Positions 1 through 64,000 of a DNA stretch of 64,000 bases are shown here, one piece after another; the stretch's first letter is position 1, and every line of letters starts with the position of its first letter. The notes under the pieces were generated by a model. The model did not search any database, was not told where the DNA came from, and saw nothing but the letters and a program-made list of their open reading frames with translations. The position numbers and the translations under genes are program-made. Source of the stretch: Leucobacter komagatae (lineage in GTDB: Bacteria; Actinomycetota; Actinomycetes; Actinomycetales; Microbacteriaceae); the NCBI RefSeq assembly GCF_000834055.1, contig NZ_JXSQ01000001.1, positions 248,001-312,000 on the forward strand. The letters are read 5' to 3'.

Positions 1-825
1 TGCGCCGTCGATGAGGATGATGCGCGACTGCACCTTCTTGGCGTAGTCGATCGCGCCCGAGGTGAACGCGCTCGTCGTGAGGAAGACGCCGCGCGAGGCT
101 CCGAAGCCGTGCAATGCCCCGACAAAGGCCTGGATCGGCTCGCGGCCGACGTTGTTGCCCTCCTTGTAGCGCTTGGCCTGGATGTAGACCTGTTCGAGGC
201 CGAGAGCGTCTTGGTCGATAAGCCCGTCGATGCCTTCATCATTGGAACCCCCAATGCGCCGGCCTCGCTGTGCTGCGCCGCCGTAGCCCATCTTGAGGAG
301 CAGGTCGACGACCGCCTGCTCGAAGAAGTCGGGGTGGCTATTGCGAAGCCGGTCGAGCAGATCCTCACCGACGCTCGCCTCGATACGGGAGACTGCGTCC
401 TCAATGACCTCGATCGGGTCGGAGATCTCATCGGATGGTTGCACAGGCGTCGACGCTAGCGCAGCGGTCTTAGCCTTCTCCGGCCAAAAAGGGGCGAAGA
501 CCTCGCGAGCGAGCGCATAGTCGAAACCCTGGGGGTATTTCGCAAGAGCAGCTCTGCCGGCGTCATTGATGACGTAGTGGCCGCGCTCGGGGCGGTCGAC
601 CCATTTCGCTTTACCGAGGTGGCTCAGGACCCATCCCATGCGCTGCTCGTAGCGGGTTCCGCCAGACTTGAGCGTCTCGGCACGAGCGTCGTCGCTGACG
701 CCTGCGTGCTCGGCGACGGCGTCGAATACTTCGCGGCGCTGGCGGCTTTGTCCGTCTGAGAGGACTTGGAGCGTAGGGATGACGTACTCGGGCCAGATCG
801 AGACGAGCGATGCTTCTTCGGGCAT
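1..825 (-). CDS. mrr: Mrr-type restriction endonuclease (C-terminus off the left edge)
   Basis: Type IV-like restriction enzyme, expected to cut modified foreign DNA. Translating the minus strand from the ATG at 825 gives an N-terminal winged-helix Mrr_N-like region (about residues 8-100: IWPEYVIPTLQVLSDG, then a WVLSHL segment) and an Mrr catalytic domain from about residue 150. The PD-(D/E)xK core is visible as DGLIDQD followed by VYIQAKRY at 160-220. The frame stays open to position 1, so 275 residues are seen and the C-terminus is missing. It lies 88 bp downstream of the higA-like gene on the same strand and may share its transcript. Family call is firm; target specificity cannot be read. 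Confidence 0.88.
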   Translation of the reverse strand, partial: MPEEASLVSIWPEYVIPTLQVLSDGQSRQRREVFDAVAEHAGVSDDARAETLKSGGTRYEQRMGWVLSHLGKAKWVDRPERGHYVINDAGRAALAKYPQGFDYALAREVFAPFWPEKAKTAALASTPVQPSDEISDPIEVIEDAVSRIEASVGEDLLDRLRNSHPDFFEQAVVDLLLKMGYGGAAQRGRRIGGSNDEGIDGLIDQDALGLEQVYIQAKRYKEGNNVGREPIQAFVGALHGFGASRGVFLTTSAFTSGAIDYAKKVQSRIILIDGA

Positions 826-913
826 GGAGATCATTATCTCAGGCGCTGCTGCGTTCGATTCAATCGCATGATCACAGTAGGTGGAGGCACAGCAATCTTG
901 CCGCGACAATCTA

Positions 914-2011
914 CTATGCGTTAAAAGTTCCTGCGAGATCGACGCAGAGACGATTACCGAACTGATAACCCAGCATGCGGCGTCGATGCATCTGGTGCAC
1001 AGCTACGCCTGGTGCCACGCCGACCTGCTTAGCGGCGGCGGCGATCTCGGCGTCGCGGGTCAGGCCGCGGAACGGCGACAACCCAGAGGGCCCAAACAGA
1101 GTCTGGCGTGCAAACTCGTTCGCGGCCTTTTCAGCGTCGCTATTGCGCTTCTTCTCGGTGCTGTACTCCAAGTGCATTTCCCCGCGGGGGTCTCCCAGGA
1201 CATGGCCAATCTCATGGAACAAAGTCCAGATTACGAACCCATCCTTGCCCCAACGGCCGGTCTGCTGGATCACGGGAACACGCTTGTCGATCCACCGGGT
1301 CATTCCGAGCAGCGGAAAGTTCTTCGGGGGTTCGACAGACATCAGCACGACACCGACATCCTCGAGCATGCCGGCCAGGTCGCGAAGCATCGTGGAGTCG
1401 GGAGCCGCGGCCCGCGTGCGAAGGTCTGGCAAGGCCGCGCGCAGCTTTTCGGGACTGTAGTCGAGCCCCGTTCCACGTTCGTAAGCTTCATCCGTTTCCG
1501 CTGCGCGGAGCCACACGCTGAGCATAGTGGGATCGAGCTTTGAGCCCGATTCCTTGAGAGCCGCGAGGGCGTAGTCGCCCCTGAGTGCCGACTCATGGAG
1601 GTGCTCATAGGCTTCCCAGGTGCCGCAACGGTGGAAAGAGAGGAAGTCCGAAACGAGGCGCCCAGGAGCCTTCTTGGTCGCCTCGGTCACTCCGATGGTG
1701 CGCAGGTACGAAGCCGCAGCGGGAGCGATGCTGTCCGCATGGGATGCGAGCTCCTGCTCGTCGGCGATGCGCGCCAGGTCAGCTCGATAGAGAGCCTCGT
1801 ACTTGAGCCAAGTTTTGGCCGGGATGCCAACGACGCGCTCCAGGCGCATCGCGGTCTCGCTGGTAATGGGGGCGCGCCCGTTCACAATCTCGTTAACCTG
1901 CTTGCGGCTGCTGCCGAGCAAGTCGGCCACCTGCTGCTGCGAGAGCGCCTGATCCTCGATCCACTCCTCCAAGTACTCTCCGGGAGCGACCGCGTAATCG
2001 GTAGTCGTCAC
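914..2011 (-). CDS. higA: HigA-type antitoxin/regulator with ImmA/IrrE metallopeptidase domain
   Basis: A 365-residue fusion. Residues 10-80 form a HigA/XRE helix-turn-helix (LSQQQVADLLGSSRKQVNEI, then a G-R-A-P-I-T-S-E-T-A-M-R-L-E motif). The C-terminal half holds a zincin-like ImmA/IrrE domain with HEIGH in LFHEIGHVLGD. HigA proteins bind their own promoter and neutralise HigB; the ImmA/IrrE domain suggests protease-linked regulation, as in mobile-element repressors. It follows the HigB-like toxin by 14 bp, so toxin comes before antitoxin, the usual higBA order. The fused form is longer than a plain HigA of about 100 residues, so it may regulate more than the toxin. The domain reading is strong; the role is inferred. 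Confidence 0.85.
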   Translation of the reverse strand: MTTTDYAVAPGEYLEEWIEDQALSQQQVADLLGSSRKQVNEIVNGRAPITSETAMRLERVVGIPAKTWLKYEALYRADLARIADEQELASHADSIAPAAASYLRTIGVTEATKKAPGRLVSDFLSFHRCGTWEAYEHLHESALRGDYALAALKESGSKLDPTMLSVWLRAAETDEAYERGTGLDYSPEKLRAALPDLRTRAAAPDSTMLRDLAGMLEDVGVVLMSVEPPKNFPLLGMTRWIDKRVPVIQQTGRWGKDGFVIWTLFHEIGHVLGDPRGEMHLEYSTEKKRNSDAEKAANEFARQTLFGPSGLSPFRGLTRDAEIAAAAKQVGVAPGVAVHQMHRRRMLGYQFGNRLCVDLAGTFNA

Positions 2012-2025
2012 GATCCTTCCTTTCC

Positions 2026-2337
2026 TTAGTTTTTGTGGTAGTCCTCGATATCGAAAACAGTTGCCAGTTTCGCGCTGAGCTTGCCGGCCGGAGAGGGCTT
2101 CACGAGAAGTCTCCAGTTGCCGCTTAGTTCACCCGCCCAGCAGTCGGGGCGCATCGAATCAACATCGTGCCAGTCTCCACCGGGATCGTCCGTCGGCAGG
2201 TCGCCGATCGTATCCGCGGCACGGAGGGCGTTCATCCTCAGCCGCAGCTTCTTCTTAAGATCGGGGCGCTTGCGCTGCATCTCACGCTCGCTGCTGCACA
2301 GCTTCTCCAACTTGTTATTCTTGAATCGCAGTTCCAA
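2026..2337 (-). CDS. higB: HigB/RelE-type toxin
   Basis: A 103-residue RelE/HigB-like ribosome-dependent mRNA interferase. It is short and basic, with an N-terminal helix (KNNKLEKLCSSEREMQRKRP), a central LRAADTIGDLP segment and the C-terminal beta strand pattern typical of HigB (GELSGNWRLLVKPSP, then VFDIEDYHKN). It is first in a two-gene operon, 14 bp before the larger HigA-like partner, matching the toxin-first order of higBA. The promoter must lie in the 260 bp shared with the divergent DUF4062 gene. Catalytic residues cannot be assigned with certainty. Confidence 0.83.
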   Translation of the reverse strand: MELRFKNNKLEKLCSSEREMQRKRPDLKKKLRLRMNALRAADTIGDLPTDDPGGDWHDVDSMRPDCWAGELSGNWRLLVKPSPAGKLSAKLATVFDIEDYHKN

Positions 2338-2597
2338 GTATATGTCACCGATCTCGTTACAGTCCAGGTCAGGGCATACTCACAATTATGCCGGACGACA
2401 CGGATCTGGTGATCTCGACACCCTGACGCCATCAGTTCAACGCGACACCCTCACCTCTGCCCGCAAGCCGGTCCGCTTGCGGCGCATAATACTGGTTGCC
2501 TCTGCAACACATTGCAGGTCGTTACAACCGCCACGAAAGCCCCGCCCGTGAAATTGCCCGGTGGCGGGTTCCTCAACGCGAAAAAGACAGCCCCAAT

Positions 2598-3650
2598 ATG
2601 ATCATGCTTATGGACAAGCGGTATCAGGTATTCATCAGTTCGACGTTCGTCGACCTCATCGACGAACGCCGAGAGGTGATGCAGGCTCTGCTGGAGATGG
2701 ACTGCATGCCAGCAGGCATGGAGCTCTTCCCCGCGGGAAACGATGACCAGTGGACGTTGATCAAGGGCGTGATCGAGCAGAGCGATTACTACCTTGTGGT
2801 CCTCGGAGGCCGCTACGGATCTGTCACAGAAGAAGGTATTAGCTATACCGAGAAAGAGTACGACTACGCAGTCGAGCTCGGGATACCGGTAATGGGTTTC
2901 GTGCCGGCCGACATGGACGAGATTCCCGTCGGCAAGACGGACAAGAACGAGGCTGCTGCGCAGAAGCTCGATGAGTTCCGCGCCAAGGTCCAGAAGCGGA
3001 TGACCAAGGAGTGGAAGAACGCTGAGGATCTCGGCTCGAAGGTCACTCGCGGTCTGATGCACTTGATCAAGAACAATCCGCGGCCCGGCTGGGTGCGAGG
3101 CGATCAGGCAATGACCTCGGAGACCAGAATCCAAATCGCCGAGCTCGAAGCGAAGATTGCGAAACTAGAGAAGCAGGAAATCGAGACTGGCAAAAGCGCA
3201 GCTTCGGAGATCGACAGTAGTTTTGCACACGGCCAGGAAGAGGTCGAGGTTACCCTAGTTCACAAGGGCTACAGCAGCAGTTATGGACGGATCGAAGAGC
3301 TCGGTGATCTCAAGTACACGTGGGACGAGATCATGGAAGTTCTTGGGCCTTTCATGATCGACGAAGCACCAGAACCCTCCCTGCGGCGCACCTTCAATAG
3401 TCACATGCTCAGCGAGATCCAAGCTGACCCCGAAGGATGGACAGACGACATGTCTAACGAGTCTGCGGAGATCTCGGACAAGTCGTGGGGTTCGATCATC
3501 GTCCAGCTGCGGGCGCTGCGCCTCATCACGACCGGCACGAAGAAGCGGACGGTTAGCGATAAAGCCGTTTACTGGAAACTGACGCAGGCAGGTGACGATT
3601 ATCTGGTCGCGCTGCGGGCCGTGCCGAGCAGTGTTCGTGCTCACGACTGA
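2598..3650 (+). CDS. DUF4062 domain protein
   Basis: About 350 residues. The N-terminal ~100 residues are a clear DUF4062 domain (RYQVFISSTFVDLIDERREV, then MELFPA, IEQSDYYLVVLGGRYGS and EKEYDYAVELGIPV), an alpha/beta fold related to TIR and deoxyribosyltransferase-like domains. DUF4062 is often an N-terminal module of large signalling or defence proteins; here it is joined to a short coiled coil (around residues 175-200, IAELEAKIAKLEKQEIE) and an unrecognised C-terminal region of about 130 residues. ATGs at 2598, 2604 and 2610 are all possible starts. It diverges from higBA and sits among restriction and abortive-infection genes, so a defence role is plausible but unproven. Confidence 0.75.
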   Translation: MIMLMDKRYQVFISSTFVDLIDERREVMQALLEMDCMPAGMELFPAGNDDQWTLIKGVIEQSDYYLVVLGGRYGSVTEEGISYTEKEYDYAVELGIPVMGFVPADMDEIPVGKTDKNEAAAQKLDEFRAKVQKRMTKEWKNAEDLGSKVTRGLMHLIKNNPRPGWVRGDQAMTSETRIQIAELEAKIAKLEKQEIETGKSAASEIDSSFAHGQEEVEVTLVHKGYSSSYGRIEELGDLKYTWDEIMEVLGPFMIDEAPEPSLRRTFNSHMLSEIQADPEGWTDDMSNESAEISDKSWGSIIVQLRALRLITTGTKKRTVSDKAVYWKLTQAGDDYLVALRAVPSSVRAHD

Positions 3651-3672
3651 GACCGTTTGTCTACCTGCAGGC

Positions 3673-3805
3673 TCGTTCAACAAACGGCCATTAGTTGAAT
3701 CTGAACACCGTGGCCGCGAAGCCGCTGTACCGGTGCAAATAGTGTTCAAAAACTCGTTCAGTAACCAGTAAGGTTGGGAGTAGATAGTGAACAGGTTTTC
3801 TGAAC
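3673..3805. promoter_or_regulatory. Res-like array of six GTTCA half-sites before the serine recombinase
   Basis: Copies of GTTCA read on the plus strand at about 3675, 3744 and 3755, and the complement TGAAC occurs at about 3702, 3788 and 3801. Three forward plus three inverted half-sites could make paired subsites, as in Tn3-family res sites. The last half-site lies directly before the GGAGG ribosome site of the recombinase, so binding could also repress its gene. The repeats are visible; recombination function is inferred. Confidence 0.45.
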
Positions 3806-3818
3806 GGAGGTGACGCGC

Positions 3819-4397
3819 GTGGCACTCGTGGGACTCGTGCGTGTGAGCACGAAGGGTCAGGACACCGCACGACAGCACGACGTGCTCGACCCGATCTGCG
3901 TCAAGGTGTTCGAGGAGAAGGTCAGCGGCAAGCTCGCGGTCAAGGACCGCCCGGGGCTCACTGCTGCACTTGACTACCTGCGCGACGGGGACATGCTCAC
4001 CGTGCAGGAGGTGGACCGTCTGGGCCGGAACCTTCTCGAAGGGCTCATCGTACTCACCGAACTCTTCGAGCGCGGTATCTCGGTGAAGGTGCTCGACGGC
4101 ATCGCCGCTGGTGAGCACACGGAGCGGTCGCTGATCCTTGACCTTGCTCTCGCTCTCGCGGAGGATCGCCGCCGCGACATCAGCCGCAAGACGAAGAACG
4201 GCCTCGAAGCCGCACGCAAACGTGGCAAGGTCGGCGGCCGGCCTCGCGTGATCGACGACGACAAGCGTGCGGTCATTCTTGCGCGCCGCGAGAAGGGGGA
4301 GTCGATAAGAGTCATCGCTCGGGTGCTCGACGTCTCCGTGGGCAGCGTGCACGCCGTGCTCTTGGAAGAGAGCGCAAAAGCTGAGGCGAATGCATGA
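3819..4397 (+). CDS. Small serine recombinase (resolvase/invertase family)
   Basis: A 192-residue site-specific recombinase. The catalytic serine lies in VGLVRVSTKGQDTARQHD at the N-terminus, followed by the family motif VDRLGRNLLEGL and the RRRDISRKTKNGLEAARKRG arginine-rich segment, then a C-terminal helix-turn-helix (IRVIARVLDVSVGSVHAVL). Length and domain order match Tn3/Hin-type resolvases rather than large serine integrases. The GTG at 3819 is preferred over the in-frame GTG at 3810 because GGAGG at 3806-3810 sits eight bases before it. The stop overlaps the next start by four bases. It probably resolves multimers or inverts a segment of the island, using the GTTCA array upstream. Confidence 0.88.
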   Translation: MALVGLVRVSTKGQDTARQHDVLDPICVKVFEEKVSGKLAVKDRPGLTAALDYLRDGDMLTVQEVDRLGRNLLEGLIVLTELFERGISVKVLDGIAAGEHTERSLILDLALALAEDRRRDISRKTKNGLEAARKRGKVGGRPRVIDDDKRAVILARREKGESIRVIARVLDVSVGSVHAVLLEESAKAEANA

Positions 4398-4930
4398 TCG
4401 TTTACCCTTCCGGCCAGGAGCCAGACTTCTGGGACCCGAACCCGGCCGACGCCCGGCACCGCTTCGCGCTCGGCAGGATCGCTGCCTGCTCGCCGGGCTC
4501 GCCGCCGTTCGTGGCGATCGGCATGAACCCGTCGCACGCCCGCGAGACCGAGTCTGACAGGACTGTGAACCACGTCATCGACGTGTCGACTCGCGAGCAC
4601 TCGGGATGGCTCATGCTAAATCTCTACCCGGAGCGGTCTCCCAAGCCGAAGGCGCTCAGGCCGTATGATGCGGGGCTCTCCGCTGCGAACTGCGACGCTA
4701 TCCAGCACGTGCTCGACCTGGTGGGCGCGACCGAGGTGCTCGGAGCCTGGGGCAACATGGGCGGCTCCGCGACGCTGAGGCGAGCACTGCCCGACGTGCA
4801 GGCCTTGCTCGACCGGATGAGCGTGAGGGCGTACACGCTCGACGCCCTGCTCAAGACGGGGAACCCGGCGCATCCGCACCCGCCGGGCCGGCCGTTGCCG
4901 ATGCTCGGGCCGAAGAGGTATCTGTCGTGA
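4394..4930 (+). CDS. DUF1643 domain protein
   Basis: A 178-residue protein recognisable as DUF1643: FVAIGMNPSHARETESDRTV at about residues 38-57, then WLMLNLYPERSPKP, VLGAWGNMG and the closing GNPAHPHPPGRPLPM. DUF1643 proteins are frequent on phages and mobile elements and their function is unknown. The ATG overlaps the recombinase stop (ATGA), so the two are translationally coupled. Family assignment is good; nothing in the sequence reveals an activity. Confidence 0.8.
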   Translation: MIVYPSGQEPDFWDPNPADARHRFALGRIAACSPGSPPFVAIGMNPSHARETESDRTVNHVIDVSTREHSGWLMLNLYPERSPKPKALRPYDAGLSAANCDAIQHVLDLVGATEVLGAWGNMGGSATLRRALPDVQALLDRMSVRAYTLDALLKTGNPAHPHPPGRPLPMLGPKRYLS

Positions 4931-4998
4931 GCGCCTCTGCCAAAATGGTCGCAACGCGCGGAGATTGTCATGTCGGTCACTTTTGAGAGAATGGACTT

Positions 4999-5907
4999 GT
5001 GAACCATATTAACTCGGCTGTCCTGGAGCAGGTGTCCGCCGAGTTGCAGGCCTACGTGTACGTGCTCGTAGATCCGGCCGACGGTGTTCCGTTCTACGTC
5101 GGCAAGGGACAGCGGATGCGCCATGCGGCACACCTGGCCGAGGCACTTATTCCGATCGGCGAAGACGATGAGGAAGGTGTCAGATCGAGGAAGCTCGCCA
5201 GGATCGACGCAATTCTGGCTCGCGGCGAGGAGCCAGAGGTGTGGATACTGCGCTACGGATTGCGAGCGAGCGAGTACACCGCAGTCGAAGCGGCCGCAAT
5301 CGACCTGCTCATGAGTTTTCCGATCGAGGCAGACCACTCGAACGCCCCGCTTTCCCGATCGTCCCAGCTCACGAACGCTCGACGTGAGCGGGCTCGCGGA
5401 CACGGGGTCAGGCTGCTTTCCTCCTTGATCGAGGATTTCGCTGCACCACCGCTGACCACGTCTGAGCCGTTGCTTCTAATCACACTGAACGGCTGGGACG
5501 ATCATCCTGAGGGCGAGCCTGTGGCCGGGGGCAGGATGAGGTATCGCGTGGGCTACAGTCCCGAATGGCTGGCCTCGGACGCCAGGAAGCGCGCCTACGC
5601 GGAGATCGGCGACTCGGTCTCGGCCTGGTGGAGCCTCGATGTATCAAGGATCGAGCGGCTTGGCATCAGGCACGTGGTCGCGCTGCATCGGGGTGTTACG
5701 AGGGCGCTCTTCGAGATCGTGCCAGATTCTTGGGAGTTCGACACGAGCAGGGTCGACAAGAACGGCCGGACGATCACGAAAGTCGCATTCCAGGTCGAGG
5801 TTGTCGACTCCGGGCCCCTGTTCGATGCAACGGTCGGCCCATACGGGCGGCGTGTTCCCGAGCGTGCCCGAGGCTCTCAGAACGCGATCTACTACTGGCC
5901 GAGATAG
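4999..5907 (+). CDS. GIY-YIG (LEM-3-like) nuclease-domain protein
   Basis: A 302-residue protein with an N-terminal GIY-YIG-type domain: AYVYVLVDPADGVPFYVGKG at residues 18-37, then RMRHAAHL and a later EAAAIDLL that may supply the active-site glutamate. The variant YVGKG form is the one found in LEM-3-like and COG3680 proteins. The C-terminal ~150 residues (from LLITLNGWDD) are not recognised; a similar second domain occurs in this family. Start is GTG 4999, shortly after a GAGAGA stretch. It follows DUF1643 by 68 bp on the same strand. Probably a DNA endonuclease of the island; defence versus mobility cannot be separated. Confidence 0.75.
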   Translation: MNHINSAVLEQVSAELQAYVYVLVDPADGVPFYVGKGQRMRHAAHLAEALIPIGEDDEEGVRSRKLARIDAILARGEEPEVWILRYGLRASEYTAVEAAAIDLLMSFPIEADHSNAPLSRSSQLTNARRERARGHGVRLLSSLIEDFAAPPLTTSEPLLLITLNGWDDHPEGEPVAGGRMRYRVGYSPEWLASDARKRAYAEIGDSVSAWWSLDVSRIERLGIRHVVALHRGVTRALFEIVPDSWEFDTSRVDKNGRTITKVAFQVEVVDSGPLFDATVGPYGRRVPERARGSQNAIYYWPR

Positions 5908-6063
5908 GCACGCTCTCGCTACGGTTATTTCCGAACGTGGACTCGGGCCCTGAGAATCCAGTGCTGTGACGGCAACGGGGACGAGCACAACCACATATCT
6001 GCACAGAGCGCGGAGTACCCGGAGATCACGAGCGCTTAGTCGGCCCTTGCGCCGCCTAAGAAC

Positions 6064-6097
6064 AGAGACCCCGAGGCGGTGACGCCCCGGGGTCTCT
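6064..6097. terminator. Bidirectional hairpin terminator
   Basis: A 10-bp perfect stem (6064-6073 with 6088-6097, arms ending CCCCG/CGGGG) lies between the converging GIY-YIG gene and the minus-strand small-gene operon. There is no long T run. Confidence 0.6.
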
Positions 6098-6101
6098 ATG
6101 G

Positions 6102-6356
6102 TCACTCCATCGCATGTCGCGCGGGCAGGTTGCCGAACCAGCCCGCTGCCAGGCGGTAGGCGGTGAGCCTGTGCTCGGGGTCGGCGCTGTGCTTGTCTAT
6201 GCGGATGGGCCGGCTGTGCCTGCCGGGCTGCATCTCTGTCACGATGACGGCGTTCTCCGGGTCGTGCGCATCGGCGACGATCGAGAAGCTCGGCAGCGGC
6301 GCGTCGTGCGCCCGCCGCCCGGCAGCCGCGAACCTGGCCTCGTGAAAGCCGGGCAC
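6102..6356 (-). CDS. Small unrecognised protein, last gene of the ssb-dprA operon
   Basis: An 84-residue frame read from GTG 6356, with G or C at most third codon positions, as in its neighbours. Visible segments are LPSFSIVADAHDPENAVIV, RPIRIDKHSADPEHRLTAY and a final GWFGNLPARHAME. I do not recognise the family. No good ribosome site precedes the GTG. The preceding gene's stop instead overlaps an ATG at 6504 that opens a different frame, so this may be the second half of one protein joined by a +1 shift. Confidence 0.5.
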   Translation of the reverse strand: MPGFHEARFAAAGRRAHDAPLPSFSIVADAHDPENAVIVTEMQPGRHSRPIRIDKHSADPEHRLTAYRLAAGWFGNLPARHAME

Positions 6357-6504
6357 AGGGGACGTCCCTGGCGACCCGAGGAGTGACGCTCCGGTCGAGC
6401 TCGCGGATGGTGCACGGGTTGTGCGGCAATGCGCCGCGGGCTGGGCAGCTGACCGCGAGTTTCAGCCCGGTGCTGTTCCTCCGCAGCAGGCGATCGTCAC
6501 TCAT
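6350..6504 (-). other. Upstream coding segment out of frame with 6102-6356
   Basis: The ATG at 6504 overlaps the stop of the preceding gene and opens a plausible N-terminus (MSDDRLLRRNSTGLKLAV, then CTIRELDRSV). After about 50 codons the frame degenerates into arginine-rich, non-coding-like sequence, while the +1 frame becomes the good 84-residue frame. Near the crossover is CCC TGT GCC, a CCC-U string that could allow +1 slippage. Either a natural frameshift product, a decayed gene or a sequencing indel. Confidence 0.35.
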
Positions 6505-6787
6505 CGGCGTCTTCTTCTTCCCTTTCGACCTCGTTGCCGTCCTCGTCGTACTTCGTCCAGCCCTGATTGAGCCCTTCGAGCTCCTCGTAAGTGAACTCGC
6601 CGTCAGGGGCGATGGTGTACAGCCGGACCGTGTGGTCGTCGATGATCAGCTCGGCGTAGAGCGAACCGTTGGGCTCGCCGTTCTCGTCGGTGATCTGCGC
6701 AAGGAACGGCGTGTAGCCGGCGTAGATGTAGTCGATGGTGGCCCACTGCTCGTCGGTGGGCTCGACGTGGATGATTCTTCGTGCCAT
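6497..6787 (-). CDS. Unrecognised acidic 96-residue protein
   Basis: Starts at ATG 6787, seven bases after a strong AAGGAGG. The protein is acidic, with RRIIHVEPTDEQWATIDYIY at the N-terminus, a central ELIIDDHTVRLYTIAPDGEF and a Glu/Asp-rich end (VEREEEDADE). Codon use is like the neighbouring operon genes, and the stop overlaps the next ATG. No family is recognised. It belongs to the island operon that begins with ssb and may be a small accessory or anti-defence factor; that is only suggested by context. Confidence 0.6.
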   Translation of the reverse strand: MARRIIHVEPTDEQWATIDYIYAGYTPFLAQITDENGEPNGSLYAELIIDDHTVRLYTIAPDGEFTYEELEGLNQGWTKYDEDGNEVEREEEDADE

Positions 6788-6806
6788 TCTCAGGCCTCCT
6801 TCTGTT

Positions 6807-7142
6807 CTATGAACGATGAGCGCTCGGTGCTTCGAGCACGCGCATGCGCTGCACCCAGGAGCCGAACGGCCCGACGCTGAGCTCTTCCACTAACTCGCAG
6901 ACGCCTGCTGTGACGAGCGCCGTCGGCAGGCCGCTGTGCTCGCTGTAGTCACGGACGAACACCTCGCCGGGGAGAGCGACGTAGCCGTCACTGAGCAGGC
7001 TCACGGTGAGGACCTCCTCCTCGCCCGACTCAGGATCGACGAGGCACAGCGCGGCCTGCGCGGCGTCGTAGTGGAGATCTCCGTCCAGTTCGATCTCGCT
7101 GAGCTTGAGCGACAGCGCTTCGCGATAGATCTTCCAGGTCAT
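6807..7142 (-). CDS. Unrecognised 111-residue protein of the island operon
   Basis: ATG 7142 shares its A with the stop of the preceding gene (TGATG), so translation is coupled. The sequence begins MTWKIYREALSLKLSEIELD, continues LHYDAAQAALCLVDPESGEE and has a beta-rich centre (VLTVSLLSDGYVALPG). No transmembrane segment or known motif is visible. It is followed 19 bp later by the acidic 96-residue gene. Real coding is supported by codon bias and the start/stop arrangement; function is unknown. Confidence 0.6.
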   Translation of the reverse strand: MTWKIYREALSLKLSEIELDGDLHYDAAQAALCLVDPESGEEEVLTVSLLSDGYVALPGEVFVRDYSEHSGLPTALVTAGVCELVEELSVGPFGSWVQRMRVLEAPSAHRS

Positions 7143-7351
7143 CACCTGCCCCCTTCTTCCTCGCGCCGGTACACGGCGTGCCCGAGCTGATTGAACCCGG
7201 CGAACGCGGCCGGCCCACCGAGCGCGAGCTCGGCGGCACGTAGCGCGAGCGCCGGAGCCGTGTGGAGCGGGACCATGACGGCGTCCCCGCGGTCGAAGAC
7301 GAGCGACCTGGCCCTCACCTGTTCGGCGAGGCTGTAGCCCTGGGGCTTCAC
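7142..7351 (-). CDS. Unrecognised 69-residue protein
   Basis: GTG 7351 overlaps the dprA-like stop by four bases (GTGA). The protein begins MKPQGYSLAEQVRARSLVFD and has a hydrophobic/alanine-rich centre (APALALRAAELALGGPAAF) and a charged end. It has no recognised motif. Coupling on both sides argues that it is a true operon member. Confidence 0.55.
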   Translation of the reverse strand: MKPQGYSLAEQVRARSLVFDRGDAVMVPLHTAPALALRAAELALGGPAAFAGFNQLGHAVYRREEEGGR

Positions 7352-8289
7352 GGCCGTCTCCTCTCGTTATGGCTCAGCCCGAGCAGCCGGAGCGCCTCCT
7401 CGCCGTCTGCAACCAGCTGCGCTGTGCCCTGCTGCAGGAGCATGTGGCAGCCCGCACTCGCTGCGCTTGTGACCGGCCCCGGCACTGCGCCGACTCGCCT
7501 GCCGAGGCCGTGCGCCTGCTGCGCCACCTGCAGCGCGCCAGAGCGCGCTCCGGCTTCTGGAACAACCACTGCATCCGCGAGCGCAGCGATCACCCTGCCG
7601 CGCATGAGGAACCGCCAACGGGTCGGCGCTGTGCCCGGGAGCACTTCGCTGACGGTGAGCCCCGCCTCGGCGATCCGCTCGATGAGCTCCCGGTGGCCCG
7701 CGGGATAGGCTCTGTCCACGCCGCTCGCGAGCACCGCGACGGTCTTGCCGGCGGCCGCCAGTGCCGCACGGTGAGCCGCGCCGTCGACGCCGTAGGAGGC
7801 GCCAGCCAGCACGGTGACGCTGCGCTGCGCTGCGTGATCTGCGATCTCGCGGGTCACGTGCTCGCCGTAGCCGGTGCAGGCGCGGGCGCCGGTGATCGCA
7901 AGGCTCGGCTTCTGGAGCAACGCAACGTCGCCGCGAGCCCAGAGCATGAGGGGCTGAGCCGGTGCAAGCGGGTCTGCGCTTTCTTGGTCGCCGAGGCGCG
8001 CAGGCCAGAGCTCGTCGCCGGGCAGCAGAGCCGTGAGACCTGCGGCCAGTGCCTGCTCCAGCTCGCGCTGGGCCTGCGACATGTCGTGACGGGCGAGCCA
8101 CTTCTCAGCGAGCGGCGCATATGACGCGTTCACGACGCGCTTCCTGATCTGCTCGTCGATGGACGCGAGACGGTCGAGCGCCTCTGCAGCCCCGAACGCG
8201 TTGATCAGCACCGCTGCCGCGCGGTCGCCGGGCTCGACGATGCGGCTCCAGGCGAAGCGCGCGAGGAGGTCTGCGTCTCTGGTGCTCAT
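7348..8289 (-). CDS. dprA: DprA/Smf-family DNA-processing protein carried by the island
   Basis: A 313-residue DprA-like protein. The Rossmann-type core is complete: SLAITGARACTGYGEH, GASYGVDGAAHRAAL, VLASGVDRAYPAGH, then WRFLMRGRVIAALADAVVVP and SGALQVAQQAHGLGR. The N-terminal ~100 residues resemble the SAM-like part of chromosomal DprA. Chromosomal DprA loads RecA on ssDNA during transformation; here the gene lies between DUF4192 and small unknown proteins in an operon led by ssb, which suggests handling of single-stranded element DNA. ATG 8289 overlaps the DUF4192 stop (ATGA). Because comM is interrupted nearby, this is probably distinct from the core dprA that normally follows comM. Confidence 0.83.
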   Translation of the reverse strand: MSTRDADLLARFAWSRIVEPGDRAAAVLINAFGAAEALDRLASIDEQIRKRVVNASYAPLAEKWLARHDMSQAQRELEQALAAGLTALLPGDELWPARLGDQESADPLAPAQPLMLWARGDVALLQKPSLAITGARACTGYGEHVTREIADHAAQRSVTVLAGASYGVDGAAHRAALAAAGKTVAVLASGVDRAYPAGHRELIERIAEAGLTVSEVLPGTAPTRWRFLMRGRVIAALADAVVVPEAGARSGALQVAQQAHGLGRRVGAVPGPVTSAASAGCHMLLQQGTAQLVADGEEALRLLGLSHNERRRP

Positions 8290-8873
8290 GATCTGTTCTC
8301 CTGACTGCCGGAGGCGCACATCTGTGCCGCCATATTTGTGATCTCGTCGGGGTCCTCGGCCGTCCGGCCGGGGTGCTGGGCGCGCCACTCGTCGACACCG
8401 AGCAGCACGTGGTCAGGGTCGTAGAGCGGGCTCTGCTGGATCTCGTCGAGGCTATGTAGCTGAGGGAAGTTTGTCCCGACGAAGCTCGCCCAGCCGTCTG
8501 AGCCGACGGCGAGGGCGTCGCGAACTGAGGCGCCGGCAGCGTGTAAGACATCAGCCAGCACGCCTGTGAGCGTGCCGTGCGGGCTCGACACGGGCTGCTT
8601 GGAGAGCTGAGCGTCAGTGTTGACTACAACGGCCACGGCGTCGCTTTTGAGGGCGATCTCGGCCACCTGGCGCAGCCAGTGCTCGATCTCGTCACCGGGG
8701 CGCTCTAGCTGTTCCAGCGGCGGCAGGTCGATGCGGGCTGCGCCGAGCGTGCGCTTGCCGTCGAACAGCACGACGAAGCAGCTCTCGGGCGCGGTCATGC
8801 CCGTGAGCCGGGGCAGCGCGGCGAGGAAATCAGCGCTGCTCGTGGCGCGGAGGACGGTGGGCTGTGCTTTCAT
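8286..8873 (-). CDS. DUF4192 domain protein
   Basis: A 195-residue protein matching the actinobacterial DUF4192 family: TSSADFLAALPRLTGMTAPE and SCFVVLFDGKRTLGAARIDL near the N-terminus, AVAVVVNTD in the middle and DALAVGSDGWASFVG later. The family often occurs on actinobacterial mobile elements and is of unknown function. ATG 8873 follows AAGGAG by about eight bases and overlaps the upstream stop (ATGA). The family is firm; the activity is unknown. Confidence 0.8.
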   Translation of the reverse strand: MKAQPTVLRATSSADFLAALPRLTGMTAPESCFVVLFDGKRTLGAARIDLPPLEQLERPGDEIEHWLRQVAEIALKSDAVAVVVNTDAQLSKQPVSSPHGTLTGVLADVLHAAGASVRDALAVGSDGWASFVGTNFPQLHSLDEIQQSPLYDPDHVLLGVDEWRAQHPGRTAEDPDEITNMAAQMCASGSQENRS

Positions 8874-9253
8874 GGTCGTGCTCCTTGAATCTTCTTGATG
8901 GTTCCTTGAACGAGGCGCCAGGCGTCGGCGTCGACGGCAGTACCCTGCTCGGCGAGCTCGACGAGAGTGTTGAGGCCCGCCAGGGTGTCCTCGTCAAGAA
9001 CGAGGACTCTGTCTCCGTCGATCTCGACGGCTGTGTCATCGCAGTAGGCGCTGACGCTCAGCAGGTATCCCGGCGAGCCGTCGGCTGTGTTGTGGTCAGG
9101 GCGCTTGCCGACGATCGTGAACACAGTGGCGCTCTCGTCGTCGTCGAAGTCGACGTAGCCGTAGTGGTCGTTGTCCGTGAGGCGCCAAGGCTGGGGTTCC
9201 AGGCGGTCGCCGGTGTCGTATGGGGTGAGCGATGGGGTCAGTGAGGGGGTCAT
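8870..9253 (-). CDS. Unrecognised acidic 127-residue protein
   Basis: Begins with a short tandem PSLT repeat (MTPSLTPSLTPYD), then PWRLTDNDHYGYVDFDDDES, a beta-rich ATVFTIVGKRPDH segment and a helical C-terminus (TLAGLNTLVELAEQGTAVD). The protein is strongly acidic. Its start and stop both overlap neighbours by four bases (ATGA), which places it firmly in the ssb-DUF4192-dprA operon. No family is recognised; the acidity could fit a DNA-mimic or protein-binding accessory, but nothing further supports this. Confidence 0.6.
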   Translation of the reverse strand: MTPSLTPSLTPYDTGDRLEPQPWRLTDNDHYGYVDFDDDESATVFTIVGKRPDHNTADGSPGYLLSVSAYCDDTAVEIDGDRVLVLDEDTLAGLNTLVELAEQGTAVDADAWRLVQGTIKKIQGARP

Positions 9254-9483
9254 GATGTCTTCTTCTCTCCTCTTTGTGCGTCGCGGGCACGGCCGATCAC
9301 CAGGAGCACCGCGCCGAATGCGGCGAACAGGACGGCGCGCCCGAAGAGGCTCGTACCGTCGGCGATTACGAGATCATTGAGGGCGAGGCCGATGGCGCTG
9401 CCCACGACGACGGTGACGCCGAGGATCGTGAGCGTGGACGGGGTGCGCTTTGAGGCGGTCATTTCGGGTCCCCTCGTGCTCAT
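9250..9483 (-). CDS. Small two-helix membrane protein
   Basis: A 77-residue protein with two predicted membrane helices (about 18-36, LTILGVTVVVGSAIGLAL, and 47-64, AVLFAAFGAVLLVIGRA) and a basic C-terminus (RARDAQRGEKKTS). It has no signal peptidase site. It is coupled by ATGA overlaps to ssb upstream and to the acidic protein downstream. Small membrane proteins of this kind are common in conjugative or entry-exclusion operons; the role here is unknown. Confidence 0.6.
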   Translation of the reverse strand: MSTRGPEMTASKRTPSTLTILGVTVVVGSAIGLALNDLVIADGTSLFGRAVLFAAFGAVLLVIGRARDAQRGEKKTS

Positions 9484-9884
9484 GCCTGAGCCTTGTCTGT
9501 GCTTTCCTCTGCGTTCTCCGTGCCGCGCGTGAACTCGCTGGTGCCCCAGAACAGGTCGTGTCCCATGCGCTCGGCGTTGATGGTGTGCTTCGCGATGGAG
9601 CCGCCCCGGTTCCAGAGCAGCACCTCCTTAGCGGTGCCGGTCACGAGCAGACGGTCGCCCGGCTTGATGCTCTGCGATGCGTTCACGGCGAGCTGCCGGA
9701 ACGCGTTCACTGTGTAGTACACGGTGCGCTTCGCGCCGCGACGTGGCCCCTCCTGGACCGCCATCTCGAATGAGACGTAGGGCTGGCCCAGCTTCGTGGT
9801 GCCGTATTTGACCGTGTCCCCGACGACGCCGGACACGGTGATCTGCTTCTGTGCTTGCTTTTGCTCAGACATGGCTGTGCTCAT
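9480..9884 (-). CDS. ssb: Single-stranded DNA-binding protein (OB fold)
   Basis: A 134-residue SSB-like protein that leads the island operon. The OB-fold pattern is visible: ITVSGVVGDTVKYGTTKLG, YVSFEMAVQEG, TVYYTVNAFRQLAVNAS and KPGDRLLVTGTAKEV. It lacks the usual acidic SSB tail motif (DDDIPF-like) and ends ESTDKAQA, so interaction with host repair proteins may be lost. Starts at ATG 9884 or 9872 are both possible, and neither has a strong ribosome site. It probably coats element ssDNA during transfer or replication and is expressed together with the dprA-like gene. Confidence 0.82.
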   Translation of the reverse strand: MSTAMSEQKQAQKQITVSGVVGDTVKYGTTKLGQPYVSFEMAVQEGPRRGAKRTVYYTVNAFRQLAVNASQSIKPGDRLLVTGTAKEVLLWNRGGSIAKHTINAERMGHDLFWGTSEFTRGTENAEESTDKAQA

Positions 9885-10009
9885 TTCTGTTGTTCCGTGA
9901 TGCCAACAGAGCCACAGCCCGCAGGGCTGCACCTCTCAAAGTTCTTCCCGGGACGGGCTATGCCCGGCCCCAACACTCGCTTCCTCGCTCGCGCAGGCGA
10001 GCGGAATAG

Positions 10010-10050
10010 AAGCAAGAACCCCGAGGCATCACGCCTCGGGGTTCTTGCTT
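10010..10050. terminator. Strong 18-bp hairpin terminator
   Basis: A perfect 18-bp stem (10010-10027 with 10033-10050) encloses a five-base loop, and the right arm is followed by TTC. It lies upstream of the ssb operon and just before the zinc-finger gene, and could stop transcription in both directions. Confidence 0.7.
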
Positions 10051-10068
10051 TTCACGCAGTGTCCGCCA

Positions 10069-10099
10069 TTGACAGCAGATAGCTCAGTGCGCGTAGAGT
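10069..10099 (+). promoter_or_regulatory. Possible promoter for the small zinc protein
   Basis: A perfect TTGACA (10069-10074) and a TAGAGT (10094-10099) are 19 bp apart, which is wide. The ATG follows only seven bases later, which would give a nearly leaderless mRNA. Confidence 0.3.
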
Positions 10100-10105
10100 C
10101 GCAGG

Positions 10106-10318
10106 ATGAGCGACGACGGTGTTGAAGTCCCCGACGACCTGGAGATCCGTGTCGGTGACGGCACGGGTAACGAGCAGTACCGCATGTGCCAGGAGTGCGG
10201 CCGCGACTGCGTGCCGGAGCCCTTCGACGCCGGTACGGGCGACGGCATTAGGGTGGCGTTCTCGTGCCCTGAGCACGGCCTGCACGCTGTGGTTGACCCG
10301 TTCGAGCACTTGCGTTAA
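10106..10318 (+). CDS. Small zinc-ribbon-like protein
   Basis: A 70-residue protein with an acidic N-terminus (MSDDGVEVPDDLEIRVGDG) and candidate metal ligands in YRMCQECGRDC and FSCPEHGLH. Third-position G/C is high, as in true genes of this genome. The start ATG has only a weak upstream GCAGG. It is flanked by two hairpin terminators and stands alone on the plus strand. No family is recognised. Confidence 0.5.
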   Translation: MSDDGVEVPDDLEIRVGDGTGNEQYRMCQECGRDCVPEPFDAGTGDGIRVAFSCPEHGLHAVVDPFEHLR

Positions 10319-10336
10319 CGGGGACATGAAAAGCAA

Positions 10337-10364
10337 GAGCCGCCACGGTCGCCCGTGACGGCTC
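10337..10364. terminator. Hairpin terminator after the zinc-ribbon gene
   Basis: Twelve-base arms (10337-10348 with 10353-10364, GAGCCGCCACGG with CCGTGACGGCTC) pair with one mismatch around a short loop, 20 bp after the stop. Confidence 0.6.
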
Positions 10365-10401
10365 CAGGTGCGGTCTGTGCGCGTGGCACAGCCGCTATTG
10401 T

Positions 10402-10466
10402 CGTGCCTCAGCCGGAATCCAACCGGCCTCGTCTGCAGACTGTCCACTCGTCCTCGTGGGCGCACG
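10402..10466 (-). ncRNA. tRNA-like fold A (65 nt, non-canonical)
   Basis: On the minus strand a five-base end stem (10462-10466 with 10402-10406), a CCAC/GTGG arm, a short GTC/GAC arm and a good T-like arm (10411-10427, stem GCCGG/CCGGC, loop TTGGATT) follow in cloverleaf order. It is shorter than a tRNA and the anticodon arm is poor. It could be a tRNA relic, an attachment relic or a structured RNA. Confidence 0.3.
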
Positions 10467-10467
10467 C

Positions 10468-10544
10468 GCTCACTGCGAGGAATCGAACCTCGCGTCCCTT
10501 AGGGCGACTCAGAGCACCGAGCCACGACTCGCAGGAGAGTGCTC
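10468..10544 (-). ncRNA. tRNA-like fold B (77 nt, non-canonical)
   Basis: It begins one base from fold A on the same strand. The T-like arm is excellent (10475-10493, stem CGAGG/CCTCG, loop TTCGATT). A CGAG/CTCG D-like arm is present and the end stem pairs at five of seven positions. No normal anticodon stem could be drawn, so no amino-acid identity is given. Confidence 0.35.
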
Positions 10545-10585
10545 CCGCTCTATAGCGGAAGAGAACTCCTGTCACTCACTCACCC

Positions 10586-10629
10586 GGGCGCGGCTGTGCC
10601 GCGCCCCAGCGCCTGACGTCGTCAGGCGC
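10586..10629 (-). terminator. Double hairpin after the abortive-infection gene
   Basis: Two GC stems follow the stop on the minus strand: 10609-10617 with 10621-10629 (nine bases, loop GTC) and 10586-10593 with 10599-10606 (eight bases). They probably separate the gene from the tRNA-like folds. Confidence 0.55.
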
Positions 10630-10641
10630 ATCATGACTTGT

Positions 10642-11466
10642 TCAGACCCGTCCGCCGCTCATCTGGCGGTCGTACGTGCTCAGCATGAGCTCGGCGACGT
10701 GGACGGCCTCCCGGACGACGTAGATCGCCGTCTCCTCGCGCAGCGCGGTCGGCAGCGTCCTTCCGTGGCCGGTGCCGTGGTCGTTGCGGAGATCGTTCAC
10801 GGACTCGATGACCGTCTTGGCCGACTGGTAGATCGCCCTCACGGCCGTCGCTCCGGGGACCGAGTCGTCGACGACCTTGAACTCGAAGTTGAGGCGGTCG
10901 AACGACAGGTGGATGAGCATCGGCCACTTGGGGTTCTTGGGCAGCGGCATCCCGCTGCCCTCGATCACGAACTTCATGACCGCTTCGAGGAGTTCCTTGG
11001 CGAAGCCGAGCGCCGCGGCAGGATCGTCGATGTTCCTGCGCAGCCGTGCGAGCTGCTCGTCGAGTGCGGCGCGACCGCCAGTCTCCAGGTCGATCGCGCC
11101 GAGCCGCTCCAGTCGACCCTCCTCGGTGAGCGACCAGCCGACGTGAGCGAAAGCCGACCGGAGAGTCGCGATGTCAGCCGCGTTGTCGTCGTCGTTGAAC
11201 GAGCCTTTGCGGCGAAGCGCGTCGAGGATGCCGTCTGCGAGCTTCTTCGCATTATCAGGCTTCTTCTCAGCCACCCGGCAGATCGTGATGACGCGCTGCT
11301 GCTTGCTCGGGCCCTGTACGTTCGGGTCGTACTTGTAGTCGTCGAAGGAGCCGAGGCCGGCGGCGCCGAACGCGCGTGAAAGCTCTCCGTGCGAGGGGCC
11401 GGCCCCGCCGAAGAAGAACTGCGCGAGCGCGGCGCCGGTCTCGCCGTTGATCGGGTTGTTGCTCAT
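10642..11466 (-). CDS. Abortive-infection (Abi_C-type) family protein
   Basis: A 274-residue protein. The C-terminal ~100 residues carry the Abi_C hallmark, an arginine/asparagine-histidine-glycine string (NDLRNDHGTGHGR) followed by helix REETAIYVVREAVHVAELML. The N-terminal part (LSRAFGAAGLGSFDDY, then VITICRVAEKKPDNAKKLAD and a helical LRSAFAHVGWSL segment) is not recognised, but resembles the N-terminal region of other Abi_C proteins. Abi_C proteins are associated with phage-triggered growth arrest. The gene lies 74 bp after the 477-residue protein, on the same strand. Family moderately sure; mechanism unknown. Confidence 0.65.
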   Translation of the reverse strand: MSNNPINGETGAALAQFFFGGAGPSHGELSRAFGAAGLGSFDDYKYDPNVQGPSKQQRVITICRVAEKKPDNAKKLADGILDALRRKGSFNDDDNAADIATLRSAFAHVGWSLTEEGRLERLGAIDLETGGRAALDEQLARLRRNIDDPAAALGFAKELLEAVMKFVIEGSGMPLPKNPKWPMLIHLSFDRLNFEFKVVDDSVPGATAVRAIYQSAKTVIESVNDLRNDHGTGHGRTLPTALREETAIYVVREAVHVAELMLSTYDRQMSGGRV

Positions 11467-11539
11467 GCCTCACCATTCTGCCGCAACCTGGGAGACGCGA
11501 GTGCTCGCCCTGCCGAAGCGAGCAAGATGAGCAGTGGGC

Positions 11540-12973
11540 TCAGCCCCTGTACGTCGACTCCGGCCCGTACGCGCTCCACCCGCCCATGAACGGCTGCAGT
11601 GCTTTCTCCGTGGCTTTCGGCGGCTCCGGCAGGCGCAGCCGCTGCCGGAGCGGGTCGACGCGGTCGGCGTATTCGCGGGTCCACTGGGCCCATTCGAGGG
11701 CCTCGCGGCGCGCGTCGTCGTCAGGCTCGGCGAGGGCGCGCTGCTCGACAGCGTCGGCGTACTCGCGGATGTCGGCTGCCCTCTTCCACCTCTTCGCCTG
11801 CTCGGCGAGCTCCTTGGCCCGGTGGCTGTCCGTGAGCTCCTGCACGGCCTGCTCGCGGGCGATCTCCCACCTACGCTGGCGCTCGATGCGGGCGCGCTCC
11901 GCAGCCTCCCTGCTGCGCTCTTCGGCCTCGTGCCGGAGCTCCAGCTCCTGCAGCACCTGCGCGAGGGAGTCCTCAAGGGGGCGGTCGGCGGTGTCCTTCC
12001 ACTCCGAGCCCCAGAAGCTGACGCCGTGGGTCTCGACGCGGATGCCCAGCCTCTCTGTCGGCACGACGTCCCACTTCTGGACCCAGTGACCCTGCTCGGC
12101 GCGCTTGGCCTCGGTCTTCGAAAGGACGTGCTCGAAGTTCTTGCTGATCTGGAAGAGGCTCAGCCGGTATTCATCGGGCCCGAGCACAAGCATGAGGTGC
12201 CCCTGATTCCGGTCGTACTTCTGCACGTAACCCCAGCGATCCTTCGGCGGAGGCTTGATGAACTTCGCCTTGTGGCCTCGCAGCTCCGCCTCGGCGACGA
12301 GCGCCTGCGCGAGGCGAAGGGCACGGTTCTTCTCACTGGCGCTGATCTCGAAGTCCTCCCGGTCGCGGAGATTCTTGACCACTTCGGAGGCCCCGCGAAG
12401 GGACGCCGGCACGGGCACCGGGTCGAGCACGCGCATGCGCCACTCGGGCAGCGGGTGCAGCCGCACGCAGGCGGTCCTCTCGCGCCAGTCGCTCTCAACC
12501 GTGACCTGCATGCCCTCCGGGACCTTCTTGAAGCGCTCGGCGGTCTTCGCGAGCTGCTCGTACCGGTGATGCTCGTCGTAGTCGATCTCGATCCGGTTGT
12601 CCGGGGCCGCGAGCAGCGCTGTCATCATTGCTGCGGTGGGGCCCTGCTTGCGGACTGCCGGCTTGCGGGGAGCCGGAGCAGGGGCCGAGTCGCGGCTGGG
12701 TCGTTCCGCCGGTGACGGGGCCTTCTCGTCTGCGGCGGGTCGCTCGCTGTCTTCTTGGGGCGGGTAGTCGCCATGATCGGCGTAGTAGGCGCCGTCTTCC
12801 GTGATGGACGCCTGCCATTGCTTGCCGTGCCCCTTCACCTCGACCAGGCCGCGGTTGTGCAGCGCGCGGGCGACGATCCGGTGCTCGTAGCCCTCGTACA
12901 CCCCGTCCGGCGCGCCGTCCCGCACCCAGGTCAGGACTTCGAGCTGCGCGGTGTTGAGCGGGAGGCGAGGCAT
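11540..12973 (-). CDS. 477-residue winged-helix/coiled-coil protein of unknown function
   Basis: The N-terminal ~75 residues look like a winged helix (LNTAQLEVLTWVRDGAPDG, then IVARALHNRGLVEVKG). A Pro/Ala/Glu-rich linker follows, then an unrecognised domain at about 160-330 (KVPEGMQVTVESDW, LVLGPDEYRLSLF and VETHGVSFWGSEW). The C-terminal ~150 residues form a charged coiled coil (ELELRHEAEERSREAAERAR). Start ATG 12973 lies downstream of AGGAGG with a long spacer. Such proteins occur on actinobacterial mobile elements. DNA binding is plausible from the winged helix; replication or partition is only a guess, suggested by the adjacent repeat region. Confidence 0.6.
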   Translation of the reverse strand: MPRLPLNTAQLEVLTWVRDGAPDGVYEGYEHRIVARALHNRGLVEVKGHGKQWQASITEDGAYYADHGDYPPQEDSERPAADEKAPSPAERPSRDSAPAPAPRKPAVRKQGPTAAMMTALLAAPDNRIEIDYDEHHRYEQLAKTAERFKKVPEGMQVTVESDWRERTACVRLHPLPEWRMRVLDPVPVPASLRGASEVVKNLRDREDFEISASEKNRALRLAQALVAEAELRGHKAKFIKPPPKDRWGYVQKYDRNQGHLMLVLGPDEYRLSLFQISKNFEHVLSKTEAKRAEQGHWVQKWDVVPTERLGIRVETHGVSFWGSEWKDTADRPLEDSLAQVLQELELRHEAEERSREAAERARIERQRRWEIAREQAVQELTDSHRAKELAEQAKRWKRAADIREYADAVEQRALAEPDDDARREALEWAQWTREYADRVDPLRQRLRLPEPPKATEKALQPFMGGWSAYGPESTYRG

Positions 12974-13036
12974 GCTGCCATTCTCCTCCTGGGTCAGGCT
13001 AGGGCCCAGGGAACTGCCGGAGGCGGAAGAAAAGGC

Positions 13037-13077
13037 GAAGGCCGCTCCCTGGAGTCCGAGTTCTTGGAGCGGCCTTC
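13037..13077. terminator. 12-bp hairpin near the island's non-coding region
   Basis: Perfect arms at 13037-13048 and 13066-13077 (GAAGGCCGCTCC with GGAGCGGCCTTC) lie just upstream of the 477-residue gene. It could end transcription entering from the repeat region, or act as a regulatory hairpin in the leader. Confidence 0.45.
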
Positions 13078-13204
13078 TGAAAAGGTAGTCGCAGTATGAG
13101 TCCCAACGACTGCCCCTCACGTTAGACGAGTCGATCTACATCGCGAAGCGACGGCCGGCACGGCGTGTCGCGCATCGTGCCGAGCGCCCAGAGGGGCCTC
13201 GGGT

Positions 13205-13345
13205 CGCAGCCACTCCGCTCCCGCTGCGTGGCCGCTGCGTCTCAGGGGGCCTCGGCTCCGCTCCCGCTGCGCCCCGGAGAGGCCGTCGAGGGGGTCTGCA
13301 ACGCCTGGTGGCCCGCGGCTGCGCTCCCGCTGCGCCTCGGCCGGG
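13205..13345. repeat. Three GC-rich direct repeats
   Basis: The string GCTCCCGCTGCG occurs three times (about 13217, 13260 and 13323), each in similar GC-rich context. No protein-like frame is convincing here. This is part of the ~0.95 kb non-coding stretch between the 477-residue gene and comM. Confidence 0.45.
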
Positions 13346-13420
13346 CTGGGGAGGGAGAGCCCCTCGGGCATGAGGTTGCTCGGGCAGACGGGCTGCATTG
13401 GGCGTGCTGCCGGGCGGCTG

Positions 13421-13908
13421 CGTAACGCTGCTTCCGGCCGTGTAACGCTGGCCCCGCGGCTCGTGAGGTGTGCGTTTCTCCTCGTTTACCAGGGGTTTCT
13501 TCGTGCAGGGAGTCTGCTCGCCGGGGCGGGGAAGCCGGTTTTGTAACGCCGGGCCTCCTGGCGTTACAGCAGAGTTACAACAGAACCCGTCTCTGACCAG
13601 GGTTTTCTCTTGAGTGTAACGGTGTAACGCTCTTTCTGAGGAATTGGTATAGAGAAGAAGTAAAATATCAAGACCAACCACCATGCCATGTGTGTACTTA
13701 CGTGCTCTGTATATAATAGGTTTCGCCTTTTCAGCGTTACAGCGTTACGCACCCCGTTCTGCCGCATGATTCCGCGGATCTCGCCGTTTCGCGGCCGTGA
13801 CGCTACTATCCGGCCGCACCGCCGCTCGCGTGCTCCGACGCCCTGTTTTGCCGCATGATTCCGCGGTTTCTCGACGCGTCGGGAAGCGTAACGCTCGTTC
13901 CGTTACGC
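13421..13908. repeat. Iteron-like GTAACGC repeat cluster
   Basis: At least ten copies of GTAACG or its complement CGTTAC occur, at about 13422, 13442, 13543, 13561, 13616, 13624, 13735, 13743, 13887 and 13901. Two tandem pairs with 8-bp periodicity face each other: GTGTAACG twice at 13614-13629 and AGCGTTAC twice at 13733-13748. They flank an AT-rich ~100 bp that contrasts with the GC-rich surroundings. A 17-bp direct repeat (GCCGCATGATTCCGCGG) also occurs at about 13762 and 13850. Arrangement resembles a replication origin or partition/operator region. No replication initiator is recognised in the window. Confidence 0.6.
13712..13717 (+). promoter_or_regulatory. Perfect -10 hexamer inside the repeat cluster
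   Basis: TATAAT at 13712-13717 lies in the AT-rich core, 16 bp before the tandem AGCGTTAC pair. No clear -35 is seen and no convincing coding frame follows, so it may instead be a melting element or a promoter for a short RNA. Confidence 0.3.
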
Positions 13909-14045
13909 TCGGTGGCTTCCGCCCGCTCCGCCGAGCGCAGCCGCGGACGCCTTCCCGCTCACGCCGAGCACCTCCTGGAGGAGGGGAGCCCTCCCTGCCC
14001 GGCAGTAGCCGAGCATCTGCGAGCGGCAGGAACCACGCGCTGAAC

Positions 14046-14110
14046 TGGGGTTTCCCCGCCGTTGCTCACATGCGCAAAAATGTCGTATTGTGCACCCGCA
14101 GAATACGGTC
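14046..14110. mobile_element. Probable right end of the island inside comM
   Basis: ComM similarity stops at about 14090 on the minus strand, after the RILRV codons, and unrelated sequence follows to the stop at 14066. The segment contains ATACGGTCGTAT (14102-14113), an inverted repeat around a GT centre that could be a recombinase core. The exact crossover cannot be fixed without the left junction. Confidence 0.5.
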
Positions 14111-15574
14111 GTATCCGCGAACCGTCAGTGCCCCATAGGCTAATGCGCGGTCGATTGCTGTGGTTGCGTTCACCGGTAGACGCATGGCGTCGCTGCGGAG
14201 CCACTCTCCTGGCACCTCGCTGTTTAGTCGCCAGGGAGTCTCCGCGAGTCTGCGCTGCGCGCGTTCTCTGGCTGTGGCGACGCGCTCGCGTAGTTCGCTA
14301 CTGGCTGGCGCTGAGCCTGAAACGGTGCCGCCCGCCACTACGCTGCTTACTCGCCGCAACGTGAGCCGCAGGTCAATGCGGTCGGTGAGCGGGCCTGAGA
14401 GTCGCCCCAAATATCTGATGCGGGTGTTCGGGCTGCACGTGCACGACAGCGCTGTTTCAGGGGAGCCGGCGTTTCCGCACGGGCAGGGGTTTGCCGCGAG
14501 CACCAGCTGGAGTTTCGCTGGCAAACTCGCGTGCAGTCTGGCGCGCGAGATGGTGATGGTCCCGGACTCCAGTGGTTCGCGAAGATCGTCGAGGACCGCG
14601 CGACCAAACTCAGGTGCCTCGTCCATGAAGAGCACCCCGTGACTCGCTCTCGATATCGACCCTGGCCGGATGCCGCGTGAGTCCCCGCTCCCAACTATCG
14701 CCGCTGACGAGGCCGTGTGATGAGGGCTCTCGAACGGCGGCCTCGTGACCAGCGTGTGGAGCGCTGAGCCGCTGAGCGAGGCGATGCTACTCGCGATGAG
14801 CGACTCGTGAGTAGACAGGTCTGGCAGGATCGTCGGAAGCCGCGTCGCGAGCAGCGTCTTGCCCGAGCCCGGCGGGCCAACGAGCGAAATATGGTGCCTA
14901 CCCGCAGCTGCAATGACCATCGCCTCAACGGCTTCTGGCTGCCCAATAACGTCGGCCATGTCGAAACGCTCGGTTGCCGTGGTTGCAGTGGTTGCCGCTG
15001 GTGCCGATGTCGCGCGCTGTTGAGGCGAGCTTGGAGCCTCAGACCAGTCGCCCTCTGTTCCGCTGTGCCAGGCGGCGGCCCCGCCAAGCGTGCCAGCTTC
15101 AACCACTGTGATTCCCGGGACGAGGCGTGCCTCGTCGCCTGCGACTTTTGGCACCATAACCCGAGAAAAACCGAGCTCCTTCGCTGCGATCACGGCGCTC
15201 AGGAGCCCAGCTGGCCTGCGCAAACCGCCGTCGAGTCCGAGCTCGCCAATGTGGGCCGTAGTGGTGAGCCTGTCGGTGGGGAGTCGACGAGAGGCTGCAA
15301 GTGCCGCAAGTGCGATCGCGAGGTCGAACCCCGACCCCTGCTTGGGGAGTGAAGCTGGCGCTAGATTCACGATTACGAACCGATCAGACAGCGGTAGGCC
15401 AGCCTGCGCTGAGGCCGTTCGGACGCGCTGCTTCGCCTCCGCTAGCGCGGCGTCGGGAAGACCGATAATCGCCATTCCAGGCAACTGTTGAGCGACAGCG
15501 GCCTCAACCATGACGGTGGTGCCCTCAAGCCCGGTGAGGGCAACCGCTGCGGCACGACATACCCCGACGCTCAT
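14066..15574 (-). CDS. comM: ComM/YifB AAA+ helicase, 3' end replaced by the island
   Basis: Mg-chelatase-like ATPase that drives branch migration during natural transformation. The N-terminal domain (MSVGVCRAAAVALTGLEGTT, LPGMAIIGLPDAALAEAKQR, IVNLAPASLPKQGSGFDL), Walker A (GPPGSGKTLLATRLP), Walker B (GVLFMDEAPEF) and the zinc-like ANPCPCGNAGSPE stretch are present. After ALAYGALTVRGYDRILRV the family normally continues for about 30 residues; here it reads only HNTTFLRM and stops. The truncation coincides with the start of accessory DNA. The start overlaps the yraN stop (ATGA). Whether the shortened protein works is unclear; dprA, which normally follows comM, is absent here. Confidence 0.85.
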   Translation of the reverse strand: MSVGVCRAAAVALTGLEGTTVMVEAAVAQQLPGMAIIGLPDAALAEAKQRVRTASAQAGLPLSDRFVIVNLAPASLPKQGSGFDLAIALAALAASRRLPTDRLTTTAHIGELGLDGGLRRPAGLLSAVIAAKELGFSRVMVPKVAGDEARLVPGITVVEAGTLGGAAAWHSGTEGDWSEAPSSPQQRATSAPAATTATTATERFDMADVIGQPEAVEAMVIAAAGRHHISLVGPPGSGKTLLATRLPTILPDLSTHESLIASSIASLSGSALHTLVTRPPFESPHHTASSAAIVGSGDSRGIRPGSISRASHGVLFMDEAPEFGRAVLDDLREPLESGTITISRARLHASLPAKLQLVLAANPCPCGNAGSPETALSCTCSPNTRIRYLGRLSGPLTDRIDLRLTLRRVSSVVAGGTVSGSAPASSELRERVATARERAQRRLAETPWRLNSEVPGEWLRSDAMRLPVNATTAIDRALAYGALTVRGYDRILRVHNTTFLRM

Positions 15575-15984
15575 GCGATCGCCCGCAGATGCTCGACGTG
15601 TGGTTCCGCTGCTCCTGGAAGTAACAGGACGCCAACCGCGTCAACACGCAGCCCCCGCCCGCGGTTGCCCGTTGTGCCGGCCCACTCAAGAAGTAGTCTT
15701 CGTAATCGAGCGGCTTTTCGCGCAGTGATCGCTTCGAGCGGCGAACCGAAGCCTGTGCCTGAGCGCGTTTTGACCTCAATCGCAACACAGGTTTCGCCGT
15801 CGCGCATGATGAGATCGAGTTCGCCATACGTGCAACGCCAGTTGCGCTCGATGAGTATCAGCCCGCGAGCGATGAGATAGTCGGCCGCGATGCGCTCGCC
15901 GCGAGCACCGAGCGACTGGTTATGACTGGTCGGAGCCTGGTGGGGCGCTCGCGCCTCATTCGGCTGGTGAGTGGGTATGTGCAT
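15571..15984 (-). CDS. yraN: YraN/UPF0102 family nuclease-like protein
   Basis: A 137-residue UPF0102 protein with a PD-(D/E)xK-like fold. Characteristic segments are LGARGERIAADYLIARGLIL, RNWRCTYGELDLIMRD and CVAIEVKTRSG. It precedes comM with a four-base overlap, the standard actinobacterial order. ATG 15984 follows GAGGAGG by eight bases. The ~20 residues before GARGERIA are poorly conserved and rich in His/Pro, so a later start cannot be excluded. Function of the family is not settled; linkage to comM/dprA suggests DNA processing. Confidence 0.88.
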   Translation of the reverse strand: MHIPTHQPNEARAPHQAPTSHNQSLGARGERIAADYLIARGLILIERNWRCTYGELDLIMRDGETCVAIEVKTRSGTGFGSPLEAITARKAARLRRLLLEWAGTTGNRGRGLRVDAVGVLLLPGAAEPHVEHLRAIA

Positions 15985-16097
15985 GTGCGTATCCTCCTCA
16001 CACGAGTGTTATTTAAGGAACGCCGGTGGTGTGCTGAGAATTCGCAGATGTGGAGAAATCGGCGCTTTTGAGAAGCGGGGGAGGTCTGTGGACAAAA

Positions 16098-16134
16098 GGT
16101 GCGGGCGCTTCACCTGGAATAAAGTGCCCGCACC
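16098..16134 (-). terminator. Rho-independent terminator of the liv operon
   Basis: A 13-base stem with one G-T pair (16098-16110 with 16122-16134), followed on the minus strand by TTTTGTCC, lies 63 bp after the livF stop. Confidence 0.7.
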
Positions 16135-16196
16135 GAGGGATGCCTAGTCGGTGGGGTTGGAGGCTGCAAAGCCGCACTCCCTCCGCATCATCCGCG

Positions 16197-16904
16197 TTAT
16201 GCTCCGCCTAGGTACGCCTCACGCACCTGAGCGGAGGTCAGCAACTCCATGCCGGATCCCTCCAGCACAACCGTGCCCTCAGCGAGCACGTAACCGTGGT
16301 CGGACAACGCAAGAGCTTGTTGCATATTCTGTTCTGCGAGCAGCACTGTAACGCCCTCGGCAGTAACTCGCTTGATTGTTTCAAAGACCTCTTCGACGAC
16401 AATCGGGGCGAGACCAAGGGAAGGCTCATCGAGGATAAGCAGCGATGGTTTCGAGATGAGTGCTCGCCCGAGTGCAACCATTTGCTGCTCACCGCCAGAC
16501 ATTGTGCCGGCGAGCTGCTTCCGCCTCGCGCCCAGCACGGGGAACAAGTCGTACACGAACTGGATGTCCCCACCGGAGCGCTGCCTTGCGGCTGGATGGT
16601 GCGCGCCTAGCATCAAGTTGTCTTGCACCGTGAGGTCCTTGAAGAGTCGGCGCCCTTCGGGGACGAGTGCGATTCCAAGCGCAGGTCTCTCGGTAGCTGG
16701 TGTGGCTGAGATGTTTTCGCCGAGGAATTCTACAGTTCCAGCCGTGATGGGCTGCATTCCCATCAACGCCTTTACCAGCGTGGACTTTCCGGCACCGTTC
16801 GAGCCTATGAGCGAGACCGTCTGGCCTTGCTCTATGGACAGCGACACACCGCGCAACGCTGCGGCTTCCCCGTACTGTACGACGAGATCGTTTACCTTAA
16901 GCAT
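16197..16904 (-). CDS. livF: ABC importer ATPase, LivF type
   Basis: A 235-residue ATPase of a branched-chain amino-acid-type (HAAT) importer. Walker A is GSNGAGKST, the signature is MSGGEQQMVALGRALI, Walker B is LLILDEPSLGLAP and the H-loop region is normal apart from VLLAEQN, typical of LivF. The last-gene position and the 8-bp overlap with livG match a livKHMGF layout. The substrate is more likely an organic acid or amide related to the cyclase/BKACE pathway than leucine, judged by context. ATG 16904 is preferred. Confidence 0.9.
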   Translation of the reverse strand: MLKVNDLVVQYGEAAALRGVSLSIEQGQTVSLIGSNGAGKSTLVKALMGMQPITAGTVEFLGENISATPATERPALGIALVPEGRRLFKDLTVQDNLMLGAHHPAARQRSGGDIQFVYDLFPVLGARRKQLAGTMSGGEQQMVALGRALISKPSLLILDEPSLGLAPIVVEEVFETIKRVTAEGVTVLLAEQNMQQALALSDHGYVLAEGTVVLEGSGMELLTSAQVREAYLGGA

Positions 16905-17628
16905 GAGCGCCACCTCCGAGGTAGGCCTCGATGACCAGCCCATTCGAGAGCACCTCTTGCGGTGTGCCCTCGGCGAGGTTCTGGCCTCGATTGAGTACAT
17001 ACATATAGTCGGCGAGAGCGGACACCGCCTTCACATTGTGCTCGATGTACACGACAGAGATTCCGTCGGACCGCAGGCTGGAGATGAGCTCCATCCCCTC
17101 AGCGGCCTCTGACGGGTTGAGGCCGCCAAGTACCTCGTCGAGCAAGATCAGTTTGGGATCGAGCGCGAGAGCCCGTGCGATCTCAAGGAACTTACGTTCG
17201 TGGAGAGTGAGTGCACTCACCTGAGAGGACTGGTGCTTACTGATTCCAACTCTGTCAAGTACCGTCGCAGCGCGCTCCATGGCGAGTGGCTTTGAGAGCG
17301 CTTCGCTTCCAAACATTGCAGCGATCGCGACGTTTTCGGCGACCGAGAATGAGTTCAGTGGACGGGGGATTTGGAACGTTCTCGAGATCCCCGCGTGTGC
17401 CCTAGTGTGCGGTTTGCTGCGAGTAATGTCGCTGCCAGCAAAAGTGACACTGCCAGAAGTGACCGCGAGCGATCCGGCAATGCAGCTGAGCAGCGTGGTC
17501 TTGCCAGAACCATTTGGGCCGACAAGGCCAACAATCTGTCCCTCTCGCACCGTGAAATCGACGCCCCCAAGAGCGACGATTCCTCCGAAACGTTTCGTGA
17601 TTCCAGTGCATTCGAGCAAGACGCTCAT
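16897..17628 (-). CDS. livG: ABC importer ATPase, LivG type
   Basis: A 243-residue ATPase with Walker A GPNGSGKTTLLSCIAG, signature LTLHERKFLEIARAL (the degenerate LivG form of LSGGQ), Walker B LILLDEVLGGLNPSE and VVYIEHNVKAV. It pairs with LivF to energise the two permeases. The start overlaps the livM stop by four bases, and its own end overlaps livF. The IPRPLNSFSVAENVAIAAMF segment typical of LivG is present. Very sure of family. Confidence 0.9.
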   Translation of the reverse strand: MSVLLECTGITKRFGGIVALGGVDFTVREGQIVGLVGPNGSGKTTLLSCIAGSLAVTSGSVTFAGSDITRSKPHTRAHAGISRTFQIPRPLNSFSVAENVAIAAMFGSEALSKPLAMERAATVLDRVGISKHQSSQVSALTLHERKFLEIARALALDPKLILLDEVLGGLNPSEAAEGMELISSLRSDGISVVYIEHNVKAVSALADYMYVLNRGQNLAEGTPQEVLSNGLVIEAYLGGGAHA

Positions 17629-18611
17629 GAGGTCACCTCTTTCGCGTGGGATCGGTTTCTGAGTCTCTCTATGAAGCCAGAGATCCCGTTGGGCATCACA
17701 ATGATCACGGCGATCAGCGCCACCCCAACGACAATCTGTGCGATGTCAGCTGATCCGAGCCCGAGCAGTGCCTCGCGAAGTACCACGACGACGATTGCGC
17801 CGATGACTGCACCCCACCACTGGCCGATACCTCCGAGGATGACCATCATGAGTACGAACAGGGGGATGTTGAGCGCGAAGACGGAGGAGACCTCGATGTA
17901 CCCAAGGAACACAGCCTGTGGTGCTCCGATGAGGCCTGCGAGCGTACCGCTCGCGGCGAAAGCAAGTACCTTGTGGCGGTAAGTTGCGACCCCGAGCGAT
18001 TCTGCGACGTTCTCGTCCTCACGGATCGCCTGAAGCGCGGCACCCCAGCGTGTCTTCCAGGCGAGTACAGCGACAACCGCAGTGAGCCCGGCTAGCAGGG
18101 CGGCGACGATGTAGAGGTTTGTTGTGTTTGCCCCAATCCACTTGTCGCCGACGAGTTCGCGGACGAACACACCTGACCCGCCATCGAGCCATGGAACGTT
18201 CGAAACGACCGTCATCACGATGAAAGCAAGGGCGAGCGTGATGAGGCCAAAGAGGTCTCCAGCGAAGCGTGCTGAGGAGAACACCGCGAGGCCAACGAGA
18301 AGCGCGAGCACGCCGCCAGTCAAACCAGCGATGAGCAGGGCAATACCGAATGGCAAATCGGTGAAGCGGAAAATCGCTGCGGTGGCGTACGTTCCAAGGC
18401 CGAAGAACACTCCGTGGCCGAAACTCGCATAGCCAGAGTTACCGGAAAAGAGCGACCAACTCATCGCGAGGATGATCCAGGTGAGCAGTTGGAACGCGAA
18501 GGTAGCGACGTAGTTGTTGGGGAACGCGAATGCGAGCAGCAGCAGCACGACGGTGCTCGCGATAACGAGCAGCAGCTGACGCCGCGTGGAAAGATCAAAC
18601 AGCTTGTTCAC
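17625..18611 (-). CDS. livM: ABC importer permease, LivM type
   Basis: A 328-residue integral membrane protein with about eight to ten helices, carrying the LivM hallmarks SWSLFSGNSGYASFGHGVFF near the N-terminus and the EAA-like loop GAALQAIREDENVAESLGV. GTG 18611 has AGGAGG five bases upstream. It overlaps livH by 17 bp. With LivH it forms the membrane channel of the importer. Confidence 0.9.
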   Translation of the reverse strand: MNKLFDLSTRRQLLLVIASTVVLLLLAFAFPNNYVATFAFQLLTWIILAMSWSLFSGNSGYASFGHGVFFGLGTYATAAIFRFTDLPFGIALLIAGLTGGVLALLVGLAVFSSARFAGDLFGLITLALAFIVMTVVSNVPWLDGGSGVFVRELVGDKWIGANTTNLYIVAALLAGLTAVVAVLAWKTRWGAALQAIREDENVAESLGVATYRHKVLAFAASGTLAGLIGAPQAVFLGYIEVSSVFALNIPLFVLMMVILGGIGQWWGAVIGAIVVVVLREALLGLGSADIAQIVVGVALIAVIIVMPNGISGFIERLRNRSHAKEVTS

Positions 18612-19518
18612 GGTTCCTCCTAAGTTCTAAGCGCTCGCGTGTGATCCTCACGATGGGTTGCAGCGCAAGATAAATGAACAGCAAACCGAAAGCGACGGCG
18701 GGTGACCACTGCGGTGGGAACCAGAGTGACCACGCATTCTGCACCATCATGAGAATGATCGCTGCGATGAGAGCGCCAAGCGGACGACCGAGTCCGCCGA
18801 GGAGTGTGGCGACGATCACGACCCCGATCCAGTTCATGGCTAGACCGGGAGTGAGTGGCATTCGGACGACTACGACCATGCCTGCGACTGCGGCGGTGGC
18901 CGCTGCAAGCCCTGACACGATGAGCGTAATAGGGAGGATCCGCACTCCGAGCACCTCTGCGATCTGCGCGTCCTGACGCATCGCCTGCAGTGCCCTGCCC
19001 CACCTGGTGTGTTTAAGCATCCACCATGTCGCAAGTACCAAGACCAACGCGAGTGCGAGAGCCATCACGTCTACCGGGAGAACTGAAAGACTCTTGTCGC
19101 CGATAGGGATGCGGATCGCTGACGTGAACGTTCCATCGAGCCACTTACGCATGCTCAGCAAATCCGGACTCCAAATCACGGACATGACGCTCTCTGCGAC
19201 GATAAAGAGCGCGAATGTGAGCAGGAGCGACGTAAAGGCCGATGCCTTGATCGTGAAAAACAGCCATTGTGTGAGTACACCGATCAGGAACATGGCTGGA
19301 ACGGTGATGAGCAGCGTCATGAACGGGTTCATGAGGAGCCCGGTGACGAGGGTATACGTGAGGTATCCGCTAAACAGCGTGAGCGAAAGGTGGAAGAAGT
19401 CTGGCACGCCAAGGTGCCCCCACTTCATCGTGAGACCGAGCGCTATGAGCCCAAAGAGGCAACCGAGTAGGGCTCCGTTTAACAGAGTCTGTAGTAGCGC
19501 AAGTGTGGCTCCAGACAT
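18595..19518 (-). CDS. livH: ABC importer permease, LivH type
   Basis: A 307-residue multi-helix permease: LLQTLLNGALLGCLFGLIAL at the N-terminus, LTMKWGHLGVPDFFHLS in place of the usual GVLNFAHG-like segment, and the loop GRALQAMRQDAQIAEVLGVR. ATG 19518 has GGAGAG upstream. It lies after a strong GC hairpin that separates it from the binding-protein gene. Family is sure; the divergent second motif may reflect a non-amino-acid substrate. Confidence 0.9.
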   Translation of the reverse strand: MSGATLALLQTLLNGALLGCLFGLIALGLTMKWGHLGVPDFFHLSLTLFSGYLTYTLVTGLLMNPFMTLLITVPAMFLIGVLTQWLFFTIKASAFTSLLLTFALFIVAESVMSVIWSPDLLSMRKWLDGTFTSAIRIPIGDKSLSVLPVDVMALALALVLVLATWWMLKHTRWGRALQAMRQDAQIAEVLGVRILPITLIVSGLAAATAAVAGMVVVVRMPLTPGLAMNWIGVVIVATLLGGLGRPLGALIAAIILMMVQNAWSLWFPPQWSPAVAFGLLFIYLALQPIVRITRERLELRRNREQAV

Positions 19519-19541
19519 CAACTCTCCAATTCAATCGTGAG

Positions 19542-19577
19542 TCCGGGGGCGGGCGCGTCGCTGCGCCCGCCCCCGGA
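19542..19577 (-). terminator. Intercistronic hairpin between livK and livH
   Basis: A 15-bp GC stem (19542-19556 with 19563-19577) with a six-base loop lies between the binding-protein stop and the permease start. It has no T run. It probably reduces read-through or protects the livK mRNA, so that the binding protein is made in excess. Confidence 0.65.
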
Positions 19578-19584
19578 ACGTGTC

Positions 19585-20889
19585 TTAGTTGAGCCGGATC
19601 TCAGCGCCGGCAAATTCCTCTGGGGATACGAGGACACGCTTTCCGTCCTGTACCTGTGCGACACGGTTCAGATCCGAGCCGTAACCGTTGTAGCCGTCAA
19701 ACTTCACCGGCCCCGCGAGGGTCTCTACCTCGTTAGACCCGAGCCACTCGATGATCTTCGCGTTGTCCGGGCCTACTTCGGCGACCGCCGTGAGCAAAAT
19801 CTGCCACATTCCGAAGCCCGCGGCAGCCTGCGTCTCGATCACGGGCACCAGGTTCTCTGCCTTCGCGATATCGAGGTAGGCGGAAGTGAAGTAGCGAGCA
19901 ATATCAGTGTCGTTCAGGGGTGCGTTGTCCTCGTAGATTGAAGAGACGAGGATCCCCTCTGCGGATTCGCCAAGACTGTCGAGGGCAGCTGGGCCCGACA
20001 GCGAGGCGAAGAGGTTGCGCGGGGTGTATCCGAGTGAGTCAAACGCGAGCTGGAAATTCGAGATATCCATTCCGACGGCGCCGATCCACACGATGTCAGC
20101 GTCTGCCGCGAGCATACGAGTCACGATGGAGGTGAAATCCGTTGTGCCCATGTCGTACTCGACACTGTCGACGACTTCGATGCCCGCCGCTTCAAACGCT
20201 GGCTTCTGCGCCTCAGAGAAACTGAGCGTTGTCGGGAATTTCTGCGTTGCCATGAACGCGGTCTTAGGCGCATTGTCTGCCTTCGCGAGCGTCTCAGCGA
20301 GGTCTTCGGCGGCTAGCTTCCACATGCCATCGGTAGCGCCACCACCAATCTGCCACGAGGGAAAATGGTTGTCCCCGATAAGTGATTCCGGTACGCCATT
20401 GGTCGCAGTTGGGTATGCATATCCGGCGGCCGAGACTGGGCCGGCGCCTGCGAGCGCTGCTGCGCCGGCGTATGGCCCGACAACGAGATCGACGCCTTCG
20501 GAGAGAAGACGCTCGTAGTTGCTCGTGACCTGTGCTGGGGTCGACTGATCATCGAGAACTTTGTACTCAATTGGGCGGCCGTCGATGCCGCCGCACTCGT
20601 TTACCCAGTCGACCATGAGATTGCCAACAGCGTCATGCACGGCACCGGTTCCACCGAGTGGTCCTGTAAGCGACATTGATCCGCCGATAACGATGGGCTC
20701 GCCCGTAGGCTCAGCGCCTTCTTCACAGTCCATGTTGGCGATGGGGGCTACGAGCCCCGCTGCAGCCGTTGCCTCTTCAGCTGCCGGGCCAGCGTTGGGG
20801 TCGGTGACGCCTCCGCATGCGGTCAGGCTGCACACTGCTGTGACCGTAATCGCGAGCAGGACGGCCTGCTTGAATGGTGAATTCTTCAT
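19585..20889 (-). CDS. livK: ABC importer substrate-binding lipoprotein
   Basis: A 434-residue type I periplasmic-binding-fold lipoprotein. The signal peptide ends in a lipobox (VTAVCSLTACGG). The mature part shows IVIGGSMSLTGPLGGTGAVH, CGGIDGRPIEYKVLDDQS, LVVGPYAGAAALAGAGPVSA and the ligand-pocket region NGVPESLIGDNHFPSW. Its length and the LTGP motif fit the LivJ/K family. ATG 20889 follows AAGGAGC. It lies 40 bp after the cyclase gene and feeds substrate to LivHMGF. The ligand cannot be read; the pathway context suggests a carboxylate or amide. Confidence 0.88.
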   Translation of the reverse strand: MKNSPFKQAVLLAITVTAVCSLTACGGVTDPNAGPAAEEATAAAGLVAPIANMDCEEGAEPTGEPIVIGGSMSLTGPLGGTGAVHDAVGNLMVDWVNECGGIDGRPIEYKVLDDQSTPAQVTSNYERLLSEGVDLVVGPYAGAAALAGAGPVSAAGYAYPTATNGVPESLIGDNHFPSWQIGGGATDGMWKLAAEDLAETLAKADNAPKTAFMATQKFPTTLSFSEAQKPAFEAAGIEVVDSVEYDMGTTDFTSIVTRMLAADADIVWIGAVGMDISNFQLAFDSLGYTPRNLFASLSGPAALDSLGESAEGILVSSIYEDNAPLNDTDIARYFTSAYLDIAKAENLVPVIETQAAAGFGMWQILLTAVAEVGPDNAKIIEWLGSNEVETLAGPVKFDGYNGYGSDLNRVAQVQDGKRVLVSPEEFAGAEIRLN

Positions 20890-20929
20890 TGAATTGCTCC
20901 TTGTGGTGGGTCCGGGAGACCCGGTTCAG

Positions 20930-21703
20930 TTATTCAGAAAAGACTGCAACGACGCGGCTCCAGCCGGCAGATCCGCCCTCAACTTTCACCGGGAAGCACA
21001 CGATCTCGAAACCCGTCGACGGGATTGATTCGAGGTTGTGCAGCTTCTCGATGTGGCAGTACCCGATTTCGCGGCCAGCGCGGTGACCTTCCCAGATGAT
21101 CGAAGCGTCACCATCGCGGGAGTATCGATCTGCCGTGAATATGAAGGGCGCGTCCCAACTCCAAGCGTCGGTACCGGTGACGCGCACACCCTGCTTGAGG
21201 AGATGCAGCGTCGCATCGCGGCCAACGCCGCAGCCCTTGGCAAGGTAATCGTCGTGGCCGAAGCGTTCTCCTGCGCTCGTATTTACGACGACGATGTCGA
21301 GCGGCTCGAGGGCGTGTCCGATGCGTTCCAGCTCCTCGTCGATGTCGTGTGGCTGGACGACATAGCCGTCTGCAAAGTGGCGGAAGTCGAGCTTGACGCC
21401 GCGCTGGAAGCACCAGTCGAGAGGCACCTCATCGATGGTCATTGCGCGCTTACCGCGGTCCATCGTTGAAGCGAAGTGGTAGGGAGCATCGAGGTGCGTG
21501 CCTGCGTGCGTAGAGAGCTGCACTCGCTCAATTGCCCACCCCTCGCCGTCTGGCAGATCCGCTGGCGTTGCTCCGGGGAAAAACGCGAGGATCTCTTCTT
21601 GCGTTTGGGAGTGATCAAAGTAGTCGATCACTGGCACGTGGCCGGGCGGATCGGAAGCGATTCCATTCTTGAGTGGAACAGAAAGATCAACGATTCGACG
21701 CAT
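20930..21703 (-). CDS. Cyclase-family (kynurenine formamidase-like) metal hydrolase
   Basis: A 257-residue member of the cyclase family (PF04199). The metal-binding motif HxGTHxDxPxH is present as THAGTHLDAPYHF around residue 65; DIVVVNTSAGERFGHDDY and TDAWSWDAPF are later conserved parts. Members open or form amide and lactone rings, for example formylkynurenine, isatin or cyclic imide substrates. ATG 21703 is preferred because AGGGG lies eight bases before it. It is the first gene of the cyclase-livKHMGF operon and diverges from a TetR gene; a 20-bp operator-like palindrome is just upstream. Specific substrate unknown. Confidence 0.85.
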   Translation of the reverse strand: MRRIVDLSVPLKNGIASDPPGHVPVIDYFDHSQTQEEILAFFPGATPADLPDGEGWAIERVQLSTHAGTHLDAPYHFASTMDRGKRAMTIDEVPLDWCFQRGVKLDFRHFADGYVVQPHDIDEELERIGHALEPLDIVVVNTSAGERFGHDDYLAKGCGVGRDATLHLLKQGVRVTGTDAWSWDAPFIFTADRYSRDGDASIIWEGHRAGREIGYCHIEKLHNLESIPSTGFEIVCFPVKVEGGSAGWSRVVAVFSE

Positions 21704-21731
21704 ATATTGAGCCCCTTTGACCAAATAGCGA

Positions 21732-21751
21732 GACTGTACGGCTGTACAGTA
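21732..21751. promoter_or_regulatory. TetR-type operator, site 1
   Basis: GACTGTACGGCTGTACAGTA contains arms ACTGTAC and GTACAGT. It lies in the 125-bp region between the cyclase operon and the TetR gene, and matches a second site before the BKACE gene at 16 of 20 bases. Confidence 0.65.
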
Positions 21752-21828
21752 ATGGATTGATACTACGATGAAAAGAATTCGGTGTCAAAGAGCTCCTTTG
21801 CGAAAACCGAACGGCTTGAGGAAGCTCA

Positions 21829-22434
21829 ATGGGTGCAGAAAAAATCAGTAGGCGCGTGCGAATACTGCGCACGGCCGAGCGCATGTTTGCGCAGCACGGC
21901 TTTGATTCGGTTGGGATGCGAGAGATCGCCTCGAAGGCCGAAGTGTCCGTCGCGTTGCTCACCTACCACTTCGCAACGAAGGAGAATCTCTATCGTGAGA
22001 TCTTCCTTGACCGCTCCGAGGTGCTGAGCGAGCGGCTTGCGCTCTTGAAGACGGTTGAGTTTGGCAGGGAAGACACCATCGCTCAGATTGTCGCCGCATT
22101 CGTGGAGCCTCAAATGGAGTTGCGTACAACTCCGGAAGGTCTCGCGTTTGCACAGTTGCTCGCTCGGGAGGCGACCGACCCCTCATCGAATAGCCGAGGC
22201 ATCATTGCCGAGCTGTACGACCCGTTTGCGCTCGCCTTCATTGAAGCGCTACAGCGGGCACGGCCCGACCTGTCGCCAGATACTGTTCGTTGGAACTATC
22301 TTTTTGCGGTGAGCGCGATCAGCATGATCTCGGTTGATGATCGCGCCCTGAGGCTCGGAGTGAGCGCCTCACTCACGGTTGCCGACACCGCGGGAATTCT
22401 TAAAGAATTCCTGGTTTCGGCGTTCAGCAAGTAG
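21829..22434 (+). CDS. TetR-family transcriptional regulator
   Basis: A 201-residue regulator. The N-terminal helix-turn-helix is clear (ILRTAERMFAQHGFDSVGMR, then EIASKAEVSVALLTYHFATK and KENLYREIF). The C-terminal ligand domain is divergent; the REATDPSSNSRGIIAELYDP segment resembles TetR_C families linked to catabolic repressors. ATG 21829 follows GAGGAAG. It is divergent from the cyclase/liv operon and adjacent to the convergent BKACE gene; the two shared palindromes make it the likely repressor of both units. Confidence 0.87.
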   Translation: MGAEKISRRVRILRTAERMFAQHGFDSVGMREIASKAEVSVALLTYHFATKENLYREIFLDRSEVLSERLALLKTVEFGREDTIAQIVAAFVEPQMELRTTPEGLAFAQLLAREATDPSSNSRGIIAELYDPFALAFIEALQRARPDLSPDTVRWNYLFAVSAISMISVDDRALRLGVSASLTVADTAGILKEFLVSAFSK

Positions 22435-22488
22435 TCCAGCGCGCTACGAATGCGCGCGCGCCGGCCAGCGAGCGCGCACCCGGGCTGA

Positions 22489-23301
22489 CTATCTCGTGAG
22501 CTTGAGGAGTGTGCGCGTCTCGTCAACGGTGGCGAGATCGAGATCGAGTCCCCGCACGAGTCCCACTGCGCGTTCGACTAGGGGGTCGTTCCCTGGCGCG
22601 GGGCGTCCCTTACCGAGATGGAGTGTGTCCTCCATTCCCGCTCGAGCATTCCCGCCGAGCGCGAGGCCGATTGCGGTGAGGTTCAGATTGGAGCGCCCGA
22701 TAGCGATTACCTGCCAGATGCAGTCCTCTGGGAGGCGGCTCGCCATCATGATGAGGTTCTCCGGGGTCGCTGCCATGCCTCCAGGGACGCCCATGACGAT
22801 ACTGAACTGCAGTAGGTCAGGGAGAATTCCCTCGTCCCGCATGCGGAGGCATTCGTCAAGGTGCCCTGTGTCGTAGATTTCGAGCTCGGGTTTGACGCCA
22901 AGATCCACCATGCGGCGAACGAGGTCACGCACTTTCGTGGGCGGGTTGAGGAACTCTCCGCCCCCGAACGTCATTGAACACGGGTTAAGGGTTGCCATCG
23001 CCGGCTGGAGCTCAACGAGCGCGGCCCGGTCCTCGTAAGAGACACCGAGGCCGACACCGGTTGAGAGCTGGATCAGTATTGGGCAGGCATCTTCGATGCG
23101 AGCAACTACGTCCCTCGCAATGTTCAAGTCTGCCGTTGGCCGCTCTTGTTCATCGCGCAGGTGAATGTGTGCGACGCTCGCGCCGAGATCATAAGCGCGG
23201 CTGACAGCCGCTGCGATTTCTGCTGGTGTGGTTGGGAGGTTTGGGTTGTCTTTCTTGGTTGCGATAGGTCCGGTCGGGGCAACGGTGACGACGACGCTCA
23301 T
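22489..23301 (-). CDS. Beta-keto acid cleavage enzyme (BKACE, DUF849 family)
   Basis: A 270-residue enzyme of the BKACE family, which condenses a beta-keto acid with acetyl-CoA to give acetoacetate and a new CoA ester (as in 3-keto-5-aminohexanoate cleavage). It has the zinc ligands in ASVAHIHLRDEQERPT, the substrate region QLSTGVGLG, NPCSMTFGGGEF, ELEIYDTGHLDE and LQFSIVMGVPGGM. ATG 23301 has AAGGAACC upstream. A TetR-type palindrome sits 35 bp before the start. Together with the cyclase and the importer it suggests a catabolic route ending in CoA thioesters. Family is sure; substrate is not. Confidence 0.88.
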   Translation of the reverse strand: MSVVVTVAPTGPIATKKDNPNLPTTPAEIAAAVSRAYDLGASVAHIHLRDEQERPTADLNIARDVVARIEDACPILIQLSTGVGLGVSYEDRAALVELQPAMATLNPCSMTFGGGEFLNPPTKVRDLVRRMVDLGVKPELEIYDTGHLDECLRMRDEGILPDLLQFSIVMGVPGGMAATPENLIMMASRLPEDCIWQVIAIGRSNLNLTAIGLALGGNARAGMEDTLHLGKGRPAPGNDPLVERAVGLVRGLDLDLATVDETRTLLKLTR

Positions 23302-23335
23302 GGTTCCTTCTTTCAAACAAGGTCTCAATTTCGAA

Positions 23336-23355
23336 AACTGTGCGACTGTACAGTT
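23336..23355. promoter_or_regulatory. TetR-type operator, site 2
   Basis: AACTGTGCGACTGTACAGTT includes the perfect palindrome ACTGTACAGT (23345-23354) and aligns with site 1 at 16 of 20 bases. It lies upstream of the BKACE gene. Confidence 0.62.
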
Positions 23356-23691
23356 ATTCGCCCCCAGGCTACGGTCGAGCACTGAGCTTGTCAACGGTCG
23401 GCTCGAAGCTCCGGCGGAGCTGCGTGCGTAGAGTGGCGACGACAGGGAAGGCGACCCAGCGTGTCTCACGGCGCCAACGCGGCGATCCCTAAACGTGCCA
23501 CGCGCAGGCCTCGACAGTGGTAGACTTTCCAATTGCGCCTCGCAAGAGGTGACTTCGCGTGCCCATTCACCGGAGTTTTGCCGTTGGTCCCCGCAAGGGG
23601 TGGTGAAACCCGTGGGCACCAGGATCAGGTCGCATCCGCGGCCGAATTAACCAAACAATCGCGCGTTCGCGCGCGAGAACAGGAGACGGCA
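23356..23691 (+). promoter_or_regulatory. rpsB upstream region
   Basis: The 336 bp between BKACE and rpsB hold no convincing gene. A TAGACT (23521-23526) could be the -10 of the rpsB-tsf promoter, which would leave a ~165-nt leader with several short GC hairpins. Leader control by S2 is known in other bacteria, but no specific motif is recognised here. Confidence 0.35.
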
Positions 23692-24588
23692 ATGGCCGTT
23701 GTAACCATGCGCCAGCTGCTCGACAGCGGCGTACACTTTGGTCACCAGACCCGCCGCTGGAACCCGAAGATGAAGCGCTTCATCTTCACCGAGCGTTCGG
23801 GCATCTACATCATCGACCTGCAGCAGTCGCTGACCTACATTGACTCGGCTTACGAGTTCGTGAAGAACACGGTTGCTCGTGGCGGCACGATCCTCTTCGT
23901 CGGCACGAAGAAGCAGGCGCAGGAAGCGATTGCTGAGCAGTCGACCCGCGTGAACCAGCCCTACGTGAACCAGCGCTGGCTCGGTGGCCTCCTCACGAAC
24001 TTCCAGACCGTTACCGGTCGCCTGGAGCGCATGAAGGAGCTCGAGCAGCTCGACTTCGAGGGTGGAACCACTGGCTTCACCAAGAAGGAGCTCCTCCTCA
24101 AGAAGCGCGAGCTCGACAAGCTGCAGAAGACCCTTGGTGGTATCCGCAACATGACCAAGACGCCTTCGGCGCTCTGGATCGTTGACACCAAGAAGGAGCA
24201 CCTCGCGATCGACGAGGCGAAGAAGCTGGGTATCCCCGTTATCGCCATCCTCGACACGAACTGCGACCCGGACGACGTCACTTACCCGATCCCGGGCAAC
24301 GATGACGCAATCCGCTCGGTTGCGCTGCTCACTCGCGTGATCGCTGACGCAGCCGCTGAGGGCCTCATGGAGCGCCACCAGAAGCCTGCTGAGGGCGATG
24401 CAGCTGCTGAGCCACTCGCAGAGTGGGAAGTTGCCCTGCTGAACACCGACGCTGCTGAGGCACCCGCTGCTGAGGCAACCGAGGCGCCTGCTGCTGAGGC
24501 ACCCGCTGCCGAGGCTACCGAGGCACCTGCTGCTGAGTCGACCGAAGCTCCTGCTGCTGACGCAGCAGAGGCTCCTGCAGCCGAGTAA
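23692..24588 (+). CDS. rpsB: 30S ribosomal protein S2
   Basis: A 298-residue S2. The conserved body is unmistakable: [68 protein letters not shown] and [19 protein letters not shown] 23692 follows AGGAGA. The last ~65 residues form an Ala/Pro/Glu-rich low-complexity tail of EAPAAEAT-type repeats, longer than in most bacteria and not part of the S2 fold. It is cotranscribed with tsf, as usual. The tail is probably disordered and variable among relatives. Confidence 0.97.
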
Positions 24589-24659
24589 TCACCCCTCATA
24601 GACATTGGCCGGCGCCGCACCACAAGTGCGGCGCTGGCCCAAACCCCAAGGAGACACAC

Positions 24660-25490
24660 ATGGCTGCAGTAAGCATGGCCGCTGTGAAGGAGCTGCGCGA
24701 GCGTCTTGGCGCCGGCATGGTCGACAGCAAGAACGCACTCGTTGAAGCCGAGGGCGACATCGAGAAGGCAATCGAGATCCTTCGTCTCAAGGGCCTCAAG
24801 GGCGTCGCAAAGCGCGGCGACCGTGAGGCGAGCGAAGGCCTCGTTGCTGCGAAGCAGAGCGAAGGCGCTGCAACAATGATCGAGCTCGTGTGCGAGACCG
24901 ACTTCGTCGCGAAGAACGAAAAGTTCCTCGCGCTCTCGGAGCAGGTTCTTGACGCGATCGTCGCAGCTGGCGCGAAGAACGCTGAGGAAGCCCTCGCGGC
25001 TCCCGCAGGCGACAAGACCGTCGAAGCACTCATCACCGATGAGGCAGCGATCATTGGCGAGCGCATCGTGCTCCGCCGCGTTGAGCGCATCGAGGCTCCG
25101 GGCACCGCGATCTACCTCCACCGCACCTCGAAGGACCTCCCCCCGCAGATCGGCGTTGTCGTCGGCTACGAGGGTGCAGACGACAAGGCCGCGCTGAGCA
25201 TCGCCCAGCACGTCTCCTTCGCTGAGCCTGTCTACGTGACTCGCGACGAGGTCCCCGCGGCCGACGTCGACAAGGAGCGCGACATCGTCACCGAGATCTC
25301 GAAGAACGAGGGCAAGCCTGAGGCTGCGCTCCCGAAGATCATTGAGGGTCGCCTCAACGCGTTCTTCAAGCAGGTCGTTCTCAACGAGCAGGTGCACGCA
25401 CTCGACGCTGACAAGCGCGACGTTGCAAAGGTTGCTGAGGCAGCTGGCATCAAGGTAACCGGCTTCACCCGCTGCAAGGTGGGCGCCTAA
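24660..25490 (+). CDS. tsf: Elongation factor Ts
   Basis: A 276-residue EF-Ts, the nucleotide exchange factor for EF-Tu. Conserved segments are AAVKELRERLGAGMVDSKNA near the N-terminus, VELVCETDFVAKNEKF as IELVCETDFVAKNEKF, and HVSFAEPVYVTRDEVP. ATG 24660 follows AAGGAGA. It lies 71 bp after rpsB and is closed by a strong terminator. Length is normal for the group. Confidence 0.97.
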   Translation: MAAVSMAAVKELRERLGAGMVDSKNALVEAEGDIEKAIEILRLKGLKGVAKRGDREASEGLVAAKQSEGAATMIELVCETDFVAKNEKFLALSEQVLDAIVAAGAKNAEEALAAPAGDKTVEALITDEAAIIGERIVLRRVERIEAPGTAIYLHRTSKDLPPQIGVVVGYEGADDKAALSIAQHVSFAEPVYVTRDEVPAADVDKERDIVTEISKNEGKPEAALPKIIEGRLNAFFKQVVLNEQVHALDADKRDVAKVAEAAGIKVTGFTRCKVGA

Positions 25491-25494
25491 CACC

Positions 25495-25537
25495 GCAGCA
25501 CACAACCCGGGTCAATGCGACCCGGGTTTTGTGCTGC
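25495..25537 (+). terminator. rpsB-tsf terminator
   Basis: A long stem (25495-25513 with 25519-25537) with a five-base loop and a TTTT on the right arm lies directly after the tsf stop. Confidence 0.85.
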
Positions 25538-25641
25538 GTGGGCGGTAGGCTGTGGAACTGATGCAGCCTAGCGCCAGCAGGATCCGGGCCTAGGCCCGGG
25601 GGAGTGCCGGGATGCCGGCGAAGACTTTAAGAAGGAGACGC

Positions 25642-26361
25642 ATGTCCGACCAGAGCAATCGTAAGCGCAGGGTACTGCTCAAACTGTCGGGTGAGGCATT
25701 CGGAGGGGGAACCCTCGGAGTCAACCCGGACGTCGTCAGCCAAATCGCCCGCGAAATCGCGGCGTCGATGGATGATGCAGAGGTAGCCATTGTTGTCGGT
25801 GGCGGAAACTTCTTCCGAGGCGCGGAGCTCTCACAGCGCGGTATGGACCGCGGTCGTGCGGACTACATGGGCATGCTTGGCACCGTCATGAACGCCCTCG
25901 CGCTCCAGGACTTCCTCGAGCAAGCAGGCGTCGAGACACGCGTGCAGTCCGCGATCACGATGACGCAGGTTGCGGAGACCTACATCCCGCTTCGCGCGAT
26001 CAGGCACCTCGAGAAGGGTCGGGTCGTCATCTTTGGTGCCGGGGCCGGCCTCCCGTACTTCTCGACAGACACCGTTTCCGCGCAGCGCGCGCTTGAGATC
26101 TACGCCGACGAGGTTCTCGTGGCGAAGAATGGCGTCGATGGCGTCTACACCGCCGATCCCGCGAAGGATCCGAGCGCAACGCTCATCGACGATATTACGT
26201 ACAACGAGGCGCTCGTGAAGGGGCTGAAGGTCGTTGACTCGACAGCGTTCAGCCTGTGCATGGACAATGGCATGCCGATGCGCGTATTTGGCATGGAACC
26301 GGCGGGCAATGTCACCGCAGCTCTCCGTGGCGAGAAGCTCGGGACCCTCGTACACCGCTAA
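25642..26361 (+). CDS. pyrH: Uridylate kinase
   Basis: A 239-residue UMP kinase of the amino-acid-kinase fold. Visible motifs are [58 protein letters not shown] and [19 protein letters not shown] 25642 follows AAGGAGA, and the upstream in-frame ATG at 25612 lacks a ribosome site. It starts the pyrH-frr-cdsA group after the tsf terminator. Makes UDP for RNA, DNA and cell-wall precursors. Confidence 0.96.
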
Positions 26362-26430
26362 ACTCGAAGTATTGCAGAAAGCCGATGTCGCCCCGGCCGG
26401 GGTGGCAGGGAGTCGTGGAGGAGACGCAGC

Positions 26431-26985
26431 GTGATCGAAGAAGTCTTTGCAGACGCGAAGGAACGAATGACCAAGGCGGTTGAAGCCGCGAAGGAGTCGT
26501 TCGCGACGGTGCGCACCGGGCGTGCAAACCCCGCGCTCCTCCAGAACCTCATGGTCGACTACTACGGAACGCCAACGCCGCTGCCACAGCTCGCGTCGGT
26601 AGCGAACCAGGATGCTCGTAGCCTCATCATCACCCCCTACGACAAGGGCGCGATGAAGGCTATTGAGCAGGCCATCCGCGACATGCACAACCTCGGCGCA
26701 AACCCGACGAACGACGGCAACGTCATTCGGGTGACGCTGCCTGAGCTGACGCAGGAGCGACGCAAGGAGTTCGTGAAGATCGTGAAGTCGCGCGCGGAAG
26801 ACGCTCGAGTCGCCGTCCGCAACGTCCGCCGCAGCGCGAAGGACGATCTCGACGCACTCAAGAGCGAGGTCGGCGAGGACGATGTCGCTCGCGCTGAGAA
26901 GGAGCTTGAGGCGCTCACGAAGCAGTTCACCGATCAGGTGGACGATGCTTTCAAGCGTAAAGAAGCAGAGCTCCTGGAAGTCTGA
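26431..26985 (+). CDS. frr: Ribosome recycling factor
   Basis: A 184-residue RRF which, with EF-G, splits post-termination ribosomes. Family segments are [14 protein letters not shown] as [52 protein letters not shown] and [19 protein letters not shown] 26431 follows GGAGGAG. It lies 69 bp after pyrH and five bases before cdsA. Length matches the family exactly. Confidence 0.96.
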
Positions 26986-26990
26986 TTCGT

Positions 26991-27911
26991 ATGTCGGGGG
27001 GAGGGCGTCGCGAGGAGATTCGAGCACATCTCGATTCGACGCGCGCGCAGCTCGAAGCTACAAACGCGCGGATCGAGAAGAAGGCAGGCCGCAACCTGTT
27101 TCTCGCGATTGGTGTCGGGTTGCTGCTGGCTGCCGTGTTCGTTGGGAGCCTGCTCTTCCTTGAGAGCCTCTTCGCGGTCTTCGTTGCGCTGCTCGTCGGC
27201 GTAGCCGCTGTCGAGTTGGCAACGGCGTTCCGCGTCGCCGGAAGGCGTGTGCCGCGGATCGGCGTCGCCGTCAGTGCGCTGAGCATGGTGGCCGCAGCCT
27301 ACTTCTACGGTGCGGAAGGGCTGCTGCTCAGCCTCTTCGCTGCAGCGGCCCTGCTCACGATCTGGCGCGTCATCGAGGGCCTCATCGCCCGCACTGATGT
27401 CGAGCCGAAAACGCTGATCAGGGACATCTTCTCTGGCCTGTTTGCGCTCGTATATGTGCCGTTTCTCGGAAGCTTCGCGATTCTCCTCCGCTCCGCACCC
27501 GACGGGGAGTGGTGGGTGTTTGCACTCGTGCTGGTCGCTGTCTCGGTCGATATCGGCGCGTACGCGGCGGGAGTCACCCTCGGCCGCCACAAGATGACGC
27601 CGCGCATCAGCCCGAACAAAACCTGGGAGGGATTTGCCGGTGCTGCCGTCGCGGCAATGGTTGCCGGCGTCCTGATCACCATCACGGCACTCGACCAGCC
27701 GTGGTGGATCGGCGTGATTCTCGGAGCGCTCGTGCTGCTCACCGCAACCGGCGGGGACCTCACGGAGTCGCTCATCAAACGTGATCTCAACGTGAAAGAC
27801 ATGAGCAACTGGATCCCCGGACACGGTGGACTGCTCGACCGACTCGATTCACTGCTGCCCTCCACTGTCGTCGTGTACGGGCTGGCGCTGATCCTGGGAG
27901 TACTATCGTGA
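26991..27911 (+). CDS. cdsA: Phosphatidate cytidylyltransferase
   Basis: A 306-residue integral membrane enzyme that makes CDP-diacylglycerol. It has an N-terminal cytoplasmic coil of ~40 residues (IRAHLDSTRAQLEATNARIE), about eight membrane helices and the CDS signature in SLIKRDLNVKDMSNWIPGHG. The ISPNKTWEGFAG motif confirms the family. ATG 26991 is five bases after frr with no good ribosome site, so translation is probably coupled. The end overlaps the next GTG. Confidence 0.93.
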   Translation: MSGGGRREEIRAHLDSTRAQLEATNARIEKKAGRNLFLAIGVGLLLAAVFVGSLLFLESLFAVFVALLVGVAAVELATAFRVAGRRVPRIGVAVSALSMVAAAYFYGAEGLLLSLFAAAALLTIWRVIEGLIARTDVEPKTLIRDIFSGLFALVYVPFLGSFAILLRSAPDGEWWVFALVLVAVSVDIGAYAAGVTLGRHKMTPRISPNKTWEGFAGAAVAAMVAGVLITITALDQPWWIGVILGALVLLTATGGDLTESLIKRDLNVKDMSNWIPGHGGLLDRLDSLLPSTVVVYGLALILGVLS

Positions 27912-28474
27912 GCGATACCGCAGACACGCAGAGCCCGTTTCCCCTCACCAGTGGGCGTGAACGCGGCTACAAGCCTGAGCAGGTCGATCTGTTCCTCGAT
28001 CAGGCACGCGCAGCATACGAGGAGGGTGGGCCGCAGGCGCTCACCGCGGACGACGTTCGTAATCTTGCCTTCAAGATGCAGCGCAAGGGGTACTCGCCGA
28101 GGCACGTTGACGCGGCGCTCGACCGGCTCGAGGACGTGTTTTTCGAACGCGAGCGCAGGGCAATTGTGCGCGAGCACGGTGAGGATGAGTGGTGGCGTGA
28201 GGCGCGCGGGCTGCTTTCTGACGTTCGCGGCAGGATCGGTCGGCCCCGCGGAAAGCGCTTCAATCGTCGCGGCATGTTTGCGCTTGGCTACCGTCGTTCG
28301 CAGGTCGATGCGTTCCTCGACCGGATCGGCGCCATGTTTGCAAACCGCGAGATTTCCGTCACGCCAGGTGAGGTTCGGGAGATCGTGTTCCATCCGGAAT
28401 GGCGCGGCTACGACGAAGCCCAGGTCGATGCGCTGCTCGATGCCCTCGTAGACATCATCCTGTCAACGCGCTGA
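27908..28474 (+). CDS. DivIVA-domain repeat protein
   Basis: A 188-residue protein with three DivIVA-type modules, each containing GY....VD.FLD: RGYKPEQVDLFLDQARAAYE, KGYSPRHVDAALDRLEDVFF and LGYRRSQVDAFLDRIGAMFA, with a fourth degenerate GYDEAQVDALLDALVDIIL at the end. Single DivIVA modules bind curved membrane; the repeats suggest a small polar scaffold or adaptor. GTG 27908 overlaps the cdsA stop by four bases, so it is coupled to phospholipid synthesis. No long coiled coil. Confidence 0.82.
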   Translation: MSDTADTQSPFPLTSGRERGYKPEQVDLFLDQARAAYEEGGPQALTADDVRNLAFKMQRKGYSPRHVDAALDRLEDVFFERERRAIVREHGEDEWWREARGLLSDVRGRIGRPRGKRFNRRGMFALGYRRSQVDAFLDRIGAMFANREISVTPGEVREIVFHPEWRGYDEAQVDALLDALVDIILSTR

Positions 28475-28530
28475 CCGGCTTTCCGTTCCCCCTTGGCTTC
28501 CCAGACCCCCTGAGATAAGATCGTTATATT

Positions 28531-29160
28531 GTGAGTACTCAGACAACACGCCCCACCCGTCCATGGACCCGCCTGCGAGCCCCTCTAGCGGTCTCGGCAG
28601 TCGCTGTGCTCCTCGGTGGCGCTGCAGTTGCACCGATGACGCTGACAGATGCAAACGCTGATGTCGTGCCGGCCGCAGTGAATGAGCGACTCTTCCAGGA
28701 ATTCGTGCCGAACATCGACCCGGCGGATGATTTCGTCCTCCCTGAGGTCCCGATCGAGAAGCTCCCCGACCCGAAGCCGGCACCCAAGCCGACAGAGGGA
28801 AACAAGGGGGATTCGGCAGATACAACCCCTGATGCGCTCGAAACGCCCGAAGCACCGGCTGCACCGCCGCGCTACGAGGGCGGTGGATCGCCAGCCGAGT
28901 GGATGGCGGCCGCTGGCATCGCGGAGAGCGACTGGGGATACGTAGACTTCATCGCGCAGAAGGAGAGTGGCTGGAACCCGAACGCCACGAACCCGTCTTC
29001 TGGCGCGTGCGGCCTGATCCAGGCGCTCCCGTGCAGCAAGGTGCCGGGCAGCGGATACGATCCTGTCGACAATCTCCGCTGGGCCAACGGCTACGCGACC
29101 GACCGCTACGGAAGCTGGTCGGGCGCATACAGCTTCTGGACCGCCAACCACTGGTGGTAG
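28531..29160 (+). CDS. Secreted transglycosylase-like protein
   Basis: A 209-residue exported protein. A signal peptide covers about residues 1-43 (hydrophobic core LAVSAVAVLLGGAAVAPMTL). A Pro/Glu-rich linker (PDPKPAPKPTEGNKG) leads to a C-terminal SLT-like domain with the likely catalytic Glu in FIAQKESGWNPNATN, followed by SGACGLIQALPCSK and YGSWSGAYSFWTANHWW. This layout matches small actinobacterial lytic transglycosylases. GTG at 28531. Probably trims peptidoglycan outside the membrane. Confidence 0.83.
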   Translation: MSTQTTRPTRPWTRLRAPLAVSAVAVLLGGAAVAPMTLTDANADVVPAAVNERLFQEFVPNIDPADDFVLPEVPIEKLPDPKPAPKPTEGNKGDSADTTPDALETPEAPAAPPRYEGGGSPAEWMAAAGIAESDWGYVDFIAQKESGWNPNATNPSSGACGLIQALPCSKVPGSGYDPVDNLRWANGYATDRYGSWSGAYSFWTANHWW

Positions 29161-29163
29161 ACC

Positions 29164-29460
29164 GTGGCGAAGGGCCGCGGACCTAGCAAGTACCAGCGGG
29201 CTGCAAACAGCCCGCAGCGTGACGTCACGCGCCTCGCTTACGGCGGGGCCCGCAAGGAATCCCATCGTGGCGGGGAGTGGTTCGTCAGAGACATTCCGGC
29301 GCACCGCGCCGAGAAGGCATACCGCTGCCCGGAGTGCGGCGCCGACGTTCCTGTCGGGCAGGCCCATGTCGTTGCATGGCCTGCAGACCACCTCTTTGGC
29401 GACGAAGCAGCGGTGCGAGACCGGAGGCACTTCCACGCGCACTGCTGGCGAGGCGTGTAG
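29164..29460 (+). CDS. Small actinobacterial zinc-binding protein
   Basis: A 98-residue basic protein that starts only three bases after the preceding stop (GTG 29164). It has RLAYGGARKESHRGGEWFVR in the middle and a CPECG knuckle (YRCPECGADVPVGQ) with later His and Cys (RRHFHAHCWRGV) that could complete a zinc site. Similar short proteins occur next to cell-wall genes in related actinobacteria, often misnamed ATP/GTP-binding. Function unknown. Confidence 0.7.
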   Translation: MAKGRGPSKYQRAANSPQRDVTRLAYGGARKESHRGGEWFVRDIPAHRAEKAYRCPECGADVPVGQAHVVAWPADHLFGDEAAVRDRRHFHAHCWRGV

Positions 29461-29592
29461 CGAGTTGTCTGCCGGGCGGCGCGTATCCGCCCCTCTCGGT
29501 GTCAGCCAGACCCGGTCACTGGTCTGCGGCACCGTCGGTGCTATAACCGAGCCCGCACGCAGCGGAGTGCTCGGCGTCCGGCGCGCGTAGAG

Positions 29593-30123
29593 CTAGAAGA
29601 GCGTCGGGGGAGCCTGCTGGGGGCGTGCGCCCTCTACGGGGACCTCTGGGGAGGGCGCAGCGCCTGCGAGGCCAGGGCCACAGTCGGGTGCTGTTCCGCG
29701 TTGGAACGCCTCGGCGGCGGCGCGCGCCCGATCGTCAGCGGCTTCGTTGAGCGGGTGGCCTGCGTGTCCCTTGACCCACTCAAACTTCACCTCGCGACCG
29801 GCAAGCGCGACATCCAGTGCTTCGAGCAGTTCCCGGTTGAGCACGGGCTTGCCGTCCGCCTTGCGCCAGCCGCGGCGCTTCCAGCCCGGCATCCACTGCG
29901 TCACCGAGTTGATCACATACTGGCTATCGCAGAGAACGTGCAACGGCTCATCTACGTCAGCCGTTGCGTGCAAAAGGTCGAGCACAGCCATCAACTCACC
30001 CTGATTGTTCGTCGCCCGCGGCCAACCGCCGGCGCGCCACCGGGTATCGTCAATGACCCAAGCCCAACCCGCCGGGCCTGGATTGCCAAGTGCCGAACCG
30101 TCTGCTGCAGCCGTAAGAGTCAT
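29593..30123 (-). CDS. rnhA: Ribonuclease HI
   Basis: A 176-residue RNase H1. The catalytic DEDD set is visible as TAAADGSALGNPGPAGWAWV, the Glu in NNQGELMAVLDLL, Asp in HVLCDSQYVINSV and the final Asp in LNEAADDRARAAA. It removes RNA from RNA-DNA hybrids. ATG 30123 is preferred to the upstream TTG. A ~40-residue Pro/Ala-rich C-terminal tail follows the domain. It is convergent with the zinc protein gene and downstream of the large coiled-coil gene. Confidence 0.93.
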   Translation of the reverse strand: MTLTAAADGSALGNPGPAGWAWVIDDTRWRAGGWPRATNNQGELMAVLDLLHATADVDEPLHVLCDSQYVINSVTQWMPGWKRRGWRKADGKPVLNRELLEALDVALAGREVKFEWVKGHAGHPLNEAADDRARAAAEAFQRGTAPDCGPGLAGAAPSPEVPVEGARPQQAPPTLF

Positions 30124-30176
30124 ACCCAATATCTTGCCAGGCTCACCGAGGCACGGAGACCAGGTGTGTCGCCGTG

Positions 30177-33128
30177 CTAGCTGCCTTGCCCCTGATCGCC
30201 CGAAGTCTCGTCGCCGCGCCCAACTGGTCGCTCTACGAAGTTCTCGGCGACACTGTTCATCTTCTGCGCATTTCCGAGGACCTCACCGAGGCTCTCGAAG
30301 TAGCGTGCGACCGCACCCCGCTCGACCTTCAGCTGTGTCATACGATCCTCCGCAGCCGCGAGCACCTTCGTCGCGCGGTCCTCAGCGTCAACCCAGGTGG
30401 TCTGGGCGCGCTGTTCGGCCTCAACGATGATTTCGCCGGCCTGCCGTTCGGCTGCGGCGCGAACCTGCGCCGCATCCTGCTGCGCCTCCGCGAGCAGACG
30501 CTGGTGCTCCTCGCGTGCGTCGCTGAGCTGACTGCGGAGCGTGATGAGTTCGCGCCGTGCGGTGTCGAGCTGTTCCGCGGTGGTCTCCGTTGCTTCGCGC
30601 TGTCGTGTCGCGAGTTCTGACTCGAGCTCCTCACGCTGCGCCGCGAGGCTCAGAGCGGTCTCACGTGTCTCTGCATCGAGCTGTTCACGCTGTGTGCGCA
30701 GCGCATCCTCGATGTCGGCCCGTCGGTTCGCAAGGTCTGCGGTCTCCGTAGCACGCAGCTCGGCAAGCTCTGCGATCGTGTCCGCTCGCAGCAGCGAGGT
30801 TTCCTCAAGTACGGAGGCACGCTGTGCTGCGACCTCACGTGCGATGGCTGCCTCTGCCTCTTCTCGCTCGACGCGCAGTGTCTCTGCGTGCTGCTCTGCC
30901 GCCGCGGCAAGCTCGCGCTGCTGTTCTTCACGCGTGCGGCGAAGCTCAGCGTCAAGCGACTGCCGCTCCCTGTCGATCCGCATGCCGAGCGATTCGCGCT
31001 CAATGGCGAGCTTCTCAGCGGAGTCGTCGCGGTTGATCCGCAGCTTCTCCTCGAACGCGGCTGTTTCGTCCGCGAGCCGCTGCTCGTGTGCTGCGAGCTG
31101 CGCGGCGAGGCGCTCCTGCTGCACCGTCACCTCGTCGGAGAGTGCGGCCTCGTGCGCTGCGCGTTCGGCAGCGGCGACACGCTCGTGCTCGGCGCGGAGA
31201 GCGGCAAGTTCTTCGTCGAGCGAGCTCCGCGACGCGGCGAGGAGCTCCTGGTGCTCGAGCTGCTCGGCTTCGACGCGGCCGCGATGCTGCTCCCATTCGG
31301 CGATGAGGCGGTCCTGATGTGAGCCGAGCTCGTTCTGGATCCGCTCTTCGTGAGCGCTCCGCTCGGCGCGGATCCTTGCCTCGTGAGACTCACGCTCCTC
31401 AGCGATGCTCGCCTGATGTTGCGCGAGTTCGGAGGCGAGCTGTGCGTCCTGCTCCTGCCGCTCATTGGCGATCTTGGCCTCGTGGCCGGCGCGCTCCCTG
31501 TCGATCAGTTCGTCGTGATCTGCGCGCTCCTGTGCGAGCTGCTCGTCGTGATCTGCGCGCTCCTGTGCGAGCTGCTCGTCGTGCTCCGCTCGCTCCTGCT
31601 CGATCCGCTCAGTGTGATCTGCGCGCTCTTGTGCGAGCTGCCCAGTGTGCGCTTCGAGCTCTGAGGCGAGTCGGGTGGTGTGCTCGCTGAGCTCGGAGGA
31701 GAGGCGAGTGTCGTGCGCGAGCCGCTCTGCGCTGAGCCGCTCGGCGTGCTCAGTGCTTTCCTGCTCGATGCGCTGCTCGTGCGCCGCCGCCTCACTGGCG
31801 ATCCGTTCCTCGTGCGCTGCACGGGCCTCGGTGAGCTCGCTTTCGTGCTGCTCGAGCTCGCGCGCGAGCTGGGTGTCGTGCTCCATGCGCTCCCGAGCGA
31901 TGCGCTCCTCGTGGGTGGTGCGCTCCTGCTCGATGTGCGCTTCGTGTGCTGCGCGCTCGCGGGTCAGCTGCTGGTCGAATTCGCCGCGCTCATGGGTGAG
32001 CTGCTCGGCAAACTGTGCCCCCTCGCGTTCGCGCTCGCGCTCAGCCTGCGATGACAGGGTGACGATCTCTGCGTTCTGGGCTTCGAGGTCGCGCGCAATG
32101 CGCTTCGCGAGCTCGTCGCGCTCCTGCGCGACGCGGGCGTCATGTTGCTCGCGCTCGCTCGTGATGGCGCGTTCATGCTGCTCGCGTTCCTCGCGGATCG
32201 CTGCGTCATGCTCGAGACGCTCCTGTGCGATGCGCTCTCTGAGGGTCTCGATTTCCGTGGTGAGCGCGCGCCGCTGCGCATCGACATCTGCGGTGAGCTT
32301 GCGCTCAAGCTCGGTGTAGTGCTCTTCGAGCGATGCCTCGTCTGCTTGCCGCTTCGCTTCGAACTCGGCGCGGCTGCGCTCGGTCTCGTGCTCAAGGCGC
32401 GCGCGTTCGGCTGCAGCCTCCCGCTCGTGCTCGTCCTTCTGCCGGGCGAAGCTCGTCGCCGCAACTTCGGTCTCGGTGCGCAACTGCGCAGCGGCTTCGG
32501 TCGCGGCGTTCACGAGCCGTTCGGCGTCGGCCTCTGCTTGGGCCACGCGCGCCCTGGCGTCGCGATCGGAGCTCTCGAGCAGGCTGTCTGCCTGGAGCTG
32601 CGCTGCGGACAGCGTCTGCTCGGCCGCGGTCTTCGCCTCGCTGAGGAGCCGTTCGCGCTCGGTGTTGAGCTCGTGACCCTGCTTCGCGGCGTCGCTGCGC
32701 GCGCTTTGGATCATGACCTCTGCCTGCTCGTTTGCAGAGCTCAGGAGTTCGTCGGCGCGGGCTTGCGCCTGAGCGAGAAGGCGCGTGCTCTCGGCCTCGC
32801 TCGACTTGCGGATCTTGTCGGCGTCGAGGTCGGCTTGCGCCATGAGGCCTTGAGCGTGCTGCTCGGCGTACTGCAGGCTTTTCTCGACACGGAGGCCCAG
32901 CCCTGAGTAGCCGGAAGCTCCGAGCTCCGCGACCTGCGCCTGCAGATCGGCGATGAGCTGGCGCTGCTCCTGCTCGGAGTAGACCGATTGCTGGTGGGCT
33001 GCTTGCAGTGACTCAAGGTGGGACTGCAGCGTGCTGATGTGGCCGCTGAGCGCGCGAACCCGCTCGTCGACCTCCTCGCGCTTGTAGCCGCGGAACGCAG
33101 GAGTAAACTGCTGTGCTGAGTCGGTCAC
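30177..33128 (-). CDS. DivIVA-like giant coiled-coil scaffold (Scy/FilP/RsmP-like)
   Basis: A 983-residue protein. Residues 8-40 resemble a DivIVA N-terminus (FTPAFRGYKREEVDERVRAL), which docks to curved polar membrane. Residues 40-300 are heptad-type coiled coil. From about 307 to 790 there are at least 44 consecutive 11-residue units without a phase break, consensus H-(D/E)-x-(R/Q)-(I/L)-x-x-E-(R/L)-x-x, a hendecad coil. The end (~880-983) is helical and basic. The closest known relatives in layout are polar-growth scaffolds such as Scy and FilP of Streptomyces and RsmP of Corynebacterium. Probably a cytoskeletal rod about 70 nm long if fully helical. It faces a divergent membrane protein gene. 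Confidence 0.85.
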   Translation of the reverse strand: MTDSAQQFTPAFRGYKREEVDERVRALSGHISTLQSHLESLQAAHQQSVYSEQEQRQLIADLQAQVAELGASGYSGLGLRVEKSLQYAEQHAQGLMAQADLDADKIRKSSEAESTRLLAQAQARADELLSSANEQAEVMIQSARSDAAKQGHELNTERERLLSEAKTAAEQTLSAAQLQADSLLESSDRDARARVAQAEADAERLVNAATEAAAQLRTETEVAATSFARQKDEHEREAAAERARLEHETERSRAEFEAKRQADEASLEEHYTELERKLTADVDAQRRALTTEIETLRERIAQERLEHDAAIREEREQHERAITSEREQHDARVAQERDELAKRIARDLEAQNAEIVTLSSQAEREREREGAQFAEQLTHERGEFDQQLTRERAAHEAHIEQERTTHEERIARERMEHDTQLARELEQHESELTEARAAHEERIASEAAAHEQRIEQESTEHAERLSAERLAHDTRLSSELSEHTTRLASELEAHTGQLAQERADHTERIEQERAEHDEQLAQERADHDEQLAQERADHDELIDRERAGHEAKIANERQEQDAQLASELAQHQASIAEERESHEARIRAERSAHEERIQNELGSHQDRLIAEWEQHRGRVEAEQLEHQELLAASRSSLDEELAALRAEHERVAAAERAAHEAALSDEVTVQQERLAAQLAAHEQRLADETAAFEEKLRINRDDSAEKLAIERESLGMRIDRERQSLDAELRRTREEQQRELAAAAEQHAETLRVEREEAEAAIAREVAAQRASVLEETSLLRADTIAELAELRATETADLANRRADIEDALRTQREQLDAETRETALSLAAQREELESELATRQREATETTAEQLDTARRELITLRSQLSDAREEHQRLLAEAQQDAAQVRAAAERQAGEIIVEAEQRAQTTWVDAEDRATKVLAAAEDRMTQLKVERGAVARYFESLGEVLGNAQKMNSVAENFVERPVGRGDETSGDQGQGS
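31513..31578 (-). repeat. 33-bp tandem repeat in the coiled-coil gene
   Basis: Two exact 33-bp copies (31513-31545 and 31546-31578) encode three 11-residue units in part, with diverged copies on each side. This shows how the hendecad array could grow by slippage. Confidence 0.75.
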
Positions 33129-33334
33129 GGACCCTCCGATGAGATGATCTGGCGCGCGTCGGTGGCGACGGCAGCGCCCGGCTGTAAGCGGAACAATCCC
33201 ATGATACTCGTACGAATGTGTGTGGGTTTATTCGTGACCCACCCAGCGCTCACCCTGCAACCTCGGGTACCGTTATACGGTTGATACATGTCGCGCGCCT
33301 GCGTGGCAACAGAACGGACTTCTGGAGGATCTCT

Positions 33335-34591
33335 TTGAGATACGTCTTAGCCATCGTGTCGCTGGCCATATCGGGGGTGTTGTTGCTGCTCGGAATAGGC
33401 CAGCGCACGTTCCTCGCTGGGCCTTCGGAAATCGTCTACTCGCTCGCAGCAGATGAGACAGCCTCGTACGCGGTCCTCGATGTTTCCGAGCTGGAGAAGG
33501 TCAACGGGCAGGCAAATATCGTCACCCGTGGCGAGACTGCATTCACCGCGCTCGCGAATACGCGAGATGCGGAGGCGTGGCTTGAGCCCTTTGATCACAT
33601 CAAGCTCACGGTAGATCCGGCCACCAAGGAACTCGTGCAGACGCCCGTCCGTGGCGAGGAGCCCAAGCTCGATCTGCTCGACGTCGACGACGAGGGCAAG
33701 GTCGTGCCGATCGATCCGCGTGGCAGTGACCTCTGGCTGACTGAGCGCGTTGGCGGCGAGGCGGGAACGCGTCTCGCTGTCGAGCCGGCGGCTGAGCAGT
33801 CAATCATCATTGCTGGTGCAGATGCTGGCCCGATTCCCAATGGTGCCGCGGTGGTATGGGTGCAGGATCGTGCGACCCCGCTCGCAGGACCGCTGCTCGC
33901 AGGCGGCGGCTTGTTTGCCGCGCTTGGTGCTGTGCTCTATCTCATCGCATTCGATCGGGACAAGCGAGCGCTCGGCCCGCGGCGTGGCCGCAAGGGGCCG
34001 TTGCTCGGAGTGCGCAATGTGTTCACGGGATCGAAGTCACGTGGTCGCGATGATTCGGGGGCCGCAGGCGCCCCGAAGCGTGGCAGCCTTGAGAACACGC
34101 CGGATGCCGCAGCAATCGGTGTTGCGGGAGCCGCAGGCGGTGCGGCAGCTGAAGCAGGGGCCGCGGACGCAGCACCGGACGCCTCAGCACCGGACGCCTC
34201 AGCGCAGGACGCCGAGGAAATTGTCACCGCCGAGGTGGTTGCCGAAGAGGCTGACCAGCCGGGAAGCGCTGACATTACCGACGCTGACATCGCTGACGCC
34301 GACATCGCTGACGCCGACATCGCTGACGTTGACCCGATCGAGGTTGACCCCATCGAGGTTGTCGCCATCGAAGACGGTGAGATCGACGACGACGAAACCA
34401 CGGTGCTGCCGATCGTAGAGCTCGACGACAGCCAGGTCGCTGCCGCCGAGGCCGAAGCCGCCGAGGCCGAGGCCGAAGTCGAGGACATCATCGATGTCGA
34501 AGCGACCAAGGTCGACGGTGAAGCAGACGCCGACGCCGACGATGACGATGTTGATCCAGCAGCAAAGAAGGGGGACGACCATGCGGAATAG
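33335..34591 (+). CDS. Two-helix membrane protein with long acidic tail
   Basis: About 418 residues from TTG 33335, which has GGAGG six bases upstream. Helix 1 is at residues 2-21 (RYVLAIVSLAISGVLLLLGI), then an extracellular domain of ~170 residues (ASYAVLDVSELEKVNGQANI onward), helix 2 (LLAGGGLFAALGAVLYLIAF), a basic cytoplasmic stretch, and ~170 acidic residues with DADIADADIAD- and DPIEVDPIEV-type repeats. No family is recognised. It overlaps a lipoprotein gene by 11 bp and diverges from the giant coiled-coil gene, which suggests envelope assembly at the pole. Confidence 0.75.
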   Translation: MRYVLAIVSLAISGVLLLLGIGQRTFLAGPSEIVYSLAADETASYAVLDVSELEKVNGQANIVTRGETAFTALANTRDAEAWLEPFDHIKLTVDPATKELVQTPVRGEEPKLDLLDVDDEGKVVPIDPRGSDLWLTERVGGEAGTRLAVEPAAEQSIIIAGADAGPIPNGAAVVWVQDRATPLAGPLLAGGGLFAALGAVLYLIAFDRDKRALGPRRGRKGPLLGVRNVFTGSKSRGRDDSGAAGAPKRGSLENTPDAAAIGVAGAAGGAAAEAGAADAAPDASAPDASAQDAEEIVTAEVVAEEADQPGSADITDADIADADIADADIADVDPIEVDPIEVVAIEDGEIDDDETTVLPIVELDDSQVAAAEAEAAEAEAEVEDIIDVEATKVDGEADADADDDDVDPAAKKGDDHAE

Positions 34592-35675
34592 TAGACGACG
34601 TCACGCTTCGATGCGTGTTCTGGCCGTCGGAGTCGGGCTCACCGCCGCGCTCGCGGTCTCGGGATGCTCGGCGAACTATTGGCCGGACTTTTCGCCCGAG
34701 CCAACGGTGACTGCCGAGGCGCAGCCCTCAGAAGCTAACGGCCTCGCGACCGTGCCGGTCTCCGAAGCGCAGACACAGACGATCATCGACCGGGTCGCGC
34801 TCGCCGCGGACGCGGGGGATGCGAGCCTGAAGGTCGCCGACATCGAGTCACGGTTCAAGGGTGACGCGCTTGCGCAGCGCGCGGCGAACTACAAGATTCG
34901 CAGCGAGGTGCCTGAGTACGGTTCCGTGCCTGCGCAGATCACGAACGAAATGCTCGGGTACCGCCTGGTGCAGAGCACCGAAGGCTGGCCTCGGACGCTG
35001 TTCGTCACGGTCGCCTCCGAAGCGGGGGCTGACGCTGACGGCAACCCGACTGACGCGCCGTCGATCGCTCTGGTGCTTACGCAGCGCCTCCCGCAGTCTG
35101 ATTACCGTGTCTCGCGCGCGATTTCGCTTCGCGGTGGCATCGAGATGCCGAAGGCAGCCCCGGCAGAGGAAGGCACAGCGCTGCTCTCTGACGAAATCGA
35201 GAGCCTCGTGCTCAAGCCAGCGAACGTTGGTGCGGCGTATGCCGCGATCCTCCAGGGCGGCGCAGACGTCGCGGAAGCTGAGCCGTTCGATCTCACCGAC
35301 GACCCGCTGCTCAGCTCGTACGGCAAAGCTTGGGTAACGCAGTCGAAGGAGAAATCCGACGCTGACGACAAGACGCAGACGTACTCGGTGTCCGTCGCAC
35401 AGGGCGAGGAGCCGATCGTGAGCTTCTCGACCGGTGCGGGCGGCGCACTGATCGCGACGACCGTCATGGAGTCCCAGGTGGTCGATTCAGCGGGCGGTCG
35501 CTTTAAGCCGCAGGCTGAGGGCGCCGTGAGCGCGCTCTCTGGCCTGACCGGCCAGCAGGATAAAATCGTACGAACAGTTGCACATCAGCTTCTCTTCTTT
35601 GTGCCAAACAAGGAAGACGGATCGAAGATTCAGCTCCTCGGAGTGACGAGCGAACTAGTCGGAGCAGGGAAGTAG
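34581..35675 (+). CDS. Lipoprotein of unknown function
   Basis: A 364-residue lipoprotein: basic N-terminus (MRNSRRRHASMRVLAVGVGL), hydrophobic stretch and lipobox LAVSGCSAN. The mature domain (NEMLGYRLVQSTEGWPRTLF, then PSIALVLTQRLPQSDYRVS) resembles no family I can name. ATG 34581 lies inside the end of the preceding membrane-protein gene, so the two are coupled and probably work together outside the membrane. It ends five bases before the thioredoxin-like gene, in the same operon. Confidence 0.78.
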   Translation: MRNSRRRHASMRVLAVGVGLTAALAVSGCSANYWPDFSPEPTVTAEAQPSEANGLATVPVSEAQTQTIIDRVALAADAGDASLKVADIESRFKGDALAQRAANYKIRSEVPEYGSVPAQITNEMLGYRLVQSTEGWPRTLFVTVASEAGADADGNPTDAPSIALVLTQRLPQSDYRVSRAISLRGGIEMPKAAPAEEGTALLSDEIESLVLKPANVGAAYAAILQGGADVAEAEPFDLTDDPLLSSYGKAWVTQSKEKSDADDKTQTYSVSVAQGEEPIVSFSTGAGGALIATTVMESQVVDSAGGRFKPQAEGAVSALSGLTGQQDKIVRTVAHQLLFFVPNKEDGSKIQLLGVTSELVGAGK

Positions 35676-35679
35676 ATTC

Positions 35680-36687
35680 ATGGCCACGGATATGCCACAG
35701 CGGATCCCCAGCGGGGGAGTCGATCTCAGTCATCTCGCGCAGCGTGCCGGAGCGCAGCAGGGCGTGCCTCAGCCGGGGCAGCGCGGCGTTGCGCCGGGCG
35801 GGGCGCCGGGGCAGCCGGGCGCGCCAGGGCAGCAGGGCGCACCGCAGACGGTCGATGTGCCGTCACTCGTCATGGACGTCACCGATGCAAGCTTTGAGCA
35901 GATCGCCCAGCTCTCTGCCGTCGTTCCCGTGGTCTTTGACCTGTGGGCCGAGTGGTGCGAACCGTGCAAGACGCTCAGCCCCATCATCGAGAAAGTCACC
36001 CGCGAGCTCGACGGACGTGTGCTCCTTGCAAAGGTTGATGTTGACGCGAACCCCGGGCTTGCCCAGGCGTTCCAGGCTCAGTCGATCCCGACCGTTGTAG
36101 CGATGATCGGTGGTCGACCCGTCCCACTGTTCCAGGGCGCTGTCCCGGAGCAGGAAGTGCGGGAGTTCTTCGTGCGGCTCATTCAGCTCGCGGAGGAGAA
36201 CGGCGTCGCTGGTCGGGTCAATGCACCCGACGCTGCTGCGGACGACGCGGCGGCGGCGCCGGCAGAGCCGCAGATCCCTGAGGCGCACGTTGCCGCCTTC
36301 GAGGCGGCAGAGCGCGGGGACTACGATACGGCCGTTCGCGAGTGGGAGGCTGTGCTGCAGAAGGCGCCAGCCGACACTGACGCGAAGGCGGCTCTTGCTC
36401 AGACGAAGCTGTTGCAGCGTCTGCAGGGGCACACGCTCGAGGACATCCGGGCGAACGCCGCTGCCAACACCGAGGATCTTGACGCGCAGATGCGGGTCGC
36501 CGACCTCGACCTCTCTGGCGGGCACATTGAGGATTCGTTCCTGCGGCTGCTCGACCTGTTCGCTGCTGGCGACGAGGACGCGCGCACCGCGATTCGCAAC
36601 CGTTTGCTTGAACTGTTTGAGGTCGTCGGGGTTGCGGATCCGCGCGTGATCGCCGCACGCGGCAAGCTCGCAAGCCTGCTCTACTAG
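35680..36687 (+). CDS. CnoX/YbbN-like thioredoxin co-chaperone
   Basis: A 335-residue protein with a Gly/Pro/Gln-rich N-terminal ~60 residues, a thioredoxin domain (VVFDLWAEWCEPCKTLSPII, with WCEPCK in place of WCGPCK) and a C-terminal TPR-like domain (HVAAFEAAERGDYDTAVREW, then DLDLSGGHIEDSFLRLLDLF). CnoX/YbbN proteins hold unfolded or oxidised clients and pass them to chaperonins. In this family the second cysteine may not act as a reductase. ATG 35680 starts five bases after the lipoprotein stop. Confidence 0.87.
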   Translation: MATDMPQRIPSGGVDLSHLAQRAGAQQGVPQPGQRGVAPGGAPGQPGAPGQQGAPQTVDVPSLVMDVTDASFEQIAQLSAVVPVVFDLWAEWCEPCKTLSPIIEKVTRELDGRVLLAKVDVDANPGLAQAFQAQSIPTVVAMIGGRPVPLFQGAVPEQEVREFFVRLIQLAEENGVAGRVNAPDAAADDAAAAPAEPQIPEAHVAAFEAAERGDYDTAVREWEAVLQKAPADTDAKAALAQTKLLQRLQGHTLEDIRANAAANTEDLDAQMRVADLDLSGGHIEDSFLRLLDLFAAGDEDARTAIRNRLLELFEVVGVADPRVIAARGKLASLLY

Positions 36688-36695
36688 GGGCGAGT

Positions 36696-37886
36696 GTGGC
36701 AGAGCACGCGTACCTCGACCACGCAGCGACATCGCCGATGAGCGCTGCCGTGCTCGAGGCGTACTCCGCTGCGTTGCTCGAGGTTGGAAACCCCGCATCT
36801 ACCCACGGGCACGGGCAGCGAGCGCTTGAGGCGCTGGAGGCAGCGCGGGAGCGCATCGCCATGGGCCTTGGCTGCGATGCGGCGGAGCTGGTGCTCACCG
36901 GGGGCGGCACTGAGTCGATCAATCTGGCGCTGAAGGGCGCATATTGGGCGAGGCAGCGGGGCGCGCATCGCCCGGTGCTGCTCGTAGCGGACGGCGAGCA
37001 TCACGCCACGATTGAGGCCGCCGAGTGGCTGCGCGATACGCAGGGGGCTGAACTGGTGTGGCTCCCGCTCGACGCAGACGGAGCGCTGCAACCGGAGGTG
37101 TTGGCCGCGGCGATAGCTCAGGCTGGGCCAGAGCGTGTCGCGCTCGTGTCGTTCCTGTGGGCGAACAACGAGATTGGTACCGTGCTTCCGGTGGCCGAAC
37201 TCTGCGCTGTCGCGCAGGCCGCTGGCGTGCCGTCCCATGTTGATGCCGTCGCGGCGCTCGGTCAGTTGCGCATCGACTTCGCCAGCTCCGGCGCGGACTA
37301 CCTCAGCGTGTCAGCGCACAAGATCGGTGGCCCGGTTGGTGCCGGCGCGCTTGTCGTAGGGCGGCGCGCGGTGCTCGAGCCGCTGTTTCACGGCGGATCG
37401 CAGCAGCGCGGGCGCTCAGGCACGCAGGACACAGCTGGGGCGGTTGCGTTTGCGGCAGCGCTCGACGAGGTGCTTGAACCGGGTATGAACGCACCAAGGT
37501 CCGCGCACATTGATCACATGCGTGCGCTCAGGGATCGGCTGATTGATGGGGTGCGCGCGATCGATCCGAGCGCCGTGTTGCGCGGTGCGCACGACGCGGC
37601 GCACAGGCTGCCAGGGAACGCGCACTTCACGTTTCCGGATTGCCAGGGCGACTCGCTCGTCTACCTGCTCGACGCCGTTGGCGTGTCAGCATCGGTCGGG
37701 TCTGCGTGCCGCGCTGGCGTCGCAGAAACGTCGCACGTGCTCCTCGCACTCGGTTTGCCCGAGGCGGAGGCGAGTGGGGCGCTCCGCTTCACGCTCGGAG
37801 GGCAGAGCGAGGGCCGCGAGATTGACGCACTGCTGGCCGCGCTTCCTGAGGCGCTCGAACGCGCGCGGGCGGCCGGATTGAGCTAA
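36696..37886 (+). CDS. Cysteine desulfurase (IscS/NifS family)
   Basis: A 396-residue PLP enzyme that takes sulfur from cysteine. Seen are YLDHAATSPMS, STHGHGQRALEALEAARERI, GGTESINLALKG, SFLWANNEIGTVLPV, the PLP lysine in LSVSAHKIGGPVGAGALVV, and the catalytic-cysteine loop SVGSACRAGVAETSHVL. GTG 36696 is eight bases after the preceding stop. mnmA follows after ~230 bp, so it probably supplies persulfide for tRNA 2-thiouridine. Confidence 0.92.
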   Translation: MAEHAYLDHAATSPMSAAVLEAYSAALLEVGNPASTHGHGQRALEALEAARERIAMGLGCDAAELVLTGGGTESINLALKGAYWARQRGAHRPVLLVADGEHHATIEAAEWLRDTQGAELVWLPLDADGALQPEVLAAAIAQAGPERVALVSFLWANNEIGTVLPVAELCAVAQAAGVPSHVDAVAALGQLRIDFASSGADYLSVSAHKIGGPVGAGALVVGRRAVLEPLFHGGSQQRGRSGTQDTAGAVAFAAALDEVLEPGMNAPRSAHIDHMRALRDRLIDGVRAIDPSAVLRGAHDAAHRLPGNAHFTFPDCQGDSLVYLLDAVGVSASVGSACRAGVAETSHVLLALGLPEAEASGALRFTLGGQSEGREIDALLAALPEALERARAAGLS

Positions 37887-37920
37887 GTGGGCTTGGTGAT
37901 GCTGGTGCGTCATTTTTTGA

Positions 37921-38109
37921 GTGCACGTGTGTCCGCTTATCCAGGCGGCTGGAGTCAACGACACGGCGGTGATCTGGGCTAATGCGTCGCGCTGGGGTGT
38001 TGGCGCGGTGCGCGATGCCACGGTCGCGCGGCTCGCAGCGCTGCGTGCGCTCTTGCTGGCCGCGGTGGATCGGGGCTTCGGACCTGCGCGAACGGCCGGA
38101 AAGGATTAA
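37921..38109 (+). CDS. Possible 62-residue protein between desulfurase and mnmA
   Basis: GTG 37921 opens a frame of 62 codons with mostly G/C third positions that ends nine bases before mnmA. The product (VCPLIQAAGVNDTAVIWANA, then RLAALRALLLAAVDRGFG) is mildly helical. No ribosome site is clear and no family is known. The close spacing to mnmA supports a real leader gene; it may also be a fortuitous frame. Confidence 0.35.
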   Translation: MHVCPLIQAAGVNDTAVIWANASRWGVGAVRDATVARLAALRALLLAAVDRGFGPARTAGKD

Positions 38110-38118
38110 GCTGCTCTG

Positions 38119-39282
38119 GTGAAGATTTTGGCAGCAATGAGTGGTGGAGTTGACTCCGCCGTCGCCGCTGCGCGCGCGGTTGAGGCGGGTCATGAGGTCG
38201 TTGGGGTGCATCTTGCGCTCAGTCGAATGCCTGGGACGCTTCGTACCGGATCGCGCGGTTGCTGCACGATTGAGGACGCGATGGATGCGAGGCGCGTCGC
38301 GAACCTCCTGCAGATCCCGTTCTACGTGTGGGACTTCAGCGAGCGTTTTAAGGCTGACGTTGTCGACGACTTCATCGCCGAGTATGCCGCTGGGCGCACG
38401 CCGAACCCCTGCATGCGCTGCAACGAGAAGATTAAGTTCGCGGCACTCCTCGACAAGGCGATCGCGCTCGGCTTCGATGCAGTGGCTACCGGCCACTACG
38501 CGACGCTCGTTGACGGCAGTGACGGCCCCGAGCTGCACCGCGCGAGCGCGTGGGCGAAGGATCAGTCGTACGTGCTCGGCGTGCTCACTGGCCCGCAGCT
38601 TGAGCGCTGCTACTTCCCGCTCGGTGATACGCCGTCGAAGGCGCTGATTCGCGAGGAAGCAGCGGACCGCGGCATTCAGATCGCGCAGAAGCCAGACAGC
38701 CACGACATTTGCTTCATTCCAGACGGTGACACGCGCGGTTGGCTTTCCGAGCACCTTGACCGCGAGCCGGGGGAAATCCTCGACGAGTCCGGGGACGTCG
38801 TCGGAAAGCACGACGGTGCGCACGGCTACACGATCGGCCAGCGGCGCGGGCTGCAGCTGGGAGTTCCAGCACCCGACGGAAACCCACGATACGTGCTGTC
38901 GATCCGCCCGGTGTCGAACCAGGTGGTCGTCGGGCCGAAGGAAATGCTCGACATCTCACAGATCGCAGGCGGGCGATTCACGTGGGCGGGGGAGCCAGGG
39001 CTCGAACTCAGCGAAACCTTTGAGTGTGACGTGCAGATTCGCGCTCACGCCGACCCGGTTCCCGCGCGGGCGCGCGTCGTGCCGATCCGCGAAGAAGAGC
39101 GCACAGAGCAGCACCGCGCCGACGCAACGCACGAGGTCGTCGTCGACATCAACCTGGAGCAGACCGAGCCGCTTTCGGGTGTGGCACCCGGCCAGACGGC
39201 CGTGCTGTACATCGGCACGCGCGTGCTCGGCCAGTTCACGGTCGACCGCGCGATCTCCGTGCGCGAGCACGCCGCAGCGTAG
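38119..39282 (+). CDS. mnmA: tRNA-specific 2-thiouridylase
   Basis: A 387-residue PP-loop ATPase that thiolates U34 of Lys, Glu and Gln tRNAs. Motifs: [20 protein letters not shown], the first catalytic cysteine in [43 protein letters not shown] and the second cysteine in [17 protein letters not shown]. Start GTG 38119 lacks a strong ribosome site. Pairs functionally with the upstream cysteine desulfurase. Confidence 0.95.
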
Positions 39283-39359
39283 CGCTCGCCGCGCGCAGTC
39301 TGGCCTGATTGCCGCGCCGCGACAGCGCTGCGCCCCGAAACGTCGGTGGTGGATCGTAA

Positions 39360-41720
<2,361 letters not shown>

Positions 41721-41836
41721 GGCGCGGCGCGCGAGTTATCCACATGTCGCTTCGTGTGGCCGCCGCGTTCACCGCCGGCCGCTACGCTCAAACTAGCCGC
41801 CGTGACTCCCATCACGGCCCCGAGAAGGGATGACCC

Positions 41837-42484
41837 ATGACGGATCTGCAGGAGACCCCCGTTCGCGCCGCCTGGGCGATGCAGGATCCGCTGCTCACCG
41901 AGTACTACGACACCGAGTGGGGCATGCCGGTGCACGATGAGCGCGGCCTGTTTGAACGGCTCACGCTTGAAGCCTTCCAGTCGGGGCTCTCGTGGCTAAC
42001 GATCCTCCGCAAACGCGAGAACTTCCGGCTCGCGTTCGACCACTTCGACCCTGCCGCAGTCGCAGCGTACACAGAGGACGACGTCGCGCGGCTGCTGAGC
42101 GACGCCGGCATCATCCGAAACCGGCTGAAGATTGAGGCCGCCATCGCGAATGCGCGCGCGGTCCTCGCGCTCCACGAAGCGGGGGAGACGCTGGGGGACG
42201 TGATCTGGGCCGCTGCACCCTTGCGCTCCCCAGCCCCCGAACGCGACAGCGACGTGCCAACCACCTCTCCCGAGTCCGTTGCGCTCGCGAAGGAGCTCAA
42301 GCGTCGGGGGTTTCGTTTCGTCGGGCCGACAACGATGTACGCCCTCATGAGCGCGATTGGCGTGGTCGACATCCACCTGGTGAGCAGTCACATGCGCGGA
42401 GCGTCTGGCCTGTGGAACGTAGACGGGACGCGGCGGGATGTCGAATTTCGCGTTCCAAGCGGCAGTGCGGGAGCCGCCGCATAG
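41837..42484 (+). CDS. tag: DNA-3-methyladenine glycosylase I, zinc-site variant
   Basis: A 215-residue TAG-family base-excision enzyme. The catalytic region is intact (LFERLTLEAFQSGLSWLTIL, RKRENFRLAF, SDAGIIRNRLKIEAAIANAR, RGFRFVGPTTMYALMSAIGV). Compared with E. coli TAG, the zinc ligands are mostly lost: the N-terminal RCGW is RAAW, YHDNEWG is YYDTEWG, and the final Cys of the NDHxxxC motif is Ser (DIHLVSS). It therefore probably folds without zinc. ATG 41837 follows AAGGG. Removes 3-methyladenine. Confidence 0.9.
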   Translation: MTDLQETPVRAAWAMQDPLLTEYYDTEWGMPVHDERGLFERLTLEAFQSGLSWLTILRKRENFRLAFDHFDPAAVAAYTEDDVARLLSDAGIIRNRLKIEAAIANARAVLALHEAGETLGDVIWAAAPLRSPAPERDSDVPTTSPESVALAKELKRRGFRFVGPTTMYALMSAIGVVDIHLVSSHMRGASGLWNVDGTRRDVEFRVPSGSAGAAA

Positions 42485-42638
42485 CGAAAGCGGTCGGTGC
42501 AGCTGGGCATCCGCAGCCCCGGGGTTCGTAGTGCACTTGGTGGGCCCAAGCATCAACTGCGTTGGCTGGCTGCCCAACCGGGCTGCGCTCGCTAGACTGG
42601 ACAGGTTGAGAATCACTCCCAATCCATGATGGAGCAGC

Positions 42639-42974
42639 ATGCCTGAAACTTCTGCGGCCAATAGCGCCGCACCCGGGACCGAGATCACGGCGGACACCGT
42701 CGCGCATCTCGCCGGACTTGCCCGGATCGCGTTGACCGATTCCGAGGTCGAAGGGCTCACGACCGAGCTCGATTCGATCCTCACGAACATCGCCAAGGTG
42801 AGCGAGGTGGCGACCGACGACGTCCCCGCGACGAGCCACCCGATCCCACTGAGCAACGTGACCCGCGTTGACGAGGTCGCAGACGTGCTCACGCTCGACG
42901 AGGCGCTTTCGAACGCGCCAGCAACGGCAGACGGAATGTTCCGTGTGTCCTCGATCCTTGGGGAGGAGCAGTAA
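42639..42974 (+). CDS. gatC: Asp/Glu-tRNA amidotransferase subunit C
   Basis: A 111-residue Gat[21 protein letters not shown], then [20 protein letters not shown] and an N-terminal ~18-residue Ala/Glu extension. It stabilises GatAB in the complex that converts Glu-tRNA(Gln) and Asp-tRNA(Asn). ATG 42639 follows GGAGCA. Its stop overlaps the gatA start. Confidence 0.92.
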
Positions 42975-44509
42975 TGAGCGAACTCACAACGCTGACCGCT
43001 GCTGACCTCGCGGCAAAACTCGCCTCGGGCGAGGTTTCCTCCGTCGAGGCGACGCAGGCACACCTCGACCGGATCGCGGCGGTCGACGGCGACGTCCACG
43101 CGTTCCTCGCGACCGACAGTGACGTGTCACTCGCCGCCGCACGCGCCGTCGATGCGCGTCGCGCAGCAGGCGAAGAGCTTGGCGAACTTGCCGGTGTGCC
43201 GCTTGCGATCAAGGACGTGCTCGTCACCACCGACATGCCTGCGACGTCCGGCTCGAAGATGCTCGAAGGCTACCGTTCCCCGTTCGACGCGACCGCTGTC
43301 GCGCGGGCGCGAGCGGCCGGCCTGGTGAACATCGGCAAGACGAACATGGACGAGTTCGCGATGGGCTCATCGACGGAAAACTCGGCGTACGGCCCAACGT
43401 TCAACCCGTGGGCACTCGATCGCGTGCCTGGCGGCTCAGGCGGCGGCTCCGCCGCGGCAGTGAGTGCCTTCGAAGCGCCCCTCGCGCTCGGCAGCGATAC
43501 CGGCGGATCGATCCGCCAGCCAGCCGCGCTCACCGGCACCGTCGGCGCGAAGCCCACCTACGGCGGCGTCAGCCGCTACGGCGCAATCGCGCTCGCATCA
43601 TCACTCGACCAGATCGGGCCGTGCGCCCGAACCGTGCTCGACACGGCGCTGCTGCACGACGTTGTCGTGGGGCACGATCGGCACGACGCGACCTCCCTCA
43701 ACCACGAGTGGCCGTCGATGGCGGCAGCCGCGCGCGGTGGCGTTGACCCCTCGACGCTCAAGGGTCTCCGCGTCGGCGTCGTCAAGCAGCTCCAGCTGCC
43801 AGGGATGCAGGCTGGCGTGAAGGCTCGCTTCGACGAGACCGTCGCGTTGCTCAGCGCCCAGGGCGCAGAGGTCGTCGAGATCGACGCACCGCACTTCGAA
43901 TACGCGGTCGCCGCGTACTACCTCATCCTCCCGTCGGAGGCATCGAGCAACCTCGCAAAGTACGACTCGGTGCGCTTCGGCCTCCGCGTCGAGCCAGAAG
44001 GCGGCGGCACGATCGAGAGCGTCATGAGCTCGACCCGTGGCGCAGGCTTCGGCGCCGAGGTGAAGCGACGCATCATCCTCGGAACCTACGCGCTCTCCGC
44101 TGGCTACTACGACGCCTACTACGGCAGCGCGCAGAAGGTTCGCACGCTCATCCAGCGCGACTTCACTGCGGCATTTAACCAGGTCGACGTCATCGTCTCG
44201 CCCACGGCCCCCACGACCGCCTGGAACATCGGGCACGTGAACGAGGACCCGATGCAGGACTACCTCAACGACGCGACGACGATCCCCGCGAACCTCGCAG
44301 GGATCCCGGGCCTCAGCCTCCCCATCGGCACCGCGAGCGAAGACGGCCTTCCGGTCGGCCTGCAGCTCATGGCGCCAGCCTTCGAGGACGCCCGCCTGTA
44401 CCGCGCTGCCTCGGCCATCGAGAGCCTCATCACCGCGCGTGACAGCAAGCCCTTCTGGGCGCAGGCACCCTCCCTTGTATCGGCTTCCACCGGAAAGGCG
44501 GCAGCGTAA
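42974..44509 (+). CDS. gatA: Asp/Glu-tRNA amidotransferase subunit A
   Basis: A 511-residue amidase-signature enzyme that releases ammonia from glutamine. The Ser-cisSer-Lys triad is in [20 protein letters not shown] (Lys), and [11 protein letters not shown] with [16 protein letters not shown] (Ser-Ser). It overlaps gatC and gatB by one base each (TAATG-type), a tightly coupled operon. Length is normal. Confidence 0.95.
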
Positions 44510-46026
44510 TGGCGAAGATGAAGCTCATGGACTTCGACAAGGCGCTTGAACTTTTCGAGCCGGTAATCGGCCTCGAGGTCCACGTCGAACTCAACACCAA
44601 GACGAAGATGTTCTCGTCGGCGCCGAACGTGTTCGGCTCCGAGCCGAACACGAATCTCGCACCCGTCTGCCTGGGCCTCCCCGGCTCGCTGCCCGTCGTG
44701 AACGAGCAGGCAGTGAACTACTCGATCCGCCTCGGGCTCGCGCTCGGCTGCGACATCGCCGAGGTCTCCGGCTTCGCCCGCAAGAACTACTTCTACCCTG
44801 ACATGGGCAAGAACTACCAGATCTCGCAGTTCGATGACCCCATCGCGCACGACGGCTCGGTCGAGATCGAGCTCTCGAGCGGCCGCGTGATCCACGTGCC
44901 CATCGAGCGCGCCCACATGGAGGAAGACGCAGGCAAGCTCAACCACGTCGGCGGATCCACCGGTCGCATCCAGGGCGCAGAGTACTCGCTCGTTGACTAC
45001 AACCGCGCCGGTGTGCCGCTCGTTGAGATCGTCACGCACCCGATCTTCGGTGGCGAAGCAGACACCCCGGAAATCGCTGCGACGTACGTGTCGACGATCC
45101 GCGACATCGTGGTCTCGCTCGGCATCTCGGATGCGCGCATGGAGCGCGGCAACATCCGCTGCGACGCCAACGTGTCGCTGCGTCCCCGCGGCAACGAGGG
45201 TGCAGGCATGAGCGTGCTCGGCACGCGCACCGAGACGAAGAACGTGAACTCGCTCCGCTCGATCGAGCGCGCCGTTCGCTTCGAGATCCAGCGCCAGGCA
45301 CAGCTGCTCTCCGAGGGCACCGCGATCACGCAGGAGACCCGTCACTGGCACGAGGACACCGGCGAAACCTCGCCGGGCCGCCCGAAGAGCGACGCCGACG
45401 ACTACCGGTACTTCCCGGAGCCAGACCTGTCGCCGCTCACGCCCTCGCGTGAGCTCGTCGAGGAGCTGCGGGCGACCCTGCCCGAGCACCCCACGCTGCG
45501 CCGTCGACGGCTCGCGGCGGACTGGGGCTTCTCGCCGCTCGAGTTCCGCGACGTCGTCAACGGCGGACTGCTGAACGACATCGAGGCGACCGTCGCGGCC
45601 GGCGTACCAGCGCAGACCGCACGCAAGTGGTGGACGGGTGAGGTCGCGCGCATCGCGAACGAGCGCTCAGCAACCCCGACCGACCTCATCACCCCCGAGC
45701 AGATCGCCTCCGTCGTGACGCTCGTCGATGCCGGCACGCTGAACGACAAGCTCGCGCGCCAGGTGCTCGCAGGCATCATCGACGGCGAGGGCACCGCGCA
45801 GGAGATCGTTGACGCCCGCGGGCTCGCGATCGTGTCCGACGACGGCGCGCTCATCGAGGCAGTCGACGCGGCGCTCGCCGAGCAGCCCGACGTGCTGCAG
45901 AAGATCCGCGACGGCAAGGTGCAGGCCGCCGGCGCGATCATCGGCTCGGTCATGAAAGCGATGAAGGGTCAGGCTGACGCGGCTCGCGTGCGCGAGCTCG
46001 TGCTCGAGCGCGCAAGCGCCGAATAG
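44509..46026 (+). CDS. gatB: Asp/Glu-tRNA amidotransferase subunit B
   Basis: A 505-residue GatB kinase subunit: VIGLEVHVELNTKTKMFSSA, PVCLGLPGSLPVVNEQAVNY, FARKNYFYPDMGKNYQISQF, then KDADDYRYFPEPDL as DADDYRYFPEPDLSPLTPSR and a C-terminal YqeY-like tRNA-binding domain. ATG 44509 shares a base with the gatA stop. Followed by a strong hairpin terminator. Confidence 0.96.
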   Translation: MAKMKLMDFDKALELFEPVIGLEVHVELNTKTKMFSSAPNVFGSEPNTNLAPVCLGLPGSLPVVNEQAVNYSIRLGLALGCDIAEVSGFARKNYFYPDMGKNYQISQFDDPIAHDGSVEIELSSGRVIHVPIERAHMEEDAGKLNHVGGSTGRIQGAEYSLVDYNRAGVPLVEIVTHPIFGGEADTPEIAATYVSTIRDIVVSLGISDARMERGNIRCDANVSLRPRGNEGAGMSVLGTRTETKNVNSLRSIERAVRFEIQRQAQLLSEGTAITQETRHWHEDTGETSPGRPKSDADDYRYFPEPDLSPLTPSRELVEELRATLPEHPTLRRRRLAADWGFSPLEFRDVVNGGLLNDIEATVAAGVPAQTARKWWTGEVARIANERSATPTDLITPEQIASVVTLVDAGTLNDKLARQVLAGIIDGEGTAQEIVDARGLAIVSDDGALIEAVDAALAEQPDVLQKIRDGKVQAAGAIIGSVMKAMKGQADAARVRELVLERASAE

Positions 46027-46038
46027 CGCATTGCTGTC

Positions 46039-46081
46039 GAGCGGGGCCGGGCGGATCATCACGATCAGCCCGGCCCCGCTC
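46039..46081 (+). terminator. gatCAB terminator
   Basis: A 14-bp GC stem (46039-46052 with 46068-46081) starts 12 bases after the gatB stop. There is no T run. Confidence 0.7.
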
Positions 46082-46134
46082 GCTTGGTGCGCGTGGGATG
46101 TTGCCCCGCTGGCCCATGTGCTACGTTGTAGAAC

Positions 46135-46482
46135 ATGAGCGATAGAGGCGAAGTATCGCAAGCTCAAGCTACAGGCGAGGGCGTCGGTATTCGCGCGCTA
46201 AAGCAGAACGCTTCGGAAGTTGTCTCGCGGGTGCGCCAAGGTGACAGTGTTGTGGTGACCGACCGGGGGGTGCCGGTCGCGCGAATTGTGCCCATCCAAT
46301 CGACCCGGCTTGACGATCTGATGAGCTCTGGCAAGCTCTTGCCCGCTCGCACCTCCATGTCGGAGTTGTGGGCGAGACGCGCAGGATGGGATCGCCGTGC
46401 GCCGACTGACGTATCCGGCGATGGCTGTTCTGGACTCACGAGCGCAGAAATTCTCGACGAGCTTCGCGCGGAGCGCCTGTGA
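46135..46482 (+). CDS. vapB: Phd/YefM-type antitoxin
   Basis: A 115-residue antitoxin. The N-terminal Phd/YefM fold is clear (VGIRALKQNASEVVSRVRQG, then DSVVVTDRGVPVARIVPIQS); the C-terminal part is the toxin-binding tail (LTSAEILDELRAERL). ATG 46135 has no strong ribosome site. The stop shares a base with the vapC ATG (TGATG), typical of antitoxin-first pairs. Confidence 0.88.
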   Translation: MSDRGEVSQAQATGEGVGIRALKQNASEVVSRVRQGDSVVVTDRGVPVARIVPIQSTRLDDLMSSGKLLPARTSMSELWARRAGWDRRAPTDVSGDGCSGLTSAEILDELRAERL

Positions 46483-46886
46483 TGCTCGTCTACGCAGACA
46501 CGTCTGCGCTCGTGAAACTCGTGCTCGACGAGCCGGAGTCTGAACACCTGGTCGAGTGGTTTAATGAGACCGGGGCGCAGGCAGCAACGTCTTGGCTGAC
46601 GCTCGTCGAGCTGCGCCGGGCTATTGCGCGGAGTGCTCCCTGGCGTGCCCCAGACGTCGCAGATGTGTTGAACGCCTGCCAGACCATCGTGCTCGACCGC
46701 GAGACGCTCGAGGTGGCCGCACGACTGCAACCGGCTACCCTCCGAACCCTCGACGCGGTCCATCTCGCTGCAGCATTGACGCTCGGGCCTGACCTCGCTG
46801 GCATGCTGGTCTATGACGCGCGCCTCGCACACGCGGCTCGCGAGGCGGGTATTCGCCCATTCGCGCCGGGCGCGCAGACCGGATAA
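46482..46886 (+). CDS. vapC: VapC-type PIN-domain toxin
   Basis: A 134-residue PIN-domain ribonuclease. Acidic residues are visible in MLVYADTSALVKLVL (first Asp), TSWLTLVELRRAIA (Glu) and LRTLDAVHLAAALTL (later Asp), with a final VYDARLAHAA Asp. ATG 46482 is chosen because of the one-base overlap with the antitoxin. Probably cuts tRNA or mRNA when freed. Sits between gatB and the convergent glpK. Confidence 0.88.
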   Translation: MLVYADTSALVKLVLDEPESEHLVEWFNETGAQAATSWLTLVELRRAIARSAPWRAPDVADVLNACQTIVLDRETLEVAARLQPATLRTLDAVHLAAALTLGPDLAGMLVYDARLAHAAREAGIRPFAPGAQTG

Positions 46887-46897
46887 CGGCGACGAGA

Positions 46898-46933
46898 CCG
46901 TCTCACATCGGGAATGCTCCTGACATGAGACGG
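46898..46933. terminator. Possible bidirectional terminator between vapC and glpK
   Basis: An 8-bp stem (CCGTCTCA at 46898-46905 with TGAGACGG at 46926-46933) lies between the converging genes. Confidence 0.4.
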
Positions 46934-46963
46934 GCTCGCAAATCGCGGCGAAGCTACAGCCTG

Positions 46964-48478
46964 CTAGCGCACGTCCTCGTCAACCCAGTCCATCGACTTG
47001 GTGACAGCCCTCCGCCACAGCCGCAGCTGGCGTTCCTGCTCGTCCTGCTCCATGGCGGGCTCCCAGCGGCGGTCCTCCTGCCAGTTCTCCGAGAGCTCAC
47101 CAAGATCTTTCCAGAATCCGACAGCGAGACCGGCGGCGTACGCGGCGCCGAGTGCGGTTGTTTCCGCGACGACGGGGCGCACGACGGGCACGCCGAGCAC
47201 GTCGGCCTGAAACTGCATGAGCTCATTGTTTGCAACCATGCCACCGTCGACGCGCAGCTCGGTGAGATCGACACCGGCGTCAGCGTTCACCGCGTCGAGT
47301 ACGTCGCGGGTCTGAAACGCTACTGCCTCGAGCGCGGCGCGGGCGATGTGTCCCTTGTTCGCGTAGCGGGTGAGGCCGACGATCGCCCCGCGGGCGTCTG
47401 GGCGCCAGTACGGCGCGAACAGTCCCGAAAATGCGGGAACGATGTACACGCCGCCATTGTCCGGCACGCTTGCCGCGAGCTCCTCTACCTCGGGCGCGGT
47501 CTGGATGATGCCAAGCTGATCACGCAGCCACTGGATCAGGGAACCGGTGACAGCGATGGATCCCTCGAGCGCGTAGTGCGCGGGGCCGTCGCCGAGCTTG
47601 TAACCGACTGTGGTGAGCAGCCCGTTCTGAGAGTGGACGATGTCTTCACCCGTGTTGAAGATGAGGAAGCAGCCGGTGCCGTACGTGTTCTTGGACTCGC
47701 CGGCGCCGAACGCTGCCTGGCCGAATGTTGCCGCCTGCTGATCGCCAAGGATTCCCGAGATGGGGGTTTCGCGCAGCAGCGATGAGTCTTCAGCGTAGCC
47801 GTAGATCTCGGAGGAGGATTTGATCTCCGGCATCATGGAAAGCGGAACACCAAACGCCTCGAGGATGTCTTCTCGCCACTCGAGTGTTTCGAGGTCCATG
47901 AAAAGCGTGCGTGAAGCGTTGGTGACGTCGGTGAGGTGCTTGCCCCCGTCTGGGCCGCCAGTGAGGTTCCACACCACCCAGGAGTCGGTCGTGCCGAACA
48001 GCAGGTCCCCGGCTTCTGCGGCGGCGCGGGCGCCCTCTACGTTTTCGAGGATCCACGCGATCTTGCTACCCGAGAAGTATGTGGTGAGCGGCAGCCCGAC
48101 TACCGGCTTGAAACGGTCGGTCCCGCCGTCAGCCGCAAGCCGGTCGACGATGTCCTGCGTGCGGGTGTCCTGCCAAACGATCGCGTTGTACACCGGCTCA
48201 CCTGTTTTGCGGTTCCACACCACCGTGGTTTCGCGCTGATTGGTGATGCCGATCGACGCGACATCGTGCCTGGTGAGGTCAGCCCGTCCGAGGGCGATGC
48301 CGATGACTTCCTGCACGTTCTGCCAGATCTCGGCAGCGTCGTGTTCGACCCAGCCCGCCTGCGGCATGATCTGCTCGTGTTCCTTCTGCCCGACCGAAAT
48401 GATCGAACCCGTGCGATCAAACACGATCGCTCGCGTGGATGTTGTTCCCTGATCGATGGCGACGACGTAGTCAGACAT
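46964..48478 (-). CDS. glpK: Glycerol kinase
   Basis: A 504-residue FGGY-family kinase making glycerol 3-phosphate. Motifs: [81 protein letters not shown] and the C-terminal [23 protein letters not shown] 48478 follows AAGGAA. It lies 230 bp after glpD on the same strand, separated by hairpins and a C-rich leader. Works with GlpD to feed glycerol into glycolysis. Confidence 0.95.
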
Positions 48479-48710
48479 GGTGTGTTCCTTATGCGGCTGC
48501 GATGGTGCAGCGAGTGGAGCTGAAGGGCTGGGATGGGGGAGCGGTGCGGCTGTGTGGGGTGTGGGCGGTGTGGCTTTGTGGGGCGGGTTACTGGGGTGGC
48601 TTGCCCTGCTGTTGCAGCTGGGGTGGCCCGGTCAGCAGGCGCAGATCCGCCTGCCGGTCACCCCAGCGTATCCTCTGCGCTTGCCTGAGCAAGGCAAGCG
48701 GAGTCGCTAC
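48479..48710 (-). promoter_or_regulatory. glpD-glpK spacer with hairpins and a C-rich, G-poor RNA stretch
   Basis: Read on the minus strand: a hairpin (48693-48700 with 48678-48685, GC stem of eight) just after glpD, then a larger nested hairpin spanning 48618-48666 (ends CTGGGGTG/CACCCCAG), then about 80 bases (48525-48605) with many C and very few G up to near the glpK ribosome site. C-rich, G-poor RNA is the classic signature of a Rho-utilisation site. It may set the ratio of GlpK to GlpD. Confidence 0.5.
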
Positions 48711-50438
48711 TCAAGCAGCAATGAAGCTTCCGCCAGCTGTCGCATCGATGCGGTGCGAACGGCGCAGCAGCTCGACGGTGCGCTCGACCTCAGCGGCCTC
48801 CCTGGTTGCGTCCCATCCGAGAGCAGGGGCGATCGCGCTGGCTGCGACGCGGAGCCGATCCTCGGTGAGGCCCCCGACAAACGCGACGGAGGTTCGGCGG
48901 AGCAGGAGATCGTCAAGGTGGACGACCTGCTCAGTTGCCGCGAGGTGTGCGAGCTCTGCCGCGGTGTAGCCGGGGAGCTCCGCGAGCTCAGCATCGGTCT
49001 CGGGGGTGGCCTCGAGCACTTCGGTCGCCCGGGTGCCGTAGCGTTCGAGAAGCGCTTCAACGCGAGCCGAGTCGCGTCCGTCTGCGTGTTCGGCTACCCA
49101 CCGGAGGCGGGCGTCGGCGTCCGCGGGGAAGCCCTTGCCTCCGCCGATTGCGAGCGAGGCCGTGCTGACTTTGCCCTGGCGGCCGAGCAGCTGCATGGTG
49201 TCGTTCGCCAGGTGTTCTGCGAGCGCGCGGAATGTGGTCCACTTGCCGCCAACGAGGCTGAGCATCGGCACACCGAGTGTGTCTGACTGCACGATGCGGT
49301 AATCGCGGGAGACGAAGCCGGGTGCGGTGTCGTCGTGATGCGGGAGCGGGCGGATGCCGGAGAAGGAGTACACGATGTGGGTCCGGTCGACGGCGATTGC
49401 GGGGAAGACATTGCCAATGAGGTCGATGAAGTAATCGACCTCTTCGTCGGTGCACACGACCGGTTTCGCTGGGTCAGCGTTGATGTCTGTGGTGCCGACG
49501 AGAACGCGGCCCTTGAGCGGGTAGATGAGGACGATGCGGCCGTCGGAGTGCTCGAAGAAGATCTCGCGGCCTCGCGTAGCCTCGAGCAGCTCAGGGTGAT
49601 CGAGGACAATGTGGGAGCCCTTTGTGCCGCCCATAAAGCCGGTCTGCTCGCCGAGCGCAGCGTTCGTGATGTCGGTCCATGGGCCGCTTGTGTTGAGCAC
49701 GACACGTGCGGTGAAATCGAATTCCTCGCCCGTCGTCTCGTCGCGAAGCGTCACGCTGCTGCCGTTCATTCCTGCGGCGCTCAGGTAATTCGCGGTGCGT
49801 GCGCGATCGCCGCCGGCTACCTCGCCGTCGTGCATGACGTCGAGCGCAAGCCGCTCGGGGTCGTGCATCGATGCGTCGTAGTAGGTTGCGGTGTACTTGA
49901 TGTCTGTGTTCATCGCTGGCAGCTCGGCAAGCGCTTTCTTCTTGCCGAGGAAGCGGTGGCGTGGCACGTGTCCGCCGTCGCGGGAGAACGTGTCGTACAT
50001 CGTGAGGCCCATCTTGATGAGCGCTGCGCCGCGCTCGCGCGGCTTGCCGCGTCCGTGGGTGACGAGAAGGCGGAACGGTGCAGAAAGAATGCCTGAGAGG
50101 GTCGAGAAGATCGGGATCGTGGTCTCGAGCGGCCGCACGTAGTGTGGGGCGGTGCGGAGCAGCCGGTTGCGCTCAGTTACGGACTCCTTGACGAGCCGAA
50201 ACTCACCGTTCTCAAGGTAGCGGATGCCGCCGTGGATCATGTGGCTCGACGCTGAGGAGGCGCCGGAGACAAAGTCGCCGCGCTCGACGAGTGCAACGTC
50301 GACCCCCTGGAGTGCGAGGTCGCGGAAGGTAGCGATGCCGTTAATGCCAGCGCCAATGATGAGCACATCTGCGGTGGGGCGTGAGCGAAGCTGCACAACG
50401 TTTGCGCGCAGGGAATCGTGGCTGGCATCCATGTACAT
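48711..50438 (-). CDS. glpD: Glycerol-3-phosphate dehydrogenase (FAD, aerobic type)
   Basis: A 575-residue membrane-associated flavoprotein that oxidises glycerol 3-phosphate to DHAP. FAD site: ADVLIIGAGINGIATFRDLA; also ASSASSHMIHGGIRYLENGE, FMGGTKGSHIVLDHPE, YPLKGRVLVGTTDIN and VGGKWTTFRALAEHLA. The C-terminal domain is complete. ATG 50438 is chosen because AAGG lies five bases upstream; ATG 50432 is also possible. Divergent from the SorC-type regulator that probably controls it. Confidence 0.94.
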   Translation of the reverse strand: MYMDASHDSLRANVVQLRSRPTADVLIIGAGINGIATFRDLALQGVDVALVERGDFVSGASSASSHMIHGGIRYLENGEFRLVKESVTERNRLLRTAPHYVRPLETTIPIFSTLSGILSAPFRLLVTHGRGKPRERGAALIKMGLTMYDTFSRDGGHVPRHRFLGKKKALAELPAMNTDIKYTATYYDASMHDPERLALDVMHDGEVAGGDRARTANYLSAAGMNGSSVTLRDETTGEEFDFTARVVLNTSGPWTDITNAALGEQTGFMGGTKGSHIVLDHPELLEATRGREIFFEHSDGRIVLIYPLKGRVLVGTTDINADPAKPVVCTDEEVDYFIDLIGNVFPAIAVDRTHIVYSFSGIRPLPHHDDTAPGFVSRDYRIVQSDTLGVPMLSLVGGKWTTFRALAEHLANDTMQLLGRQGKVSTASLAIGGGKGFPADADARLRWVAEHADGRDSARVEALLERYGTRATEVLEATPETDAELAELPGYTAAELAHLAATEQVVHLDDLLLRRTSVAFVGGLTEDRLRVAASAIAPALGWDATREAAEVERTVELLRRSHRIDATAGGSFIAA

Positions 50439-50541
50439 TCGGCCTTTCTGTGGTCCTCCACTCAGCATGCTCGTAAAGTGCACTGAATTGCAAAGCCGCT
50501 GGACATATGTGCAAGACTGGTCGGGAACCGAAGGGCGTTGC

Positions 50542-51507
50542 GTGGTCGAGGAACGAAAAAGTGTGAAAATGCGCGAGGCGCTTGCCGCAGCGCAGCTGTA
50601 CTATCGGCAAGACTTCACGATGGAAGCGATCGCGAAGGAGCTCGGCGTCTCCCGCTCCTCGGTGTCACGACTGCTCAGCTACGCGCGCGACTCAGGGCTC
50701 GTTGAGATTCGGATCCATTCGCCACAGGAGGCCCGCTCGCGCATCGAGCAGCGCTTTGCTGAGCGTTTCGGCGTCGTAGCGCACGTTGTCCCGGTGCCTG
50801 GCAAACTCTCCGAGGCCGAACTGCTCGACCGCACAGCGCAGGCCGCAGCCCACCTCATTGCCGCGAGCGTGAAGCCGCGCTCGATCGTCGGCGTTGCGTG
50901 GGGATCAACGATGACCGCCGTCACGAAGCACCTTCCGGCGACGAGCAAACCGGGGGTGCAGCTCGTGCAGATGAACGGGGCAGCCAACGTGTACTCCACT
51001 GGCGTGCAGTACACCACGGAGCTGCTCGGAGGCTTCGCCGAGAAGCTATCCGCTGAGGTGTTCCAACTTGCCGTACCCGCAATCTTTGACGACCCTGCGA
51101 CCCGCGAGGCGCTCTGGCGGGAACGGTCCGTTGCCCGCGTGCTCGATATGCAGGCCGCAGCAAACCTCTTCGTGTTTGGCCTCGGATCCCGCATTGGGGA
51201 TCCCCGCTCCCACATCTACGCAGGCGGCTATCTCGGGGCGGAAGACCTGAGTCAGCTCGCGGCCGAAGGGGTCGTCGGCGACTGCGCGAGCAGGTTCTTC
51301 CGCATTGATGGAAGCACGGCGGGGATCCCCGTGAACGACAGGTCAAGCGGACCAGCATTTGACGCAGTGCGACGTGCGCCGCAGCGCATCTGCGTGGTCT
51401 CGGGCTCGACAAAGCGCGACAGCCTCAGAGGCGCGCTCGCGGCCAAACTCATCACCGACGTCGTCGTGGATGAGGCACTCGCGCGACTCGTGCTCGCCGC
51501 CGAGTGA
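50542..51507 (+). CDS. SorC/DeoR-family sugar-binding regulator of glycerol genes
   Basis: A 321-residue regulator with an N-terminal helix-turn-helix (YRQDFTMEAIAKELGVSRSS, then VSRLLSYARDSGLVEIRIHS) and a C-terminal sugar-binding domain with a phosphate-loop-like VGVAWGSTMTAVT and NLFVFGLGSRIGDP. GTG 50542 has AAGGG six bases upstream. It diverges from glpD over ~100 bp that contain ACATATGT and TGCA repeats as possible operators. Effector is probably glycerol 3-phosphate or DHAP; inferred from position. Confidence 0.85.
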   Translation: MVEERKSVKMREALAAAQLYYRQDFTMEAIAKELGVSRSSVSRLLSYARDSGLVEIRIHSPQEARSRIEQRFAERFGVVAHVVPVPGKLSEAELLDRTAQAAAHLIAASVKPRSIVGVAWGSTMTAVTKHLPATSKPGVQLVQMNGAANVYSTGVQYTTELLGGFAEKLSAEVFQLAVPAIFDDPATREALWRERSVARVLDMQAAANLFVFGLGSRIGDPRSHIYAGGYLGAEDLSQLAAEGVVGDCASRFFRIDGSTAGIPVNDRSSGPAFDAVRRAPQRICVVSGSTKRDSLRGALAAKLITDVVVDEALARLVLAAE

Positions 51508-51555
51508 TTCTGGCAGGCGGTGGTGCCGAGTGTCGGCGGTATGTGGTGTGATTGA

Positions 51556-52785
51556 GTGGTGGGAACAGGACTGAGAACGACGCCGTCGATGCTGCACGTC
51601 GACATGGACGCGTTCTTCGTGTCCGTCGAACTCCTCGACCGCCCAGAACTCAAAGGCCTTCCCGTTGCCGCAGCGCACGACACCGCGAGGTCGGTGGTTT
51701 CGAGCGCCAGCTACGAGGCCAGGCGATTCGGGGTGCGATCCGCCATGCCCGTCGGTCGTGCAAAGCAGCTGTGCCCACAACTGGTGCTCGTGGAACCCGT
51801 GTACGAGAAATACCGCCTCGCTTCCCGCGCCGTCATGACGATATTCCGGGAGTTCACCCCGCTCGTTGAACCGCTCAGCATCGATGAGGCATTCCTGGAT
51901 GTCGCCGGCTCAGTAGCCCTGTTCGGGGAACCGCTTGAGATTGCACGGCAAATCCGAGAGCGCGTGCTCGAGCGCACCGGCCTGCCCGTCTCCGTCGGCC
52001 TTGCCGGAACCAAGTTCGTCGCGAAGCTCGCATCCCAGCGAGCAAAACCCGACGGGATTCTTGAGATCCCACCCGCGCGGACCATCGAGTTCCTGCACCC
52101 GCTCCCCATCGGGGCGATGTGGGGCGTAGGTGCTGCCACGGAGCGGGCGCTTAAGGCTCGGGCGATCCACACGATCGGCGACCTCGCGCGGGAGCCGCTC
52201 GCATCCCTGCGAAGCACGGTCGGAAACGCGAGCGCCGAACGCCTGCACGAGCTCGCCAACGGACGTGACGCGCGCGGGGTCGAGACGTCGCGGGCCGAGA
52301 AGAGCATCGGGCACGAGGAAACCTTCGCGACCGACGTCGCCGACCAGGAGAAACTCGAACGGGAGCTCTTGCGGCTCGCGACGAGAACCGCGGAGCGGCT
52401 GCGTGACGCCGACCTCGAAGCTCGGACGGTGGCGATCAAAGTGCGCTGGGACACCTTCGAGACCGTCACGAGATCGCGCACGCTTCAAGAACCAACGAAC
52501 GCAACGCAGCGCATCTACCGGACGGCACGCGAGCTCTTCGATGCGCTATCGCCAGACGGCAGGCCGGCGCGACCCGTTCGGCTGATCGGGGTGCGAGCCG
52601 AACAGCTGCTGCCATCGGGCAGCGACGGGCAGGCGCTCTGGGACGACGATGAGCAGTGGCGGGCAGTCGATTCAGCAGTGGACGAGGTGCGCGAGCGCTT
52701 CGGCGCTGCAGGGCTCACGTCCGCGCGGTTGCTCGGCGGTCGCGACGACGTGGTTGACCCGCGGTCCCTGCAAGACCCCGGGTAA
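51556..52785 (+). CDS. dinB: DNA polymerase IV
   Basis: A 409-residue Y-family translesion polymerase. Catalytic carboxylates in LHVDMDAFFVSVELLDRPEL and PLSIDEAFLDVAGS; SYEARRFGVRSAMPVGRAKQ, VSVGLAGTKFVAKLASQRAK and GVGAATERALKARAIHTIGD. The C-terminal little-finger domain is present, but no canonical beta-clamp QLxLF motif is obvious near the end. GTG 51556. Bypasses damaged bases. Confidence 0.93.
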   Translation: MVGTGLRTTPSMLHVDMDAFFVSVELLDRPELKGLPVAAAHDTARSVVSSASYEARRFGVRSAMPVGRAKQLCPQLVLVEPVYEKYRLASRAVMTIFREFTPLVEPLSIDEAFLDVAGSVALFGEPLEIARQIRERVLERTGLPVSVGLAGTKFVAKLASQRAKPDGILEIPPARTIEFLHPLPIGAMWGVGAATERALKARAIHTIGDLAREPLASLRSTVGNASAERLHELANGRDARGVETSRAEKSIGHEETFATDVADQEKLERELLRLATRTAERLRDADLEARTVAIKVRWDTFETVTRSRTLQEPTNATQRIYRTARELFDALSPDGRPARPVRLIGVRAEQLLPSGSDGQALWDDDEQWRAVDSAVDEVRERFGAAGLTSARLLGGRDDVVDPRSLQDPG

Positions 52786-52898
52786 GCCCGAAGCTCGTTC
52801 TTCACGGAGCTCAGCTCCCCAGCCAGAGCGGTCGGTCGCAACGGCAGCGCCCAGCATGCGTCCGCGTTAGCCAGCCGCACGCGTCCGCGCAAGTCAGC

Positions 52899-53600
52899 TC
52901 AGGTCTCGTCGCTCGCGTTTCCGAGGGCGAGTACGGCTTCGAGCAGCGCAGCGAGCCAGTCGTAGACAAGGACGGTACCGCGCGTCGCGTCCGCGTCGAT
53001 GAGCCGGTCGTAGTCTGCCTCGCGTTCAAGCCCGATGCGCGCCGCCATGGCGAGACGCAGGGCGGTGACGGTGCGGGCCCACGCTGGAAACGACTCCTGC
53101 GTAATGTTTACCGCCACAGCGGAGCCATCGATGAAGTGGTGCCCGTCCTCATCATCGGTGTCGACGTATGCCGCTGCGCCGTCCGGTGAGGTCGCATCAA
53201 CGTTGCCGTCGCCGCGATCTCCGTGGGCTCCCGGAGACGATTCCCGGGCAGCGAACTCTAGCTCACCGGCGTCCGAGGGTGTGACAGTGAGATCAGCGAT
53301 GACCCGCATCGCATCCTGGAGCTTGCGGTTGAGGAGACCCTGCTCGGTGACGCGCCGGAAACTCGCTGCGTCAGCTGCGTCTGCAAATGCATCAGGGAGC
53401 AGCCGCGCAAGCGCCGGATCCTCCGGCGTCTCATCCGTTCCGCCAACCTCGAGGCTTGCGAACAGTGGATCGGGATCGAACGGCGTGTTGCTGTGGCTCT
53501 CGAGGAGGAGGATGAGCTGCTGCACGAGCTGGCCGAGCACGCCGACTTCTTCCGGGGCGAACAGGATCTCGATTCCGCCGTCGCCCGGCCGGAGCTTCAC
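52899..53600 (-). CDS. DUF2017 protein
   Basis: A 233-residue actinobacterial DUF2017 protein: [34 protein letters not shown], then [20 protein letters not shown] and a helical C-terminus ([19 protein letters not shown]). A central Ser/Asp-rich insertion (~125-165) is less conserved. GTG 53600 overlaps the clpS stop by four bases. DUF2017 almost always follows clpS, which suggests a role in ClpCP proteolysis; no activity is known. Confidence 0.88.
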
Positions 53601-53902
53601 GAGTCGCCCTCCGGCTCAGCCGTAGCCCACAGGCCGTACTCGTGCATGGCTTCAACGTGCAGCTCCATCGCTTCGCGGCTGCCCTCCGCTACGACTGCGC
53701 GGCCAAAGCTGTGGACACGGAGCATGAGTTCCTCTGCGCGCTCCGTAGAAAACCCGAAGTGGGAGCGGAAGACATAGCTGACATACGACATGAGGTTGAC
53801 GGGATCGTCCCAGACGATCGTGCGCCAAGGCTTCGCGGGGGCCACAGCTATTGACCCCTCCCCGCGGGGGCTCCGCTCAACGTCAGGAATGTGCTCGACC
53901 AC
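53597..53902 (-). CDS. clpS: ATP-dependent Clp protease adaptor ClpS
   Basis: About 101 residues. The ClpS core is visible: [60 protein letters not shown]. It delivers N-end-rule substrates to ClpCP/ClpAP. GTG 53902 shares a base with the upstream stop; GTG 53911 is an alternative. Operon order is zincin-clpS-DUF2017. Confidence 0.93.
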
Positions 53903-54249
53903 TATCCCCACCCCAGCTCGTGAATGCGCTCCTCGCTGAGACCAAGGAAGTGGGCGACCTCGTGCACGAGAGTCACCCTGATCTCGCTGACCAGCTCGTC
54001 GTGATCCACACAGTGAGCGAGAAGGTTCAACCGGAAGAGCGTGATGCGGTCTGGCTCTTCGCCGTAGCCATAGACCTCGCGCTCAGCGAGGGAGAAGCCC
54101 TCGTAGAGCCCCAGCGTGTCAGCGCCGTCTGGCGGAGTGTCCTCGACGAGGAAGATGACGTTGTCGAGCTGGTCGAGCATTTCGTCTGGAAGCGTGTCAA
54201 GGCCGTCGGAGACCAGAGCCTCAAACTCATCGCGTGACACATCGAGCAT
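53902..54249 (-). CDS. Zincin-like metallopeptidase-family protein
   Basis: A 115-residue protein of the small minimal zincin family: [20 protein letters not shown], then VIFLVEDTP and the zinc motif [18 protein letters not shown]. It is coupled to clpS by a shared base. Members are common in actinobacteria and are likely processing or regulatory peptidases. Confidence 0.87.
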
Positions 54250-54441
54250 GCTTTCACCCTAGCGGCTTGGCCCGTGCGCCGCCGCAAGAATCTGTGAGGA
54301 ATTCGCATCAGGGCACTGAACGCGGCACGCGCCACGGCGTTGCCTGTGCGGATGGCCGCAGCTAGGCCGGTGCGCCCGGGGCCTGGGGCGCGCGCCCAAA
54401 GGGCCCCGGCAGGCGCTCCTGGGCGGCGAAGCCGGCCCCCG

Positions 54442-55161
54442 CTAGCCCATCCGGTACGCGTGCACGGGAAGCGCGTATGGCACTCCAGCGTGCTCGCCCC
54501 CGGAGGTGAGCACACCCGTGACGAGATCCTCCGGAGTCGGGTGATCCGGGAGCGCCGCGAGGTACTCCCGGTGCGCGGCGAGTGAGGCGATACCGCGCTC
54601 GAGCGATTCCGCCGATACTTCGATCGCGTGATCTGGGTGGTGGGCGGTCGCGAGCAGCCAGGTGGTCTTCCACGCGGTGAGCCCGTCGCTGAGCTGTTCG
54701 CGGAACAGCCACGGATTGTCGGCATCGCGGATCGCGTCGACGACTGCGAGGCCTGTTGCGCGATGATCTGCGTGATTCAGGCCCCAGCCTGCTTCGAGGT
54801 CCCACGTCATCGTGACGACGGCGTCGGGGCGGGAGAAGCGGATCTCGTTCGCGATTCTGCGCCGTGTTTCGACCGAGTGCTCGAGCAGGCCATCAGGCAA
54901 GTCGAGAATCGTCAGTCGGCTCACCCCGACGATCTCGCACGCCGCGCGCTGCTCCTCTGACCGCAGCGGCCCGACTTCCTCAGGCGCGCGGTCACGCATG
55001 CCTGCCTCCCCGGCGGTGAGTAGTAGGTAGGAGACCTCGATGCCCTGCGAGGTCCATTCGGCGACGGCCGCCGAAGCGCCATATTCCATGTCGTCTGGGT
55101 GCGCCACGATGCAGAGGACGCGCTGAATTCCGGTCGGGTCGAAGCGTTCGAGAGTCGTCAT
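54442..55161 (-). CDS. PIG-L family deacetylase
   Basis: A 239-residue zinc deacetylase of the LmbE/MshB family. The metal/catalytic AHPDD motif is in LCIVAHPDDMEYGASAAVAE; also LLLTAGEAGMRDRAPEEV, VVTMTWDLEAGWGLNHADHR and PVHAYRMG at the end. Substrates in the family are N-acetylglucosamine conjugates such as mycothiol precursors; this gene is not next to mycothiol genes, so the exact role is open. ATG 55161. Confidence 0.87.
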   Translation of the reverse strand: MTTLERFDPTGIQRVLCIVAHPDDMEYGASAAVAEWTSQGIEVSYLLLTAGEAGMRDRAPEEVGPLRSEEQRAACEIVGVSRLTILDLPDGLLEHSVETRRRIANEIRFSRPDAVVTMTWDLEAGWGLNHADHRATGLAVVDAIRDADNPWLFREQLSDGLTAWKTTWLLATAHHPDHAIEVSAESLERGIASLAAHREYLAALPDHPTPEDLVTGVLTSGGEHAGVPYALPVHAYRMG

Positions 55162-55421
55162 GCCCCGAGCCTAGCCTCGGCCCCTGCGTAGCTCTAGCGC
55201 GCCCCGAGCACGGCTCGGCCTCGCCGGTTGGACTGACCCGCGCGCGTTACGCATGAGATCTGCCGTTTCTCACTCAAAATCTCGCGAAAACTCACGACTT
55301 ACTGCAGTTTTCATGGATATCGCCAGGCGAGGGGCGAGGGGCGAGGGGCGTGGATCGCGGTTCGCCGGTTGCGGACCGAGGATCGCGGAGCTCTGTCGAC
55401 CGCGACCACCCCCAGCCTCGC

Positions 55422-56789
55422 TTAGCCGCGCCCCGGTGCTCGGGCGAGCACAACCACCCCTGTGAGCGCGAGCAGTGCAAGCCCGGCGAGGCCACCCGCG
55501 ACGGGGGCTAGGGCGACGTCGGGTGACACGGACGCGCCGAGGATCAGCGCCCCCGCGACGGCCAGAGCGATTGTCTCGCTCGCGAGTCGTGCCGTGTTGA
55601 GCACCCCGGCGGCGCTCGCCGACACTCGCTCTGGAACTGCCGCGAGGGCTGCCCCGTCGAGCACGCCGGACGTGAGGCCAACGGCCGCGCCGACTGCGAG
55701 GAGGCTCGTCGCGAGCGCCGTGAGATTCCCGTGCAGTCCGAGGCTCATCGCGGTCGTGCCTAGACCCACTGCCGCGAGGCCGAGCGCGAGGCAGGCAAGC
55801 CAGGTTGGGGAGATGCGCCTCGCGAGCCTGGCGCCGACACTCGGGAGCACCACGGTCGGCACAGTGAGCGCGAGCGTCGCGACCGCTGCCTCGCCCGCTC
55901 CGCGTTCGGAGAGCGCAAGGGGGAGGAACACGACTAATGGAACGAAGACCGCCATGAGCGCCCCGGCAGCGGTTACGAGCGCGAGGAACTGCCGCGAGTG
56001 CAGCAGTGCGGCGGGCACGAGGGGCGATGCGGCTGCGCGTCCCAACGTCGCGGAGGCGACGCAGAGCAGTAGCGCGCCCCCGAGCGCCGTGGCCACAAGC
56101 GGGTCGCCGAGACCCCGTGGGGGGATCTCGCCGACGCCGACGGTGAGCGCAAGGAACGCACCAGTAAAGAGCAGCGCCGATCCGAGCGCTGGTCGGGGCA
56201 GTCGCGGCGCCCGCTGGAACGAACCCGCGCATGCAAGCAAGATAAGAGCGATCGCGGCGAGCACTGCGGGCACCGCGAACACGCCCCGCCACCCGAGATG
56301 GCCGACGACGAGCGAGCTGAGGAGGGGGCCGAATGCGAGGCCAGCGCCCATGATGGTGCCAAGGGCACCGAACGCTCGGCCGCGACGCTCCGGCCCCGCT
56401 GCGTTGGAGAGCAGCGCGGTGCCGCCCGTGGTTGCCGCGGCCGCACCGACGCCGGCAATGGCGCGCGCGACCACGAGGAGTTCGGGGGTTGAGCCGAGTG
56501 CGAGCGCGCCCGCGGCGGCCGCGAAGAGGCACACGCCGATGGCGTAGATCCGGTGCACTCCCAGCCAGTCAGCGAGGAGCCCGCCGAGCAGGAGGAATGC
56601 CGCGAAGGCAGCGTTGTAGGCCGTGACGATCCACGGCAGCAGCGGAGCCGCGTCGAACTCCGCTGTCAGGTGCGGGAGCGCGGCGGCCGGGCCGGTGATC
56701 GAGAGTGGGAAGATGAGCGACGTCGTGAGGACGGCCGCGATGACGAGTGCGGGCCGCGCGTTGCGTGCCGCAGAAGATGGGGTGTGCAT
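55422..56789 (-). CDS. MFS transporter (drug-efflux type, 12-14 helices)
   Basis: A 455-residue transporter with an N-terminal DHA2-like pattern: SLIFPLSITGPAAALPHLTA, WIVTAYNAAFAAFLLLGGLL, ADWLGVHRIYAIGVCLFAAA, then GPERRGRAFGALGTIMGAGL and LASETIALAVAGALILGASV. ATG 56789 follows GGAAG. Likely exports drugs or metabolites using the proton gradient; substrate unknown. It reads toward the PIG-L gene. Confidence 0.88.
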   Translation of the reverse strand: MHTPSSAARNARPALVIAAVLTTSLIFPLSITGPAAALPHLTAEFDAAPLLPWIVTAYNAAFAAFLLLGGLLADWLGVHRIYAIGVCLFAAAAGALALGSTPELLVVARAIAGVGAAAATTGGTALLSNAAGPERRGRAFGALGTIMGAGLAFGPLLSSLVVGHLGWRGVFAVPAVLAAIALILLACAGSFQRAPRLPRPALGSALLFTGAFLALTVGVGEIPPRGLGDPLVATALGGALLLCVASATLGRAAASPLVPAALLHSRQFLALVTAAGALMAVFVPLVVFLPLALSERGAGEAAVATLALTVPTVVLPSVGARLARRISPTWLACLALGLAAVGLGTTAMSLGLHGNLTALATSLLAVGAAVGLTSGVLDGAALAAVPERVSASAAGVLNTARLASETIALAVAGALILGASVSPDVALAPVAGGLAGLALLALTGVVVLARAPGRG

Positions 56790-57070
56790 TGACCGCTTCC
56801 GGAGTGAGTCGGAGGGCGCAGTCTGCGCCGCTCCGAGGGTTCGGGGGAGCGGCGGCTGGGAACTGGGTTCAGGCCGCCGAGAGGGCGGCCGAGCGATCTG
56901 AGATGGGCACGGCTCGAGTGTACACGCCGCGCGTGTCCAACGAGCCGGTGGATCGTGCGCCGGTCGCTCCGGCGGAGGTGGATCGCGCGAGGGTAGTGCG
57001 CCGGTGGGCGAGGGGCTACTCGCCTCAACGCTCGGGCGACAGTGCGTGCTGGGCTGCTCGGGGAAACGAC

Positions 57071-57116
57071 CGAGGCCCACACTCGCTGGGATTTCTCCGA
57101 GCGAGTGTGGGCCTCG
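57071..57116 (-). terminator. tRNA-His terminator
   Basis: A perfect 17-bp stem (57071-57087 with 57100-57116) lies seven bases after the tRNA 3' end on the minus strand, followed by GTCGTTTCC. Confidence 0.8.
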
Positions 57117-57122
57117 ATTACT

Positions 57123-57199
57123 TGGGGTGGCTAACGGGACTTGAACCCGCGACCACCGGCACCACAAGCCGGTGCTCTACCGACTGAGCTATAGCCACC
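57123..57199 (-). tRNA. tRNA-His (anticodon GTG)
   Basis: Full cloverleaf on the minus strand: acceptor GTGGCTA/TAGCCAC, D-arm with TAGCTCAGTCGGTAGAGC, anticodon loop CTTGTGG reading GTG, T-arm GCGGGTTCAAGTCCCGT. The extra 5' G (57199) faces C73, the His identity element, and CCA is encoded (57125-57123). Confidence 0.96.
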
Positions 57200-57326
57200 A
57201 TGCGACCGAGCGAGCAAGCTCACTTGGCAACCTGACAAGCATATCCCACGCTCGTGCGCGTTGCCAATTCGCGGGATGAATCACGGCATGTCTGCGTGCT
57301 GGATGCGGGTCCCAGCACGCACTCGG

Positions 57327-57995
57327 CTATGCCGTTGGTGAAGCTGTGGTGTCCTGTGCCGCTGGCTCGGCGTCGATGAGCGGCGCGTACTGTTCGCTCA
57401 CTGCGCCCGCGATCTTCTTCGACGTCTTCGAGTCTGGCCCCTTGCCATCAACGAGCACGGTGCCGCGGAAGTAGGCGAGCTCCTGGATGGACTCTGCGAT
57501 GTCTGCGAGGGCCCGGTGGCCGCCGCGCTTGTCTGGTGCTGCGTAGTACGCGCTCGAATACCAGCGGCGCGAGAGCTCCTTGATGGTGGACACGTCGATC
57601 GAGCGGTAGTGCAGCCGTTCCTCAAGCGTTGGCATGTACTTCGCAACGAAGCGGCGGTCCATACCGATCGTGTTTCCAGCTACCAGCGGGCGGCGGCCCT
57701 CTGGCACGAAGCGGTTGATGTATTCGATCACCTGCGCCTCAGCATCGGCCGGAGTCACGCCAGCCGCGATGCGGGGGAGCAGCCCGGAGGTCTCGTGCAT
57801 GTTGCGCACGAAATCGTTCATGTGCGCCATTGCGGCCTCGCCAGGGTTGATGACAATATCGAAACCGGAGTCGAGTGGCTTCAGGTCGAAGTCAGTGACG
57901 ATCACGGCGATCTCACACAGCCCGTCGTTATCGGTGTCAAGCCCGGTCATTTCGCAGTCGATCCAGACGATCTGTTCTGCGGGGGCGTTCGACAA
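57327..57995 (-). CDS. orn: Oligoribonuclease
   Basis: A 222-residue DEDDh 3'-5' exonuclease that degrades nanoRNAs and pGpG. Motifs: IVWIDCEMTGLDTDNDGLCE (Asp, Glu), AGNTIGMDRRFVAKYMPTL (Asp), then HRALADIAESIQELAYF (His, Asp). TTG 57995 is preferred because AAAGGAG lies five bases before it. The C-terminal ~40 residues are an Ala-rich extension. Divergent from def. Confidence 0.93.
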   Translation of the reverse strand: MSNAPAEQIVWIDCEMTGLDTDNDGLCEIAVIVTDFDLKPLDSGFDIVINPGEAAMAHMNDFVRNMHETSGLLPRIAAGVTPADAEAQVIEYINRFVPEGRRPLVAGNTIGMDRRFVAKYMPTLEERLHYRSIDVSTIKELSRRWYSSAYYAAPDKRGGHRALADIAESIQELAYFRGTVLVDGKGPDSKTSKKIAGAVSEQYAPLIDAEPAAQDTTASPTA

Positions 57996-58058
57996 GATGA
58001 CTCCTTTGAGCGGGGATACGGTCAGGCCCAGTCTATCCGCGCCGGTAGGCTTGCCGTC

Positions 58059-58625
58059 ATGGCTATTCTCCCAATCACCATCTGTGGCGAGCCCGTGCTG
58101 CACCGCAAGGCTGCTCCCGTCACCGAGTTCGATGCGAAGTTGCGCACGCTCGTAGACGACATGTTCGAGACGACCGTTGCAGCCCCCGGCGTTGGCCTCG
58201 CGGCCCCGCAGGTCGGCATTGGGCAGCGCCTGTTCGTGTGGATGTATGAGGACCAGGACGAGGCACCGGCCGAGGGCGTTGCGATCAACCCTGAACTGTG
58301 GATCGCGCCGCTCGAGCCTGGCCTGCCAGAAGACGACGAGGTCGAGGGATGTCTCTCATTCCCCGGTGAGCGCTTCGCGCTGCGCCGATCGCCCCGCGCA
58401 CTGCTGCGTGCACAAGACATCGACGGCAAACCGTTTGAGATCGAAGCGAGTGGCTGGTTCGCGCGCATCATGCAGCACGAGTACGACCACCTCGACGGGC
58501 TGCTCTACGTTGACCGTCTCGTGCACCCCGAGAACCGTGCTGCGCAGAAGATCGCGCGCAAGCGCGGCTGGGGCGTTCCTGGCCTGAGCTGGCTCCCAGG
58601 GGTGGACGACCTCGAGGGCGAGTAG
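58059..58625 (+). CDS. def: Peptide deformylase
   Basis: A 188-residue deformylase. All three motifs are intact: GVGLAAPQVG, EGCLSFPGERFAL (metal Cys) and MQHEYDHLDGLLYVDRL (metal His pair and Glu). ATG 58059. Removes formyl groups from new proteins. Ends at a bidirectional hairpin. Confidence 0.95.
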   Translation: MAILPITICGEPVLHRKAAPVTEFDAKLRTLVDDMFETTVAAPGVGLAAPQVGIGQRLFVWMYEDQDEAPAEGVAINPELWIAPLEPGLPEDDEVEGCLSFPGERFALRRSPRALLRAQDIDGKPFEIEASGWFARIMQHEYDHLDGLLYVDRLVHPENRAAQKIARKRGWGVPGLSWLPGVDDLEGE

Positions 58626-58632
58626 GTTCTGC

Positions 58633-58674
58633 GCGTAGCTGCGCGCAACGACTCGCAGCTGCGCGCAGCTACGC
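58633..58674. terminator. Bidirectional terminator between def and the MFS gene
   Basis: A 14-bp perfect stem (58633-58646 with 58661-58674) overlaps the stop of the converging transporter gene. Confidence 0.7.
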
Positions 58675-59898
58675 CCTGCTGAGCGCCTCGGTCTGCTTCG
58701 CGGTCGCGGTCCAGGCGAGCGCGGCTGCGCACAGCAGCCCCGCGGTCACCCCAAACGCCCAGCCGAATCCGGCGAAATCGACGATGGCGCCCGCCACGAG
58801 CGGACCGAGCACGCCTCCGAGGTCGGAGGCCATCGAGTAGCTGGAAACGACCATGCCGCCCCTGCGCTTGCCCATCACGTCGGCGAGCACCGCCTGGTGT
58901 CCAGGGTTCGCGAGGGCTGAGCCAACGCCGGCGAGCACCATCACCGCCATGGCGATGATGAGTGAGCCCGAGAAGGGGAACGCGGCGAATGCTGCCGCGA
59001 GCAACACGAAACCGGTGATGAGGATCGGCGCCCGCCCGATCGTGTCGCTCCAACGCCCTGACGGGAAGATGAAGAGTGCATTGCCTGCGGCATACGCTGC
59101 GAGCACCCACGCCGCGGTAGGGGCGTCGCCGGAGAACACGACAGCGATGAAGATCGGAATGAGTGAGACCCGTACGCCGAACGACGTCCACCCGAATGAG
59201 AACGCGGAGAACAGCAGCGTGCGGAAGGTAGGCATGCGCAGCGCCTCGCGCAGGCTGATCTCTTCACCGACGACACGCGACCCCGGTGCTCGCTGCGGCA
59301 GCGCGTGCTTGCTTCGCAGGGCGATGGTGACGACGATCGCGGCAGCGACCAGTGTGAAAAAGTAGAAGATGAATGGTGCTCGGAGCCCGTAGCTCGCGAC
59401 GATGCCGCCGAGCACCGGGCCGAGCAGGCCACCGAGCAGGAAGCTTGCCGCGTTGATGCTTGCGACCCTGGCGCGGCCCTGCGGCGGGCTCGCTTCGACG
59501 AGCAGCGCGGTCGCCGCAACGCTGAACATCGCAGATCCCAGGCCGCCGAGGCCGCGGAGCACGAGGAACTGCGGATAGTTCATCGCGAAGGCGGCAGCCC
59601 CCGTCGAAGCCGCGACGACGAGTAGGCCCGTTGTGTACGTCGCGCGCTCGCCAAATCGCCCAACGATCCACCCCGCGAGCGGGGCGCCGACGAGCCGCAT
59701 GAGCGCGAACGCGCTGACAATCGCCGAGGCGGCGAAGGCGCTGACGTTGAACTCAAGCGCGAACTGCGGGATCGCCGGGGCAACGACACCGTAGCCGAGC
59801 GCGACGGTGAAGCCGCCGGCGACAAGCGCCCACACTTCGAACGGCAACCGAACCCGCTGCGGCGTATTCGCGGGCGGTGTTGCTGGCTGTTTGGGCAC
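58669..59898 (-). CDS. MFS transporter (12 helices)
   Basis: A 409-residue major-facilitator transporter. The N-terminal half shows WALVAGGFTVALGYGVVAPA, RLVGAPLAGWIVGRFGERAT and the motif A region; the second half has YAAGNALFIFPSGRWSDTIG and MVVSSYSMASDLGGVLGPLV. GTG 59898. Export of drugs or sugars is possible; substrate not readable. Convergent with def. Confidence 0.88.
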   Translation of the reverse strand: MPKQPATPPANTPQRVRLPFEVWALVAGGFTVALGYGVVAPAIPQFALEFNVSAFAASAIVSAFALMRLVGAPLAGWIVGRFGERATYTTGLLVVAASTGAAAFAMNYPQFLVLRGLGGLGSAMFSVAATALLVEASPPQGRARVASINAASFLLGGLLGPVLGGIVASYGLRAPFIFYFFTLVAAAIVVTIALRSKHALPQRAPGSRVVGEEISLREALRMPTFRTLLFSAFSFGWTSFGVRVSLIPIFIAVVFSGDAPTAAWVLAAYAAGNALFIFPSGRWSDTIGRAPILITGFVLLAAAFAAFPFSGSLIIAMAVMVLAGVGSALANPGHQAVLADVMGKRRGGMVVSSYSMASDLGGVLGPLVAGAIVDFAGFGWAFGVTAGLLCAAALAWTATAKQTEALSRA

Positions 59899-59964
59899 CG
59901 AATCAGTCTACCGCTGGAGCAGCGCCCGCCCCGGCTGTCTCCCATGGATAGACCCCCGGCTAGA

Positions 59965-59993
59965 GTGCCAAATGAAGCGCAAAGCGCTATAAT
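59965..59993 (+). promoter_or_regulatory. Promoter of the ChaA-type antiporter gene
   Basis: TATAAT at 59988-59993 with a weak GTGCCA (59965-59970) at 17-bp spacing. The ~70-nt leader can form a hairpin (GCCACTGGG with CCCGGTGGC, about 60008-60029) before the ribosome site. Confidence 0.5.
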
Positions 59994-60068
59994 TGGCAGT
60001 GACAGTGCCACTGGGACGACCCGGTGGCTGCGTGCTGAGTGGGGACGGCCTCGCAGAGGGGCAAACAT

Positions 60069-61268
60069 ATGTCCACCACATCCGTCATCAAGAGCGTGTT
60101 CACGCGCTCGGCAATCATCAAGCTTGTTCTGGGTTGGGGCAGCTTCGTGGCGCTCACCGTCGCGGGAGGCGCTCTGAACGGTGCGCTGTCTACTCCCGTG
60201 CTGTTCACCGTGCTCGCGGCTATTGTCGCGGTGATTCTGGCCGCGGCGTCAGGTGTCGTCACCGAAGCCGAGCACCTCGCCGAGAAGCTCGGGGATCCGT
60301 ATGGCACGCTGGTGCTCACGCTCTCGATCGTGCTCATCGAAGTCATCCTCATTTCCGCTGTGATGCTGGGGCCGGGGGAGCACGCGACGATCGCGCGCGA
60401 CTCGGTGATGGCGGTCGCGATGATTATCCTGAACCTCGTCATCGGAACAGCGCTCCTCGTTGGCGGCTTCAAACACCGCGACATGCGGCCCAATAAGAGC
60501 GGCGTCTCGGCGTACCTGTCGCTGCTCGTTGCACTGATCACCGTGGCCTTCGCGCTCCCGGCGCTGATCGGGGATGACGGGGCGTACACGCCCGCGCAGG
60601 CCATCCCGATTATTGCGCTCACCGTCGTGCTCTATGCGTTCTTCCTTGCGCGTCAGATGGGGGCGCAGCGCGCAGACTTCCAGGAGGTTGTTGCGGTGGC
60701 CGACCAACGGGCTGGCGCCGCGCTAACGGGTGTCCCTGCCAACCCTCAGCTGGGCGCGGAGCAACTCACGCCGGACGCCCAGACGAGTCAACTGGCCGAC
60801 GCGCTGGCGAATCACAAGCCGGAACTCATCGCACGTGGCTTGTTGCTCGTCGCCATGGTCGTGCCGATCGTGCTGCTCTCGCATGACATGGCAGCGCTGC
60901 TGGATGACGGACTCGACCGTCTCGGTGCGCCGGTGGCGCTTTCGGGGATCATCATCGCCATGATCGTCTTCCTGCCCGAGACGATTACCGCGATCCGTGC
61001 GGCGCTCGCAGGGGAGATTCAGCGAGTGAGTAACCTCTGCCACGGCGCACTCGTGTCGACCGTTGGTCTCACGATCCCCGCGGTGCTCACCATCGGCCTG
61101 CTCACCGGGCAGACCGTCACCCTTGGTGAGGGCGCTACGAACCTGCTGCTGCTCGGGGTATCGCTGTTGCTTACCCTCACCACCTTCTTCGGTCGGAGAG
61201 TCACGGCATTGCACGGCGCAGCGCACCTGTTTGTGTTTGTTCTCTACGGCATCACCGTCTTCCAGTAG
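60069..61268 (+). CDS. ChaA-type cation/proton antiporter
   Basis: A 399-residue CaCA-superfamily antiporter. The duplicated acidic motif is visible: EAEHLAEKLGDPYGTLVLTL, SIVLIEVILISAVML in half 1 and VFLPETITAIRAALAGEIQR in half 2. About 11 helices. ATG 60069 follows GAGGGG. Probably exchanges Ca2+, Na+ or K+ for protons. Followed by YbjN gene after ~65 bp. Confidence 0.87.
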   Translation: MSTTSVIKSVFTRSAIIKLVLGWGSFVALTVAGGALNGALSTPVLFTVLAAIVAVILAAASGVVTEAEHLAEKLGDPYGTLVLTLSIVLIEVILISAVMLGPGEHATIARDSVMAVAMIILNLVIGTALLVGGFKHRDMRPNKSGVSAYLSLLVALITVAFALPALIGDDGAYTPAQAIPIIALTVVLYAFFLARQMGAQRADFQEVVAVADQRAGAALTGVPANPQLGAEQLTPDAQTSQLADALANHKPELIARGLLLVAMVVPIVLLSHDMAALLDDGLDRLGAPVALSGIIIAMIVFLPETITAIRAALAGEIQRVSNLCHGALVSTVGLTIPAVLTIGLLTGQTVTLGEGATNLLLLGVSLLLTLTTFFGRRVTALHGAAHLFVFVLYGITVFQ

Positions 61269-61334
61269 TCGAAAACGTGAAAGGTCGGCGGGAACTCGTA
61301 GACTGGATACACCGACTTGAAGGGAATGCGAAGC

Positions 61335-61820
61335 ATGGGTTTTTTCACGAAAGACGCACCTGTTCCGGCAGCGGGGGGAGCCCTCAAGCCCCTCTCGAAG
61401 GATCGCATCAAGCATGCGCTTGAGCAGGCGGGCTGGTCATACAACGTTGACTCCGATGGCGATATCGGCGGCGGCTGGGAATACGGCTCGTTCTTCTTCT
61501 TTGTGAACGGTGACAACGACGAGCTGCTCTGCGTGCGCGGATTCTGGCGCGGGGTGCTCGGCGAGGCCGAATACACCCAGGCGCTCGAAGCGGTCAACGA
61601 GTGGAACCGCGACAAGTTGTGGCCAAAGATGTACGTTGCGCGCGATGACACGGGCGCTGTCCGCATCAACGCGGAACTCAATGTTGACTACGAGCACGGT
61701 CTCACTGACGAGCAGCTGTCGCAGCATCTGCTCTGCGTGGTGAACACGAGCATGTCGGGCTTCGAGCGCATGAACGAGCTGTTCCCTGAGGCCTGGGAGA
61801 AGGCAAAGCCGACGGAGTAG
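61335..61820 (+). CDS. YbjN-domain protein
   Basis: A 161-residue YbjN/type III chaperone-like fold protein: ALEQAGWSYNVDSDGDIGGG, YGSFFFFVNGDNDELLCVRG, ALEAVNEWNRDKLWPKMYVA and NVDYEHGLTDEQLSQHLLCV. YbjN folds resemble secretion chaperones. ATG 61335 fits a ribosome site at 61319. Located between an antiporter and an Hsp90-like gene; partner unknown. Confidence 0.8.
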   Translation: MGFFTKDAPVPAAGGALKPLSKDRIKHALEQAGWSYNVDSDGDIGGGWEYGSFFFFVNGDNDELLCVRGFWRGVLGEAEYTQALEAVNEWNRDKLWPKMYVARDDTGAVRINAELNVDYEHGLTDEQLSQHLLCVVNTSMSGFERMNELFPEAWEKAKPTE

Positions 61821-61864
61821 GTTCCGCCGCAGTACATCCAGCCAAGCACGAGCATAGGAACCCA

Positions 61865-63715
61865 GTGTCCGAACGTTTCCAAGTCGACCTCTCAGGCATG
61901 GTCGATCTGCTCTCGCGGCACCTGTATTCAGGTCCGCAGGTGTATCTTCGCGAGCTCATTCAAAACGCCGTCGACGCTGTCACGGCGCGCGCTGCCCTGG
62001 ACCCGGCGGCGCCGTCAACGATCCGCCTGCGCACCGGCAGTGATGCTGCCGGTGCCGCCACACTCGAGGTCGCAGATACCGGCGTCGGGCTCACAGCTGA
62101 CGAGGCGACCGAACTGCTCGCGACGATTGGGCGTTCCTCCAAGCGCGACAGTGTGCTCGGGGCGGGGCGCGCAGAGTTTATCGGGCAGTTCGGCATTGGC
62201 ATGCTCGCAGCGTTCATGGTTGCCGAACAGATCGAGTTCACCTCGCGCTCCGCGAAACCCGGGGCTGTGCCAATCCGGTGGGAGGGGCGAGCCGACGGCA
62301 CCTTCGACGTCACCGAGCTCGCGCACACTGATGCGGAGATCCCGGTCGGGACGACCGTGCGGCTGACCGCCAGGCGCGACGCCGCCCACTGGCTCGCCAA
62401 CGAGACGGTGCTCGAGCTCGCCCGCGAGTACGGGTCCCTGCTCCCGTTTGACGTCGCGATGCTCGTCCCCGTCGACGGCGGCACTGACGTGTGGCGGCGG
62501 ATCACCGAACCGGAGCTGCCCTGGCGTATCGCATATCCGAGCGGATCGGCGCGCTCGCGCGCCCTCGCGGAGTACTGCGAGCGCACGTTCGGGTTCACCC
62601 CGCTCGGTCATATCGACCTCGACCTGCCGGTCGCCGGTGTGAGCGGTGTCGCATTTATTCTGCCGCAGGCGGTGACCCCGGGTTCCGGCCAGCACCGGGT
62701 CTACATGAAGCGCATGCTGCTCAGCTCCCGCTCCGACCGCGTGCTTCCCGAGTGGTCCTTCTTTACGCGGGCGGTCATCGACAGCGACACTCTCTCGCCG
62801 ACGGCCTCGCGCGAACAGCTCCACGACGACGAGATCCTGCTTGGCGTGCGTGAGGCGCTCGGAGAGCAGGTCAAGCGCTGGGCGCTCGACACGCTCCGCC
62901 AGCCAAGCCAGCTCGCACGCAAGGTGCTCGAGACGCATCACCTTGCGCTGCGCGCCCTCGCCCTCACAGACTCAGCGATGCTTTCGCTCGTGTCGGAAGT
63001 GCTCCCGTTCGAGACGAGCGACGGGCCGATGACGCTCGCAGCAGTCGCCGAGCAGGGCGAACTCGTCTACACGTCGACGACCGAAGCGTTCCACCGGGTT
63101 GCCGCCGTTGCGCGCGCGCAGGGCCTCGTTGTCGTGAACGCCGGCTACGTGTACGACGCTGACCTGCTGGCGAAGCTCGCCGCCCTGCCTGGCTGGCGGG
63201 TGCGCGAGCTGTCTTCCGCCGACCTCGTGCAGGTGCTCGGAATGCCGGGCATTGAACGTGAGATGGCCGCTGCCGGCGCACTGAGCACGGCGCGGGGCGT
63301 CCTCGCCGAGGCCGACTGCGACGCGATCCTCCGATCCTTCGAACCGGAGAGCGTGCCTGCCGTCCTGCTGCGCGACTCAGAGGGGGAGCACCGACGTGAC
63401 CTTGACAGGGAACGCAGCGAGGCCCCGGATCTTTGGGACGGGCTGCTGGACTCGTTCGCGGGGGACACACACGTGCGCACGCGTACGCTCGTGCTCAACG
63501 ACCGCTCGCCGGTCGCGCGCCGGCTCCTCGCGGCTCCAGGAGGCGAGATCTTCGACGCTGGACTGCGCTCGCTCTACCTCTCGGCGGTGATGCTCGCGGG
63601 TGAGGGGCTGCGCTCGGCTGAGTCGGCAGCGCTGTCGGACTCGCTCGGTGTGCTGCTCGGCGCCGCGCTCGAGAGCCCGAGCCCATCAACCGAACTCCCG
63701 AACTCCGACTCCTGA
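61865..63715 (+). CDS. Hsp90-family (HtpG-like) protein
   Basis: A 616-residue GHKL-ATPase chaperone. N-terminal ATP site: VYLRELIQNAVDAVTARAAL, EVADTGVGLTADEATELLAT, FIGQFGIGMLAAFMVAEQIE. Middle domain: ITEPELPWRIAYPSGSARSR, RVYMKRMLLSSRSDRVLPEW, DSDTLSPTASREQLHDDEIL. The C-terminal ~200 residues are divergent from canonical HtpG. GTG 61865. It is followed after eight bases by a second gene, so the two probably form a unit. Confidence 0.88.
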   Translation: MSERFQVDLSGMVDLLSRHLYSGPQVYLRELIQNAVDAVTARAALDPAAPSTIRLRTGSDAAGAATLEVADTGVGLTADEATELLATIGRSSKRDSVLGAGRAEFIGQFGIGMLAAFMVAEQIEFTSRSAKPGAVPIRWEGRADGTFDVTELAHTDAEIPVGTTVRLTARRDAAHWLANETVLELAREYGSLLPFDVAMLVPVDGGTDVWRRITEPELPWRIAYPSGSARSRALAEYCERTFGFTPLGHIDLDLPVAGVSGVAFILPQAVTPGSGQHRVYMKRMLLSSRSDRVLPEWSFFTRAVIDSDTLSPTASREQLHDDEILLGVREALGEQVKRWALDTLRQPSQLARKVLETHHLALRALALTDSAMLSLVSEVLPFETSDGPMTLAAVAEQGELVYTSTTEAFHRVAAVARAQGLVVVNAGYVYDADLLAKLAALPGWRVRELSSADLVQVLGMPGIEREMAAAGALSTARGVLAEADCDAILRSFEPESVPAVLLRDSEGEHRRDLDRERSEAPDLWDGLLDSFAGDTHVRTRTLVLNDRSPVARRLLAAPGGEIFDAGLRSLYLSAVMLAGEGLRSAESAALSDSLGVLLGAALESPSPSTELPNSDS

Positions 63716-63723
63716 GGAACGCT

Positions 63724-64000
63724 ATGTCTGTCGCGGAACAGCTCCACAATATCCGGCACATGCCATACGGTACGGCCCGCACAGCAGCTGCGGAGGCCGT
63801 CGCGCGCAAGATCGATGCTGAGGGGCCGCGTGAGCACCTCGCCGAGGCGCTGCTTGATCTCGTCGAGGCGTACACCTTTGGCGGCGAAGGCGCGAAGTCG
63901 TTCGTCACGTTTGCCCGCGCACTCAGGCTGTGGGATGCGAGCCCCGAACTGTTTGACGAGAGCGACGAACACAACCTGTTCTGGGAGTTCAAATGGGTTG
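63724..64000 (+). CDS. Partner of the Hsp90-like gene (cut by the right edge)
   Basis: 92 residues visible from ATG 63724, which follows GAGGA and starts eight bases after the Hsp90 stop. It begins SVAEQLHNIRHMPYGTARTA and is entirely helical, with pairs such as EHLAEALLDLVEAYTFGGEG and SFVTFARALRLWDASPELFD that look TPR-like. The rest is off the edge. Co-occurrence suggests a client or TPR-like co-chaperone. Confidence 0.7.
   Translation, partial: MSVAEQLHNIRHMPYGTARTAAAEAVARKIDAEGPREHLAEALLDLVEAYTFGGEGAKSFVTFARALRLWDASPELFDESDEHNLFWEFKWV

Follow-up and report, generated by a model that had tools for sequence, protein, structure and literature searches.

A 38-kb island with a predicted large serine recombinase in the 3' end of comM of Leucobacter komagatae

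According to those sections of the survey of Durrant et al. (2022, PMC10083194) which deal with target genes, Mg-chelatase-type genes are the targets of 12.4% of the predicted site-specific large serine recombinases (LSRs). The elements treated there and the island of Leucobacter komagatae described here share an LSR as cargo and the same target gene family. In those sections as well as in the comM data below, distantly related LSRs converge on one gene and competence genes are enriched targets. As a broad survey, the same sections do not give positions within comM, a dprA group or the orientation for this family. In the part of PMC9203015 which is concerned with sr1WO of Wolbachia, most of the recombinases target a magnesium chelatase gene; they resemble the present case in being serine recombinases with portions of the target gene on either side of the element, but belong to a phage whose host lives as an endosymbiont in arthropods and nematodes. 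The portions of PMC11472951 devoted to comM report that the gene is inactivated in 22% of Acinetobacter baumannii strains by AbaR and other elements. AbaR/AbGRI and other Acinetobacter islands interrupt comM like the island of this study, some of them with defence genes. However, AbaR is Tn7-like and the interruptions are mostly found in the Mg_chelatase domain, whereas it is the C-terminal domain that the LSR element of this study cuts in two.

Judged by its sequence, the island has the main characteristics of an LSR integrative element. Due to the precedents given in these sources, LSR insertion into comM-type genes is already known and the present element is a well-resolved further case. 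In the literature on comM together with serine recombinases or integrases, and on genomic-island integrases of Leucobacter, the element was not described among the matches listed.

The truncated comM gene and its displaced end

The window, which is the whole stretch of 64,000 nucleotides analysed, corresponds to C1:248001-312000 of the L. komagatae genome (G000; 62 contigs, 3.67 Mb). Its comM frame (14066-15574, minus strand, 502 aa) ends with TVRGYDRILRV-HNTTFLRM-stop, where the eight foreign residues occupy 14069-14092 and the stop codon 14066-14068. The initial annotation had read the gene in the same way, as keeping to the family until TVRGYDRILRV and continuing with eight unrelated residues and a stop, and its estimate of about 30 lost codons is close to the 29 residues measured.

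The missing end is located on the same contig and strand. Mg_chelatase_C (PF13335, 94 positions) was found in two partial matches 38 kb apart, of which profile positions 3-72 lie in the comM part of the window (C1:262084-262305) and positions 66-94 to the left of it (C1:223738-223824). A second, intact comM was not found in the genome, in which the PF13335 search gave these two partial matches only. The frame at the left junction reads VAWTIADLAGRPSPGRSEVAQALTLRGSST-stop, with an overlap between its TGA and the ATG of the gene that follows. That 442-aa gene is called dprA here on account of its homology (49% identity) to the island protein that matches PF02481, and it is followed by a XerC-like gene (called by eye). 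When the flanks are joined at one codon, an uninterrupted ComM frame of 523 aa results, which agrees with the ComM of the congener G006 at 399 of 515 positions.

The element thus delimited comprises 38,278 bp (C1:223816-262093), with its last base at window position 14093. The only sequence common to both junctions in register is the dinucleotide GT, whose left copy lies outside the window (C1:223814-223815); with this core at both junctions the joined frame is intact, and no base is gained or lost. Regarding the far side of the island, the initial annotation had expected a comM tail with dprA and a short direct repeat at both ends. Tail and dprA are indeed there, but nothing beyond the 2-bp GT is shared. 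The region left of comM, which had been considered accessory throughout, belongs to the island and continues for a further 24 kb to the left of the window (Table 1).

Table 1. Features of the island and of the adjoining comM gene. Positions refer to the window unless preceded by C1.
Feature	Position	Strand	Remarks
Right part (14 kb) of the 38,278-bp island	1..14093		remainder to the left of the window, LSR gene first
LSR gene, 487 aa	C1:223844-225307	+	left island end, outside the window
Probable toxin-antitoxin pair	914..2337	-	HTH_3 914-2011; HigB-like 2026-2337, match under Pfam cut-off
Small serine resolvase, not the integrase	3810..4397	+	Pfam
DprA-like gene (PF02481), distinct from chromosomal dprA	7348..8388	-	Pfam and comparison
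SSB	9480..9932	-	Pfam, PHROGs
Abi_C (abortive-infection C-terminal domain) gene	10642..11466	-	Pfam
526-aa ORF	11540..13120	-	homologue in G003 island; no Pfam or PHROG match
GYGTAACGCT-type repeats, right island end	13420..13902		four copies of one family and inverted copies
Island-derived end of the comM frame	14066..14093	-	last base of Val codon, eight foreign codons, stop; start of right attP arm
2-bp crossover core	14094..14095	-	GT on the comM strand, positions 1 and 2 of the Val codon in RILRV
comM 5' part	14094..15574	-	494 native residues kept, including the Val codon that begins with the core

A natural short form or a frameshift of comM without any island would also give a truncated gene, and the genus does contain frameshifted comM genes (G028, G009). 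The comparison set consists of 60 genomes, G000 included, of which 57 match PF13335. A single match reaching profile position 94 is present in 53 of these 57, and for that reason the short end is not ancestral. The four exceptions are G000 and G003, which have an insertion at the same codon, G034, where the match runs off the contig end, and G028 with its frameshift. In five of the 53 (G009, G020, G024, G033, G036) comM has a split or a frameshift at another place. Since the domain is uninterrupted in most relatives, a natural short end is ruled out; together with the tail that adjoins dprA 38 kb away and with homologous elements at the same codon, this leaves hardly any probability for an explanation without an island. 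The entry of the island into the 3' end of comM, as originally proposed, is therefore upheld.

The putative integrase is encoded directly at the left junction. The start codon of the LSR gene lies 28 nt from the core, inside the left end, and the gene is divergent. The protein matches the Pfam domains Resolvase (PF00239, 2e-23) and Recombinase (PF07508, 1.2e-7), both over cut-off, and Zn_ribbon_recom (PF13408, 9.7e-4) under the curated cut-off; in addition, a PHROG 'integrase' is matched with an E value of 1.8e-86. By these domain matches the integrase of the island is a large serine recombinase, and because of this type of enzyme no direct repeat longer than 2 bp is seen.

AbaR of Acinetobacter has the identical target gene, so that a Tn7-like transposon inserted by transposition has to be considered as well. 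Tn7-like AbaR insertions give a 5-bp target duplication. At the junctions of the L. komagatae island the duplication is 2 bp at most, and a Tn7-type transposase (tni/tns) domain was not detected in the subset of 31 island proteins to which Pfam was applied. In view of the LSR gene 28 nt from the crossover and of seven elements at one codon, transposition of that kind is extremely improbable.

We are thus highly confident that the 38,278-bp integrative island entered comM by site-specific recombination, most likely by means of its own 487-aa LSR. The enzyme would recognise the conserved DNA coding for R-[IV]-L-R-[VL]-A-W and would exchange strands over a 2-bp core, which is GT or CT depending on whether the codon is Val or Leu. 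After insertion ComM consists of 494 of its 523 native residues and eight foreign ones, and the last 29 codons, with dprA and the XerC-like gene behind them, lie 38 kb away. That comM serves as island target in an actinobacterium is confirmed; it is less surprising than the initial annotation had claimed, because Durrant et al. (2022), in the sections referred to above, name homologues of Mg-chelatase/ATP-dependent protease as a leading LSR target.

An LSR attP should form an imperfect inverted repeat about its core; the arms of G000 give at most a weak one (9/20, P 0.08). In the relatives the corresponding values are 13/20 (P 0.001) for G456, 8/20 (P 0.16) for G083 and 7/20 (P 0.29) for G063. 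With just 28 nt between the crossover and the start of the LSR gene, the promoter of this gene presumably lies beyond attP, on its far side. Scanning for sigma-70 promoters gave none in either of two stretches by the island ends, the joined attP not being among them. A promoter read by hand by the right end (TTGCTC-18-TATTGT) is too weak for a claim.

Gene content of the island

Pfam was applied to 31 island proteins and PHROGs to 10, with small ORFs and several others outside these scans. Recognisable genes encode a D5/primase-type helicase (PHROG 864), an AAA ATPase, the SSB, a protein with a weak excisionase-like match (PHROG 66), ArdA, the HsdM, HsdS and HsdR proteins of type I restriction-modification, and Abi_C. 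Further matches were obtained to Hypoth_Ymh, MFS, nitroreductase, DUF4062, DUF1643, GIY-YIG, DUF4192, small resolvase, DprA-like and HTH_3. The GYGTAACGCT-type repeats at the right end are possibly iterons or regulator sites.

The phage-type primase/helicase, the weak excisionase match and ArdA, which is often carried by plasmids or ICEs, would suit a prophage or a conjugative element using the LSR. However, neither capsid, tail nor terminase was found in the subsets of island proteins examined, 31 with Pfam and 10 with PHROGs, and relaxase, T4SS or FtsK-type conjugation genes were likewise not found among the 31. A prophage or conjugative element is therefore rather unlikely compared with a small satellite-like or mobilisable island.

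The island which separates comM from dprA has a DprA-like gene of its own. The 49% identity of its product to the chromosomal DprA refers to residues 49-358, and homologues are encoded in the islands of G003 (65% identical) and G456 (89%).

comM interruptions and their integrases in the Microbacteriaceae

For orientation, the landmarks of the G006 ComM (515 aa) are GPPGSGKT at 227-234 and LFMDEAPEF at 309-317, which we take to be Walker A and Walker B, respectively, NPCPCG at 356-361 and RILRV at 482-486. In the genus set, seven of 54 genomes have a split comM with both halves on one contig; the split is at about 487 in G000, G003 and G456, at about 313 in G020, G024 and G036, and at about 353 in G033. 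In G459 and G034 comM is apparently split, but contig ends break it; in G023 and G027 no match to PF13335 was found.

In the family sample a comM match is present in 361 of 398 genomes. At least 18 of these 361 have a split comM whose halves share a contig and are separated by about 8 kb or more, G251 being included although its last part sits on another contig. Ten splits are at site 313 (G099, G113, G115, G138, G184, G195, G248, G251, G284, G324), five at 487 (G000, G063, G083, G175, G370), two at 353 (G145, G291) and one at 226 (G178). The counts of both sets are lower bounds and some splits may be missed, because they are based on the best match rows and on few scored candidates per genome. 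Excluded from them were contig-end breaks (G332, G203, G265, G124, G227, G380, G424, G333, G459, G034), single fragments (G357, G363, G234, G263, G226, G441, G081), neighbouring pieces that look like the result of a frameshift (G233, G374, G009, G028), genes that are continuous but diverge over one stretch (G062, G082, G155, G208, G266) and genomes with two matches but a high best score (G173, G228, G254, G157, G311, G418).

Site 487, one and the same Val/Leu codon of comM, is occupied by seven elements, which come from five genera of the Microbacteriaceae. An in-frame ComM end results from joining the flanks in all seven (G000, G003, G456, G083, G063, G175, G370), where the 5' half of G083 is represented by its 3' part only and the flanks of G003 enclose 4.8 kb besides the element. 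All seven have an LSR gene at a junction. At site 313 this holds for 12 of 13 elements (the ten family genomes together with G020, G024 and G036); in G115 the LSR is about 1.6 kb from the 3' junction. The integrase at site 226 is an LSR too, whereas a tyrosine recombinase (Phage_integrase) is found at site 353 in three of three genomes (L113:10708-16060, L114:1203-6594, L091:1783-5001). This recombinase is followed by two long ORFs in G033 and G145 and by one visible in G291 before the locus ends. The two ORFs of G033 are without Pfam match, and the set is perhaps a recombinase trio.

Two observations concern site 313. In G284 the first 313 or so comM codons and the LSR gene form one frame of 861 codons (L109:1-2586, plus strand), in which Pfam recognises Mg_chelatase and Resolvase domains together. 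The comM gene of G009 has a one-base frameshift just past the site-313 crossover codon (L082:1760-1860); as a one-base change it cannot be called an excision scar.

With the LSR of G000 as query, relatives at E 1e-30 or better were obtained in 53 of the 398 family genomes. Among 20 relative loci listed, six adjoin comM or its tail, three a part of dprA and 11 neither, so this operon is not the target of every related LSR. At eight loci (L121-L125, L028, L029, L033) an LSR adjoins a piece of dprA, which shares its operon with comM; the break lies at about residue 265-284. They come from G400, G411, G301 and five named records of Arthrobacter, Curtobacterium, Glutamicibacter and Agromyces. G411 is the only one of them for which the two halves of dprA were both located, and the identical LSRs of G400 and Agromyces allii may stem from one genome. 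In G083, which carries a comM-487 element, dprA is split too, with another LSR beside the second half.

The LSR tree was calculated with 41 of 44 candidates taken from the relative loci and the comM junctions; the LSRs of G113, G284 and G178, missed by the custom LSR profile and found by Pfam, are absent from it. The dprA-targeting LSRs form one clade (100/99), and those of comM-313 are one side of a branch (99/96), with the long branch G184 uncertain. The comM-487 label requires two changes, a value as low as that in 0/500 shuffles, and G175 and G370 stand apart from the G000 group. For all labels together four changes suffice, where shuffled labels need 22.5 on average; none of 200 shuffles gave so low a value. 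The LSR phylogeny follows the target gene and site.

Core dinucleotides, orientation and consequences

At site 487 the two junctions agree in G000, G083 and G370, with GT as dinucleotide, and in G063 and G175, with CT. In some elements the junctions have more than 2 bp in common; in G083 they share 8 bp, and the exact core of that element is for this reason not fixed. The G456 element has CT at the 5' junction and GT at the 3' junction (L130, L131), and in the G003 element the cores of the two junctions differ as well. Val and Leu both occur at the crossover codon of these genes, so a G/C mismatch at the core may be tolerated by the element; alternatively, a later mutation may have altered one of the junctions.

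The LSR end points toward the comM tail in G000, G456, G083, G063 and Arthrobacter sp. ES3-54, and toward the comM 5' part in G175 and G370, which belong to another clade, and in G003. The LSR of G456, a member of the same genus, is 97% identical to that of G000, and most of the G000 element is present. The LSR of G003, a single-contig genome, is even 99.4% identical, yet the element is reversed relative to comM. Both elements are colinear, their main common blocks having 78-95% DNA identity with unshared stretches between them, and the similarity begins and stops at the G000 cores (C1:223816, 262093).

Beyond the right arm of the G003 element follow 4.8 kb, a sequence resembling the right arm (by eye) and then the comM tail. 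The 4.8 kb hold accessory genes at L081:1072-5838 (G003:C1:2213072-2217838). They were taken as accessory and not as displaced chromosome, because a search of 14 congeners gave the largest gene in just two, G003 itself and G462, and G006 lacks it.

The G003 junctions would fit a core-driven reversed integration next to a neighbouring remnant. It is conceivable, although we suggest it with reserve, that one LSR family entered the same comM codon both ways and that the natural flip is set by GT/CT changes of the core. Inversion, replacement or later mutation are possible sources of the G003 orientation. A palindromic core was discarded as a cause, for by hand no palindromic dinucleotide suits both G000 and G003. 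If the flip is true, only one of the two orientations places the integrase downstream from the comM promoter, and an opposite-orientation copy, if real, would be a natural test of how strictly a 2-bp core sets orientation.

In L. komagatae itself, the LSR is presumably active and the island may still be able to excise, and comM function and dprA expression would suffer from the insertion. For dprA, loss of the comM promoter is to be expected because the comM stop overlaps the dprA start. The truncated ComM with 494 of 523 residues might retain some activity. Damage of transformation by the island would be plausible. A comEC-type gene is present in the genome.

For a comM island of an actinobacterium, the boundaries, the likely enzyme and the codon of attachment are fixed by this analysis. 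In a single family, four conserved positions of comM serve as points of entry, and dprA, in that same operon, contains a further one. Integrase groups which track their targets would offer matched LSR/attB pairs in high-GC actinobacteria. The islands, which here bring a DprA-like gene, may also serve as a test case for the question whether mobile elements gain by hitting transformation genes.
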